Below are positions 1 through 64,000 of a DNA stretch of 64,000 bases, piece after piece. The position numbers and the translations under genes were made by a program. Source of the stretch: Isoetes taiwanensis (lineage: Eukaryota > Streptophyta > Lycopodiopsida > Isoetales > Isoetaceae); contig JAJEKV010000055.1 of assembly GCA_021234155.1 (NCBI GenBank), positions 1,851,090 through 1,915,089 on the forward strand. Direction: 5' to 3'. Within the stretch, counting starts at the first letter, position 1. Each line of letters begins with the position of its first letter. The notes beneath the pieces are model-generated. The model had not been told where the DNA came from. It saw only the letters and a program-made list of their open reading frames with translations, and made no database searches.

Positions 1-2497
1 GCAAAAGCGCTTCGGGTGGTTTTAGGGTCCGTGCTCTCGCGTCAACACCCCCCCCTCTACGTCAAGACGGCGCCAAGGTCCTAGTCAAATCGACAAGGAT
101 AGAGCCTCTGAAAACATAAACCCTATGAGTTGCCGTGTTCTAGCGGGGTTTTGCGTTTTGAGTGCCGAAGTTTTGGTCTTTTGCACTTGGGACGTGGCCG
201 ATCACATGCAGTTGAGAATGCGAAGCAAGGGGAACTGACGGAATGGAGTTTGGACCTGTACTCCTCCCGTTGTGGCAGTTAGAAGTCAAGGGCCGCTTTT
301 TGCGGTAGCAAGACATTAAATAAATTCGTAATTAATGCATAGTACGGACTTAAATTCTGATTTTTGTCATTGCTTCCTAAGTCATCGCCAACATACAGGC
401 CAACTTTCAAAAATTTTGGATAAGGTTTAGATCAAATAGTTTGCATTAGAGCGGTGCAGGCTGTTGTTGGGCAGCCGAGCCGCACACTTGCCCAAGTCAA
501 ACAAGGCCAGGACCTTGCAAGGCCTCCCTCATTAGAGGGGAGAGTCCGAACCCCAAGAGGCGAGCCCCAAAAGCTTCCCCGAGGCAGCCTTTCTGGCGGC
601 TCAGCCCACGGGGCGTGCGCTAAAGACCACACTCCGGATCTCGGTTCCCGTATCCAACCGTTGAATCCTTTGTTCAAGGAACCTGGTTCAAGAAGGTCCA
701 AAAAAATCCAACATCCGTCCGGGAGAACATATCAAACCGCGAAGTGTCCTGCGGGCGACAATGTAGAAACCAAAGTGTTTTGTCGTTCGGACATTGCAGA
801 GGCTCCGAAATGGCGATTCGACTTCGCCACATCGTCCGGAATGCCAAAATTACCCTAGGGACCAAGTTACACGGTCAGTTTTGCAAAAGAAAGAAACACT
901 TACGCCCTACATTGCAGTATTCAGCAGCCACCTCCTAGGCCAATTGACTACGAGTGTGTTGCACATGAGATAGTTTGGTGCTTCTTCGAGAAGGGGTGAG
1001 CTTCTGGCCACAAAACTTGGTCCCTAGGGCAATGTCGGCGTTAGAGTCCATTGGCGAGACAGATCACGCGGTTCGGGAGAGGGGAAGTTGCCCGTCCCGT
1101 CGCCCGAGGAACCTTCGGAGAGGGACTTTTGGGGCAAGCCGCTTCCGGGTGGTTTTAGGGTCCGTGCTCTGGCGTCAACACCCCCCCTCTACGTCAAGAC
1201 ACGGGCGCAAGGTCCCTAGTCAAATCGACAAGGATAGAGCCTCTCAAACGTAAACCCTATGAGTTGCGGGTTCTAGCGGGGGTTTTGCGTTTTGGGTGCC
1301 GAGTTTTGGTCTTTTTGCACTTGGGACGTGGCCAATCACATGCGCTTGAGAACGCGAAGCAAGGGGAACCGACGGAATGGAGTTTGGACCCATACTCCTC
1401 CCGTTGTGGCGGTTAGAAGTCAAGGGCCGCTTTTGCGGTAGCAAGACATTAAATAAATTCGTAATTAATGCATAGTACGGTTTAAATTCTGATTTTTGTC
1501 AGCTAGCTTCCTATGTCATCGCCAATATACTGAGGCCAACTTTCAAAAATTTTGGATAAGGTTTAGATCAAATAGTTTGCATTAGAACGGTCCAGGCAGC
1601 CTGTTGTTGGGCAGCCGAAATAGGGCACACTTGCCCAAGTCAAACAAGGCCAGGACCTTGCAAGGCCTCCTCATTAAAGGGGAGAGTCCCCGAACCCGGG
1701 AGGCGAGCCCCAAAAAAAGCTTCCCCGAGGCAGCCCTTTCTGGCGGCTCCCGGGGCGTGACGCTAAAGACCACACTCCGGATCTCGGTTCCTCGTATCCG
1801 GCCGTTGAATCCTTTGTTCATGGAGCCTGGTCCGAAAGATCCAAAAAATCCAACATCCGTCCCCGGAGAACATATCAAACCGCGAAAGCGTCCCGCGGCG
1901 GCGATGTAGAAACCAAAGTGTTTTGTCGTTCGGACATTAAGGAGGTTTCAAATGGCAATTCGACCGCCACATCGTCCTAATGCCAAAATTACCCTAGGGA
2001 CCAAGTTACACCTGGCCGTTTTGCAAAAGAAAGAAACACTTAAGCCCTACATTGCGGTATTCCAGACCACCTCCTAGGCCAATTGACTACGAGTGTGTTG
2101 CACATGAGATAGTTTGGCGCTTCGAGAAGGGGTGGGCTTCGGCCACAAAACTTGGTCCCTAGGGCAATGTCAACGTTCGAGTCCATTGGCGAGAGACGGA
2201 TCCGCGGTTCCCGGAGAGGGGAAGTTGCCCGTCCCGCCGCCCGGGCCTTCGGAGAGGACTTTTGGGGCAAAGCCGCTCGGGTGGTTTTAGGGTCCGTGCT
2301 CAAGCGTCAACACCCCCCTCACGCCAAGACCGCGGCGCCAAGGTCCTAGTCAAATCGACAAGGATAGAGCCTCAAACGTAAACCCTATGAGTTGCCAGGT
2401 TCTAGCAGGGTTTGCGTTTTGGGTGCCGAGTTTTGGTCTTTTGCACTTGGGACGTGGCCGATCACATGCAGTTGAGAACGCAGATAAGAGAGGATCT
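1..2497. repeat. Tandem array of a ~1.13 kb unit (2.2 copies, open at left edge)
   Basis: The marker CTAGTCAAATCG occurs at about 81, 1216 and 2346, which gives periods of 1135 and 1130 bp. The copies align along their whole length with scattered substitutions and small indels, and the third breaks off near 2481-2497. Each unit contains CCCTAGGGACCAAG and, ~170 bp later, its inverted counterpart CTTGGTCCCTAGGG. No open frame is shared by the copies, so I treat the unit as non-coding. It could be a satellite or tandem LTR-like segments. A diverged partial copy lies at 32.7-33.2 kb. Confidence 0.85.
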
Positions 2498-4620
2498 TAG
2501 ATATCACCAATCTGGAAAACTTGACAAATCTGGAAAACTTGACGCTTTGAGCAGTAGCTTTGCTCAATCCTTAACCATAAACCACATGGAGGGATAAGTC
2601 CGGTTACCTGCAGTGGAACCAAATGCAAGTTAGCCTAAAGAGGGTAAATGCATAAGCCACTAACAGGTAAGCTAAAGACCCATCCGGCTTAACGCCCTTC
2701 ACCATTTAACTTTACGTTGAAACATGACATTTGAAAATTATGACTATAAATCATATTAGCATGTGAAAGTACATATGCACATGAGAGAGTCACTTAAGAA
2801 TTGGACGCAACATCAAGAAAGGCAATAGAAGGTGGAAAAGAAACACCAAATTCAGTGAACATATGAGTAAGGCAGAATATAAACAAGCATAAGTAAAAGA
2901 GATCCAAAAACTTGTCTATATTATTAACCATTTAAAGGGATAAGGAACCAAGGCGGGAATCAGGCAAAACTAATACTGCATAAGGGTCACAGGACTTTAC
3001 AACAGAAGCAGAGTTTGGCACTTAGAATTAGCTTAGACTAAATCCTTAAAACATGTAAACTAGCCTGTGGACATAGCACATCATATTACGAGAGGAATTA
3101 CAGTTAAAATTTTAGAACATAGACCATAAGTGATCAGACGGACACATAATAGAACAAATAAAATCTATCACACCACTAAGATGCTAGATGATCAAATAGA
3201 ACAAATGGATAGATCTTCAAATAGGGAATATCGTTATTATTTTGAGTAAAGGGAAAGGGCCCGTTAAATCACTCTGGGAGATTTAGAGCGGAGTTTAAAG
3301 AACTTACGGTCTAAATAAACTAGTTTGCAATAATCTATGGCATTGTAATGGGCTATACAGCAGAAATAAGCAGGCTAATTTTACAGCAGAATAACTTAAA
3401 AGGATCTATAGTACAGCTAGAATAGCTATCAGAAAATGGATTTAATTAATAATAGAATCCCCATAAGGGTGGCAGAATCTTATAAAAGCCAGATCTACAT
3501 AAGATCTACATAAGATGGTATCTAACTTGGTGGGAATTTGGTACAGCATAAGCCCTGTGGAAATGGCCAATAAAAAATAGTGGATCTATTCTTTAATGCA
3601 AGGAGCCCAGCAAAAATTAAGGATAAAAACCTGGTAACATGTTGCCTGCCTGATCGATTTGGTCTTGTATGGATGTGGCCGATTTTGCAGAAATAACCTT
3701 GGTGCCTCTGTGCTTCGCTATTCAGACTTGTCTACTTCTTTGCTTGTTAAACCTTTCTGAGCAGAGCTCCTTTCTTCTTCAAGAGCAAAATAAAGCACAA
3801 GGGCAGTGGAGAAAAATGGTCAGAAGCGAAGCATTTTAAGGGACCATATAAGCACTATCCCATTGTCTACACCAGCGTAGCATCTGTCCGTCTATTTACA
3901 GATTGTATAGGCCAGCTTGTGCAAGATAGACAGAATAGAAAGACATCCGCTGCCGCCGAGGTGCTGTTAGGTTAAGGGCGAACCCTAAACGAGGAAAAGG
4001 AAAAGCCTTAAGGAAATTTAGAAGCAAATACTTTTTGGTTTATTTAAAATGTATTATACAAGATATAGGGTAGAAGTTCGGTGCCCAATGGTTACAAAAT
4101 TTGGAAAAGATTTAAACTTGATACTCCTAGATATGAGGTCTTGCAGCAATCCAATATGAGGTCTATGCAGCTGGGACTTGGCATCCATGGGTTTGAAGAT
4201 GTTAACACCTTGTTTAAAGATGGGTTACATTTTCAACACAATAAATGAAAGTTAGTGAAAGTTAATGGGTACAATCCCCCTTCAAATGCTGGTACTGCTC
4301 AAAATTTTGTTTGTATCAGATGAAATCACATGTAGTTCAGAAAGCTTATTAGTGAAGCAAAGTTAATGAAAATGGCAATATAGGAATATTCGAACAAGGG
4401 AACAAGAGGAAATAGAATATTTTAGCTAAATTGGGGAATGGATAAGTTTCTCAATATTCAGCCAACAGGAAATAGAGGTCCAAGCAAGTTAGAAAGAAAG
4501 GACAACTACGTTGAGAATGCCAAGGCCCCTCATATTTGTATAGGACATGCGTCTCAGAACATCCATTGCTAGTACGGACCACTGAGGGCATGATTTTAAG
4601 AAGAATCAACAGTATATTAG
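2498..4620. other. AT-rich intergenic sequence, no gene seen
   Basis: No long open frame, no RNA gene and no recognisable element end. A few short direct repeats occur, for example AATCTGGAAAACTTGA twice near 2509-2541. The stretch ends in a run of A and T at 4625-4680. Confidence 0.6.
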
Positions 4621-6356
4621 TCAATAAAAAAAAAAAAAAAAATAATAATAAAAATTTTTTTTTTTGTCATAAAAAAAAAACGTCGTTATAAACGTCGTTC
4701 AACAACGTTTTGTGACGTCGTTTAACGGCGCCACGACGTCGTTAAACGACGACTGTCATTTAAATCAAAACAAAGGTAATCCCGCCGCTTATTTTCGAAA
4801 GCAAGCAAAACTTATGGAGGAGCATTTTTGAGGCGATTTTTCGGTGGATCTACTTTGGGGTCTATTCTAAGTGTAAGACAAGCTTCATAAGGTATGTGCA
4901 CGGATCAACCAACTCGTTTTTTGAATCTAAACTTGTTTTTGGGTAGATTTAGGGCTTTTTGTATTTGTTGTTTGTTCTTCCTTCAACCTTCATTCTTCTT
5001 CTTCCATTCTTGCATCCTTCTTCCATACATATTCTTCCATTCCCTTTGTCATCTTCTTCTTCGATTCTTCCTCCTCTTATACTACTTCTTCCTCCTCTTA
5101 TTCAAATTCTTACTCTTAATCCTCCTCTTGCGCTTCATCTTCTTCGTATTCTTCCTCCCCATTTTCGGGTTCCTCCTCTTCTTCTTAGCCTTTTCTTCTT
5201 CGGAATTCTTCCATTCTTCTTCTAATTTTTTTTCCCATCTAAGAAGACGTCGTTAAAAGACGAGACCCTTCTTCTTTCCAAAAATTTTCCTTATTAGTTT
5301 TTTTATACTATTTCTTTCTAATCATTGAATTTTTTGTTTTGCATGTACACTCCTAGCAAAATGTGTTGTTCTTGCAAAACAACTTGGCACCTCTTCCAGG
5401 TAAGGATTTAATTTTTTCAATACGCTAATAAAATACTAATGCTTTATTTAGGTTAAATTGTTATCCAAGAAGGGGACGTCATTGAAACCACCCCTCCCCC
5501 ATTGATTTTCCATATTTTTTTTTTCTTTAAGTTGTTTATTTATACTAATATTTTACTAATCATTGAATTTATTGTTTTGCATGTACACTCCTAGCAAATG
5601 CGTTGTTTGTGCAAAACAACTTTGCCACCTTGTACCAGGTAAGCATTTAATTTTCAATATGCTTAATGTATTGATTAATGTATTTAGCTTAATTTATTGA
5701 TTAATGTATTTAGCTAAAAAAATTGGGGCTTCATTTATTTTTGTATTTTTTTTAATATATTTAAGCGACATCATTTAATGACGTTAAAATCTTATATTTC
5801 TTTATTGGTTAAATTCATTTTATAGGCTTTAATATTAAATGTATTAACTTCATTCATAATAAACGATTATTATTATTATTTTTTCAAAAAAAAAAAATTT
5901 TTTAATACAATTAAGCAACGTCGTTAAACGACGTTGCTTACGTCTTTTGCTTTGCGGCGACGCCGTTAAACGGCGACGTGTATGTGGTCGCCCACGTCAA
6001 CAACGGCCAACGCAGCTAGGCCGCCCGGCCATATGGTCGCCGCGATAATGCGATGTCGTTAAACGGCGTCAAACACGTGTGCTTTACCGTCATCAACCCG
6101 CTTCCGACGCCACCCATTTGTAGCCCGGCCGCGTAGCGGCGGCACGCAATGCGTGGCGTCGTTGAACGGCGCGACGTCAGAGTTTTAAGACGGCGCCAGC
6201 GTTCGCGGCAGATATAGCGGCAGCGTCCCGGCGTAGTAAAAGCGGCGTACGACGTCGTTATAGGCGTCGTTATCGACTTTTTACGTCGTTCATCGGCGTT
6301 CAACGGCGTCGGGGGCGTCGTAATAGACGTCGTAACAGGGCAAAGTTTTTGTAGTG
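4621..6356. mobile_element. Non-autonomous CACTA-like (En/Spm) element, right end clear
   Basis: The right end (6346-6356) read on the minus strand begins CACTACAAAAA, the typical CACTA terminus. Dense subterminal motifs follow: ACGTCGTT, AAACGACG and variants at 4681-4755, 5243-5260, 5925-5975, 6050-6070 and 6240-6340, many arranged as palindromes such as ACGTCGTTAAACGACGT. Such arrays are known transposase-binding regions in CACTA elements. A matching CACTA start is not visible on the left, where the motif array begins at 4681 after an A/T run, so the left boundary is approximate. No transposase is encoded. The 120-residue frame at 4894-5256 is a low-complexity TTC/CTT run. Confidence 0.65.
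5320..5700 (+). repeat. Tandem duplication (~240 bp) inside the CACTA-like element
   Basis: The segment beginning CATTGAATTT...TTTTGCATGTACACTC and ending near CCAGGTAAG is present at about 5325-5405 and again at about 5562-5645. Both copies carry CAGGTAAG followed by T-rich sequence, which looks like a splice donor. This suggests a duplicated exon edge of a captured or former element gene. Confidence 0.6.
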
Positions 6357-7060
6357 CAACTAGTGCAGAACAGAACCGTTGGAGTCCCCGAACGGATTTT
6401 TGTAGATGATAAGGGTTCTTCTCTCGAACTAATTTCCACTCAAGTCTAGAAGTTGAAGTCTAGCGATGGCAGCAAAAGAGAAACAATACCTCGACAGCTA
6501 CGGCTATGAGAATGCAGGCAGCAGGGAAGTCCACTTATCTCTTTCCTTTTCAAAGCCTAAGGATGTCCATTTTTTAAAGGAGAGCTTATCCCCATTGTCG
6601 GGCAAGGCGGCCAGTGTACAATGCATTCAATTTCAGGAAAACAATTGTCTCATATCCGGATTGGAAGGCTAAGAATACAAAACATTCTGAAAGTCTGTTT
6701 GCTAAGGTACTGGCCGAGTTGAGAAGAAAAGTGGCCTTTGTGAAGAAGATTACAGGAGAAGAAGACATTGTCCAGTACTTAGTGTCCATTGGGCCTCTTA
6801 CCTGAATCAAATACATGCCTTAGAAACATTTCACTCTTTGTATTAGACAGCAGAAGTGGAAAAGGAGACATGGGGATGAACCATAAAGACTATAGCAACT
6901 TCTTTACCGCCTGCATAAGATTGACAACTGAGAGGTCATTTACCATTGTCATTGTTTGTCCATCAGGCGATTCACATTTACATGCACTTTCCGCAGCTGA
7001 TGTAACTTACTTTATGCACTATAACTTAACAAACTTAGCTTAGGTCTATTGGTTTCCGTG
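6357..7060 (+). pseudogene. Unrecognised coding-like fragment next to the CACTA end
   Basis: An ATG in good context (gcgATGGCA, 6466) opens a 68-codon frame to 6672. An overlapping frame at 6614-6805 (63 codons) and a third at 6789-7043 (84 codons) continue with ordinary, non-repetitive amino-acid composition, as if one reading frame had been split by two frameshifts. I do not recognise the protein and see no catalytic motif. It may be a decayed host exon or chance open sequence. Confidence 0.25.
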
Positions 7061-7929
7061 ACTATATTTGCAGGAAATTAGATTCCTATCTGCATTATCC
7101 AAATAAGTGTTATATAGTATGAGCAACCCTGTATACAATAATAAATGCTAATAAAACGGTATCCTACTGGATGTGGTGACAGAAGTGGTCATGCTTTTGA
7201 AAATCTAGATGCAAAAGAAGATCAAATGCTTCATAAGGGTTTTTCTTCAAGAAAGAAGATAATGTTGCAGGCATTTCACTCTGCTATTATCCTAAAGATA
7301 TCATTGTTTTGCTTAACATAGCAAGGACCATGCAACTGTGCAAATGTTGTGCAAATACTATTACTGAACATGTTTGTCTTTCACCAATATAACCTGTCTT
7401 CAGCCTGTAAAGGTTCTATAACTAATATATTCAAAGTTCATGCTGTAATTTAAAGCTCACCTTCACGAATAAGTTCTATATGAGTAAGATTGTTGACTTG
7501 AATGTTAGACACATCTTCAACATCTTTCTTAGTGATTGCGCATTCTGAGAATGAGAACACAAAAATCTCAGTTTTAATACTAATTTATAATGTATATCAG
7601 AAAAAGTATATCAGAAACATCTATAGGTTCACCAAAGCTTAGAAGATAAAGCAACTGGGGACGCAATAATTCGTGTGCATGTAAATGCAACAAAGCGTAG
7701 AAGATAAAGCAACTGGGGATGCAATAATTCGTGTGCATTTCTTAAGCATGATCAATTGAAGGAAAGTCCCATCACTTCTGGGCACCTTCAACATGCATTC
7801 TACTCTTAAATTTTACAAAGAATATATGAAAGTTCAAGAAGCAAAAGACTTAAGTATGCCTTGCCTGCCTAGTTCTATGGCAATACACAATAAGAAGGAA
7901 TAACAAATAGTCTCAGTGGGCTATTATGT
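7061..7929. other. Intergenic sequence, no gene seen
   Basis: AT-rich sequence with no recognisable product. It holds one 58-bp tandem duplication, listed separately. Confidence 0.5.
7631..7738. repeat. 58-bp tandem duplication
   Basis: The string AGAAGATAAAGCAACTGGGG recurs at 7641 and 7699 with nearly identical flanks, giving two adjacent copies of a 58-bp unit. Confidence 0.85.
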
Positions 7930-8690
7930 TATATTATATATGTTATACCGTATTGAATGGATCAAGCCCTAATTTAAATGGCTGAGATCATCTGATTGAA
8001 ACTGAAGGCCGAGATTTATAGCACGACTTCCCACTGTCATGATTAGTCATGATTTGATCTCTTAAGGGAAAAGGAAAGGGGAGGAAAGGCATGGGTAAAA
8101 GGGAAAAGGGAAGCGAAAAAAGGGCATACGAAAAAGGGGAAGAGAAAAAGGACAAAGAAAGGGAAAAAGGGAAGGAAAAATGAAAAAAAAGAATAGAAAT
8201 AGAGAGGGAGAAAGGGCAACGGAAAAAGGGGAAGAAGAAAAGGGTGGGAAAAGGAGAAAAAAGGTAAGGGAAAAGGGTGGGAGGAAGGGAACGAACAAAG
8301 CACATGGGAAAAGGGGAAGGGAAAGGAAAGGAAAAAAAGAAAAAGGGAGATGGAAGGGGAAAAGGGAACCTGGAAAAGGGCAATGAGGCAAAAAGGGAAG
8401 GGGGAAAGGGCATGGAAAAAAAAAGAAGAGGGAAAGGGTGAAGAAAGAGGAAAAGAGAAACGAAAAGAGAGCATCAAAAAGAGGAAGGGAAAAGGTTAGA
8501 AAGAAACGGTGAGGAAAGAGGAGAAAGGAAGGGGAAAATAACATGGAAAAAGGGAAATCGAAAGGGAAAAAAGAAAAAGAGGGGAAAAAGGGAGATAAAA
8601 AGGCATCGAGAAAAGGGAAAGAGGGAAAGGGTGGGAAAAGGGAGGGGAAAAAGATGAACAGGAAAAGGGTGGGAAGAAGGGGACGAATAA

Positions 8691-9511
8691 AGCGCATGGA
8701 ATTTTTTTTTTTTTTTTTTGAGGGCTGACAAGCTTTATTCACCAACTAAAAACCGTGAGCAACATAAAATGCAAAGACAGATTATAACCCCAAAGTGGAC
8801 AAACCGGATCCAACCGGAAAGCACAACCACCGCCTATGCAAAAGAATGAATCAAGGTAAGTATGCAGATTAGTACTTTCTTCTCTTGATCAAGAGAAGAA
8901 CAATTGTAAGCCATAACAATTTTATTTTGCGCCCTCTTGAAGAACAATCTCATCTCGCAGTGATCTATGCCCTTAAAGATAAACAACCTCCTTCTCTTCT
9001 AGATTGACCATAAAAGCCACCACATGCGAGATGAAAAGCTCAAGCTTCCAAGTAGTTTGGGCCAAGCATCGATAGAGAGCAAGCAAAATTTGTCGGCTAG
9101 ATCTAGACGTGCCAAATAGGGTCAACAACCAAGGCCATGCCCGCCGGGCCGGGCCACACAAGAAAAAAAACAATGCTCAATACTCTCAACCCTTTGGTCG
9201 GGCATAAAGGACGAGAGCTCGAAATCCGATTATCCATTTTATGGACTAACCTCGTTGACTCGAGGCATCTATGGATCACTTGCCACCACAGAACTACTAC
9301 TTTGGGATGAAGCAACTTATCCCATACCCATATCCAAGCACTTTTCCATTGTGGTTGAGGGACCTGAAGATGCCACCTATTAGATGGAGGCAGGATTTCA
9401 GAATGCACAAGCAATATATACACAGAAGACACAAACCGCCCTGGCTGGATATCCTGATGGCAACCCCATACGACTACCTCAATCTGTGGACTAGAATCCT
9501 GTAGCGCATGG
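8691..9511 (-). mobile_element. 5'-truncated L1-like LINE inserted in the purine tract
   Basis: The insert begins at 8701 with a T run (poly(A) tail of a minus-strand element) and ends near 9502. A 9-bp target duplication, AGCGCATGG, flanks it at 8691-8699 and 9503-9511. Outside these points the purine tract resumes, so the insertion post-dates the tract. Confidence 0.85.
8973..9500 (-). pseudogene. Decayed LINE reverse-transcriptase C-terminus (zf-RVT region)
   Basis: Minus-strand translation of 9103-9500 gives a tryptophan-rich segment (WIWVWDKLLHPKVVVLWWQ) and then a short cysteine-containing stretch. This matches the order of the zf-RVT domain at the C-terminus of plant L1-like reverse transcriptases: a W/PKV.FLW entry segment, then a zinc-knuckle region. 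The frame continues at 8973-9173 with shifts. No polymerase motif is left, because the element is truncated. It is certainly non-functional. Confidence 0.65.
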
Positions 9512-10885
9512 GATGAGAGAAAGGAAAAGGAAAAAAAGAAAAAGGGAGATGGAAATGGGAAAAGAGAACCTAGAAAAAGGGCACGAGGAAAATGGCAAAA
9601 AGGAAAGGGGAAAGGGCATGCAAAAAAAGGGGAAGAGGGAAATGGTGAAGAATAGGGCATCGAAAAAAGGAAGGAAAAATGTTAGAAAGAAAAGGTAAGG
9701 AAAGAGAAGAAGGAAAGGGGAAAATAGCATTAGAAAAGGGACAGGGAAGGTGGAAAATAAAAAAAGAGGGAAAAAATGAAGATAAAAAGACACCGAGAAA
9801 AAGAAAAGAGGGAAAGGGTGGGAAAAGGAGGAAAAGGGAGGGGCAAAAGGGGAAAGGGAAAGGGAAAGGGTGGAGAGCAAAAGGAATGGAAAAAAAAAAA
9901 AGGAAGAGATGAAAAAAAGAAAAGGGCATGATAAAAAAGGGAAGAGGGAAAGGGTGAGGAAAGGAAAAAAAGGAAGGGAAAAAGAGCATGGGAAAGGGAG
10001 AAAAGGGAAAAATGGAAGAGGGAAAAGGCAGAGGAGGATGGAAAAAAAAAGAAAAGGGGCACATATTGGAGAAATGGGAATGGAAAAAAAGGCATAAGAG
10101 AAGGAAAAGGGAAACCGAAAATGAAAAAGGGACCGAGAAAAAAGGAAAGGGAAAAAGGGCAAGGAGAAAAGTGAAAAAATTGGGAAAGGGATGAAAAGGG
10201 AAGGGGAAGGAAAAAGAAAAATGGAAGTGGAAAAAAAGGGGGGGAAAGGAAGGGAAGGGAAAAAAGCACGAGGAAAAGGGGAAGAAAAATGGCAAAAGAG
10301 ATGGGAAAAAGAGCGGGCTTGGATAAAAGAGGAAGATGGTGGGGAAAGGAAAAATAAGGCCACATGAAAAAAGTGGGAAGAGAGAAGAAAAAAAGGGCAT
10401 GGGAAAAGGGAAAGAAAAAATGAAAAAAAGAAAAGGAAAAGGAAAATTAGAAAAAATGGAAGAGGCGGGAAAAAGATGAAAAGGGGAAGAGAAAAAAAAG
10501 CCCTATCGAGGGGAGAAAGGAAAATGGGAAGGGAAAGGGAAAGGGAAAGGGGGGAGGGAGAAAGGGAAGGGAAGGAGAGGGAGAAGGGGGCTAAAAAAAA
10601 AGAAAAAGGGGAGAAGGGAAAAAGATAACGTGTGAGAAAAATAAGAAAAAAATGAAAAGGAAAAAGGAAAGTGTGTAGGCTAATGAGGAAAAAAGGAAAA
10701 CACGGGATAGAGCAAAAAGCAAAGGAAAAGAAAAGGGTATTAAATGCACAAAAACCTTTTATAGCTCAACCACACTGGGCTTGGTTTCTATTATATGATT
10801 TATGAAAAGAAGTCTGGGCTGAATAGGTTTCCGTCCACACAGGCTCCCAAATTATGCCCAGCAACGCTGGGCACTATTACTAGTC

Positions 10886-12909
10886 TTATATTATAATGTT
10901 ATACCATCAGTCTTGGATTGGATTAAGCACTAATTTGAATGGCCGAGATCATCTAGGTGCATTCAAAGGCCGAGATTTCTCGCACAACTTCCTACCACCA
11001 TGATTGGTCTTATGGGAAAAAGGTAAAGGAAAGGGGGAAAAAGGAAAAAGGAAAAAGGAAAAAGGAGGAGGAAAGAGAGGATGTGAAGGGGCAAAAAGGC
11101 ACGGGAAAAGGGAAAAAAGAAAGAGGCAAAAGAGTGGGGATAAGAGAAGAGAAAAATGCATGGGAAAAGGGAAAGGGAAAGAAAAAATCAAAAGGGAAGG
11201 GGGGAAGGAATCTAAGAAAAGGGAATGAGGAAAAGGGAAGAGGTAAAGGGGAAAAGGGAAGGGGAAATGGCATAGGAAAAAGGGAAAGAATGGGAAAAAT
11301 GGTAAAGAATGGGAAAAGGAAGGAAAAAAAAGAGCATGGGAAAAGGAAAGGGAAAAAGAGCATGGGAAAGAGGAAAAAAAGGGAAAGGGTGAGAAAAGAC
11401 GAAAAGGGAAGGGAAAAATATCATGGGAAAGGAAAAGAAAGAGGGGAAGAGAAGGGAAAAGTGGCACTGAGAAAAGGAAAAGAGTGAAAAGTTGGAAAAA
11501 TGAGGGAAAAAGCGGGGAAAAGGGGGAAAAGGGGGGAAAGAAAAAGGATAAGGAGAAATAAAAAGGGAGGGGCAAAGGCAAAAATAGAACTTGGAAAAAG
11601 GGAAGAGGGAAATGAGAAAAGGGAAGGGGAAAAGGGCACGAAAAAATAGGGAAGAGGAAAAGGGCGAAGAAAGGGAAAAAAAGGAAGCGAAAAGAAGACA
11701 TGGAAAAAAGAAAAGGGGAAGAGGGAAAGGGTGGGGGAAAAGAGAAAAACGGGCATGAAAGAAAAGAAAAGAGAACAAATATGGGAAGGGAATGGAAAAA
11801 AGAAAGGAAGGAAGAAAGAGAAAAGGGGCATCGATAAAAGAGGAAGAGGGAAAGGATTGGGAAAGGAGGAAAACAGAAAGGAAAAAGTCCACCAGGAAAA
11901 TGAAAAGGGAAAAAGACTGAGAAAAGGAAAAGAGGGAAAGAGTCAAAAAAAGGAGGAAAAGAAGGGGGAAAGGGGAACAGGAGAAGGGTGAGGATCAAGG
12001 AATTGAAAAAGAGGAAGAGGAAAGGGAAAAGGGCACGGGAAAAAAGAAAAGAGGGAAAGGTGAGGAAAGGGGAAAAAGAGCATGGGAAAAGGAAAAGGAA
12101 AAGAAAAAAAGAGAAAGAGGAAAGGGAAGAGGAAAAGAGAAAAAGGGTGGGGAAAAGAGAAAAAGGGGCACATAGAAAAAGGTAGAGAAAAGGGAATGGA
12201 AAGAGGTATAAAGAAAGATAAAATGAAAAAAGGTGGAAAGGAAAATGAAAAGGGTCTGGGGAAAAGCGAAGGGTGGCTACGAAAGAATGAAAAGGGAAGG
12301 AAAAAAAAAAAAAAAGGAAAAAGAAAGGGGAAGCGAAGGGAAAAGCGGGCATGAGGGAAAAGGGGAGAGGAAATGGGAAAAAAGCGAGGAAAAGGGCAAG
12401 GGATAAAAAGGGAAGAGGATGGCGAAAAAAGGAAGAAAAGGGCACATGAAAATGTGAGGGAAAAGAAAGCAGCATTGATGCATGGGAAAAGGGAAAGTGA
12501 AAAGGAATGGGAAAAATAGGAAGGACGGGGAAATGATAAAAAGGGAAGAGAAAACTTTTGTCAAAAAAAAAGGAAGGGAAAGGGGAAAGGAAAGGGAAGA
12601 GAAGGGGATTTTTTTTTTTAAAAAAAAAGGGAGAGAAGGAAAAATAAGACGTGTAGGTGAAAAATGAGAAAAACGAGAAAAGGAAAAAGGAAAGTGTGTA
12701 GGAAAATGAGGAAAAAGAGAAATGCGGATAGAGCAAAGACAAAGGGAAATGAAAGGGTGTCGAATGCACAAAAACCTCTTAAAGCTCAGCAATGCTGGGC
12801 TTGGTTTCTATTATATTAGATTTATGAAAAGGAGTCTGAGCTGAGTAGATTTTCGTCCATACAAATTCCCAGCTTATGCCTAGCAACGCTGGGCACCATT
12901 ACTAGTCTA
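10886..12909 (+). repeat. Polypurine repeat, copy B
   Basis: The head at 10886-11010 matches 7930-8050 (GGCCGAGATCATCT, GGCCGAGATTTCT, CACCATGATTGG). The purine tract runs 11011-12765. The tail at 12766-12909 matches 10741-10885, including TGCTGGGCTTGGTTTCTATT and CAACGCTGGGCACC. The tract is over 1.7 kb with almost no pyrimidine apart from GCATGG-type interruptions and a short T run at 12609. The copy directly abuts copy A, making a tandem pair. Confidence 0.85.
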
Positions 12910-13672
12910 AAGAATAATAGCATGCGTGTACCCTCAAAAGGCAAATGTTCTTGCAACAAAATAGACATCTTAGAAGAAACACCAGACAGCTCTAAAATGT
13001 TCTAAATTTTTTTAGAAACCATGAGTTTTAATGAGCATGAAGAATGTTCTAGGTTTAAAGTCCTGTGAAACCATACAGACCCAATGTGTGGGACCCTCGA
13101 TCTTTTCATCTTAATCTCTTGATCCATGTGTGGGCAGTTTAATTCCATCCAGGGAAAAAATTAAGCATACTATATATTTTTCCATAAAAAATGGTTTGGC
13201 TATTTTTCAAAATTTTACAGTATTTTATGATATATATTTGGCTAAAGTTATTATTATTATTACATTTATATATATTTGGACTTGGCGAAACATTTGAATT
13301 ATGTACTATAAGCTTTCACTTGGCTATTTTTTTTCTAACTGGAAAAAGCAAAAACTGTAAATTAAATTCTGCAGCTCTAGATATATTGTACTACAATTAC
13401 AAATAATAATCAATAATCAATGAACATACAATAATATTAAAAAATTTGTAACATAAGCTCACAACATAGCTTATAACATCCATAGTTTGAACTACATTCA
13501 ATGCAACCACACCATCTAGATATGGTGATCAAATTGCACTTATCTCTAACCCAGATGTTATGCAACCAACTCGGGCATCTAGAAGGATATTGGCCCTCTA
13601 TTACATTTCCTTTTTAAAGATGCATATATGGTATATGTATTAGAAATTCATAGTTTGAAAAACTATATCACC
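12910..13672. other. AT-rich intergenic sequence, no gene seen
   Basis: No element end, RNA gene or convincing open frame. The 71-codon frame at 13191-13406 is biased to hydrophobic codons from AT-rich sequence. Confidence 0.5.
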
Positions 13673-13991
13673 AATGATGGTAGGTGGAAATGCGTAAAAG
13701 TCTATAATAAGAATTCATTTTTGTTTGGCTATTAATGATTTAATATATAAATATTGTAATACAAAGATAAGATATAAAGAAAGGCTAATCCCTTTTTCTT
13801 TAAGGAAAAGGGAGAAAATAGTTTGGCGAATCCTAAAAATATAATGTAGTATTTGTTTTAACTATGGCTATTTTTTATTTTTTTAGATGAAATCCCCCTT
13901 CATAAAATTCGCCGCAAAAATTGTCTAGACCCCCTAAAAAATCGCCATTTGGCTATTAATAGCCACTAATTTTTTCCATGATTCCATCATT
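13673..13991. mobile_element. MITE of 319 bp with short terminal inverted repeats
   Basis: The left end AATGATGG (13673-13680) pairs with CCATCATT at 13984-13991. Just inside, TGGAAA on the left corresponds to TTTCCA on the right. The body contains CTTTTTCTTTAAGGAAAAGG and TTTGGCTATTAATAGCC. A second copy in reverse orientation lies at 63331-63610, which shows that it is a dispersed repeat. Confidence 0.7.
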
Positions 13992-15117
13992 CTAGAATTT
14001 AAGTCTCCCAATGTGATTTTCGTATGCAATCTACAGTAGAATCCCGTAACACGTTGCCTTTCATGGGGCGCTACATAGAAACAGAGAGTTCTAAATGTCA
14101 TTGCATGCTTGGAAGATTTGCAGAGGGAAAGAGAAAGTAAGTAATATGTTCTCTTACCTAACTACAATTTCGCATCTACGCCTGCAGGTAGCATGTCCCA
14201 ATATATGATGTTTAGATATTGTCATTTCTTGCTTTGGTGTTGTATGCCAAGCTCTCAAGCAGACATGAAAAAGGCTAGCTTACATCCTGCAACAACAAAA
14301 CATGTTAGGAGATATGTCTAGCTCGTTCTGTAAGGAACTGCAGGCTTGTCAAACCTTACTTTTGTTTACTTTAAGATGCAATGGCTTTGAATGGTGTACA
14401 TCATTTCCATAACCATTATCCTCAGAAGCATCACGAGCATTTTTCGAATAACAACCTGGAAGCACCATTAGCATTTTTGAGTACACTCAAGGTGTCTATT
14501 CTGTTGTTTTAAGCACTACATTATTTCCAGCAGCAAGAGATTGGCTGATTTTCATAAACAACATTAAAAGTAGAAAATTCCATGGTATGATTTGGCTTAC
14601 TATTCCAGTTGGTTCTTGAAGAATATGGCCTTCAACTGGTAGAACCACACACCTTACAATATAACCTGCATATGATAAACACATGAATGAATCACATACA
14701 TTAAGCTATCTAAAGATATATAAAGATTACAGGAAGATTCTATTCTTTTATTCTTGCTTCTTTAAGACACTTGGCAATCGCTTGCGAATGCGATTCCATT
14801 TCTAACCTTGCTTGGCTAAATCTGGTGATACATACCTTGGAATTTGAATCTTTGCTTGCCTTCCATGGCAAAGTATGATAGTTATAGGGATTTACATTTT
14901 TCCTCGTTTAAATTCCAGCTTGCTGCCGCTTTTGCCATGCCATGAAAGTCTAACAGCTATTGTCATTTGTCTATGTGGCTATCAAAAGATGATTTTCTGA
15001 AATGGATAGAAAAATATTTGATTCTAGCTTGTTGCTGCTCTTGCTCCATTCTCGTGCTTGAGCATCTACAGAACTTCTAGGATATCGCTCCCACCAATAT
15101 AGGAAAAAGTGGGTGGA
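13992..15117. other. Sequence around the ALDH relic, otherwise nothing recognised
   Basis: Apart from the ALDH fragment I see no gene. The last 25 bases before 15118 are purine-rich (AGGAAAAAGTGGGTGGA) and end in GTGGA, which may be the target-site copy of the LTR element that follows. Confidence 0.45.
14496..14665 (-). pseudogene. Aldehyde dehydrogenase exon fragment
   Basis: Minus-strand translation from a splice-acceptor-like CATATGCAG (exon start 14665) gives a segment containing EPTGIVSQIIPWNF, LLMLFMKIS, SLAAGNNVVLKTTE. It corresponds to the conserved NAD-binding N-terminal half of the ALDH superfamily, where the family has EPxGVVGxIxPWNFP, a W in the next helix, and ALAxGNxVVLKPAE. 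The usual Pro after PWNF is Leu here, and a stop follows KTTE at 14496-14498. No other ALDH exon, and no catalytic Cys/Glu region, is in the neighbourhood. It is a relic of a transposed or decayed gene. Confidence 0.75.
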
Positions 15118-16692
15118 TGTGACGTTCCAGCATAATATACGATCCGAATACGTATATTATACTGCCACGTCACACGTACATGTCACGAATGACATGTACT
15201 TGAGAGCCGTAAAGGGTTGCACCTAGGGGGCAACCTCGTAATGTTGTGCATGTTTAATAAATATATACAATTATAAACCCCATGCTAAATGGCAAAACCC
15301 CATTTGGCCAATGTTAACCTAACCCTAAAAGTCTCTATATAAGGGCTTTCCCCTTAAACCCTAAACCCTTTTCTTCTTTCACATTTAGGGTTTTCCTTGA
15401 GCTCCTTTCCTCCTCTCGCATTTAGGGTTCTCTTGAGCCATTCCGCCAAGCTAAGACCCTAATTACGCATTGCGGGCTCAAAAGCCGCCTTTGCTGTGAG
15501 ATCTTGAGTAGCAAACGTCTTCAGTGGGATCGAGGCATGGGCGCATTTCAGGATCCGAGCGGGTCAAGGTGCCGGGTAAATAGTCATTCTTGTGCAAAGC
15601 AGCCTTGTGGCTAGGCAATAGTCGGTTTAGCATGTTAGTTCAGCCTTAGAGGCCTTGGCGGATCCCCGGATCATAAGCTCTAACAAAAGAACCTAACTCG
15701 GATGTTTAGATAGATAGATTAGATGATATTCTTCATTTCAGTTTTGTGATGATGTTGGTATTTCATTCTGTGACCTCCATGTATTGGGAAGGGGGGTAGA
15801 GGCCTAAAGCCTGTGTAGCAAATGATCCTAGATAGCCTACTAGTTCCCAATTACATGCGGCCCGGTGCACAAGAGCCCGCCTTGGTTGTGGGTGGCGGGG
15901 CTAGACCGGTTGACAAGGAGGAACTTGTCCCATCACCTGGATTGACCCCCTCGGTGTGTAAAGCCTAACGGGTCTAAGTGGGCTAGGCTTAATGGCTTAT
16001 CACTGAGTGTGGGCAAGGCATGAGCTCGACACCTCTTGGGTGATGCATCACCTTCAATGAGGTTCAAGTCGATACTGGCAAAGGCCCTCGGGTCAGCTGT
16101 GTGATGGGCATGGATGCCTCCTCGAGGGGAGGTGACTCTCCTCCCAGCCTCATCGGGGACTGGGAGATGCAACCCGCCAGGCCCCTTGGCTATGCAACCC
16201 CGGCGGGGCCTACGGTCGAGGTCCCAATACTTTTCAACCTACTGCGCAAAGTGTGCACGGAGGGGCGGATGGAGTGGACTACCCTCACCATGTTCTTATG
16301 CCGCCCAAATCCATTTGCCATGAATTCCGCCTGCAATGACTTCTGGAGGCCCAAGTCGTCAGTCGAACCCCCTTGAGTCTGAGCCCTGGGTAGGATTCCC
16401 CTTTGTTATTATTGCTCATATTGATGTTGTTGTACATGTGATGATTATGATGTGTTCACCCTTCGAGGTGATTGTATTGATGTATTGATGTTATGTGCTC
16501 ATGTTTATTCGCGCTTCCGCAGCTAGGTCAACCCAAAGGGAGACGGGCAAATGACACATCCACTCTTCCCTTGCTGGCTCATTCTACTGGGAGTGGTGTT
16601 AGGTGGATGGCCCCTGCCAGTTTGGCTATTAGGGGGAATGCTCCGCCTTCTGATACGATGTGTGCATCGTAGAGGGAGTAGGGGACGTCACA
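15118..16692 (+). mobile_element. LTR 1 of a Ty3/gypsy-type family (1,575 bp, 5' LTR)
   Basis: Begins TGTGACGTTCC and ends GGGGACGTCACA, so its ends are the perfect short inverted repeat TGTGACG/CGTCACA. A primer binding site follows directly. Two more copies of the LTR occur at 48312-49856 (about 95% identical over the first 170 bp by eye) and 51051-52649 (more diverged). The short frames inside (for example 16101-16376) are not genes. Confidence 0.9.
15334..15368 (+). promoter_or_regulatory. LTR 1 core promoter: TATA box and telo-box
   Basis: TCTATATAAGG (15334-15344) is followed 12 bp later by AAACCCTAAACCC (15356-15368), a telo-box of the kind found at plant transcription starts. LTR 2 has the same pair at 48526-48560. 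Confidence 0.7.
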
Positions 16693-16693
16693 G

Positions 16694-16705
16694 TGGTATC
16701 AGAGC
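16694..16705 (+). promoter_or_regulatory. Primer binding site, initiator tRNA-Met
   Basis: TGGTATCAGAGC starts one base after the LTR end and is complementary to the 3' end of plant initiator tRNA-Met. It fixes 15118-16692 as a 5' LTR. Confidence 0.9.
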
Positions 16706-17789
16706 ATGATCTTGGCAGACCAAGATCGAGCACTGACCATTCCCTGTTAGGACTAACAGTAGACTTCCAGTCTTGGGAATAGCCACCCAAGCATGAACCT
16801 TGAAAATTGGGAAAAAAAATTTCCAATCTCTAGTGCAGCAAGTAGAAAAATGCTAAGTTAGTAAGAATTTTTAGTAAAACCCTAGAAATCTTGGCCCAAA
16901 AGGGATGACCCCTCACAGAGTGCGCCCAGACCAAATCTGTCATTCTCGGATTCGCCTCTCGCGCACTGTGTGAGTGGTCGGCCCATGTTGACCTAGATAG
17001 AGGCATAATTAATGTAATCTGATAGTGCAGGGCAGCTTAATCCTTAGATTAGAGCTAGGATTGCATGTTATAACACTAAGAAACACCTTGTAAACTGAAA
17101 ATTAGAGTAAAAAAGGGATGACCCCTCACAGAGTGCGCCCAGACCAAATCCGTCATTCTCGGATTCGCCTCTCGCGCACTGTGTGAGTGGTCGACCCATA
17201 TGTTGACCTAGATCGAGGCATAATTAGAGCAATCTGATAGCTCAGGGTAGCTTAGAGCTTGAATTTAAGCTAGGAATGTATGTTCTAACACTAAGAAACT
17301 GTTTATAAAACTAAAGTTAGAGACAAAGTAGTGACCACTCACAGAGTGCGCCCAGACCAAATCCGTCATTCTCGGATTAGCCTCTCACACACTGTGTGAG
17401 GGGTCAAAACTTTGAACCTTCATAACTTGAGTTATACAGCTCCAAATCGCCTAAAATTTGTTGCTTTAGGACCTTAAATTAGGCTAAAAATATTATAAAC
17501 CACCTCAAAATGACCAAAATAGCTTAAACCCTAAATTATGTCTTCCAAACTAGGGTTTATTTAGAAATAGAAGAAATAGCTTTTAGGGTACAAGGTTAGA
17601 GCCACAGAAGAGCAAAGGGCATGACTTTTTGAAGACATTGAACACCCAGGCGACGTACTGACAACATAAGGGAGGAGAGTGAAAAGACAGACCCAAGAGA
17701 AGAAACACTATGGCAAACACCTCTACCAACGAAGCGAGTAGTACAGGGCACAACTGGCCTATCAACAATCTTCATCGAATGGAAGACAT
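16706..17789 (+). mobile_element. Untranslated leader of the LTR 1 element, cut by the hAT insertion
   Basis: The leader carries three copies of a 64-bp hairpin motif (16911-16974, 17124-17187, 17337-17400) and then a segment from AGCTCCAAATCGCC (17433) that is repeated at 25264. It continues after the hAT element at 23675. No gag frame is recognisable in this part. Confidence 0.7.
16911..17400 (+). repeat. Three tandem leader hairpins, ~213 bp apart
   Basis: Each begins CCTCACAGAGTGCGC (first base varies) and ends GCGCACTGTGTGAG, which can pair. An inner AATCCG...CGGATT pair sits in between. The same motif occurs at 33374, 33567, 52867 and 53091, always downstream of an LTR or LTR-like segment. 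Confidence 0.8.
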
Positions 17790-18434
17790 CAGGGATAGGT
17801 TCAATATCAGATAATGCTTTTATCATTAATCGTATTTTTTCATTTGATACGGCACAAATTTGACGTTTAATATGTCAAAAATACGTCTAAAAAAATTTCC
17901 TACGGGCGGAAAAAAATTCATGTAGTTTAAAACAAGCTTTTCGCCGCTTAAAGCAAAATTTGTTTTCGCTTACGCGAAACTTTGCAAAGCATATTGGGGC
18001 ATTTTGCTAAGGGAAAAAAACTTTTTGCGCCACTGTTTGGTCTATTTTGTGCAGGTGAAATATTATATATAAGAAAAACGTGTTTAGCTCTAGAATTAAC
18101 GCTCGACGTTGACTACCAGGTCGAGTCCACATACTCCTTGGGAAACGGTCAGCCTTTGAGGTGTGGGTTTTTGCGTCCGGGGCCTGACGCCGGAATTGTG
18201 AAGTGAGATTCCTCCTTCACAGAGTTTTCCGACCTTGGGTTCCTACCCTGTTCCTTAGAGACCTATAGGTTCCTGTCCTTCACTCCTTACGTTCGAACGG
18301 GACGTCGATGTAACATATGCGTAGTGAGCTTGCTCCTTCGCGTATATAGACGTCGGCCTTTAGTTCGGACGATTAAGGAGTCTTTACCCTTTAGCATACC
18401 AGAGCAGAGACAGTAATTTTAGATAGCAGCAGGG

Positions 18435-21035
18435 ATGGCAGCTGGTCATGCATCTACATCAGGCGCCGCTGGCGGCCATGCATCTACATCCGGCGCCGCC
18501 GGCGGTCATGCATCATCGTCTAGGGGTGCGCGGCCATCGCGCGGTCATGGCAGGGCCACGGGGGTTGGAACAGCACGTGGAAGAATTATATGTCGAAATA
18601 CTGGTGGTCGAAAGAGAGGTCCTGAGTGGGGATTTGTGAAGGAATTTGGTCAGAATGAGTGGCAATGCGTATTTTGTGGGTACACGTCAATAAATGGATC
18701 CGCGACAAGAATACGAGCTCATCTTTTACGGGATCCTAAAATTGGGGTGCAAACATGTACGGCATCTGGCGACATAATGACAAGATGCACTTGAAATGTT
18801 GGGTCAAAAAAAAAAGAATAGCAAATAGAAGAACACGGTGAAGGGATAGCCAAGGACCTTCACCATGCCAAGAAGAAGAGATCAATTACACCACCCCTCC
18901 TGCGGCAATGCCAAATGTACCAACCAACGAGGGTGGACTAGGGTCGATAGGAGGGGTTAAGTACCTGGCTAAAAAAGAATGGCGAGACAATTGAGATAGT
19001 GGAAAGACGCACTAAGCAAATGTGAGGGTTGACCCACTGCTTAACATCAAGAATGGCCCAAAGAAGACGAATTGAAGGTTGTAGAGGCATTTTTATATGC
19101 CGGGTTGTCTCCACATATTTTGGAGCACAAAGCAATGAAAGAAGCCTTCCGTGAAGTTGCCAAAAGCGGGGGCCGGCTTTTAGATTGCCTTCATACAAAC
19201 ATGCCAATAACAAAATGGTGGATGAAATACACGGAAAATGGTCGAGAGGATGGAAATGAAGTTAAGTCGTTATCTTGAAGCCGGGCCAGCCTCACTAGTG
19301 ACCGATGGTTGGAGCAATGTAAACAAGGACCATCTTATAAATTTCATGATCGTGTATCCGGGGGCGGCATTCTTGAAAATCTGAGAAACCAAAACTCCAC
19401 CAAGTCACAGGAGATTGGATTTTCAAAAACAAAGGTCGTGATAGAGAGTTTTGGACCGAAGAGAATATTTCAGTCGTAATGGACAACGCGTCTAATTGTA
19501 AATTAGCGGGTGAATTGTTGGAGTCTCGAATTTCGTGATTGCACGCGACCAGTACCGCCAATGCCATTGCCGAGCTTATTGCTTTGAAGGACCCGTTTTC
19601 ACAAAGACACTTGGTTCAAAGATCCCATTCAAAAGGCCCGTCCGCTCGTGAAATTCATCACAAAGAAGGCAATTTCGCCATATACAAGTAATTGGCGTCG
19701 GAGGCCCTAGCACTCATGAATCCCGCCGACTCGGTTTGGTTCCAATTACATTTGTCTTGAAAGAGTGCTTAGGTGTCACGACTGATTATCTCGACCTTCA
19801 ACCATACAGAAGTTCTTTGAATGGGAGCGGAGGCGTAGGGAAAAAATGCTTCAAAACACCTAAGAACAAAGCTGCCACCCTTCGAAAATGCTTGGGGGAG
19901 ACATTTTGGAGAGGCGAAAGAATGTTGTCAAGTGCATGCAACCCGCTTTGTCATGCCATCAAAACCCTTGATTCTTCGAAGGCAAGCAATCGAAAGGTCT
20001 GGAGGTGTTGGCACTCCATTCAATCCTTTCTACAATGATGGCCCCAATGCACCCTTTGACAATGCTAAAAGCAGCGAAGATTGCTTAGAACTTCAATGAA
20101 CGATGGGAGAAGTCCTACAATGATCTTCATGGCGCCAAGACATGTCTTAGACCCACACAAACCCGCGATATGGACCAGCATACGATAAAGAAGTGATGGG
20201 TTCATTGAAGAAGGTTGCAAAAATGTTTTACCCCAATAGCTCTGGACTACAAAATTTTCATTGCCGAAAGTTAACGAATACCGTAACTTGAGTGGAAGGT
20301 GGGCGGATGAAGAGCTTCCACGATGCAATCGGAGAGTCACAAGAAGGAACCAAATATGGAATCTTATGCATGGTGGCAAAGCCCATGGACGTGTTACCGA
20401 TACGTTCTGTGCCCCTTGCAATGACTATCCTCTCATTGTCCTCCAATAGTGCAAGTGAGAGGAACTGGAGTGCTTATAAGTACATACATAGTGTGACACG
20501 AAATCGCCTCTTGCATAAGAAGGCTGACAAACTTGTATATAACTTCTCAAATTGGCGGCTCTTGAATCGCAACAGTGGTGCAGCCGTAGTTGATAAGCTA
20601 CAGTTTCCTTTCATGGATGCAAATTCTGAAGTGGAAGAGGACAACTTCGAAGACAGTGAGGATGAGCTGCTTGCTGTAAATGCCGCTAACTATGTTGATG
20701 AGGACATTCAACATACCCATTTTGTCGATGCCGAAGATGATTTAGACAAGAACATGTTCTCGGACGACTCAAACGACAGCGAAGATACAGAAGAGGAGTC
20801 TGATACAGAAAGGCCAGGTGCAAGTAATACAGGAGATCTGCTTGAGGACTTAATGGTACGTGACCCAGCGGACTCTCCAATGCCAATGACCCAGACAAAC
20901 AGGCAACGTGTCAGAAAAAACACATCTCGAGGACGTTGCAGTAAGGGAAAGGACCAGAGGAGGTTGAACCTAGGCCAGCATGCAGAAGAGGACGGAAGCC
21001 CAGATAATGAAACTGATGAAGACGGTGATGTCTAG
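18435..21035 (+). pseudogene. hAT transposase with BED zinc finger, frameshifted
   Basis: The first frame (ATG 18435 to 18794) has a low-complexity start (repeats of AGGHASTSGA) and then a BED-type finger (WQCVFCG near residues 73-79, with a downstream His in RIRAHLL). Next come AFLYAGLSPHIL at ~19085, the first catalytic region (LVTDGWSN) at ~19300, and VVMDNASNCKLAG at ~19475, as in the DUF659/hAT core. The intact last frame (20292-21035) contains the hAT dimerisation motif SASERNWS and then a long acidic tail. Frameshifts separate these blocks, so no full-length transposase can be read without changes. hAT transposases cut and paste DNA by recognising the terminal repeats. This copy is probably inactive. 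A poly(A)-signal-like GAATAAAAAG lies at 21122. Confidence 0.85.
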
Positions 21036-21234
21036 AAAGATGATGTGATGAGTACCCTCAGTCTATCTATTGTAACCGTGTATGAGGATGTTCAAACCGT
21101 ATTGTAACCATTTTGGCACTATGAATAAAAAGTAAAGTTTTTGTTACAAGTTTTTGTCTTCTATATATTTCGTCACCTTGTTTTATGTTTCTTTCATGTA
21201 TGATATTTCTTTCATGTCGACCGTAGTGCCCTAA

Positions 21235-21385
21235 GAACCTTCCTCGGATCAGACCCGTCTTGACTTCCGTTGCTGCTTGCCTCTTCGCATGCCACAGAAT
21301 CTTGCTGATGAGAAGTAATCTACGCACGCGGAGGGGCCAAACAGCGACGGACCAGCTGGGACGAATCTGATCCATCAGAAGGTTC
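21235..21385. ncRNA. Foldback hairpin 1 of the hAT-borne array (miRNA-precursor-like)
   Basis: The 5' arm starts GAACCTTC, then GGATCAGA and CGTTGCTGCTTG. The 3' arm, read in reverse complement, gives GAACCTTC, GGATCAGA and CGCTGTTTGG in the same order. About 60 nt pair imperfectly around a short loop. Confidence 0.6.
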
Positions 21386-21443
21386 ACAAGATACATGATC
21401 CACATCCTCCCAACCACTAGAACTTCGGTACGCCAAATTGGGC

Positions 21444-21579
21444 TTTGAATGCTATCAGGACCTATAATATGTACTCTATTCCCATGGGTGGCACATGCTC
21501 TGAATACCAGATGGGTTTGCATGGCATGTGCCACCCAAAGGAATGGAGGTACAAATTATAGGTCTTGATGGCATTCAAA
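21444..21579. ncRNA. Foldback hairpin 2 of the array
   Basis: The 5' arm TTTGAATGCTATCAGGACC... pairs with ...GGTCTTGATGGCATTCAAA. The stem is ~55 bp with about 85-90% pairing, and its inner end is GGGTGGCACATGC / GCATGTGCCACCC. Confidence 0.75.
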
Positions 21580-21614
21580 TGCCGATTTCGCCAGGATGAA
21601 TGAGACCAGAGTGC

Positions 21615-21734
21615 AAGCATCGAGACTTCCCAAACCTTGCTTTCACCCCTCTTTGGACAATGGAACTTAGCATGTAAACTAAGCTACATTGCCCAAAGAG
21701 GAGGTCAAAGAAAGATTGGGAAGTCTCGATGCTT
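21615..21734. ncRNA. Foldback hairpin 3 of the array
   Basis: AAGCATCGAGACTTCCCAA (21615-21633) pairs perfectly with TTGGGAAGTCTCGATGCTT (21716-21734). Further in, CCTCTTTGGACAATG faces CATTGCCCAAAGAGG, and CTTAG faces CTAAG around an 8-nt loop. Confidence 0.8.
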
Positions 21735-21767
21735 ACTCGTCAATCACTAACATCCAATGAACCCACA

Positions 21768-21890
21768 GACATCGAGACGTCCCAATCTTTGCTTTCCCCC
21801 GCCTCTTTGGACAATGGAACTTAGCATGTAAACTAAGCTACATTGCCCAAAGAGGCGGAAGGGAAGAAAAACGGGGAAGTCTCGATGCTT
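21768..21890. ncRNA. Foldback hairpin 4 of the array
   Basis: A paralogue of hairpin 3 with the same loop and inner stem (GCCTCTTTGGACAATG / CATTGCCCAAAGAGGC). The outer arm is ACATCGAGACGTCCC against GGGGAAGTCTCGATGC, with mismatches. Confidence 0.75.
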
Positions 21891-21935
21891 GAATTCAAGA
21901 GTCAAAGCATGCGGATTCCCAAATCGACCTCAGTG

Positions 21936-22057
21936 CAAGCATCGAGACTTCCCAAGCCTTGCTTTCACCCCTCTTTGGACGATGGAACTTAGCATGTAAA
22001 CTAAGCTACATTGCCCAAAGAGGAGGGGAAAGAAAGACTGGGAAGGTCTCGATGCTT
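21936..22057. ncRNA. Foldback hairpin 5 of the array
   Basis: A paralogue of hairpins 3 and 4. CAAGCATCGAGACTTCCCA pairs with TGGGAAGGTCTCGATGCTTG, with one bulged G. The inner stem and loop are conserved. Confidence 0.8.
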
Positions 22058-22092
22058 GAACTCATCAATCACTAACATCTAATGAACCCACA

Positions 22093-22378
22093 GAATCGCA
22101 AGCAACCACTAGGCCTTATATCCTCCGTGGCCACAATAAAAATAGAGTACTCAAAAACCTTGTAACCTCCTCTAGAACGAATGATTTTTGCTCCGGCCCC
22201 CATTTTGGGCGTCTTTGTGTAATATAACCTAGCAAAGTATCTAAGATACATTGACACAGAGACACCCAAAAGAGAGTCAGAGCAAAGCTCGCTCCTTCTA
22301 AAGGAGGTAACAAGAATTTCAAGAAGTCTATATTGTTTGCCACGGAGAATATAAAGCCTGGTGACCTGACAACGATTC
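22093..22378. ncRNA. Foldback hairpin 6 of the array (long, ~286 nt)
   Basis: The outer pair GAATCG/CGATTC is followed inward by CCTTATATCCTCCGTGGC facing GCCACGGAGAATATAAAG, CTTGTAACCTCCT facing AGGAGGTAACAAG, and TTTTGGGCGTCTTTGTGT facing ACACAGAGACACCCAAAA. The arms are ~125 nt with roughly 75-80% pairing. Confidence 0.75.
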
Positions 22379-22556
22379 AAGAGGGTCGCGATCTAATTCA
22401 GGCTTGACAGTTGTAGGCACCCTACTGAGTTTAACAAGTTCTCTCATTCTCTTCAACAAGTCTAATTTATGATCTGACCCAGTTACTGACTCCATTAGGA
22501 AACTCCCTGGCGGCACTCAACTGAACATATTGCATAAGACCACCTAGCAAAGTCAC

Positions 22557-22650
22557 GAATATTTAATGAAATATACGCCACTCCCTATATTAGTGTTGGA
22601 CTTTCGTCAACAACACCGTCAGAAAATAGGGTATATCTTATTAAATATTC
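22557..22650. ncRNA. Foldback hairpin 7 of the array
   Basis: GAATATTTAATGAAATATAC faces GTATATCTTATTAAATATTC. CCCTAT/ATAGGG and GTGTTG/CAACAC can pair nearer the loop. Confidence 0.65.
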
Positions 22651-22741
22651 TCCTGACCTTCCATAAGAGTACAACACCCACCTTTTAGCACCGCGTGACC
22701 GAAGCCAACAAGCAGCAGGAGAGGGCTATACACGTAAATGG

Positions 22742-22835
22742 GAGGTTGACCCTAGCAATCCTCGACATCAGCAATGAGACCCACCCTCGGCATGGCACAA
22801 TTCAATGTGGCACGCCAGGCGAGGGTCACTACCTC
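22742..22835. ncRNA. Foldback hairpin 8 of the array
   Basis: GAGGTTGACCCT faces AGGGTCACTACCTC on the outside. CCTCGGCATGGCACA faces TGTGGCACGCCAGGCGAGG on the inside, around a short loop at 22800. Confidence 0.55.
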
Positions 22836-23653
22836 AGCCAAGGATCACTCCGAACTAAAACCTAGTCTCTCTTAAAGAACTCCCTATCCTAACTGCTACT
22901 GTTGTCGATGAAAGGGTAGGCAACCAAATTTCTCTTTCTTATTTTTTTATTTTTATTTTTATTTCATTATTTTTTTTCCTTTTTTTATTGTTTCTGTTCT
23001 ATTGTTTTTTTTTCTTTGTTTTTCTTTATTTTTTTCACAAAAATCAGTCTGGATTCGACCATAGAACGAGACGCTCACCATCGTTACGCCCCTCAATGGA
23101 GGGGGGCAACAGGAGAGGGCCTCACTATGGAGGAACCCTAGACCTACAATAAAAAAAACAACAAAAAACTAACTAGGTTTGCCTAAAAACTAAGAAAAAA
23201 TGAAAAAAAAGGGAAAAGGGGCACAGGTTGTGAAGGAGGGCGCAGGTGGTTTACCTTCTTCTGCGCAAAAACAAATAAAATGCCTCCCAGATATATAAAG
23301 AAACGTTCAGTGGCGAAATCATTCGTTTTCGCTTTACGCTGAACCGGCCACAGTTGTTTAAACTTAAAAACAAATTTACGCGAACGAAAAAATTTTCGCA
23401 GCGAATATATCCGTTTAAACACCAAAAAAGTTTCGCGTAGTTTAACTTAAGACTTCGCTTCGCCGGTCGGAGGAGATTCGCGTTTAAAAATAAAAAATAA
23501 ACTGCTAAAAAAGTTCAAGCGAAGTTTAAACAGTAGGTTTCACCGACGCCAATTTTTCCCGCCGACGAAGTATTAAATACAAAAATGCGTATTTTTTCAA
23601 AAATACGTATTTTTGACTTTATAATCCTGAAAAAATAATTTCATCACGTCTGA
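22836..23653. other. 3' non-coding part of the hAT element
   Basis: A T-rich run (22930-23040) is followed by sequence with several TTTACGCG/CGCGAAAC-like motifs that recur in inverted orientation near the left end of the element (17940-17985). These are possible transposase-binding subterminal repeats. No coding frame. Confidence 0.5.
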
Positions 23654-23674
23654 GAACCTATCCCCGGAAGACAT

Positions 23675-24142
23675 ATCGCTTACACAATCGACCCCCAATT
23701 TTTGGTCCACAGTTGTTTTTTTGTTAGACGAAAAGCGTTGTTTTATGCTAAAACAACACCAAATATGGCCCCAAAAGTCCACGTGGCCTATTTATCCGGT
23801 TTGCACAAAGAGACAAGTGGTTTTTTAAGCGTGAAATTTCCATCGTAGGTCTTTTGGCGTAAAAATCCACGATAGAAAAAATTGACATGGTTTTTGTGAA
23901 TTTTTTGTCAACGTGTACATTTTCTTTTTTTGTTGTTTTTTACGGAACCATCGCGTTGTTTATCTTTAAAATAGCACGTGTAGGTTTTAATTTTACTACA
24001 CCTGAAAAACTAAATTACAACACTAAAAACACTACAAAGAAAAGAACATGTAGGAAATAGAAAATTGATGTTTTCAAGTGTTCTTTTTCGCAATATGGAC
24101 ATGTTGTTTCAAGTGTTGTTTTTGCAATTAAAAAAAAAAAAA
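23675..24142 (+). repeat. Right half of the repeat split by the hAT element, ending in poly(A)
   Basis: From the second GAAGACAT the sequence matches 25644-26104: CCAATTTTTGGTCCACAG, GTCCACGTGGCCTATTTATC, CTAAATTACAACACTAAAAA, and an end of CAATT plus an A run. Joined to 17433-17789 it forms a second copy of that repeat, more diverged than the one at 25.3 kb. Confidence 0.85.
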
Positions 24143-25263
24143 CCGGCTTGAGCTAGTTAAGCATTGGTCAATCCCTCCGCTGTCTTATCTGGCCATACAT
24201 GGACTTTTCAATCCAAGATGGTACCATAAATCCGGGGAAAACAATTAACAATCAGTAACCAAAATATAATCGTCTCCGAATAAAACTTCAAATTCCAGTA
24301 GATCAATAAGCCAAATGGAGCATGATGTTTTATATCTCATAAATAAAGTAAGACCATTACCACAAATCCTCCTGACTTGTTTTTACAGTCATTCATTATT
24401 GGCCAATAAGCATGAATACATCTTAGTATATTCCTACTATAGATGCTAAATTGTTCACAAAGTACATCTTATATGTATTCTCCTGTATTATTTACAGCAC
24501 ACTTCATAACATACTATAAGAATCAGATTCAAATTTTCCAATCAGATAACAGAAATGCATTTCTCTAGGATACCACCTATATCTTTCAATAATTATAAGC
24601 CCAATGACAGACATAAAAAGGCAGTTCAGAACACATTGTGTAGCAAGCATATTTTGAAAACGGAAAATCCCATTTCTCTGCTGGAATCCATCTTAATATT
24701 TACTATCAAAAAATCGTTAATGCCAAAGCATACAAAAACCATTGTAACCATTTTCAAGAGTGGAAAAACTCGATTTTATACTATGAGCCTAAGTACAAGA
24801 AGCATTACTGCTAATGTGGTACTTCTCATAATACAAACTCGCAATACTGATACACTAAGTGAATTACATGCAACTTTAAGTATGTAACAGCAGATTAAAG
24901 CCTTCACAATAGATATCTTTATGGTGTTTGAAACTTCGGAGATAAAATCAAACAAGTATATCATATGTATGCCTAAGATAATATGGACTTCCATCTTTCC
25001 ATGTCAAGGATAGGCCTTACAAAAATTATGGCGATCCTAGAAAGAAGTAGCAGCTCATAAAAATTGTTATAAACCAAACAGAGTACCTTGGTCATGAGAA
25101 ATAGAAAAATATAATTTGCACAAGCTACGGCCATCTCAAATGAGCAGTAATTTTTCAGAAACCTTTTAAACACCTTCAGATTTGACACTCCAGTCACCAT
25201 TTGTATGCCGATTCCCAAGAACTCCTAATACACATTGGACAAAAGGAAAACATTAAGAGGAGA
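24143..25263. other. Intergenic sequence, no gene recognised
   Basis: Two short frames exist (24555-24887 plus, 24973-25218 minus), but neither resembles a family I know and both are AT-rich. The minus frame near 25200 could be an exon, but no motif supports this. Confidence 0.4.
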
Positions 25264-26104
25264 AGCTCCAAATCGCCTAAAATTTGTTGCTTTAGGACCT
25301 TTAAAGAGTCTAGAATCCATTTATGACCTTAAATTAGGCTAAAAATATTATAAACCACCTCAAAATGACCAAAATAGCTTAAACCCTAAATTATGTCTTC
25401 CAAACTAGGGTTTATTTAGAAATAGAAGAAATAGCTTTTAGGGTACAAGGTTAGAGCCACAGAAGAGCAAAGGGCATGACTTTTTGAAGACATTGAACAC
25501 CCAGGCGACGTACTGACAACATAAGGGAGGAGAGTGAAAAGACAGACCCAAGAGAGGAAACACTATGGCAAACACCTCTACCAACGAAGCGAGTAGTACA
25601 GGGCACAACTGGCCTATCAACAATCTCATCGAATGGAAGACATACGTTACACACTGACCCCAATTTTTGGTCCACAGTTTTTTTTAGTTGTACGAAAGCG
25701 TTGTTTTATGCCAAAAACAACACCAAAATGGCCCCAAAAGTCCACGTGGCCTATTTATCCGGATTTGCACAAAGAGACAGTGGTTTTTTGGCAGAAATTT
25801 CCCACTGTGGTCTTTTGGCAGAAAAATCCACGCATAGAAAAAATTGACATGGTTTTTGTGAATTTTTGTCAACGTGTACATTTTTCTTTCGCTGTTGTTT
25901 TTTGGCGGAACCATGCGTTGTTTATCTTTAAAATAGCACGTGTAGGTTTTAATTTTACTACACCTGAAAAACTAAATTACAACACTAAAAACACTACAAA
26001 GAAAAGAACACGTAGGAAATAGAAAATTGATGTTTTCAAGTGTTCTTTTTCGCAATATGGACATGTTGTTTCAAGTGTTGTTTTTGCAATTAAAAAAAAA
26101 AAAA
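25264..26104 (+). repeat. Uninterrupted copy of the leader/poly(A) repeat (empty site for the hAT)
   Basis: It begins AGCTCCAAATCGCC and matches 17433-17789 plus 23675-24142 nearly throughout, with an extra ~29 bp at 25302-25330. It ends in an A run. The single GAAGACAT at 25636-25643 is the unoccupied target. It may be a retroposed or rearranged part of an LTR-element transcript. No duplication at its own ends was found. Confidence 0.85.
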
Positions 26105-26244
26105 TCACGTATGGCCTTTTTTTAATTTACGAAACCCTACATGTGTTATTGAAATCTAGGTATAGTTTTCCTAAAATAACGACATGTAAAAAATAATATT
26201 ATAACACGTAGAAAAAATGTGTGTTTCTAATGTGGTTGTTTAAC

Positions 26245-26400
26245 TAATGAGATATTGACACGTGGCATACTTTTTAAATAAAAAAACATTATTCTAGCTA
26301 ATCAAATATGGACACGTGGCATACTTTTGAAAGTAGAAAAAGAAGGTATTGTTTTTAATATGTCTTCTATCAAATCAAATGTTGACACGTGGCACACATT
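26245..26400. promoter_or_regulatory. Three spaced ACACGTGGC (G-box/ABRE) motifs
   Basis: GACACGTGGCA occurs at about 26257, 26310 and 26382, each preceded by a related AT-rich stretch (AATCAAATATGGACACG, AATCAAATGTTGACACG). The unit looks like a decayed 55-70 bp tandem repeat. ACACGTGGC is the binding site of plant bZIP factors. No gene start is visible nearby. Confidence 0.45.
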
Positions 26401-28890
26401 CAAATAATGCACGAATTCATTAGTTAGAGAATTTTGAAATTCTCGTTGACCTTCAAATAGGTTGCAATGGCCATATAAAACGCAAAAAGTTCTTCATGAG
26501 AACCATATTGGTGACCCAAAAACATGCTAAAAAGGTTGCACAGATGGCGACCGCGATTAATATTTGCATCTACACGACCAAAATATTTGTTTTTTTAAGG
26601 TATATTCATCATATATCGCATGTTTTATGAGATATATATTGCACTCTGTGAGCTCCCAAAGATCGCCATTGCGATCTATTAAAACAAAACATGGGTGCAA
26701 AATAAGCACCCAAAGACCAAATAAAATTTTATTTTATAAATTTTTAAGCTTTATACAATATTGAAAATACTAAAAAGAATACAATTTTTGAAAAGAAAAA
26801 CATTTTATCTGCTCAACAGAATCGCTGTGGCGATTTGCTTGAGCAAGCATGAAGTTTGTGCAGATGAGATTTGTGCTCATGGATTTCGCTACGGCGATTT
26901 AGTGGATCAAGAATAGAACCATAAAGGCAACCTTCTGGAATCCGTACGGACATGCTTTTCTGCATCAAGAACAGACTGCGAAGTTTTTTCCTATGGAGTT
27001 GATATGATGACAGATCTGGATAAGAAAGGAATCGATTAAAAACCTAAATAATAGATCTGAATAAGAAAGGATTGGATTACAAACCTTAATTTTCAACAAG
27101 CTTGATCTTACTCAAATCGAAGAGAGAATCAAGATTGTCTGCTGCTGAGAAACCTCCAGTGATCAGATTAACAATACAAGCTGATCTAATATTTTTCTTA
27201 AAGTTCTCATCCATATTGTCATTCCCCTGCAACTCTGTCTGTGTGAACTCAATTTGATCTTCAATGATCCTGAAACCAGCAGCTCCGAATTTCATAGTTG
27301 TCTTCCTATTTGGTACTGCTCCCAAGCATCTTGTTCAATAGGCTTTGAATACTGCTCCCAAATAACCTTTTGGAAATTTTCTCAGACAGCAAACAGGACA
27401 AAGAATCCTGCGGATTGGAGCAAAGAGCCAGCCAACAATTGGAAAAGGATAAAGAAAGATAGCGGGCTTGCTTGAGCAAGACCCAACAAAAAAACATGGT
27501 CGAAACCTCCAGACCAACAAGCAGAGCCGAAAACAATGAACTCTACAGAAAAACCTGTTATAGCCAGTCATCGAAACAAGCCTACTCGCAAACCAGTGCT
27601 AGAAAACCAAACAACCTTGCACTAAAAAACGGTCCAAACTCAAGATTCTCGCGCAGAGTGCCCCAATCTTCCACGAATTTGTTCGTCTTCACCTTCATAG
27701 CACCTCCGCCCGCCATGGCGCTCCTTCGGTCTGGCAAAGATAGGTCTACTTAGACAGATCTAACCTTAGGCACATTCATTTCTTGAGCCAAACCAAGCCC
27801 ATCATTTAGCCTGAAAAGCAGCCATAGATTTGTGGATTCTGAAGCGCAGCAGCTTCGTCAGAGTTTGATTTTGGTTGAAAACCTAGTTGAAGGGGATTTC
27901 GACTCAAAGCCTTGCTCAAAACACTGCGGAAATCCATGGCTTTTGCTAAAAACAGGGACCCCCAAAATTCTAATACACCTGCACAGCACTCAAAATAAAC
28001 CTGTAGGGAATCACTCCCAGCGGAATCCTAACTGCAAAGAAATCACTCACAATAATCACTGTAAATCGCCGGAAGAGATGCTGGTTCCATGGACGGAAGA
28101 GATGTTGGTTCCATGGGCGCTGGAGATATCTGCTGAAGGCGCATCGAGCAGGGCATCCGGAGGTCCTGGCTTTTCGGCGTGCTGCTGCCCATTCAAATCG
28201 AGTAGTTTTTAGAATATTAATGGTCCTATACCACGTTTTTATTTGAGTTGTACCTTTATCCCGCCCACGTTGGGCGGGATAAAAATTTGAATTAAAGGTG
28301 ACCACTTTTGCTAGTGGTGGGCCTAAAGTGCTGCGCTTTAAATTCTCAAAATCCCGCTTTTTTCTCCATATAATGAATTCATGCTTAATAAAAAATTACT
28401 ATAAACCACAATTTAAAAGCTAATATATTATGAATTTTGCATTAATCGTTTTAATTGTTAAAAAAAAAGCCTTTTGGGAATCGAACCCAAACAAGTCCAT
28501 AAGGCATAATATTCATGTTATCTCCATTCTCATTTATACATATTGATGGATTGCAATCTAAATTTTAACGTCAGATTATAACATTCAATGGTTAAGGTTT
28601 AAAACAATTGAATTAATGGTTGTGGTTAAAAACAATGTAGCATAATTGACAGTGTGGGCTTTGATCAAACCTTTTGGTGTAGATGGTTCAAGCATGCAAT
28701 ACTATGTCCCCGGGCTTCAGGAGAGGACATAGATTTATAGTATGACATAGATTTATATTTTATACTTCCATTCACCACAGATTGGGATCTCCAAATCAAT
28801 ATAGAATTACAATTTTATAAGAGTAAATTACTTCTTCGATGATCTATGAGCGTTTTTGATCAGCTTGCAATAGCAATTGTGTAGCCTGCA
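26401..28890. other. Sequence with no confidently recognised gene
   Basis: Several mid-length frames with balanced composition occur between 27086 and 28212 on both strands (for example 27086-27325 minus and 27832-28212 plus), but none matches a family I know. A short inverted repeat GCCCACGTTGGGC lies at 28263. A tRNA B-box-like GGTTCGATTCCC is present on the minus strand near 28475 without a foldable tRNA around it. Confidence 0.4.
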
Positions 28891-28894
28891 TCTG

Positions 28895-29510
28895 TTTCAA
28901 ACTAGAAGCTCTTCTTTGGCTGAGGGGGTAGTTGCTGTAGATCTCGGTTCCCAGCAAAAGTAGAGTAACCATCAGATAAAGAACTGCAGAAAGAAGAGGA
29001 TCAGTTCCCCATACAATAAAAAGTTTGGAACACTAAATATAAATCTATCTGCATATTCGGTATTTCAGAGGGAAAGACTTCCAGCGTAAGTTTTTTAGCA
29101 ACACTAAACAAGAATGGCGAGAAGGAATTTAACCCAGGGAATGAACCTCTACTCCATCGATTGTGGCTTTTGCCGGCAGGCAGGTATTAAGGAAAATACC
29201 TCCATTATACCGCTTGCTACCAGTCTCATAAACCAAAGAAAGGAATCACGTACACCTTTGGCCTCACCATGCTTCTGCACAAAACAAGAAGGACAAAGTA
29301 AAAGAAAAGAAACAAATGCAATAAAATGAATCGGTCCTGCAACCAAGAACATCACTTACCTTGAAGCTTTGAAGTCGCTTTGAATCAAAGAAACCGGTCA
29401 TATGATGAAGAAAGGTTTTCATCTTGCCTCTTATTGTGGCGTGGAGGAATAGATTCTCTATATCCTTTGGACGTATCACGCCAGCCCAGCCAGCGATTGA
29501 CTGACTACTA
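28895..29510 (-). pseudogene. Three exon-like pieces of one spliced minus-strand gene, family unknown
   Basis: Reading right to left, an open stretch ending ...GFFDSKRLQSFK at ~29360 is followed by the donor GTAAGTGATG. An acceptor (TTTTGTGCAG) then opens an exon at 29274 that begins KHGEAKGVRDSFLWFMRLVA. Further on, CTTTCTGCAG opens an exon at ~28985 that reads SLSDGYSTFAGNRDLQQ and ends ...PPQPKKSF and a stop at ~28907. The correct splice signals and non-repetitive composition point to a genuine host gene 3' end or a recent relic of one. I do not recognise the protein. The upstream part beyond 29510 is not evident. Confidence 0.5.
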
Positions 29511-30630
29511 GACTAGGATATGGCCAGATTTTGATATGGCGGCGAGATTAAGGAAGATTAAGGATATGGGAAGTTTTGATTAAGGATATGGCGAGACTAG
29601 ATAGAAGCTAGATATATGCATGGTGACTAGGTAGAAAGACTAGGTAGCTCGCGATTCACAAAGTTCGTGAGGGTCGGATCAAGACAAGAGGGACCGTACC
29701 ATACCGGATCGAAGAAAAGAGGGGTTGTGCCACCGCTGAATTGCCATCACCATAGCCTAACACCATAGCCATCACATTGCCAACCTCCTCCGCCTCACCG
29801 CGAACTCAAGGCCAAAGCTGCCTCGCTCGCGGCTATGGATCGAAGAAAAAGAGGGCAGCGGCTATGGCTATGGCCAGATTTGCCATTACCATGGCAAAGG
29901 GAGTGTCGCCATAGCCAAGGGTGGGAAAGAAAAACAGACACGTGGAGATGTCATTAATTGTAGCCCTTCAAGGAGCCAATCAAATTAGAGGACTCGGATC
30001 ACGATCTCTGTTGATCTCTTCGTCCAATCTCCACCATTCATTCTAGAACCAATAAAATTATAGGACCGGGATCAAGATCTTTGCTAATTACCTTATCGCT
30101 GGACAATACTACAAATTATTTTATGGTTTACGCCTAGCAAAAGCATTATTTTAATTTTCAGCATATACTGTTTGCCAGCAAACATGCTCGGATTATCGAG
30201 TGTTACCCAAGCGACAGCGTTATTTTGACTCAATGGCTACTTGCATTACAGATGCTTGTGATAGTTTTGAAAAATAAGAACTTTTGGGTTAGATAGCTTT
30301 GCCCAGTTGTTGTGGTCAAGCATTATTTGGTCTTTCCTTGAAGCTTAAATCTATTTAATTTGATTAGCCACAAAGGGAAATTGTTGTTTGCTATGGAATC
30401 TGATTGCCTAAGTATTAGATCACTCCAAAATTATTACCTTGAGCTTATAGAAAGGGCGAGACTGTGGTTCTCTAGTAGTTGGGCATATATTGGACATATG
30501 TTGGGCAAAAATGTTCGAGCCAAATGTTAAACGAACTGCTTTAAATGTTGGCGGACCTTGGTTATGCTTGTTTGTAGAAAATATTAACAACTTAAATCTG
30601 AATGCTAATTTAGTGTTCATATTAACTCAA
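29511..30630. other. Intergenic sequence, no gene seen
   Basis: Contains short repeated phrases (GGATATGGC, GATTAAGGA, ATAGCCATCACC) between 29515 and 29930. No coding or RNA feature is supported. Confidence 0.5.
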
Positions 30631-30631
30631 A

Positions 30632-32690
30632 CATGCCATGTGGGCTCCAACATGCCACCTACGCCAAACATGCCAAGGTAGCTCAAGCACGCCACCTAAG
30701 CTCAAACCGCCAAGGTGGCTCAAACATAAACCTAGCTCCAACATACCACTTAGACTCCAACATGCCGCCCTAGGCTCAACATGTAAGCCCAGGCTCAAAC
30801 ATGTCAAGGTGGCTCAACATGTCACCTAGGCTCGACATGTTACCCAAACTCCAACATGCCGGGCTTCAACATGACACCTAGGCTCAAACATGACAAGGTG
30901 GCTCAAACATCCCACGTGGCTCCAACATGCCACCCAGGCTCCAACATGCCAAGGTGGGTTAAACATGCTACGTGGGCTCCAAACATGTAGGCCTAGTTGG
31001 CTCAAGCATGCCACCCCAACATGTTGGCTCAAACATGCCAAGCCCCAAACATGCCACCTAGGCTCCAACATGCCAAGGTGGCCCCAAATGCCACCTAGGC
31101 TCAAACATGTTAAGGTGGGCTCAAACATACCATGTGAACCAACATGCCAAGATGGATCAAACATGCCACCCTACATGCTTTGAGACACCTTGGCATGTTG
31201 AGCCATGTGGCATGCTGGAGCCCCGAACATGTTTGAGAGCCATCTTGGCTTGTTTGCCCACCTTTGGCATGTTTGAGCGAAGGTGGCTTGTTGGAACCAC
31301 CTTGGCATGTTGGACCCACCTTGGCATGTTTGAGCCACCTTGGCATGTTGGAGCCTAGGTGGCATGTTGTGAGCCACCTTGGCATGTTGGAGCCTGCGTG
31401 GCATGTTTGAGCCATCTTGGCATGTTTGCACCACCTTGGCATGTTTGAGCCAAGGTGGCATGTTGAAGCCAAGGTGGCATGTTTGAGCCACCTTGGCATG
31501 TTGGAGCCTAGGTGGCATGTTTCAGCCACATTGGCATGTTGGAGCCTAGGTGGCATGTTTGAGCCACTTGGCATGCTTGAGCCACCTTGGCATGTTGGAG
31601 CCCAGGTGGCATGTTGGAGCCCGCGTGGCATGTTTGAGCCACCTTGGCATGTTTGAGCCTAGGTGGCATGTTGGTGCCTAGATGGCATGTTGAGCCACCT
31701 TGGCATGTTGGAGCCTAGGTGGCATGTTGGAGCCCACGTGGCATGTTTGAGCCACCTTGGCATGTTCGAGCCAAGTGGCATGTTTGATCCACCTTGGCAT
31801 GTTGGAGCCTAGGTGGCATGTTGGGAGCCCACGTGGCATGTTTGAGCCACCTTGGCATGTTGGAGCCTAGGTGGCATGTTGGATCCCACATGGCCTGTTG
31901 AGCCACCTTGGCATATTACGGCCTAGGTGGTATGTTTGAGCCACCTTGGCATGTTGGAGCCTAGGTGGCATGTTGGAGCCCGCGTGGCATGTTTGAGCCA
32001 CCTTGGCATGTTTGAGCCACCTTGGAATGTTAGAGCCTCAGTGGCATGTTGGAGCCCCCGTGGCATGTTTGAGCCAACTTGGCATGTTGGAGCCTATGTG
32101 TGGCATGTTGGAGCAGGTGGCATGTTTGAGCCATCTTGGCGTGTTTGCCACCTTGGCATGTTTTGGCCGTGGTGGCTTGTTGGAGCCTAGGTGGCATGTT
32201 TGAAACCCACCTTGGCATGTTGGAGCCTAGGTGGCATGTTGTGAGCCACCTTGGCATGTTGGAGTCTGCGTGGCATGTTGGAACCCGCGTGGCATGTTTG
32301 AGCCAGCATGTTTGCGCCACTTTGGCATGTTTGAGCCAAGGTGGCATGTTGAAGCCTAGGTGGCATGTTTGAGCCACCTTGGAGCCTAGGAAGGTGGCAT
32401 GTTTGAGCCAAGGTGGCATGTTGAAGCTTAGGTGGCATGTTTGAGCCATCTTGGAATGTTGGAGCCTAGGTGGCATGTTGGAGCCCACATGGCATGAACA
32501 TTTGAAGGTGGCTCAAACATGCCATGTCAGCTCCAACATGCCACCTAGGCTCCAACATGCCAAGGTGATGCCACCTAGGCACGAACATGCCACCTAGGCT
32601 CAAACATGCCAAGGTGGCTCCAACATGCCACCTAGGCTCCAACATGCCAAGGTGTGCCAAGGTGGCTCAAACATGCCATGTGGGCATGAT
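30632..32690. repeat. 19-bp minisatellite in three blocks of alternating orientation
   Basis: The monomer is GGCATGTTNGAGCCNNNNT (19 bp). The four variable bases are commonly TAGG, ACCT, CACG or CGCG. Block 1 (30632 to ~31181) and block 3 (~32505-32690) show the reverse complement (AACATGCC...), and block 2 (~31182-32495) the forward form. Because 19 is not a multiple of 3, the array is open in several frames, so the histidine/tryptophan-rich translated frames here are artefacts. Confidence 0.95.
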
Positions 32691-32729
32691 GACTAGGACT
32701 CACGAAAAAAATATGATAACCTTTGGAAT

Positions 32730-33245
32730 TTTTGGTAGAGGCATTTTGTCGTTCGGGCAGTACAAAGTCTCCGGAATGGAGATTCGACTTCGCCATGCCA
32801 TCCGGAATGGCGAAATTACCCTAGGGACCAAGTTACACGGCCGTTTTTAGCAACGAAAAAAACTCAAACCCTCTACATGGCAGTGTTCTGCAGCCACTTC
32901 TTAGACCAATTGACTACGAACATGTTGGACATGAGCTACTTTGGCGCTTCTTGGAAAAGGGGTAGTCTTCTGCCCACAAAACTTGGTCTCGAGGGTAATG
33001 TCAACGTTTTGAGTCCATTGGCAGAGTCAGTTCACAGTTCCGGAGTGAGAAAGTTGCCCGTCCGTGGCCAGGGTTCTTTGAGAGAGGACCTTTGGGGAGA
33101 ACTGCCTCTGGAAGGTTTTAAAGGTCCATCTTCTGGCTCAACACCCTCCCTCTATGTGATGACATTGTGCAAGATTTTGGTCGAATCTGACTAGGATAGA
33201 GCCTCCAAAACGTAAATCCTGTGCGTTGCTAGGTTATTGAAGGGT
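32730..33245 (+). repeat. Diverged partial copy of the 1.13 kb unit
   Basis: TTTTGTCGTTCGG, ATTCGACTTCGCCA, ACCCTAGGGACCAAGTTACA, CCAATTGACTACGA and GATAGAGCCTCCAAAACGTAAA follow in the same order as in the array at 1-2497, with many substitutions. It ends near 33245-33290 and is followed by a retroelement leader. Confidence 0.8.
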
Positions 33246-33329
33246 TTACATTATGGGGGTCGAGTTTTAGTCGGTTGCACTTGGGTGAAACTATAAGTAA
33301 TTAGGTTGTATTAATGATATCTGCATTTG

Positions 33330-33900
33330 CAATTACCAAAATTGGAGCAAAACTCAGTGTTTTTGGCCCCATCCCTCATAGAGTGCGCCAGGACCAAATT
33401 CGGCATTTTCGGACTAGCCTCTCGCGCACTGTGTGAGTAGTCGACCCCTACTTGTCCAAATGAAAGAAGTAAGGGCACAATCCGACCTAACGCGTCGAGA
33501 TAAGTAGGATTTGACCCTTAGTTTGCATATTTTTTGAGTCATCCTCGACCCAAATAGAGTCCCACCCCTCACAGAGTGCGCCAGGACCAAATCTGTCATT
33601 TTTGGATTAGCCTCTCGCTCACTGTGTGAGTGGTCAGACCAAAATTGACCCAACTGGCCCCAACTTTCTCCAAATTAGATGAAATTTCTTGCAATAGGAT
33701 CCTTAGAATGCATTCTTTAACCTAGTTTGCCTATGAATTGCATAGCATCATCTCGTAATCATAGATATTCCCAAACCCTAAATTTTTTCCAAATTAGGGT
33801 TTTGTCTATAAATAGGACCACAACCCTCATTTGCACCCTCCTCCCTTTGCTCCTCACTCCAAGGCAATTTTTCAGCTCCCGTTAGGCTCGTTATCCGCTT
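33330..33900 (+). mobile_element. Retroelement leader with two hairpin motifs
   Basis: Two copies of the 64-bp hairpin (33374-33437 and 33567-33630) share the sequence order of the LTR 1 leader but are diverged. AATTAGGGTTTTGTCTATAAATAGG follows near 33795. The sequence upstream is the 1.13 kb type repeat rather than the TGTGACG LTR, so it may belong to a related family. Confidence 0.6.
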
Positions 33901-33922
33901 GACAACCCCTAGAGCTTGAGCC

Positions 33923-35370
33923 CATGGCCATCGCAGCCGGTGAGGCGGAGGCGTATGCTTCTGAGTACCCAAGAGGCAAAGCGGGGAGGAAGATGAAGGA
34001 CGTGGGTGACGTGGAAGACATCATCGGCGTCGACCCCACTCAAGAAAGGCAATAGGCAGAGGAGGACCTTTCGAGCTTCGAGGAGGGATTAAGAGCAACA
34101 AGGACAGCTCCACCACTTGGGTTAGGCATTACCAGTCTAACCCCGGTCATCATCCAAGGAGAAGCATACCTGACCCTACACGACATTAAGAACCTTCTAG
34201 AGTGAAGGGACAGGGGCTACAGGATAGACGAGCTCCTACATCTTCTACGTCAACAACGTTGATGACTTCATCGACGAGGGATATCGGAGACTTCCCCCAC
34301 AAAGATAAGGGAGGCCCGGATGTACACTGGCCAATCATCAACAGATATATAAGCCTACACCGGCATCAGGCAGATGATGGCTCAGCAAAAGTTACAGCGA
34401 TCCAGAGCCGGATGGGAATTAGAGGAAAAACAATGAGTGCGCTCCTACCCAAAGACCTCGGCAAAGACACCAAATTTAACAGGTTAGGGGCAGCATCAAC
34501 TTAGCATCTTCTATTATTCGAAAAGGCAACTGATGAAGAGAACAACTCCCTTACGAGTGTAGCCAAAAGGAAGTGCACAACTTCAAGAGGCACCTCAAAG
34601 ATCTTCAGACATTGTGAAGGGGAAGCAATTATTGCCCGAGAACAAGATTAAGAAGCGTAATCAAACGCCAAGCATCAATGACAATCACATCCTTAGTTAG
34701 TATGTGAAGCAGAAGCAAGTTGTGCTGCAACCGACAGACATTGAAGAGCTCAAACATATCAAAGAGTCTACCAATCGAGCACGAGCTGAGGTACAAATAA
34801 GAGGATATAGATCTTCAACACCAACGCACTAGGAGGAACACAGACAACAATGCCATCGATGACGTGTGCACCTCGAGGGGAGACATCAAGCCTAATAGCT
34901 TTAATAGTATTTGTAATCATAATAGTGTAAGCTATATGACTTGCATGCGTATTTCCCTTTGTTATTCCCTCTCTCTCACGATAAATGATCAAAGAAAAGA
35001 GATGCCGGACAATTGGAAGGCGTGAAGCGAGCAACATCCTCAACACTTCTGTCAACATGCTACAGGACTCGAAGGATGAAGTTGGCACAACAATATCGGA
35101 TCTAGAGGCATCCTTTAGCCGCCAAGATGAAGAATTCAACGTGGAGGATGTTTCTCAACGAAACCACCTTCAGGCTTTTGGGAAGTAACATAGAAGATTT
35201 CAAGTGGTCAACTATGCCACCAAAACCATCAGCAATGGGAAGCCTCTAAAGAAGAAAGTTGACCTCTACATTGAGGAGGAGCTCAGAGTCTCGAGCAACT
35301 CGAAATAACGTTACCTTGCTGCTTCAAGAAGGCAACATGTGGATGAGATGCGAGCAAGATTGAGGAGCTA
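33923..35370 (+). pseudogene. Decayed gag-like reading frames downstream of the leader
   Basis: An ATG at 33923 opens ~43 codons (MAIAAGEAEAYASEYP...). Coding-like stretches follow at 34202-34504 and 34985-35330, where the frame continues past one stop with balanced charged composition. Position behind a retroelement leader suggests gag or the gag-pol junction. No zinc knuckle or protease motif is visible, so the assignment rests on context. Confidence 0.35.
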
Positions 35371-35401
35371 TGATCATATAGTCGAGTATGATAGGGTTTA
35401 T

Positions 35402-35950
35402 CATTAGGGATTTTTGAGATCATAAAAGGGCCTTCTAAGAACCGCTGATTAACCTATATGAACTACCAATCGGAAAAAGCAGGCGGTAATCCGATCGGCC
35501 AAAGCAGATTATAACTAACTCATCGGATCACATTTTTCTAGCATAAGTGTTGATAGAAAGTCTAAATGAGCTTTGTTTGGTGCAATAGATAGATCTCATT
35601 GAGATCTTTCCAACCTTGATGGTCTTGCATATCTTTTAGCCCCGTAGGATAGTAAAAAATGGTAAAAACCATATTTTTTGGAGTTTTGACAATTATAAGT
35701 GGTTAAAATATGTGCAAAGCATCTAAGGTTGGAAAGATCGCAACGAGATCTATCTATTGCACTAAATGAGAGCTCATTTGGACTTTTCTATCAATAGTTA
35801 TGCTAGAAAATATGATTCAGTGAGTTAGTTATAACAGTTTTGCTGACTGGACCCATCAGGCTCTGATTTCTGATTGGTAGTTCATTTATCTTCATTTGGC
35901 TTAGTTGGCATGTTTTGAAGGCTCTTTTTTAATCTAAAAAAACCCTAATG
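35402..35950. mobile_element. Foldback element of ~549 bp with ~230-bp inverted arms
   Basis: The left end CATTAGGG (35402) pairs with CCCTAATG (35943-35950). Further matches run inward: AACTACCAATC / GATTGGTAGTT, AGTTATAACTAACTCA-type sequence, ATAGATAGATCTC / GAGATCTATCTAT, and TTTCCAACCTTGATG / TTGGAAAGAT-type sequence. Only the centre (about 35625-35715) is unpaired. It is non-coding and MITE-like. Confidence 0.8.
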
Positions 35951-37264
35951 GGATGATGACATCTATAATGGGATTGGAAGGCATTTCCGGATTTTCTCGT
36001 GAAAGGATTGCCCCAAGTTGAGCTAAGCCTCAACGGTTGGGAAGGAAATGCATAGGAGTAACTAAAATTATACATGATTGTTAACAGACATCCAACATAT
36101 TGAAACCACTTGGTGAGATTGATCACCTCGCTAAGAAGGAATCATTACTAGGATAATTGTTGACCATGTATAAAGCCAGTACCTCCAAGGAATAATCCAA
36201 TTGAATGAAAAGAAATAATCTAACAAGTCCGGCCAACTTGTTATGATGACATCAATTCAATTGATAGGAATATTCCAAGAGAGTAAATAACTAAGAAAGG
36301 GGGATATTTAGAATATAAAATTGAATAATACATGAAAGGCACATCTAAAATAAAGCACATTAATCACATAGCCTTTTGTGACAAAAGGAATTGTCATGAT
36401 GATAAAACCTTGTAATTTAGAATTGTTCTAAATAATTCAGTAACTCGTCGCTTAAGAATAGATATGTTAAACATGATGGCTGCATCCATCATAAACGGTT
36501 AAATATGTTAGCTAAGGCTAGTGAATTAATGCATTAGTTAGAATCATATAGCCTCTTAAGGTAGATAGAATAGTTGAGATGTTATGACAACATCAATTGA
36601 GGGGATATGATACATTGAGGTGTAGGACCATTTTCTTATGAAGAAAGTGGGGGGCTCAATCTTAGGACTGAACCTACCTATATCTTAGGGGTTGAATCGT
36701 CATCAAATTAGTCGACCCTTAGAATAGAATTCCTTCCGCAAGTAGCCAAAGCAATTAGGAAAGCAAAGCAAAGCCAATTGCACCAAAGCAATTGCGGAAG
36801 AGCGAATTAATGGAAACAATACAACGGCCAAGTCGACTCCAAATTAGTCGACACCGATGGATGCAACAACTAAGGTGGGGAGAGGCTTTGCATAATAGAT
36901 AGAATGCATCATGGGAAAAGCATAATTTTCTTACGCCATGATCATTTGCCTGCATTCACACCTAGGAATGAGCTAGTAGCCTAGCTCTTAATTAAATTAT
37001 TCAGGGTTGTGAACCCCTTATAACCACATAAACTATATAATCTTAAGTATACTATTATGCAGGGCATTGATAGCACTCCATTGATAGCATTGTATCATAA
37101 GCTTTAATGTCTTGTTGATAAAGTATATGTTCATAATAACTGCATAGATAACTTTGTCTTGTGTAGATATCTTAGTATCGAGACAAAGTAAGATAATAAT
37201 TACATAAAATCTTAGTTAAACATTCGCAAGGATGTAATTCTGGCTGTAATTCTGGTAATTCTGC
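35951..37264. other. No gene seen
   Basis: AT-rich sequence without recognisable frames. Phrases such as AATTAGTCGAC recur at 36706 and 36843. Confidence 0.45.
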
Positions 37265-37860
37265 GGATGGGACGCAGTTACTTTGGCCCAAGTGAAAACT
37301 GGTCATTATCATGCACACATAAATCCCACTTTGGTACCAGGGCCCCAAGCTTATTTGCTTGCTTCATTGTCCAGGAACAAGCTTGTAGCTATTGCATCAA
37401 TTCGCACGGGGTCCCACAGGCTATGGATTGAGACAGGTAGATGGGAGCGGCCGCAATTGCCGCGAGAAGCGAGACTATGTGCCTGTTGCCAGTTACAGGT
37501 TATTGAAGATGAAAGCCATACTCTTCTGAGTTGCCCTGCTTTTGAGATAGTCCGGAATCATTTTTCGACCTTAGCATTCCATTCCACGCTTCCACAACTT
37601 CTCAGCGCACCATCTGTGCATGACTTGGCATTATACATACTTGAGGTTCTAGATAAACGTCTGCAATTACTGAGCCCTCAGTAGTCATTATCTAAGCTTG
37701 TCTAGTATCATCATTACTGCAAAGGTTTTTCCCTTGAAAACCTTTCGAGGCAGGGGTTTTTTAATCCTAGTAGTAATGATTATACTAGCCCATTGTATGG
37801 GTCCCATGACCTATTGGTCTCCGTGGACGTTAAAAAAACTATTCTATTCTATTCTATTCA
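37265..37860 (+). mobile_element. 3' end of a LINE with a (TATTC)n tail
   Basis: The frame at 37283-37684 ends in a zinc-knuckle region, CACCQLQVIEDESHTLLSCP, followed by EIVRNHF. This matches the C/C/H/C pattern at the C-terminus of plant non-LTR reverse transcriptases (C..C....E.E.H.L..C). About 170 bp of 3' UTR follows, and then ATTCTATTCTATTCTATTC at ~37842-37860, the short-repeat tail seen in some LINE clades instead of poly(A). The polymerase part is missing, so the copy is dead on arrival. Confidence 0.7.
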
Positions 37861-38435
37861 TAGGGTCTTGACAAATATAATAAGAATTTGTCTATCTTTC
37901 CATAAGTATAGCAACTATAAAGTATATACATGTAAGGTTGATACATCACCAACCAAGTAGCGAGCGAGAGTCACACGCTCAACACTTGGATCTGATGATA
38001 TAAACCCCAGCCATATGATAAATAATTAAAATACTTTTCAAAATATTGTATGATGACATATCTTAAAGGTCGTAAAGTTATCATATAACAGCTAGTTAAA
38101 TATAATACTGTTGGAAGCAATATATCCAATACTACTATAATGTTAATATAAAAAATATTACCGTAAGGTAATTAATATAATTGCATGCATTAAGGGAAGT
38201 CCAGCAGGGATCATGCAGGGGTCCAAGACTGTAATGCTTATTTAAGACGTTAACGGATTCTAGCCGACATGCAACAGTTGGTGAAGGGAATACGAAGATA
38301 TCTTCTAGCAGCAGGAAGCCGGCAGAAGTGCATAGATGAAGCTCTGCATCGGCGATTACAGCATCGGCGATTAGGCTGAAGCTCTGCATCGACGATTAGC
38401 GGACAAGTTGGCTAAAGCTTTGCATCGACAATTGC
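37861..38435. repeat. Short degenerate ~30-50 bp repeats, otherwise nothing
   Basis: GCTCTGCATCGGCGATTA, GCATCGGCGATTAGGC, GCTCTGCATCGACGATTAGC and GCTTTGCATCGACAATTG follow one another at 38340-38432. The rest of the interval has no feature. Confidence 0.5.
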
Positions 38436-38835
38436 AAGAAGCTTGCTCCAAGATGGGTTGGACCATTCAGGATAACCAAAAGAGTAGGTAACCAATCCTA
38501 TAAGTTGGACCTGCCAGCACACTTGAAGATCCATAGTGTTTTCCAAGTAAGTCTCCTAAAGAAACACACTCCTAATCCAGCGGAAGTATTGGAGACACCA
38601 AAGTTACTGGAAATGATGGACGATCACCTTGAGATTGTTCCAGAGGTTCTTCTTGTCAGATCCTATAAGAAGACAAAGATCTCAATTCTCCAATACCTAG
38701 TGAAAGGGACACTTACCAGTGAAAGACGCTACGTGGGCACTACAAATAGATCTTGAGAAGCAGTACCCACAACTCATGGAGCAATGCAAGGGTCGACTCG
38801 TCACCAAAGTAGTCAACACCGAACCGATAGGTGAG
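38436..38835 (+). pseudogene. Ty3/gypsy pol 3' end (integrase C-terminus, possible chromodomain)
   Basis: Translation gives PRWVGPFRITKRVGNQSYK at ~38450, then LDLPAHLKIHSVFQVSLLKK in the frame at 38505-38756, then ...VPEVLLVRSYKKTK and, after frameshifts, EKQYPQLMEQ near 38760. The first part is the GPF/Y module and the HxVFHVSLLK signature that ends Ty3/gypsy integrases. The segment after it has the position and length of a chromodomain. It is disrupted by stops and a frameshift. The expected 3' LTR is found at 48.3 kb, beyond the inserted inverted-repeat element. Confidence 0.8.
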
Positions 38836-39341
38836 TGAAGGTAGATTAAAAAGTCTACTTCCGTCCCACGGAAGTAGACGATCTTGAGAGATAAGAGGTC
38901 ATTCAGGTACGCATTGATAGGAAAGCACCTCTAGTCAATGCCTACTACGGGAAGGACGCCATCCTTCACGCCCAAATACGGGAAGGACACCACCCTTCAC
39001 GCCAAAGGCAACTAAAGTTGTAGGCATGAGTGATCATCCTAGGCATGATAGGGCGCTGTCTCCACGGCCAAGATGGAAGAAACATAATCTTCCTACGCCG
39101 GGAGATTAGCCTTGCATCCATATAAATTGTAATTAATGGTGGTTCCCTAACAACCAACTTTATAATAAATAAATGTGTATTAACGTAGTGTTGGATCGGC
39201 AGGCCAATAGAATGATCTAAGGGACAGGAGGGTCGCACTGCGAAGACTTGCAACACATATTTGTTTGTCGTAATGTGTTGCAAGGAGATCAAATGGATTT
39301 TAATTTATAGAATTTTGAAACTATGTTTATAATAATAAACA
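38836..39341 (+). other. 3' UTR of the gypsy element up to the insertion
   Basis: No frame. A short near-palindrome TCTACTTCCGT/ACGGAAGTAGA lies at 38858-38879. Confidence 0.45.
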
Positions 39342-39879
39342 AAGTTTAAAATGAAACGCACTTATTTGCTGGAAACGCACTTCAAAAGGAATCTTTGAAA
39401 GATTCCCTAAAATTCCCTTAAAAAAGTCCATTTTTAAGATTTTTTTGTGACAGGTGTGACAATTTAAGTAATTTAGGTACCATTTTTGAGGGGTTGATTG
39501 AACATAACTTTCGTGCGAAAATTTTAAATAGCAATTTTCATCCTCCTAAACTAGAACAAAAAATAGTTACTTTTATAAAGTGTAGCAAAAAAGGGGCAAT
39601 AAAAAAAATAGCAAGGGTAGTAGAGTGACAAAGAAGTGATATATTCAAGGTTGTGAAAATTGTACAAAATTATGAACAAAATTGTCAAAAATATAGGACA
39701 TTTTGACAGACAATCATCACCTGCACTTTCTGTTCTTTACATGTTCGAGTCATCGGACAAACTTACATTTTGCAGCAAGATCAGGATGCATCTCATCCTC
39801 TGACTCATTTATTCCCTGATCACTCGAGCCTTCATCCTCAGCTTCACTCTCGAAGACGGATGTACTTTCGAGCGATCTT

Positions 39880-42260
39880 CTTCCTCACTTGTCTACAAGT
39901 GAGTCTTCATCATCATCTTTTTGGCCACCTTTTTGGCTTGTTTGTCTAATCCACATGCCCGACCTTATTAAAGTTTGAGTGACCATACGTAACTTATTAG
40001 CAGCAGTCAGAACAAAGTCATATGCAAGAACCTTTACTTCAGTTAGATCTATGACAGCAGTGCTTGCTTTGGACTTAGCTCTCTTTCCCACTCCTGTTTT
40101 TACCATCTCCAAAGTATAACTCCCACTGAAAGCATTGGCAGCAGTCGTTCTCATCCAGTGCACTTTTAATTGAGTGGGAATTCCATCCTCTCTTGTTACC
40201 TCCAGTACTTTAGCTAGCCGAATGGCCTCCCCAGTTCATCATTATCAGGTGGGACAGCTATGAGCATTCCTTTTACGAATCTCGAGGCCCTGAACCGGAT
40301 ACTCGAGCAACTTGTTGTCTTGTGCGTCTAGGGCGGTGTACATGACTCTGTCATCTTCATCTGAGCTAGCCAATATCTCTACATGTTCCTCTTGATTCTC
40401 AACTTGCAGGGAGGGTTTGCCTAGATGGCCCGGTTGAATGTAAATCGGTCTTCGACCTTGTAATGAAGCTTGCAACATGTCACGTTGCCGAGAAAAATTG
40501 AGGCCACCATAAAGCATCTGCCTCCCAAAGTGGTTAGAGCGAGACTGAATACTTGTCTCAATACAATCCAATGATTTATTTGAGTCAAATGCTCTTCCCT
40601 CCTTTTTACTCTTTGTGATTTCTTTCAAGCTTTTTTAGAGGCATTTGCTCTGCCCGAGAGCATGGAACTAGTATTGGGGATGTTGCGAATGAATTGAATA
40701 CACTCTGGCTGGCCGCCATCGAAAAGGATGTGGCATATTTCTTTCCTTGTAAGATGGCCTTGCCATCTACAAGTGAAATTTTGATCTGATGCTGAAATGT
40801 AATGTTTCTCAAGGGCTCAATAGCCGCGGTGACCTAGTTGATCTCTCCGAAAAATCCATTCCTTGAAATCATAAGTTTCTTCCAATAACTCGATGTCTGG
40901 ACGAGGATTGTAGGAATCTTGGATGACCTCAATCATGGCTGGCAGGCTTAGAGCTTTTTTTTAAAGCAAGGCGTTTAGAGAACCTCTTGAACATCTGATC
41001 AATTTGGTGGGTGTGTATGACCAACAAGCAGGAAACCAATCTTCACCTTCTTGAAGATTTATTTCTCTACTAGCATAGCACAGTAAGCAAACAACGCCTG
41101 ATTCTTATTTTCCCTTGTCGTGTTATCTAGCTGAAGATACAGAACCGGCGGTATATGTTCTAGATTGGAAAGAAGCTTATTCAATATTGTGATAGTGAGA
41201 TTTGGATCAGCATGAATGTTTGGATAATTCAAAAATGCCTTGCAAGATAGTTTTCCATTAAATACCATAGCACCAACAACATGCAGATGTATGAAATCTT
41301 CTTCAGCAGCATCCTTAGGCACATTGACAAAATGTGGTAGGGTGGTCTTCTTCTGGTCCATTCCATCAATAACAACTGATATGTAGTTGAGTGGTTGTTC
41401 CAGTGCTTTCTTCCTATGTTTTGTCAATTTTCTCCTTTCCAAAGATTGTTGTTCTCTGTGCTTGTTCAGTTTCTCCTTCAATGCATCTGAAAGGAAAATA
41501 TGTTTAGGAAAGAACCTACTTTTAAGTAGAACTAGGCAAGAACACGTCCTGGAAGCTTACTTTTAGTGTGAAGTGTCCTTGCATTTTGTCTCCTCGAGCT
41601 TTTAATTGAGCATGTAGCACAAACAGAGACATCCTATGCTTTCTAGGAATGGACACGCTGAAAACTCTTTTTTCGAGCCGCACGGTAAAGTAAGAGTAGC
41701 GGACAAAAGCGTTCTCCGCCTCAACACACATCTCCTTATAATTATCGTAGACTTCTTGTTTCGGTGAAATTGTCACTCAAGTGGTACATAGGGCTATTAG
41801 GGAGTTTCTCACAAGACTCCTTAAAGAAACCTTCCATCCGGAAACACATTGAAGGGCATGAATTCTGGATATGCCTCTGAATGGCGGTAGTCATTGATGC
41901 CCGGATTCTTGTCAAGCCTTTTTCTTGAGGCGGTCAAGTTAGATCTGCTGCCTAAAGCATGAATCAATTTGAAGGCCGTTTGACGGTGTGGCCACCAGTA
42001 TGTAAAAGTAAACTTCTCACCATCATCGGCCTAATATTGAAGACTAAGTAGCCCCTTTGGTCTAGCGAGTCATTGAACTAAACTATCACGAATCAACCTC
42101 AATTCCTTTAGTCCAATCTTAAGCAAACAACGTTGAGAACAACGATTAACTTTGTATGTGTTGCCCGCAAGTGAGCCTAGGCCCATGAGTTTCTTTCTTC
42201 TAACAGTTGTACATGCTTTCTTGTGTAAGTTACGTTTAAGATTCTTACTTGCGGGGCTTT
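39880..42260 (-). pseudogene. DUF7869-like transposon-associated protein, frameshifted
   Basis: Reading right to left, a basic Cys-containing segment near 42200-42100 (NRCSQRCLLKIGLKELRLIRD) is followed by a piece with DKNPGINDYRHSEAYPEF (~41,900). Then come the frames at 41522-41776 and 41059-41481. The latter carries the hallmark LDNTTRENKNQ preceded by VVIDGMDQKK and HVVGAMVFNG, which are the acidic motifs of DUF7869 and resemble an RNase H-like fold. The frames at 40606-40812, 40245-40628 and 39885-40163 continue with DDELGRPFG-type and VHWMRTT sequence, a small C-terminal domain. DUF7869 proteins are, as far as I know, multicopy in non-flowering plants and some animals and have no established function. 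A transposase role is inference from the acidic motifs and the terminal repeats. Stops and frameshifts show decay, or unmarked introns. Confidence 0.6.
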
Positions 42261-42890
42261 GAATTCAAACAAGGAGTCTTGTGGCTTTGGTAGGTCCTCG
42301 CCCGAGATCAACATGAGGTGTTTCTTAAATGCGAGAGATCAACTTGAGGTGTACTTGTAGATGCTGATAGGTTTGGTGTGTGCAAGTCCCGGGGGAGGTG
42401 CTTTCCCTCTCTCTGGGAAAAAGTAATCGAGGTTGGTGGCGTGGTTGACCAGCTCCCGAAGTGTCGTGAGAACACGGGGAGTTGCGTGTCATTGACCGCC
42501 CCACTTGTTGTAGTACCATTTAGCGAAATTGATGGAGTTGGCGTGATTTGCCTCCTCGGGATTTAGCCTACGGTGGACTAAGGGGCGGCGATAAATAAAA
42601 TGAAGTGGAGAAGGTAGTCCGACCTCTCTAGCCCGAGGTGGGGTAAAAGCGCATTGGTGGGGCGCATTTAATGCGTTCGGGGCGGTGTGATGGAGTAAAT
42701 TGAACAGTGGTGGAAGCCGAGGTGGGCGTCTTTGAGTAAACTCAACAGAGCCGGGGTTTGAATATCGAGAGGCATTTCGAGGCTACTTTCGGTGTCGGTT
42801 GAGGGGGTGTGAATGTCATTGCGGAGGAAGCTTTCGAATCAGACTTGAGGCTCTCGGTTCTTTTTTTCTCGAGCCATACTCGAGAAAGGT
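42261..42890. other. Intergenic, 5' side of the DUF7869-like gene
   Basis: G-rich sequence without a convincing frame. It may hold the start of the minus-strand gene. Confidence 0.4.
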
Positions 42891-42898
42891 AGCATCCA

Positions 42899-43690
42899 AC
42901 TTGTATAAATTTATCTGACGAAGAGCAGATGGTAAAAGTTTACAGGGGATGGTATAAATTTATACAGAGAAGGCAAACTTGTAGAAGCTGGTTTGTATAA
43001 ATTTATCTGAGAGATGGTATAAATTTATACTGGAGGAGGAAGACACGGTATAAATTTATCTGAAAACTCACAGACACTTGTATTGGAATCTTTATGGAGA
43101 AACGCTTATACCTAAAATCGGCACTTAGCGGGGGTACTTAAGCCCGGCGCCCGGCCACCCTATTTTTTCCATATACGCAGCTTCGAGTCGAAGGCGCCAA
43201 GGGTCCATTTATATACCCCCTTTATTTGCTCTCCCAACCTCTATACGCTAGTCCATACGGTCATGGCCAATGTAAGTCTACTTTCCGCATCGTTTTAGTT
43301 TCTCTTTGGTTTTAATCGCTAGAGTGTAAGCCCTTCACGGTATAAATTTATACCGCCGTTAACCGAGCATATAAATTTTTATCGCCCGTCTTCGGCAGAT
43401 AAATTTATACGCTCCGCAGCACTTAGCGAATCGCTAGTGCTTTGGAGCGTATAAATTTATACCGCTTCGGACGGGCGTATAAATTGCCTTAACCAACGGG
43501 TGGTATAAATTTATACCGCCCGATCCACACCCCTCGGTGTTGCGGGCGGTATAAATTTATACCGCCGTTAACGAACCGTATAAATTTATATCGCCCGTTA
43601 ACGAGCGGTATAAATTTATCCGCTCGAGCACTTGCGATATAAATTTATACCGCCTCGTTATACAGGCCAGATATAAATTTATACCGCTCG
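42899..43690. repeat. Main cluster of GGTATAAATTTATACC palindromes between the divergent genes
   Basis: About 16 copies of TATAAATTTATA with flanking GG/CC or CTG variants occur here, for example at 42951, 43017, 43340, 43447, 43503, 43550 and 43638, mostly 25-45 bp apart. More lie at 44308 and 45400-45610 (seven), 46678-46835 (five) and 47589, giving about 30 in all inside the element and none that I found outside it. The core is a perfect 16-bp palindrome. Confidence 0.9.
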
Positions 43691-43911
43691 AGAACCGTTT
43701 TAAATCCTTGACGTCTAGTGCTCAACGAATGGTCCCGAACCTTAATATTTTGCTAATATTGTTGTGTTTTTAGCTTAAATGACACAAATGAAGTGTTAAT
43801 TTAGTGTGGATTTTATGCCCTTTCATCCTCTTTTTCTACTGTTTTTGTGTTTCAAAAATTCGAAAAATGTTCAGTTTCTTGTATAAAAATGGTTTTTTTT
43901 GCGCATTACAG

Positions 43912-44279
43912 TGGCCCTAAGATCAAGTTTGTACTCGGAGGGTCATCATCAAAGGCTGCACCACCAGAGCCACAGACTTATGAACTAAAGGATCAGACTT
44001 GGTACGTCCACAGGGGCGCAAGAGAGAGCAAACCTACTGAAGCGTACCTTTACTTGTGCAAACAATCAGGGAAGGGCAAGTTCAAGTCTGATGATTATTA
44101 CCCTGCTGGCGAAATTATAAGCCTTGTTGCTACAGAGAACGATGATGAAGTTTTAATGCAGTGCAACCATGACAAGGGCCCCGTCTACTATGTTCTGAAT
44201 ACCAGAATGCTTAGAATAAGCATGTGCAAGCCTAAAGGCGTGCCGATTACATTCTGCGGACAATTACAAGAACGGCTTT
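43912..44279 (+). CDS. Exon of the ParB/methyltransferase gene: N-terminal unknown domain
   Basis: An acceptor (GCGCATTACAG) precedes 43912 and a donor (GTAAGTTATT) follows 44279. The exon encodes ~122 residues without interruption: a basic start (GPKIKFVLGGSSSKAAPPEP), then YELKDQTWYVHRG, YLYLCKQSGKGKFKSDDYYP, and GPVYYVLNTRMLRI. The alternating beta-strand pattern with aromatic residues suggests a small beta-barrel, perhaps of the BAH or SH3 type. I cannot confirm a family. Such domains often bind chromatin and would fit a chromatin-directed methyltransferase. Confidence 0.55.
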
Positions 44280-44394
44280 GTAAGTTATTCTTAGTTGCTT
44301 TCCTCGTATAAATTTATACCGCCTATTCTCTTAACTTAACCCCGCATTACGTGATCGTAGTAGAAATTTTGATGTCGTAGTCTTTGTCTGACGA

Positions 44395-44680
44395 AAAAGT
44401 GTTGGTCAAGGGTCTATGGTACCCCGTAATATCAAGAGGAAGTAGTAGAGGAAGAGGAAGAGGAAGAGGAAGAGGAAGAGGAAGAGGAAGAGGAAGAGGA
44501 GGAACCAGTCACCACAAAGGGAAAGGGTAGGAAGTTTTCATTGGTAGTAGATACACGACCTCCTACCAAGAAAAAGCCTAGAATCACAAAGACCTTGACT
44601 ATAAACGAGTCGTCAGAAGCACTTGAAAGGCTCCCCGAGCGGTATCGTTAGAAGCCCGCGGAGATAAGTCGAGTGCTATT
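44395..44680 (+). CDS. Acidic linker exon of the ParB/methyltransferase gene
   Basis: A (GAGGAA)n run at 44445-44505 encodes ~19 consecutive Glu residues. It is followed by PVTTKGKGRKF and TRPPTKKKPRITK, a basic stretch that could be a nuclear localisation signal. One stop occurs near the start of the region, and the splice borders are not certain. Confidence 0.45.
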
Positions 44681-44876
44681 CTAAAGCGGGTTAATGAAAC
44701 CAAAGCTGCCAAGCGGACCATTTCTTTGACACTAAGCACTATTAAGAGGCCACCAAAAATGAAGATGGGGTCCGAGTGCTTCAGGTCCGAAAAGTTGTCT
44801 GCGCACATGTGGCTATCCTTAAGCAAAGAATGAGAAGGAATCCTCATGCCCATGTGTCGCCACTAGTTGTGATGGT

Positions 44877-45113
44877 GGGCCAGTAAGTCGATTACACCAA
44901 TTAAAAGACTACAAGAAGGCAGATTTTGAAGATTACACCTATTATGTTCTTGGAGGCACACATAGTTATAAAGCAAGAAAAGAACTTTCAAAAGAAGAAA
45001 GCCGTAATGAAGTCTGGAAGAGCGTGGAAGCACATATCTATGTGGGGGTGATGACGAAGAGGCAAAAGTCATTGCCGTGGTGAGTCACAATCTCGACAAT
45101 GACTTCGACTAAA
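44877..45113 (+). pseudogene. ParB/sulfiredoxin-like segment
   Basis: The frame from ~44880 reads PVSRLHQLKDYKKADFED and then YYVLGGTHSYKARKEL, followed by VEAHIYVGV and, after a one-base frameshift at ~45050, EEAKVIAVVSHNLDND. The GGTHSYKARKEL motif matches the GGCHR-helix motif of the ParB/sulfiredoxin fold, and the following strand and helix order (hIYV.v...eA..iA...N) also agrees. In bacteria and phages ParB-like domains occur fused to or next to DNA methyltransferases. The arginine of GGCHR is replaced by Ser here, so catalytic or CTP-binding activity is doubtful. The single frameshift could be decay or an assembly error. Confidence 0.55.
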
Positions 45114-45677
45114 GATGAGCCTAATAGACAAGATTAAACTTCATGCACCCAGAGTACGGATTTCAAACAAGTGCATGGAGAGGACTTCAAAACAAAAAGA
45201 ACAAGCTTCAAGAGCTTGAGAAGCCCAGTGACCAGTCTTTGCCTCAGTTATGATTCGGATAAGAAACCCATTATGGCTGTCAAACAATACGATAACTACT
45301 TTCAGCTAGCTTTCAGAGATGGTCAAGTAAGTAAAAGCTTCAATTCAATCTTTTGTAGTATGTTTAGCGTAGTTAGAAGCTTGTAATAGCCTAATGACGG
45401 TATAAAATTTATCCGTGCCCCGCCAGCGGTTTAATTTTTTTTTGCGGCCGTGATATAAATTTATCCGGAGTGCACGGCAGCGGTATAAATTTATCACGGT
45501 GTGCACGGCGTGATATAAATTCATACCGCCGCCGGGCGCGGTATAAATTTATCTGCGACCAGGCACGCGGTATAAATTTATCTGCGCCGCACCCTCTAAA
45601 TTTATACCGCGTGACGCACCGCACCGTGGGCCATCCTCTTACGCCATTTAACACTAAACTTCGTTTGACCATTTACA

Positions 45678-46129
45678 GGTGTGGGATCTTCAAGAGAGAA
45701 TTTTTTGTATGTTTGAAGATGGGGAGCTCAAAGAACAAGCTAGGGGCCTTGGGGAAAGAAACCAAAGAAAGGTGGTGAATCAAAACAAAAAATATGAGCA
45801 TTGTCCCACTCGGACGCGATTCTGAGGGTCTTAAAAAGCAAAGAAATATTTGTTTGCCTGTTGGAAAAAGTAGTTGCCAAAGAATTCACATTAGGCGAGA
45901 TGGCCAAGGAAGCTAAAACGTAAAAGCTCACTTGCTATGCCATGTTTTTTCTACCTTTTTTGTCTTACAATACTTTTTTCCTCTGCAATCAGAAAAGACA
46001 TTGTCACTTGCCGGCCGGAGTTAATGAAGCGGCTCAACCTAGAAGATCGAGGAGTGCAAACTTTTGTACCCAAGTTGCACCACAGACAGTATCATCAGAG
46101 AGCACGCAGTTAACTTCAGTGGCTGGGTA
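45678..46129 (+). CDS. Middle exons of the ParB/methyltransferase gene
   Basis: TTTACAG opens a reading frame at ~45678 (VWDLQERIFCMFEDGELKEQ, then NQRKVVNQNKKYEH). A further exon runs from an acceptor CTCTGCAATCAG (~45990) to a donor GTAAGTTTTG after 46129 and encodes a Ser/Thr/Gln-rich linker. No recognisable domain. Between 45390 and 45670 the probable intron contains seven of the palindromes. Confidence 0.4.
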
Positions 46130-46185
46130 AGTTTTGCAAACAATATGTTATGTGTTTGTGCCTTTGTCTTACATTACTCTTACAG

Positions 46186-46632
46186 AACAAGAAGAAGGGG
46201 GCTACCAACCGGATTTTTAAACCCGGTTCAGAGGGCCAAAGAAGAGAGGCAAAGGCTTAAGGCAATTGAACAGGGTAGAGAGGTCGCCACTTCCAGTTTT
46301 GACTGTACATATGAGAGATTTACCACATTTGGTCAGGACGTCCAGTACAGGGTTGTTGAGGGTGATTGTACAAGGCTGGGGACTCTTTTAGACAAGCAAC
46401 ATTTTACATTATGCATTGCAGATATTCCTTATGGATTTAAAATAAAGGATAGCGCTTTTGATGAGGAGGCTTTCACTCACGTGCAAGTCCGGTCTTTCCT
46501 GGATGGCCTAAAAGAAGTCACGACATCTGAAAACTGGAGGGTCATCATTTTTCATTCCGACCTTCAGACGATGTCGGTGCTTAAACCTATGGGAGCGTCC
46601 GGCAACGCTTTTTTCCGGCCAAACTGCGTTTG
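46186..46632 (+). CDS. Amino-methyltransferase exon with catalytic motif IV
   Basis: An acceptor (CTTACAG) precedes 46186 and the donor GTAAGCTT follows 46632; the exon is open throughout. It contains VQYRVVEGDCTRLGTLL, then FTLCIADIPYGFKIKD, then a helix and WRVIIFHSDLQTM. The order GDC - strand - (D)IPYGF matches class-beta-type N4-cytosine/N6-adenine DNA methyltransferases, whose motif IV is DPPY or NPPY; here it is DIPY. The motif binds the target amino group. Similar enzymes are mainly bacterial or phage-encoded, so lateral origin is likely but inferred. The motif I half follows in the next exon. Confidence 0.7.
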
Positions 46633-46904
46633 GTAAGCTTCACAATTAACGCTTTTTGTTTTGCGGTAACTCCACTGTATAAATTTATACCACATCTGTC
46701 TTAAGGTTTAAATCTTAAAGGCTGGAACAACCGTGCTATAAATTTATACAGCAAGGCAATGTCTGTATAAATTTATACGGCTTGCCGCCGTGGTATAAAT
46801 TTATCTGACAAGGCAACCGTCATTATAAGTTTATCTGCCACACCTAGGGCTAACTTATTTTCCTTGTTTTCGTTTTACTAATTTCTAATTCTTTGTTTTT
46901 GCTT

Positions 46905-47460
46905 GGCGGGCTTAAAACAAGCGTCAAGGGTCATGGTGGTGGTCCGCTTAGTGAGCTGTTTGAGAAAGCATTTTCATATAGGTTTTACAGTAGCGGACAC
47001 CAAAAACCATGGTTCATTTTAACACGCAGAATGAGAAGACTCCTCCCCGCAATGCATTTCCAGTTCCCAACCGTTCTCAGAGAATTAAAGAGACCCACAA
47101 CAAAAGCAGCGCCGTGGTGTCCCATTATCGAAAGCCACAAATGGCTTATTAATAATTTGATACGATGGTTTTCGCCACAGGAGATCGGATCTTAGATGCC
47201 TTTTCGGATCGGGCACCACAGCCGATTTGCGCCCTTAAGGGGAGACGCAATGTCGCCCCGGTCGACATAGACCCGAGATAAAGTAAGTTTCATCGGGACC
47301 GAGATAAGCTCTTGTGAATCCTTTCCTGATGAAAACGAGGAACTGGGAGCAAAGAACGGTGCTAGCGATGCTAAGGGCACTTACACAGAAATCCAGCCTC
47401 CACTTACAGGAAGAAGAGATGAGGAGGTGGAGTTCGTCGACTTAGAGCCTGTGGTGCCCG
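46905..47460 (+). pseudogene. Methyltransferase second half with SAM-binding motif I, frameshifted
   Basis: The region starts with GLKTSVKGHGGGPLSELFEK and reads to FYSSGHQKPWFIL. At 47190-47225 the sequence encodes RILDAF in one frame and FGSGTTADL in the next, i.e. the motif I signature (D.F.GSGTT) broken by a one-base shift. Motif IV before motif I is the permuted order of the beta-type bacterial enzymes and agrees with the previous exon. Further frameshifts and a tail of Glu/Pro-rich sequence follow to ~47560. As read, the protein would not bind S-adenosylmethionine. The upstream intron (46633-46904) contains five palindromes. Confidence 0.6.
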
Positions 47461-47560
47461 AGCCGAGAACCAGCCTGCACTGCCCATTGGAATCCGGCGA
47501 GGCGTCTCGCTATCATACCCCCTCACAAGAGTCGATCCTAAAGGGTGCGAGAGTCCCGTG

Positions 47561-48042
47561 GACCTGAAGAACCACCTCCTCCACCACGGTTGTATAAATT
47601 TATCTGATCAAGATTACAAACTAACTTTCATTGTAAACTATGTGCTAAGAAATATAACATATTTTGATGATGATTTTAATCAAAAGCTTTGTCTCTTCAA
47701 CAGTGCTTAATTAGAGCAACTCTTTCTTGCTCCATGATTTCACACTCTTTGTCTTCCCTATGTTTAATTTTCTTAGTACTTATATTAAGCTTGCAAAAAG
47801 ACAAACTATATTTCCTTCTATTTTCAGCAATAAATACTTATTCAGCTTTTAAATTTAATGTCACCCTCCTCAAAACAAGCTTTTTTTTTTTGCCCTCTTT
47901 AAAAAATGAAAAGGCTTCAAAAATGTTGCTTTTTTGGGGGTATTTCGAATGCTAATTGCTTAACAATCTATTTTGCTCCCTATTTTGTCTGTTTTTTTCA
48001 AGTTTCCAATTTTTATAAAGGAATCTTTCAAACGCACTTCTT
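47561..48042. other. Non-coding right end of the inverted-repeat element
   Basis: One last palindrome variant lies at 47589, followed by AT-rich sequence with no frame of interest up to the terminal repeat. Confidence 0.5.
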
Positions 48043-48234
48043 AAATAAGTGCGTTTCATTTTAAACCTTGTTAATAGTGTAAACTATAAAATTTTGTGAA
48101 TAATAATAGATGATAAAGTAAGAGGGTGAAAGACTCCCTTACCATAGTACGATATTAAACAACAAGGATATGTTATAATAAATTAAAATATTATCTTGAG
48201 GTAATTATATTGTAAAATTGTATATATAACGAAT

Positions 48235-48311
48235 GTGATTGCAGATATGCAGGTTTCCAAGGTGGGGAGACGCGTGATGCTGAGGACAGCATCAAGTCAT
48301 GGTGGGGAGAA
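48235..48311 (+). promoter_or_regulatory. End of gypsy pol region and polypurine tract
   Basis: GGTGGGGAGAA (48301-48311) lies directly before the LTR start TGTGAC, the standard position and composition of a plus-strand primer. The preceding ~65 bp are typical of the gypsy 3' untranslated end. Confidence 0.75.
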
Positions 48312-49856
48312 TGTGACATTCCAGCATAATATACGATCCGAATATGTATATTATACTGCCACGTCACACGTACATGTCACGAATGACATGTGCTTGAGAG
48401 CCGTAAAGGGTTGCACCTAGGGGGCAATCTCGTATGTTGTGCATGTTTAATAGACATATACAATTATAAACCCCATGCCAAATGGCAAAACCCCATTTGG
48501 CCAATGTTAACCTAAACCTAAAAGTCTCTATATAAGGGCTTTCCCCTTAAACCCTAAACCCTTTTCTTCTTTCACATCTAGGGTTTTCCTTGAGCTCCTT
48601 TCCTTCTCTCGCATTTAGGGTTCTCTTGAGCCATTCCGGCCAAGCTAAGACCCTAATTCGCATTGGCAGGCTCTGAAAAGCCGCCTTTGCACAACAGATC
48701 TTCGAGTAGCAGCAGTCTTCAGCAGGATCAGAGGCATGGACGCATTTTGAGGATCTGGAGCGGGTCAAGTGCCAGGTAAATAGTCATTCTGTTGTGTAAA
48801 TGTGGCTGGCAATAAGCTGGTTTAGCATGTTAGTTCAGCTTTAGAGACCTTATAGATCCCGAGATCATAAGCTCTAATAAAGGAACCTAACTCTGGATGT
48901 TTAGATAGATAGATTAGATGATATTCTTCATTTCAGTTCTGTGATGATGTTGGTATTTCATTCTGTGACCTCCATGTATTGGGAAGGGGGGTAGAGGCCT
49001 AAAGCCCTGTAGCGTATGATCCTAGATAGCCTAGTAGTTCCCAATTACATGCGGCTCAGCACGTGAGCCCGCCGGGGTTGTGGGTGGCGGACTAGACCGT
49101 TGACAAGGAGGAACTTGTCTCATCACGGTTGGACCCCTTTGGTGTGTAATGCCTACCGGGGGTCTATGTGGGCTAGACTTAATGGCTTGTCACTGAGTGT
49201 GGGCAAGGCATGAGCTCGACACCCGTGGAGTGATGCGTCTCTCCATTGAGTTCAAGTTGAATACGGGCAGTGGCCCTCTAACCGCCTGTGATGGGCATGG
49301 ATGCCTCTGGAGGGGAGGTGACTCTCCTCCCGCCTCATCGAGGCCGGGAGATGCAACCCAAGAGTAGTAGCCCTTTTGGCTATGCACCCGCAAAAGCTCG
49401 GGCCGTCCCAATACTTTTCAACCTACTCTGCAAAGTGTGCACAGGAGGGGCGGATGGAGTGGACTACCCTCAGCCATGTTCTTATGCCAGCCAAATCCAT
49501 TTGCCATGAATTCCGTCTGCAATGACTTCTGGAGGCCCAAGCCGTCAGTCGAACCCCCTTGAGTCTCAGCCTTGGGTATCCTTTGCTCATATTGATGTTG
49601 TTGTACATGTGATGATTATGATGTGTTCACCCTTCGAGGTGATTGTATTTATGTTATATGCTCATGTTTATTCGCGCTTCCGTAGCTAGGTCGAATCTCG
49701 AAGGGAGGCGGGGCAAATGACACATCCACTCTTCCCTTGTCGGCTCATTCCAATCGAGTGGTGTCGGTGGATGGCGTCACGCCGCCCTACCTGTCGGGGG
49801 AATGCTCCTCCTTCTGATACGATGTGTGCATCGTAGAGGGAGTAGGAGGCGTCACA
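48312..49856 (+). mobile_element. LTR 2, 3' LTR (1,545 bp)
   Basis: Starts TGTGACATTCC, ends GGCGTCACA, and is preceded by a polypurine tract. It is not followed by a primer binding site, so it is a 3' LTR. The TATA box (48526-48537) and telo-box (48549-48561) are intact. The five bases after it, GTGGA, equal the five bases before LTR 1. Confidence 0.9.
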
Positions 49857-49887
49857 GTGGACGGACTCCCGAACACAAGGTATAATA

Positions 49888-49900
49888 GTGCTATAAAAGG
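49888..49900 (+). promoter_or_regulatory. TATA box upstream of the small secreted-protein frame
   Basis: GTGCTATAAAAGGGG lies ~50 bp before the ATG at 49940 and ~35 bp after the LTR 2 end. Confidence 0.5.
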
Positions 49901-49939
49901 GGTGGCTTTTTGCAAAGAGAAAGGTAGAAGAGGCAGAGA

Positions 49940-50350
49940 TGAAGGCCTTTGTGGGAGCTGCTATTTTGCTTGTGTTACTACTACACACAGCAAATGCATC
50001 TCAGAAGTGGAAGGCATGGCCATGTCCGGAGGTAACAAATCTAGTATTTTACATCCACACAACTGACAAATAAAAATGCCACGATGGTGGTGGTTGCAGG
50101 CCAAAATGGCAATCTGACGACAGGCAATTCAAGACAGTTTCTGTGGGAGATCTGATCCTCACAGAAGAACAAGTTGAAGACTCTATGCAGATCGGGCGCT
50201 TCAAGATCATGGTCCTCAATGCCGACACCACATTTGATCTGTATCCTAGAAGTTATTGCAGCAGAACAACATGGCAAGTATGGCATGCCGCTTCTGCAAA
50301 ACCCCGTAAGCGTGGAGGATCAACTTACGATGGCATCCTACTCCATCTTT
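49940..50350 (+). CDS. Possible small secreted protein with one intron, family unknown
   Basis: The ATG at 49940 opens a classical signal peptide: MKAFVGAAILLVLLLHTANA, then SQKWKAWPCPE, with likely cleavage after ANA. The donor GTAACAAA follows (50033). An acceptor GGTTGCAG ends at 50099, and the next coding-like stretch begins PKWQSDDRQFKTVSVGDLIL and continues with GRFKIMVLNADTTFDLYPRS and CSRTTWQVWH. Exon 1 ends in phase 0, but the coding-like frame of exon 2 needs one extra base, so either the donor or acceptor choice differs or the gene is broken. I do not recognise the family. Its TATA box and start lie directly beside the LTR, which could influence expression. Confidence 0.5.
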
Positions 50351-51050
50351 GCCTTCAAATAAAAAAATCTTGCTCATTTTTGCCTTGCCATCTTGAAACT
50401 AGGTGCTGGCTCTTGTTATGACAATATGCTTGGAATTGACAGATATTCTATAGACGTCTATATATCTACTGCCAATCTTTATAGATCCATTCCAATGTCT
50501 ATTTTGGTGTGATGCTTATGAGCTTTTGGGCGTTCGTTGCAAATATCGCCAGGCTATATAGCTTTGCAGCGCGACAAATTTTTAAGAGAACATGAGAATG
50601 AATGCAGAACATGGATTAAGGGGCTTCTGGTCTTCCTAATATGTAATATAACATCAAATATATGAAGCTCTAGAATGCTTTTTGGCACAGCCACCCAGCT
50701 TGCATTCCTTAATGAAGCATATGACTTCAATATTGTATAATATTGAAAGCCATGTCTATACAAAATATTTTTTGCCTTCTCCAACTATGGACATTCGTAT
50801 TAAAGTCAACCTTTAAACGTTTCGAGTTCATAAAAAATCCCCAATATATAGCACTTGGGCATCTCCAATTGCTATCTCCATAATCTACATTAATGTACAA
50901 CTATAAATGTGGTGTTTTTGTCAATTTGTTAAAGTAGATTTTAATCATGCTATAGGATATATGTCGATTGCTTGCATCTATTTGGATGCATGTAGTGGAA
51001 AAAACACTCGTTTCAACATTGGGTATATTAACACCCAATAACTTTTGAGC
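50351..51050. other. Intergenic, no gene seen
   Basis: AT-rich. The small frames lack support. It ends at the start of LTR 3, preceded by TGAGC. Confidence 0.5.
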
Positions 51051-52649
51051 TGTGACGTTCCAACATAATATACGATCCGAATATTATATTATATCAAGAT
51101 ACGTCACACGCATACGCCACGGATGACATGTACTTGGGAGCCGAAGAAGGTTGCACCTAGGGGCCAAGAGTTGCACCTAGGGGGGCAACCTCGAATATTG
51201 TGCATGTTAAATAAACACACACAATTATTAACCCCATGGACCCCATTGCCAAATGGCTAAACCCCATTTGGCCAATGTCTAACCTAACCCTAAGGGTTTC
51301 TATCCCCTTAAACCCTAAACCTTTCTTCTCTTTGCATTTTAGGGTTTTCCTAGAGCTCCTTTCCCTTCTCGCATTTAGGGTTCTCTTGAGCCATTTCGGC
51401 CAAGCCAAGACCCCAATTCGCATTGCTCGGCTCTGAAAAGTCGTCTTTGCACAACAGATCATCGAGTAGCAGCAGTCTTCAGTAGGATCAGAGGCATGGA
51501 TGCATTCCGTGGATCTGGAGCAGGTCAAGGACCAGGTATCTAGTCATTCTGTTGTGCAAAGCCGCCTTTTGGCTAGGCAATAAGCTGGTTTAGTATGTTA
51601 GTTCAGCCTTAGAGACCTTATAGATCCCCAGATCATAGGCTCTAACAAAGGAACCTAACTCTGGATGTTAGGTAGGTAGATTAGATGTTATTATTCATTT
51701 CAGTTCTGTGATGATATTTGCATTTCACTCTGTGACCTCTATGTATTGGGAAGGGGGGTAGAGGCCTAAAGCCTGTGTAGCAGATGATCCTAGATAGCCT
51801 ACTAGTTCCCAATTACATGCGGCCCGTGCACAGGAGCCCGCCGGGTTGTGGGTGGCGGGACTAGACCGGTTGACAAGGAGGAACTTGTCTCATCACGGTT
51901 GGACCCCTTTGGTGTGTAATGCCTACCGGGGGTCTATGTGGGCTAGGCTTAATGGCTTGTCACTGAGTGTGGGCAAGGCATGAGCTCGACACCCGTGGAG
52001 TGATGCGTCACTCTCCATTGAGTTCAAGTCGAATACGGGCAGTGGCCCTCTAGCCGCCTGTGATGGGCATGGATGCCTCTGGAGGGGAGGGGACTCTCCT
52101 CCTGCCTCATCGAGGCTGGGGAGATGCAAACCAGTAGTAGTAGCCCTTTTGGCTATGCACCCTTAGGCTTCACGGTCAGTCCCAATACTTTTCAACCTAC
52201 TCTGCAAAGTGTGCATGGGAGGGGCGGATGGAGTGGACTACCCTAAGCTATGTTCTTATGCCAGCCAAATCCATTTGCTATGATTTACCTGCGCAATGAC
52301 TTCGAGACCCAAGCCACACCATGCCCCCTTGAGTCCTCGAGCCACAGGTAGGTTTTCCCTTTGCTATTATTGTTCATGTTGATGTTGTTATGTCTCTGAT
52401 GGTTATGACGTATCCACCCTTCGAGGTGATTGTATTGATGTATTGTATTATGTGCTCATGTTTATTCACGCTTCCGCAGATAGGTCGACCCGAAGGGAGA
52501 CGGGTGAATGACATATCCACTCTTCCCTTGCTGGCTCATTCCACTAGGAGTGGTGTCAGGTGGATAGCCCCTGCCAGTTTGGCTGACAGGGGGAATGCTC
52601 CGTCTTCTGATACGGTGTGTGCACCGTAGAGGAAGTAGGGGACGTCACA
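51051..52649 (+). mobile_element. LTR 3, 5' LTR (1,599 bp), diverged
   Basis: Starts TGTGACGTTCCAAC, ends GGGGACGTCACA, and is followed by a primer binding site. Compared with LTR 1 and 2 it lacks the CTATATAAGGGC segment before the telo-box (51310-51321), so its core promoter is damaged. It also has a short duplication of GTTGCACCTAGGGG near 51150-51185. Confidence 0.9.
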
Positions 52650-52650
52650 G

Positions 52651-52662
52651 TGGTACCAGAGC
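52651..52662 (+). promoter_or_regulatory. Primer binding site, initiator tRNA-Met, one mismatch
   Basis: TGGTACCAGAGC, one base different from the site after LTR 1. Confidence 0.85.
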
Positions 52663-53780
52663 ATGATCTTGATAGACCAAGGTCCAGCACTGACCATTTT
52701 CCCATAGGACTAACAGTAGACTTCCAGTCTTGGAAACAACCACCCAAGCAAGAACCTCGAAAATTGGAAATTTTTTTTCCAATTTCTAGTACACCAATAG
52801 GTAATGTTAAGATTAATAGTAAGTTTTAGCAAAAACCCAACCAAATTTGGCCAAAAAGAGGTGACCCCCCACAGAGTGCGCCCAGACCAAATCCGCCCAT
52901 GCTCGGATTTGCTCCCCGCGCACTATGTGAGTGGTGGACCCATGTTGACCCAGTTAGATGCATAATTTAACCAATCTGATAGTGCAATTCAGTTTATTCC
53001 TTGGATTCTAGCTAGTTTTGCATGTTAAAATGCTAAGACACCCCTTGTAAATTGAAAATTAGACCCAAAAAGAGGTGACCCCTCACGGAGTGCGCCCAGA
53101 CCAAATCCGCCATTCTCGGATTTGATCCTCGCACACTGTGTGAGTGGTGGATGCTACATATTCTAAACGAGGTGCACCCTGGACTACCACAGTCGTCGGA
53201 TCTGTCAATCCTACGGCCCAGACTGTATGTTGGAGCCTCTGGACACCTCTCGTTTCGATTATGCTCAATTATGATTGGGGACGCCTATGATTTTAAGATG
53301 TCGAATACGAGTTTGCCTAAGGTTTTGATGGTATATCGTGCCTCTATACGGTTTCATTTAAGCTTTTAGAATATGAAATACGGGGTTTCGAACCTCTACT
53401 AAAATAACTCAATGTCCTAATAAGACTACTTTAACCAATCTAACTAGTGAGCTAATGTGACTATTTTTTATCTTAAATCTATGTTTTTTTTTATAATAAC
53501 CCATTGAATTGTTTTAGGGATATGGTCTATGGTTTCAAGAATTATATCTATATCAAATCCCCCTGGAACCCCCTGTTATTTTGCTACATATTTACTCTTC
53601 ATATCTACATTAATACCTTCTAGATTGGCCTAATATGGAATTGCAGCTCCAAACCCTAAATTACCCCTACCTATAAGTAGAAAATTATGGTTCCTCATTT
53701 GTCCTCAGCGCCTCCAGCAAACAGCTCGTCCCAGAAGACGATTTTAAGGCACCAGAGCTCGGATTACTTCAAACCAAAAC
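52663..53780 (+). mobile_element. Leader of the LTR 3 element
   Basis: Contains two of the 64-bp leader hairpins (52867-52931 and 53091-53154), ~224 bp apart. A later part (53640-53760) parallels the LTR 1 leader (GCAGCTCCAAACCCTAAATT). No frame before the ATG at 53781. Confidence 0.7.
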
Positions 53781-53935
53781 ATGGCCCGCACCAAACAAAC
53801 AGCCTGGGTTGTAGTGCCCCCTGACCATGTGAGCGCCCAAGAGCGGGCAGCTCAACAGAAGGCCCGTGAGGCTCAGGAGCGAGCCAGGCGGGAACAGGAG
53901 GAACAGGCCAACGTCGATGCCCAGGAGCGTCAGAT
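53781..53935 (+). pseudogene. Start of a gag-type protein beginning MARTKQTA, cut after ~52 codons
   Basis: The ATG follows the LTR leader and opens MARTKQTAWVVVPPDHV, then a charged helix rich in Gln, Glu, Arg and Ala (AQERAAQQKAREAQERAR and following), which looks like a coiled coil. The first eight residues equal those of histone H3 (the mature tail ARTKQTA includes K4). From residue 8 on, H3 similarity ends (Trp instead of Arg). At ~53936 the sequence runs into the integrase of an element on the opposite strand, so the rest of gag-pol is lost. The identity as gag rests on its place behind LTR, primer site and leader. Confidence 0.6.
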
Positions 53936-54481
53936 GGGCCCCACAAAGTCCATTCCCCATTTGCTGAAGGGAAGTGGCGTGGCGACCGGCGTCAACGGAA
54001 GAGCGTCATGGGCCATGGACTTTTCCACACGCTGACAGACGTCACACGTGCGAGCGTAAGCGTGGGCATCTTTGAAGAGCGTGGGCCAGAAATATCCTGC
54101 CAAGAGAATTTTGCGTGCCGTGGCGTCACCACTAAAATGACCGCCACCAAGCCCGTCATGGGCTTGTCGAACAATATCAGGCACCTCATGAGGGAGGACA
54201 CAACGACGAAGGACTATGTCTTTACCTCGTTTATATAGATGGCCTGCAACCATGGTGTCGTCACGGACCTCTCTGAGAAACTGACGGCGACGGGAGCGAA
54301 GCTTGTCTGGAGAGAGCGTCGGATCTTCTGGAGGAAGAGCACCAGTGAGAAGATATTGCTGAAAGTTGTGAAACCAATGGGGCGTGGCCGTGACCAGGAA
54401 CAATTGAGCGTCTGGAAAGGCATCAGAAACACCCGTGGAGGGATCATCCGTGTGGATGCGTGAAAGATAATCAGGCACCAC
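53936..54481 (-). pseudogene. Gypsy integrase N-terminal part
   Basis: Contains the HHCC zinc-binding region (AHDGLGGGHF, then CDVCQR), preceded by LYKRGKDIVLRRCV, and ends WGMDFVGPI at the beginning of the catalytic core. The first catalytic Asp is in MDFVG; the remaining Asp and Glu are lost in the truncation. Integrase joins the element's DNA copy to host DNA; this one cannot. Confidence 0.85.
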
Positions 54482-55298
54482 ATGAGACTTGCCTGCCTTA
54501 TGAACAATTTCGAAGGGAGCGAATTCTTGCAGAAGAAGGACCCAACGAGCAATTCTACCCGTTTGTTGATTAAATAAAGAAGAGCCTGATGATCAACAAA
54601 GAACTTGATCTGGCTACCCAACAAATAATGACGAAAACGTTGGACACAGAAAACTAAGCCCAAGGCTTCCCGTTCTGTGGCAGAGTAGTTGCATTCAGCA
54701 GGATTGAGTTTCCGGCTGGCATAGCGGATCGGTTTATCCGTGTGTTCATCATGAGCCTGAGAAAGAACAGCACCAATGGCAAAAGCGGAGACATCAACAT
54801 GAACGTGGAAGGGCTTGTCCCATTGAGCAGGAACAAGTATCGGGGCCTGAGTAAGTAACATCTTCAACTTCTGAAAAGCAGCTTCCGCTTGGGGATTCCA
54901 AGCCCAAGTGGATTCATCACCCGTGAGTTTATGAATGGGATCAGCGATAGCTGCAAGTCCAGGAATGAAGGTGGAATAGTAATTAACCTTACCCAGGAAG
55001 GAACGTGTCTCTTTGATATTAGATGGTGCTTGAGCCTTGAGTACGCAACTGATTTTAGCGGGATCCGTGGTGATTCCATCTTTATGACCACATGACCCAA
55101 AAGAACGCCCGAGGTGACGCAGAAAGTGCATTTCTCAGGATTGAGACTAATGCCAGATTCATCACATTTTTGAAAGACAAGCTCCAACTTTTCCAAGTGA
55201 TCATCCATGGAGCTGTAGGCTGAAAAATCGTCTTGAAAGATCTGGAGAAAAGGTTTATCCTTCATATAGTCGTGAAAGACAGAGAGCATGATGCGCTG
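54214..55298 (-). pseudogene. Gypsy reverse transcriptase (3' part) and RNase H
   Basis: Begins right at the LINE insertion. The polymerase motif is FQDDFSAYS (motif C, DD preserved). EKCTFCVTSGVLLGHVV follows as in gypsy thumb regions, then the RNase H module with DVSAFAIGAVLSQ, SATEREALGLVF and FFVDHQALLYL (catalytic D, E, D in place). A frameshift lies near 55080 and another near 54540. Confidence 0.9.
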
Positions 55299-55308
55299 AA
55301 AGGTTTGA

Positions 55309-57795
55309 AGGAGAGTTTGGGATGATCTTGGGGAGGACCTCCTTCATGTTTTCAGAGGGATTTGGCAGCATGAGAGCCTCCATCCTGCTCTCTCCACTGG
55401 TTTCATTGCACTTGTTCCAAAGGTTGACAAGCCGGAAGCAATTGAAGAGTGGCGTCCTATTGCTCTCACTAATACCACATACAAGCTCTTTGCCAAGCTC
55501 CTAGCCAGCATACTTAAGCCATTGCTCAGCAAATTCATTGAGCCTGAGCAATCTGCATTTCTTTCTGGAAGAAGTATTTTAGCCAACTACCTCTCGGCCT
55601 ACGAAGGACTTCATTGGGCAGAACAGAGCAAGCAAAAATGTATCATGATGAAGCTCGATTTTAAACGAGCCTTTGACACAGTCCGATGGGATGCTATTCG
55701 CAAGATAATGGGCAAGTTTGGGTTTGCCAACAAATTTATTGAGGTTGTCATGGGCCTCAACAAATCAGCCACTGCCTCCATCCTAATAAACGGCAGTCCT
55801 TCTCAGCTCTTTGATTTAAGAAAGGGGGTTAGACAAGGGTGCCCCCTGGCCCCCTACATCTTTATCCTTTTGACTAATGCGCTCACACTCCTAATCAAGA
55901 GTAAGATGCAAGCAGGTGAGATATAGGGCATCAGCATGCCAACCCAAGGATCTAAGCAGCTTTGTATCCAACAATTTGCTGACGACACCTTTTTCTTCCT
56001 GAATTATGAGAATGGAAGCATTGCGAACTGCCTTGCAACAATTCAGACTTTCAAAGACAAAGAATGTGTGTGAAATTAAATCCCAAAAGAGCTCCATCCT
56101 ATGGCCTCATGAGTTCCAGCCTCCCCCTCTTATTGCCAATCTTGGATATAAAATTATCAGAAAAGGCGAGCTTACCAAACTGCTTGGGCTGCCCCTAGCT
56201 ATGGGAGCCCTTCCGCAAGGCACTTGGGCAACTGTTCTTGACAAGCTAAAAAAGAGAATCAATATTTGGTCATGTAAAGGTCTCTCAACTGCTGGCAGAA
56301 TTACCATAGCCAACAGTGTACTTAGCAGCTCGCTTGTATACCTCTCTTCTATCCTTTTGGCTCCTAAATATATGTATCAAAGGATGCAGCAGTTCATACG
56401 GTCCTTTGTTTGGCAAGGTGCAGCAAAGATTGCATGGTCTGAAGTTTGCAAACCAAGAGCTTATGGGGGACTTGGAGGTAGAGACTTGCATAAACACTCT
56501 CAGGCTCTGGTCGGGAAACTCGCTTTGGAATGCTCTCAATGGTGAGGTATCCTTTGGCTCGATTTTATAAGGCACTTTTCTTAGTAAGGCCAGCCCAAAG
56601 TCCAAACCCTCTCTAAGTCTCTCTCAGACGATGTTATATTGATTTTAAGATAGGCTCAGGCACTTCGCAAGTAATGCGCAGGGTACTGGAAGCATGGCAG
56701 GATGTGAAGGACTATTTCAAACCCGCCCAAGCCCCATTGGAAGCTGGCAGATTGCCCATCTTTTGGAGCCCCATGACTAGTTATCAAGAGGATTGTCCCC
56801 TTGGCGCTTATGCACCCCGTGATATATGTAGAAAATGGGAAGCGGCTGGGGTTTTATGTATCTAAGTCATCTGGGACCCCGACCGGGCAAGAAATGGTGG
56901 TCCCGGACCCGACTCAAGAAAGCTATTGCGTGCACCAGCTCAGGCAAAATGGTCTACGGAAGATTATGCAAAGCAAGTTAATGGCCTAACTGAACTAATG
57001 GTAGTGAGGAGATCCGCTCCTAAATAACAGGGCATCTTATTCAGTCAGGGGGATCTACCAAGCCTTGCTTGACGATCTGCTACCGTGTGTGGCAAGCCAC
57101 ACAACTCTCACAAGCGTGGACCTAGCAAGGCAGCTCAAGAAATGTTGGTCTTCATATTGTACTAAGAAAGTACAGTTATTCATGTGGCTCACCGGCGCGC
57201 GGCCTCGCTTACTATGTCTTGGCTGCTACAGAGGAAAATTCAGCGCAGCACTAGCTGCTCTCTTCAATGTGGTGGGGCTGAAACTATTGAACACATGTTC
57301 TGCTCGAGAATCAGAGCTCTCTGGGATTGGGTAATTCCCTTGATTCACCTTGATGCATCACAACTTCAATGGCCAGGAATTGCAATGTTGCAGACCGATA
57401 AACTTGGCTACTCCCTCATTTGCATTGCCTTATGGGCAGTATGGAAACACAAAGCACAAAGGGTCCTTTGGCGAGCAGAGAATATCCATTGCCATGATAA
57501 AGAGCTCATTCAACCAAGCGGTAGCTCTAATGGCCATTGCCCACATTCGGAAGATGGGACATGCCTACGATAAAGCTATGGACAGGATTGGCACGGTTCA
57601 AGGCTTCCTTCACTTCTTCAAGTGTTCTTGGGCCAAGGATGGAGATTGCTGAACTATATTCATGCAAGAGAGCCTATTTCTAGCCCCATATGAGAGCAAG
57701 CCTTGCTCATGCCCTTTGGGGGCTTTTACATTCCATTTTTTTATCCTACTTTGTGTATTTTCCTTTCTTTAATTAATATAATTTAGCCTTGCCTT

Positions 57796-57835
<40 letters not shown>

Positions 57836-57840
57836 TTTGA
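55309..57840 (+). mobile_element. L1-like LINE inserted in the gypsy reverse transcriptase
   Basis: The 10-bp target duplication AAAGGTTTGA occurs at 55299-55308 and 57831-57840 (its first bases merge with the poly(A)). The A run is at 57797-57833. The element is 5' truncated: only reverse transcriptase fingers onward are present. Insertion direction is opposite to the gypsy. Confidence 0.92.
55330..57652 (+). pseudogene. LINE reverse transcriptase and C-terminal zinc knuckle
   Basis: The open frame includes FIALVPKVDKPEAIEEWRPI, QSAFLSGRSILAN, MKLDFKRAFDTVRW (motif A), GVRQGCPLAPYIF and, after one stop at 55924, QQFADDTFFF (FADD motif C at ~55978). A frameshift leads to the frame at 56006-56545 (KLLGLPLAMG, ..WSCKGLSTAGRITIANSVL). 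After further shifts the zf-RVT region follows at 57180-57330 (CSLQCGGAETIEHMFCSRIRA). The family copies LINE RNA into nicked target DNA. Several disruptions make this copy inactive. Confidence 0.9.
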
Positions 57841-58480
57841 TAAACCAAAGGGGACCACCTTGTAGGCAAAAGTGCCCCACGGGGTGGTGAAGGTAGTTTT
57901 GAGTTGATCTTCCTTCTTGATAGAAATTTGATTGTACCCAGAGAAACCATCCATGAAAGAGTACATCTCATGACCAGCAACTTCTTCAAGGACCTGGTCA
58001 GTGAAGGGAAGCGGAAAGTGATCACGCTCCGTAGCTTGATTGAGTTTTCTGTAGTCCACGCAAACGCGGATTTTACCATTGTGTTTGAGAGCAATGACGA
58101 TGGGGCTCACCCATTCAGAGTGTTTGACCTCATAAATCATGCCAGCAGCTAAGAGTTTGTCAATTTCGGCCTTGACGCGGTCACGGTAATTTGAGTTGAG
58201 CCTGTACTGTCGTTGCTAGATTGGGTGTGCATCGGGTTTGGTAGGAATGGTGAGTTCCCCCAACTCTTTTTTGATACCTCGAAGGTCTTTGTAGCTCCAA
58301 GCAAAAATATGTTTGAACTTCTTGAACATCCTCACAACACGTGCTTTATAGGTGGATGGAAGATTAGCAGCTAAGCGGACCGGTTGATTGTTACCAATGT
58401 CCACAATATCCACTTCTGGAGTTTGAATATGAGGAACAACCTCCGTGTCCTGAACCTGATGAGCAGGAGGTTGAAACATG
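57841..58480 (-). pseudogene. Gypsy reverse transcriptase, 5' part
   Basis: The frame at 58216-58479 includes the linker before the polymerase (YKDLRGI). The frame ending at 58140 contains WVSPIVIAL, RVCVDYRKLN, MDGFSGYNQI (motif A Asp) and KTTFTTPWGTFAYKVVPFGL. It then meets the poly(T) of the LINE. A stop separates the two frames. Confidence 0.9.
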
Positions 58481-58560
58481 ACAAGAGGAGCAGCATTTTG
58501 AGTAGTGAAGAAAAGAGGCTGCTGAGTGGCATCAAGGGTTGCTTCATGACAGCATTAACA

Positions 58561-59803
58561 TCAACAGTCTCCGAAGAAGGGGTTGTGTCCGAAAAAATGA
58601 TCAAGACGTTGAATGCGATTGCGTGGAAGCCGTAAGGGTCCAAGAGAGCAGCCACCGGGTCCCGATCCAAATATTATCTCACCCCAAGGATCGAGATAGA
58701 TACCCTCGGTAGGATGTGAGAGGCGGAACCATGGTGGAGCTTGAACATAATAAATATTTTGTGCTTCTTCAGAGTCAGTGTCGGAAATTGAAGGTTCAGC
58801 ATTCTCGACAGAGATCAATTTGCCAGTTTCTAAATCCATGGTTGCATTGAGATGTCCATCTGTAATGACAAGTTGATCTGTGGCCCAGTAATGAATACTT
58901 TTAGCCTGGCGGAGAAAAGGTCTACCAACCAGCATTTCATAATCACCAGGGTCTTCTCCAGCTCTCCAAACTCCAAATTCCAAGGGGAATTTGAGATCAC
59001 CAATGCTGATATGGAGAAGAGGAGTGACACCTTGGGGGCGCGTGATGTGGCCATTTGCCAACTTGATGTCATAGGGAGCACGGTATAATTGTTTGATGCC
59101 CAATTGCTTTGAGCTTATCAAGAATAAGATTGACGGGCACTACCACCATCAATTTGAACATGATTGATTTGTTGATTGCCCACCGTGGCGGCAAAATCGC
59201 GGGTGTGGAGGTCGCAATGACTCCAAACGGCAACCGGGGAAGAGGTAACTGATCTTTGAGAGCCGGGATGAGTTTCAAAATGGTGGCCAGCTCAAAGGAA
59301 TCTTGATCTTGGCAAGTTCTTCCTGAAGTTCCAAAGGAACATGAGAGGGGTCCACAGGATCCGGTGGAGCCGAGTGCAGTGGTAAAGAAGCGGAGACTTC
59401 TTTGAGAAGCTCTACCTCGCCAGCAATATTTGGATCGGGCCGAGAGCGGGTGCTTGGTGGATGATGACGGGCGCTTCCCTCGATTTCTTGAAATTTCGAG
59501 TGGTGGTATGAACATTTGCCGTAGGTGCGACCTTCCGCACCGCATGAGTTTAAGAATATTTTGTCTCACTTTAGGCATGACGTGAGGCATGAGTTTGTCA
59601 AGATCAAAAAGCGAAATGAACTTTTTTTTTTCATCTTCATGAGGGATCGCCTCCCAAAGAAAAAGCTGGTTGCGCGGTCGTGAGGGATGATTGTCAAGGG
59701 GCGTGAGCCCGCGGTCCGACGTGAGACCAAACCAACCCAATTTGACCGGCTGAACCGGAGGGTTGAGAGCCCGATAAATCTCCTCTTGAGCTTGTTGATC
59801 CAT
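58561..59803 (-). pseudogene. Gypsy aspartic protease region
   Basis: Near 59150 the minus strand encodes, across a one-base frame change, a D-G-G-S/A type retropepsin site followed by NLILDKLKAIG. The next frame (58561-59121) continues QLYRAPYDIKLANG, FPLEFGVW, YEMLVGRPFLRQ, the usual second half of plant gypsy protease. Retropepsins cleave the polyprotein. The frameshift at the active site suggests inactivity. Confidence 0.75.
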
Positions 59804-59890
59804 AGGATTGGAGGTAGATGCAACTTGCTGAGGTCGCCGTTGTTGAGGGGCGGCCCGTGGTGGCTTCCCTCAAAACAGACGGGGCCTTGT

Positions 59891-61556
59891 TTACCGCATA
59901 CCACCCAGAGTTGATAGGCCGTGAGGCGCATCTTGAAAAGGGCTGATTGGAACCGGAAGTTGGACTTGAACTTGAGGAAGTTGAGGGACACGCCGGGTGG
60001 TGTGACCCCATTCATGACAATGATAACATTGAGCCTTGGAAGGATCAAAGGGAGGACGGGAGCCTTGTCCCCGTGACTGTTGAGATTGCTGCGTGGACTG
60101 ATACTGCTGAGGTTGTTGAGTTTGATATTGCTGAGGCTGATAGGACTGTTGTTGTTGAGGCGCGGTCTGAACTTGAAAAACCATTTTATTCCTGAAGGGT
60201 GTAGGATGAGAACGAGTGCATTCTTCTGTTGCGTGATTGCACATGTTGCACCTTTTACAATGAGAAGGTCCATTGGAAGAGTTGCATTCATTGGCCAGAT
60301 GGCCCTGATATATACAAAGATGACACCAGATCTGTGAGCGTTGAGGATTTGTTTGCTGAGACTGGACAGCATTCTGAGGAACCATAACGGGGGGAATGAA
60401 AGGGAGTTCCGAGAGAGCAACACCTCGAGAAGAAACATTGACCGAGTGGTTGACCAATTCAATCGCCTGTTCCAGAGACTTTGGACGTGGTATTCTCGTC
60501 ATCGGCTAATAGCGGAGGAAGGCCTTGCGAAACCGCATCGAGAATCGGCTTTGCGCCGGGTACTCACGGAGTTTACTGATGAGAATGTGAAGACGGCCGC
60601 AAAATCGCCGGAACTCTCGGGGTTGTTGCTGCAGATCATTGAGTTGCTTGAGTAGTAATTGATCATCGTCCGTGGTGCCATAATGAGACAGGAATGCTGT
60701 TTTCATTTCATGCCAACTTTGCTTCTAGTGGCTTTTGTTGGCCATTAACCACTGATGAGGGGCCTCGAGAGTGGGTCGAAAAAAAAAAGATATGAAATTT
60801 GATTTGTGGTTGCGCATGACCATTCAGAATGGCCAAGGCTTCGAATTCCTCCATATGGGCTAGAGCAATCTGATCCAAAGGTTTGCCTTTAGTGTTGCCA
60901 AAAGTGGGATAAGTCAGCTTCAAATTATGAGTGTGAGATGAAGGTGGAACTTGCGCATAGACAGGTGGATTCGGTGGAGGATATGCAGAAGCATAGAGAG
61001 GTGGAACAGCCTGGGGCTGAGAGCATGGGGGTGGGACTGAAAAACCCGGTGGGCCAGAGAAAGTAGCATCTGGTGGGGTAGGACCTTGAGAACCCTCCTC
61101 ATTAGGCTTGAGATTAGTGAGTTGGTAAACAGGAAGTGCGTGCTGAAAGGATGGAGAATGCGAAAATTCATGAACGTGGGAAGGGCCAAAGGATACTTGA
61201 GGGTAGCCCATCCTAGCAGGAGGTGAAGAAGGTTGTGACGGCTGAGAGGTGTGGCCTGAAGGGATATGGATATAGGTGCTTTCAGGAGTCTGGAAATAAT
61301 GAGGCGTGGGCTGAACAGGGGTATGTTGTGGAGATTGAGGTTGAGAACAATGCCGGCTGGCAATACCGGGGAGATCCCCGGTCGAATGAGCACGAGGGGT
61401 AGGAGGTGGCGACTGAGCTCTGGAGCGGATACGACCACCCTCAATGTCATAAGCAGTATCATACATATCCCGAACAGCCTCGCGTCGTTGATGGCGCTCT
61501 AGTCGAGCCGCCGTTTGGCAAAGAAGTTCTTCAGGAGTGAAACCTCGAGCCGACAT
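59891..61556 (-). pseudogene. Gypsy gag with zinc knuckles
   Basis: The ATG at 61556 (MSARGFTPEELLCQTAARLE) starts a frame of 282 codons rich in Pro, Ser and His. Capsid-like sequence follows (REFRRFCGRLHILISKLREYP at ~60600). The frame at 59891-60502 has a perfect CX2CX4HX4C knuckle (CHLCIYQGHLANEC), a Cys-rich stretch with CKRCNMCNHATEEC, and CYHCHEWGHTTR. Two or three frameshifts separate these parts. Gag coats the RNA in the cytoplasmic particle. Confidence 0.85.
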
Positions 61557-61603
61557 GATGGAAAGAAAGGAAAAAGAAAAATCAGACCCGACAGCGGCGA
61601 CAG

Positions 61604-62143
61604 TGTTTGGGGTTTGGGTTCGGGAACTCCTGCAAGACAGCCCTCTGTGAGGGGATTTGCAAAAGGAACAAAAGAAAAAGAGAAAAGAGAGAACAAAGAG
61701 AGCAATAAGATCACAAACAACTCCTTGATGTCAATGAAGATACATGAGCTCTCGCAATCGAGAGAAAACAGAAGTGAGACAAGACTCAAAACTCATCTAA
61801 AAACATGAAGGCTAGCACTACTCATATATATAGTACAATGGCCTTAGGCCCAATATAGACACTCTGACTGATTTCGGTGCCGACTCTGGAAGGAGGCCCG
61901 ATTCTTGAGAATGTTGGCGGTGCCTCTTGAAATGCCTAGAATCACGCTGACGCCGACGTAGGCGGTGACGGCCCATCACTTGTCCGAGCGCCTCCTCTTG
62001 GTCCGGTCACGGGCTTTGATCGCGGGTTCATGGGCGGCTTGGTCTTCTGCGGGGCCTTTGACGACTGAGCAACTGGGTCCTTGGCCTTGACTTGGTCCGT
62101 CGTATGCATGAATAGTCCTGTACCTGGACGTACAGGACTAACA
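61604..62143 (-). mobile_element. 5' LTR of the minus-strand gypsy element (540 bp)
   Basis: On the minus strand it begins TGTTAGTCCTG (62143) and ends CCCAAACA (61604), so the ends TGTT/AACA are inverted. A TATATATA box lies at about 61828-61836. The sequence directly after it (CTGTCGCCGCTGTCGGG, minus strand) is in the place of a primer binding site, but I cannot name the tRNA. Confidence 0.6.
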
Positions 62144-62680
62144 TGGCAACTTTCACCTCATCCAATTGTTAGCTGTTACTCCATCCTAGGCCCATTCAAT
62201 GGCCTTGCAGATGAACCTATTTTAATGAAAGACATGGGGACTATGATAATTCCAACAGGCAAGCCTATCTTCATCAAGCACTTGCTTCTACAATCAAACG
62301 TAGACCCTGAATCCACCATCTTATGATCCAAAAATTTTTGCGACAGATGATTTTCTGGTGAAGTTTATGTCTATTATGAATAATTTGGCTATGGGGATGA
62401 CAGTGCGAAGTGTTAGATTAACACCCAGAACTAGATAGAACGACTGACATGGAACCATAGCTTGTTAAATACGTGGAAAAACATGGATTGATCTCTTAAT
62501 GTTTTATTGAAATATATGATACTTTTGTATGATATTTCTGTCATGTATCCATAATTTCGGGTCTCTAATTGCCTCGCAAATAATGTAATTTGTTATTATC
62601 AAACCTAATCTTTTCATCTCAATGCTGTTCAATTTTGGTCTCATCTATCTTAGCAACCTACCCTTCATTTTTGCATATTT
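62144..62680 (+). pseudogene. Unrecognised coding-like fragment beside the gypsy LTR
   Basis: The frame ending at 62326 continues from the LTR edge with balanced composition (SPHPIVSCYSILGPFNGLAD, then GTMIIPTGKPIFIKHLL). It may be an exon of the gene the element landed in. No family recognised. Nothing coding is seen at 62330-62680. Confidence 0.35.
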
Positions 62681-62769
62681 CAATTCGCATATGAAACGAC
62701 ACATGGGAATTGCAACCTTATGTTATTTATCAAGTAAAAAAAAAAGTTAAAAAAAAAACAAAAACCCCC

Positions 62770-63236
62770 TGGAAGACAACAGCAGGTTGGCGTGATTTTA
62801 GAGTTGACATAATCCCAATTTAATTGGATGATGGTTATGTCCTCTTTTCCCATCAGAAGAAGCAGAGTGCCATAAAGATCAGCCAACATCTTGTGAGAAT
62901 ATAGTACAATTCTCTATACCTACTAAGCTGCCTGTCTGTCAATGAGTAGTGATACATAAACAAGAAACTGAACAAGCAATACATCTGCACGACCTCTCTG
63001 CAGTAAATCCTTGCCCATGATCTTTCATTACTATTGCTTCTGACTTCATAGAGGCTCTATGAAGTCAGAAGCAATAGTAATGAAAGATCATGGGCTTGAT
63101 CTCATCTGCTGTTGCACTAGGCCCTGGAGGCTGTAAGTTGGAAACCCCTGTGCTATTACTGTATAGAGTAGCTTCATGGTAGTTCAGTACAATATCAAAC
63201 TTGCTCCTGCCCTCCCCTCTCAGAAACTCCAGATAT
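62770..63236 (-). pseudogene. Two exon-like segments of a minus-strand gene, family unknown
   Basis: Right to left: after an acceptor-like AATTTGGATAG, the stretch from 63236 reads EYLEFLRGEGRSKFDIVLNY, later VSNLQPPGPSATADEIKPMI, ending FHYYCF and a stop at 63065. A second stretch from 62889 after TCTCACAAG reads MLADLYGTLLLLMGKEDITI. The composition is gene-like. I do not recognise the protein. A stop between them means they are not consecutive exons of one intact frame. Confidence 0.4.
63013..63095. repeat. Perfect 41-bp inverted repeat with 1-nt spacer
   Basis: The left arm (63013-63053) begins GCCCATGATC. The right arm (63055-63095) is its exact reverse complement, and G54 is the centre. 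The right arm is the end of the exon-like segment (codons ..EIKPMIFHYYCF and stop), so the left arm is an inverted duplicate of it. Confidence 0.97.
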
Positions 63237-63330
63237 TCTATCCAAATTATCAGAAAAAGGAGCATTAGAATGAATAACTTTGAGGAAGGAAATAAAAAGA
63301 TTGAAAACACTGTTGAAGTTACCAATAGCC

Positions 63331-63610
63331 ATGGAAAAAATTAGCCAAATGGCGATTTTTTAAGGGGTCTAGGCAATTTTTGCGGCGAATTTTATGAAAG
63401 AAGCTTTCTTTCAAATAAATAAAAAATAGCCATGGCTAAAACAAGTACTTCAGTATTTTTTTAGGATTAGCCAAACTATTTCCCCCTTTTTCCTTAAAGA
63501 AAAAGGGATTAGCCTTTCTTTATATTACAATAATTACATATTAAATCATTAATAGCCAAATAAAAATGAATTCCTATTATAGACTTTTACACATCCCCAC
63601 CTACCATCAT
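63331..63610. mobile_element. Second MITE copy, reverse orientation, one end eroded
   Basis: Matches the reverse complement of 13673-13991 throughout (AAATGGCGATTTTTTAAGGGG, TTTCCTTAAAGAAAAAGGGA, CTACCATCATCA). The AATGATGG-type end is kept at ~63604 and missing on the left. Confidence 0.8.
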
Positions 63611-63612
63611 CA

Positions 63613-64000
63613 ATAATTTTAAACATAATTCTCCAAAGGTAAATGTTCTACTTTGGCAGGTGATTCATCGCTCTTTGAGAGTTAATCAGATGGTTCATCG
63701 CTTTAAGCCGGGAGTAAGCCCACTTTGCCCAATGTGTGAGCGATGCATTGAAACATTGGAGCACTGTTTATATTTGTGTGCAGAGCTGAGTAGTCTTAGG
63801 TCCTGGCTGCATTCTCTTTTCGGAGTATCTTTGGATAATCAGCACTTTCTTTTGGGTATTTATCCAAATCAGTGGCCTGCTTCTAAAAGGATTGCATTTC
63901 ACATGACAAAGTCTTGGCTAATATGGAGTGTATGGAAGCGAAGGCGAAGAAAGGTCTTTTATGATAAGCGTATTTCTTCTCAGGTGGTGCTTCAAGAAAT
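63613..64000 (+). pseudogene. LINE reverse-transcriptase C-terminus (zf-RVT), continues beyond the window
   Basis: An open frame without ATG runs to the edge: SPKVNVLLWQVIHRSLRVN, then CPMCERCIETLEHCLYLC (the C-x2-C...H-x4-C knuckle), and later SWLIWSVWKRRRRKVF. These are the three consecutive parts of the zf-RVT domain and downstream W-IW--WK segment of plant L1-like elements. It is free of stops for ~125 codons, so it may be a relatively young copy. Its start abuts the MITE. Confidence 0.85.

Follow-up and report, generated by a model that had tools for sequence, protein, structure and literature searches.

A hAT transposon family of Isoetes taiwanensis carries an array of foldback hairpins, plausibly a multi-hairpin small-RNA locus

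Why does a hAT transposon of Isoetes taiwanensis hold a row of different foldback hairpins downstream of its transposase gene, and does that row belong to the element or to one copy of it? The copy in question lies in the window, i.e. the whole stretch of 64,000 nucleotides that was analysed, and its features are listed in Table 1. The original prediction had placed the hairpins inside an element bounded by a duplication and CAGGG-type termini, and this was borne out. The 8-bp perfect target-site duplication GAAGACAT flanks the element at positions 17782-17789 and 23667-23674, and the element ends in the short terminal inverted repeats starting with CAGGG that are typical of hAT transposons, with departures at the right termini of the window copy (CGGGG) and of the copy E12 (CATGG). 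Matching 8-bp duplications were found for the window copy and for the copies E10, E12 and E01. When joined, the flanks of the window element align to window positions 25445-25832 (93%, 399 columns), where GAAGACAT occurs once. This stretch is the paralogous empty site of the insertion, and because it shows the flanks in uninterrupted form, both the insertion and the borders assigned to it are secure. A MITE would be a short element with terminal repeats and a target duplication of its own; the hairpin array as a whole is enclosed in one larger hAT element. The empty site lies about 2 kb downstream of the insertion and in direct orientation; the insertion therefore seems to sit in a local duplication.

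Table 1. Features of the hAT element and its foldbacks in the window.
Feature	Positions	Strand	Remarks
hAT element, internally deleted copy	17790-23666	+	5,877 bp; terminal inverted repeats CAGGGATAGGTTC / CGGGGATAGGTTC
Decayed hAT transposase gene	18423-21035	+	broken frames; DUF659 and C-terminal dimerisation region identified from other copies
Probable transposase 3' UTR and polyadenylation region	21036-21150	+	AATAAA or near; 28-row alignment; putative role
Foldback H1	21235-21385	+	z -5.7 for 21241-21385
Foldback H2	21432-21591	+	67 pairs, one loop; z -14.3 for 21440-21584
Foldback H3 (H3-H5 family)	21615-21734	+	z -12.2
Foldback H4 (H3-H5 family)	21767-21890	+	z -10.1
Foldback H5 (H3-H5 family)	21937-22057	+	z -9.5
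Foldback H6	22093-22378	+	107 pairs; z -13.8; loop region distantly related to H3-H5
Internal deletion junction	22394-22405	.	E03 5509 (L003) = 22394; E03 9752 = 22397
Foldback H7	22555-22652	+	z -6.0; right-end segment, outside the array in longer copies
Foldback H8, weak	22742-22835	+	z -2.8; 2 of 200 shuffles as stable; right-end segment
Further foldback, right-end segment	23047-23143	+	34 pairs, MFE -43.2, without shuffle control; beyond the range of the original prediction

The transposase domains expected of a hAT element, DUF659 and the C-terminal dimerisation region, were recognised by Pfam above the cut-off in other copies, namely DUF659 in L007 (E 2e-25) and Dimer_Tnp_hAT in L010 (E 1.4e-8). 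The gene in the window is split over several frames, which corrects the original prediction, and its fragment scores 12.4 bits, below the cut-off. An N-terminal C-x2-C ... H pattern, which may be a BED zinc-finger motif, is visible, but the two N-terminal pieces gave no Pfam match. In an alignment of 28 rows, an AATAAA-like region precedes the array in most rows, and the probable 3' UTR and polyadenylation region in the window stops before the array. The motif CTATATAT occurs upstream of the array in many of the 28 rows, yet it is missing from at least six (L001, L002, L010, L025, L035, L036) and from the deleted copy L029; a promoter of the array is therefore not claimed.

The stability of each foldback was compared with 200 dinucleotide shuffles of its sequence. 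Six strong foldbacks, H1-H6, span positions 21241-22378, and for each of them 0 of 200 shuffles were as stable. Plant MIRNA foldbacks are under about 300 nt long, with few mismatches and one terminal loop; H1-H6 measure 120-286 nt and have a single loop. Of the eight foldbacks originally predicted, folding thus confirmed seven as clear (H1-H7, z -5.7 to -14.3), whereas H8 is weak. The prediction that hairpins 3-5 are the only related ones stood in so far as H3-H5 form a family; it did not hold for H6, whose loop region at 22215-22254 (family D2) is 65-68% identical to them.

Six copies (E01, E03, E05, E07, E10 and E12) were extended rightwards. Perfect duplications delimit three of them, E10 (10,362 bp), E12 (11,217 bp) and E01 (15,158 bp), the last of which probably bears a nested insertion; for E03 and E07 the right end alone was found, and E05 had no matching right end. 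The longer copies of 10.4-11.2 kb keep a second gene to the right of the array, on the minus strand and convergent with the transposase gene. Pieces of it contain a kinase-like stretch (PF00069, E 1.2e-4, 22.0 bits versus 31.7 needed) with GSGTYGTVF, HMDLHPGNVLL and DWG, presumably kinase motifs, a coiled coil that visual inspection makes probable, and a RING finger (PF00097 exceeds the cut-off in L003, L007 and L010, PF13639 in L010). A gene with a kinase-like part, a coiled coil and a RING finger, facing the transposase, is thus carried by this hAT family (L003/L015, L007/L016, L010) and is possibly a captured host gene.

The window copy is missing about 4.2 kb that are present in E03, the second gene included, and window positions 22397-23668 match E03 9752-11044 at 87%. 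In E03, the segment with H7 and H8 lies about 4.2 kb from the array, beyond the second gene. H7 and H8, originally counted as array members, adjoin the array through this deletion and so belong to the right-end segment. Where both genes are kept, their 3' ends flank the array on either side, and folding of five longer copies (all but E05) gave 5 to 9 hairpins with at least 28 pairs between the two genes. This position, together with the AATAAA-like region ahead of the array in most rows, would suit a structural barrier, that is, foldbacks that stop or process convergent read-through and spare the mRNAs of the transposase and the kinase-RING protein from forming silencing-triggering long double-stranded RNA. 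Several sequence families, each kept near-identical across subfamilies of the element, are more than a barrier would require, however. We know of no plant Pol II terminator in the form of a foldback array, and we consider such a role quite improbable.

The array and the transposase were each searched for in the genome (1,658,258,908 bases in 1,110 contigs). The array search gave at least 281 matches, a lower bound with 40 of 1,921 candidates scored, and in the roughly 8 kb fetched for each of 14 places chosen by their array, the transposase was found directly upstream in all 14. From the transposase search (69 of 2,389 candidates scored), 3.2 kb downstream of 16 places that were absent from the listed array matches, with identities of 63 to 91%, were examined. 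Array hairpins were present in 13 of these 16 copies, from both transposase subfamilies, including L036 with two H1 units only. The other three lack the array: in L029, a deletion fuses the transposase to the RING gene, L028 retains just a 57-base RING remnant, and L033 has nothing recognisable downstream of the transposase. Each of them seems to have undergone deletion or truncation. Genome-wide, an exact 23-mer from the H3-H5 arm was counted 431 times and its reversed control 0 times. One hAT family, with many copies and two transposase subfamilies, has the hairpin array as a regular part. That the transposon carries the array as cargo, as originally proposed, is upheld by both samples, which rule out a local accident in one copy; the search for copies without an array, which would have spoken for such an accident, turned up these three only.

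The transposase sequence divides the copies into two subfamilies, A and B. At the 3' end of the transposase, mean divergence is 0.246 between A and B, 0.164 within A and 0.127 within B, and in its middle part 0.144, 0.107 and 0.057, respectively. For the array, the corresponding values are 0.175, 0.162 and 0.161 (H1), 0.098, 0.120 and 0.071 (H2), 0.084, 0.086 and 0.089 (H3), 0.059, 0.056 and 0.061 (H6 left) and 0.084, 0.090 and 0.078 (H6 right), so that divergence between the subfamilies is about the same as within them; the unlabelled copies L023, L028 and L033 were left out of these comparisons, and L036 is only slightly closer to A than to B. On a maximum-likelihood tree of the transposase, 1 change suffices for the subfamily labels, and 0 of 500 shuffles got by with so few. 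On the hairpin trees the labels need 6 (H2), 9 (H3) and 8 (H6 right), values reached by 96, 335 and 278 of 500 shuffles of the A label; the changes forced by well-supported branches alone number 2, 4 and 2. One H3 sequence is identical between an A copy and a B copy, and in five B copies (L004, L006, L009, L032, L034) A-like sequence starts, as judged by eye, within the transposase 3' UTR. The number and order of the hairpins differ among copies. The spacers between hairpins are conserved too, and neither hairpins nor spacers track the transposase subfamilies. Between A and B, the transposase has a dN/dS of 0.08-0.19 at a dS of 0.50-0.84 (four comparisons), and synonymous sites of the RING gene are saturated in both comparisons made.

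Because the transposase tree separates A and B and the hairpin trees do not, an exchange of hairpins between the subfamilies is strongly suggested and would be the simplest reading. The best match per copy was used, a choice that may confuse paralogues arranged in tandem (H3-H5 and H6), and part of the mixing of A and B may therefore be paralogy. Purifying selection as the sole cause of array identity was rejected, given that divergence is alike within and between subfamilies and that copies with the same label fail to group together on the hairpin trees. As the spacers are conserved as well, the low divergence of the array may reflect exchange and not constraint.

VANDAL elements belong to another superfamily than hAT. 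Their noncoding tandem repeats, in the account that bears on this point, are bound by VANC proteins, which removes silencing (PMC10398659), and the Isoetes family resembles them in combining a DNA transposon, an accessory gene and fast-evolving noncoding repeats. By analogy, the foldbacks might be a binding platform recognised as DNA or RNA by the transposase or the kinase-RING protein. However, whereas the VANDAL repeats are described as tandem and protein-bound (PMC10398659), those of the Isoetes element are long palindromes, and their shared feature is long palindromy of different sequences, not one short motif. Furthermore, subfamilies whose RING genes are about 66% identical share the same hairpins. 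Of the four readings weighed here, we rate this one the least probable.

Observed variants of H1, H2, H3 and H6 fold better than versions with an equal number of random substitutions (mean z -0.97, -1.73, -1.38 and -1.13, respectively, with 77-96% of rows below 0; 31 of 31, 23 of 28, 48 of 50 and 21 of 21 rows were tested, those with fewer than three substitutions being dropped). Among all distinct stem substitutions, pair-keeping was 0.26-0.28 versus 0.25-0.31 expected, which equals chance, and stems were less changeable than unpaired sites in H2 and H3 only, not in H1 and H6. Pairing was kept in 50 of 110 stem changes seen in at least three loci versus 61 of 191 confined to a single locus (p 0.025), and pair-keeping changes on both sides made up 30 of the 110 versus 14 of the 191 (Fisher p 5e-6); the comparison leaves out changes seen in two loci, counts the two sides of a double change separately and draws on related rows. 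H3 opposes the trend (8 of 30 shared changes keep pairs versus 14 of 44), and shared changes avoid stems no more than single-locus changes do (p 0.29). On 39 rows, the covariation term contributed only -0.47 of -21.99 kcal/mol, and both-side changes affected 3 of 29 pairs. Conversion between the arms of a palindrome could mimic both-side changes. The alignments thus lend modest support to selection on pairing in the hairpins.

These patterns could also come from a selfish or neutral palindrome array, in which foldbacks without a function of their own stem from inverted duplications made when gap repair or replication of the element goes awry, grow and shrink in number by unequal exchange and are tolerated in intergenic space. 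The variable number and order of hairpins (5-9 in the five longer copies), the independence of hairpins and spacers from the transposase subfamilies, the chance-level pair-keeping among all distinct changes, the three deleted or truncated copies without an array and the target searches described below, which found none, would all be expected of such an array. Less expected are its presence in 13 of the 16 transposase-chosen copies from both subfamilies, the retention of several types (H1, H2, H3-H6) and the enrichment of shared stem changes for both-side compensation. We regard this origin as a possible one, second in probability to a function in small-RNA production.

Of 31 Rfam matches up to E 5 in positions 20800-23700, none reached the gathering score (MIR396 obtained 32.6 bits of the 80 needed), and a known miRNA family was rejected on this basis, although a new MIRNA gene need not match one. 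Two peptides read from the H6 arm were compared with Pfam, without a match, and with the PDB, where nothing fell below E 0.5, and a host-gene origin of the arms was rejected on these grounds. Against the element's own two genes (in E03, E07, E10 and E12), the best 21-mer matches had 4-7 mismatches, compared with 3-8 for shuffles (five single-base shuffles per test). H2 matched the transposase antisense strand with 4 mismatches in all four copies, while its 20 shuffles had 5-7; among the 128 tests tabulated, this match is suggestive at most. A zero-mismatch match of H1 in E03 proved to be array sequence left in the tested stretch and no target. Since nothing in the element's two genes clearly matches the arms, silencing of its own transposase is not the role that first suggests itself.

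Host silencing genes were checked at six of 65 Piwi-matching places, with DRM, CMT, MET, RDR, DCL, SGS3 and Pol IV/V left out, and no arm match beyond chance was obtained at these six loci (best E 0.08). In addition, seven cores of 21-23 nt, a minority of the possible registers, were searched in the whole genome with at most 2 mismatches and with patterns excluding the array flanks. Non-array places numbered 6 for the H3 3' arm (control 2) and, each with a control of 0, 8 for the H2 3' arm, 13 for the H6 3' arm, 5 for H1, 0 for the H6 5' arm, 2 for the H2 5' arm and 8 for the H3 base; no group of places in this search resembled a target gene family. Read from their letters, most of these places appear to be array derivatives. 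Four places, all from the search with the H6 3' arm, were fetched: L045 and L046 are pieces of the element or array, and L043 and L044 belong to a repeat that is 84% identical to H6 over 37 nt. The proposed aim of the hairpins at silencing factors or rival elements has so far gained no support from the six Piwi-matching loci, the element's own genes or the seven cores, which cover part of the possible targets.

The repeat of L043 and L044, whose surroundings are L047 and L048, occurs in at least two places and is distantly H6-like; L043 additionally matches over 193 nt at 68%, and L047 contains a 72-pair foldback at 2911-3095. Matches to the hAT transposase or RING protein within 8 kb around the L043/L044 repeat were limited to one at E 0.32.

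Weighing these data, we consider it most likely, with about an even chance of being right, that the array is a small-RNA locus of several hairpins, borne by the element and acting in trans; the neutral array, the barrier and the binding platform follow in this order. Transcripts of the array would start at its own promoter or come from one of the two genes by read-through, the foldbacks would be cut by Dicer-like enzymes into 21-24-nt RNAs, and these would act in trans. We favour this reading because the array is present at the same place throughout the family, with 431 exact 23-mer copies, because its strong single-loop foldbacks are of plant-precursor size with z down to -14, and because variants fold better than random and shared stem changes are enriched for both-side compensation. 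The subfamily labels, whose changes number 1 for the transposase tree and 6-9 for the three hairpin trees, were counted in its favour as well. The target searches without a hit and the chance level of pair-keeping over all substitutions argue against it, as do stems of H1 and H6 no less variable than unpaired sites and shared changes in H3 that do not favour pairing. Production of small RNAs from the array is plausible, judging by its structure. For the congener Isoetes sinensis, an obvious 24-nt small-RNA peak is described (PMC5569507). In maize, miRNA-like structures in genes and transposons are reported to be matched by a more diverse set of small RNAs (PMC10760457). An extended form of this reading, which we think unlikely, combines the small-RNA cassette reshuffled between subfamilies with the kinase-RING protein encoded head-on to it into a counter-defence module against host silencing. 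If this were true, one element would deliver several trans-acting small RNAs and an enzyme.

Transposons with a single miRNA directed against host silencing are already known in rice. There, CACTA transposons carry one precursor family, that of miR820, for which the target OsDRM2 has been shown, and the precursor stem still resembles a DRM2 intron (Nosaka et al. 2012, PMC3459959). The two cases have in common a DNA transposon whose copies have spread together with a foldback precursor, a putative one in Isoetes, and for rice an arms race with host silencing was proposed (PMC3459959). In contrast to miR820 CACTA, the Isoetes hAT element has a row of several foldback types, known from sequence alone, and its hairpins do not follow the transposase subfamilies. 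In Arabidopsis, hAT and Mutator MITEs are given as the main source of MITE-derived MIR genes, an angiosperm precedent for foldbacks from hAT-type elements becoming small-RNA precursors (PMC10004981). Such precursors, in that account, derive from short elements with terminal repeats, whereas those of Isoetes are placed between the two genes of an element of 6-11 kb. The maize structures are likewise strong local foldbacks inside transposons and correlate with small RNAs and methylation; they were predicted genome-wide, and the abstract describes no dedicated array such as that of the Isoetes element (PMC10760457). The original statement that no hAT family with such an array has been described agrees with the open-access literature, in which we found none, most subscription papers being outside that scope. 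By having several different foldbacks as standing cargo, apparently exchanged between subfamilies, this hAT family would extend the rice case to a cassette of many hairpins in an early lineage of vascular plants, and this can be tested with existing small-RNA data from a congener. Moreover, the several hundred hairpin copies constitute a natural series for how long foldbacks are kept, copied and processed.

Elsewhere in the window, a long low-complexity tract at 7988-12807 has several open minus-strand frames rich in F, P, S and L and, judged from the translations, is likely a repeat rather than genes. The frames at 53930-61730 are broken by stops and, by the same kind of evidence, appear retrotransposon-like.
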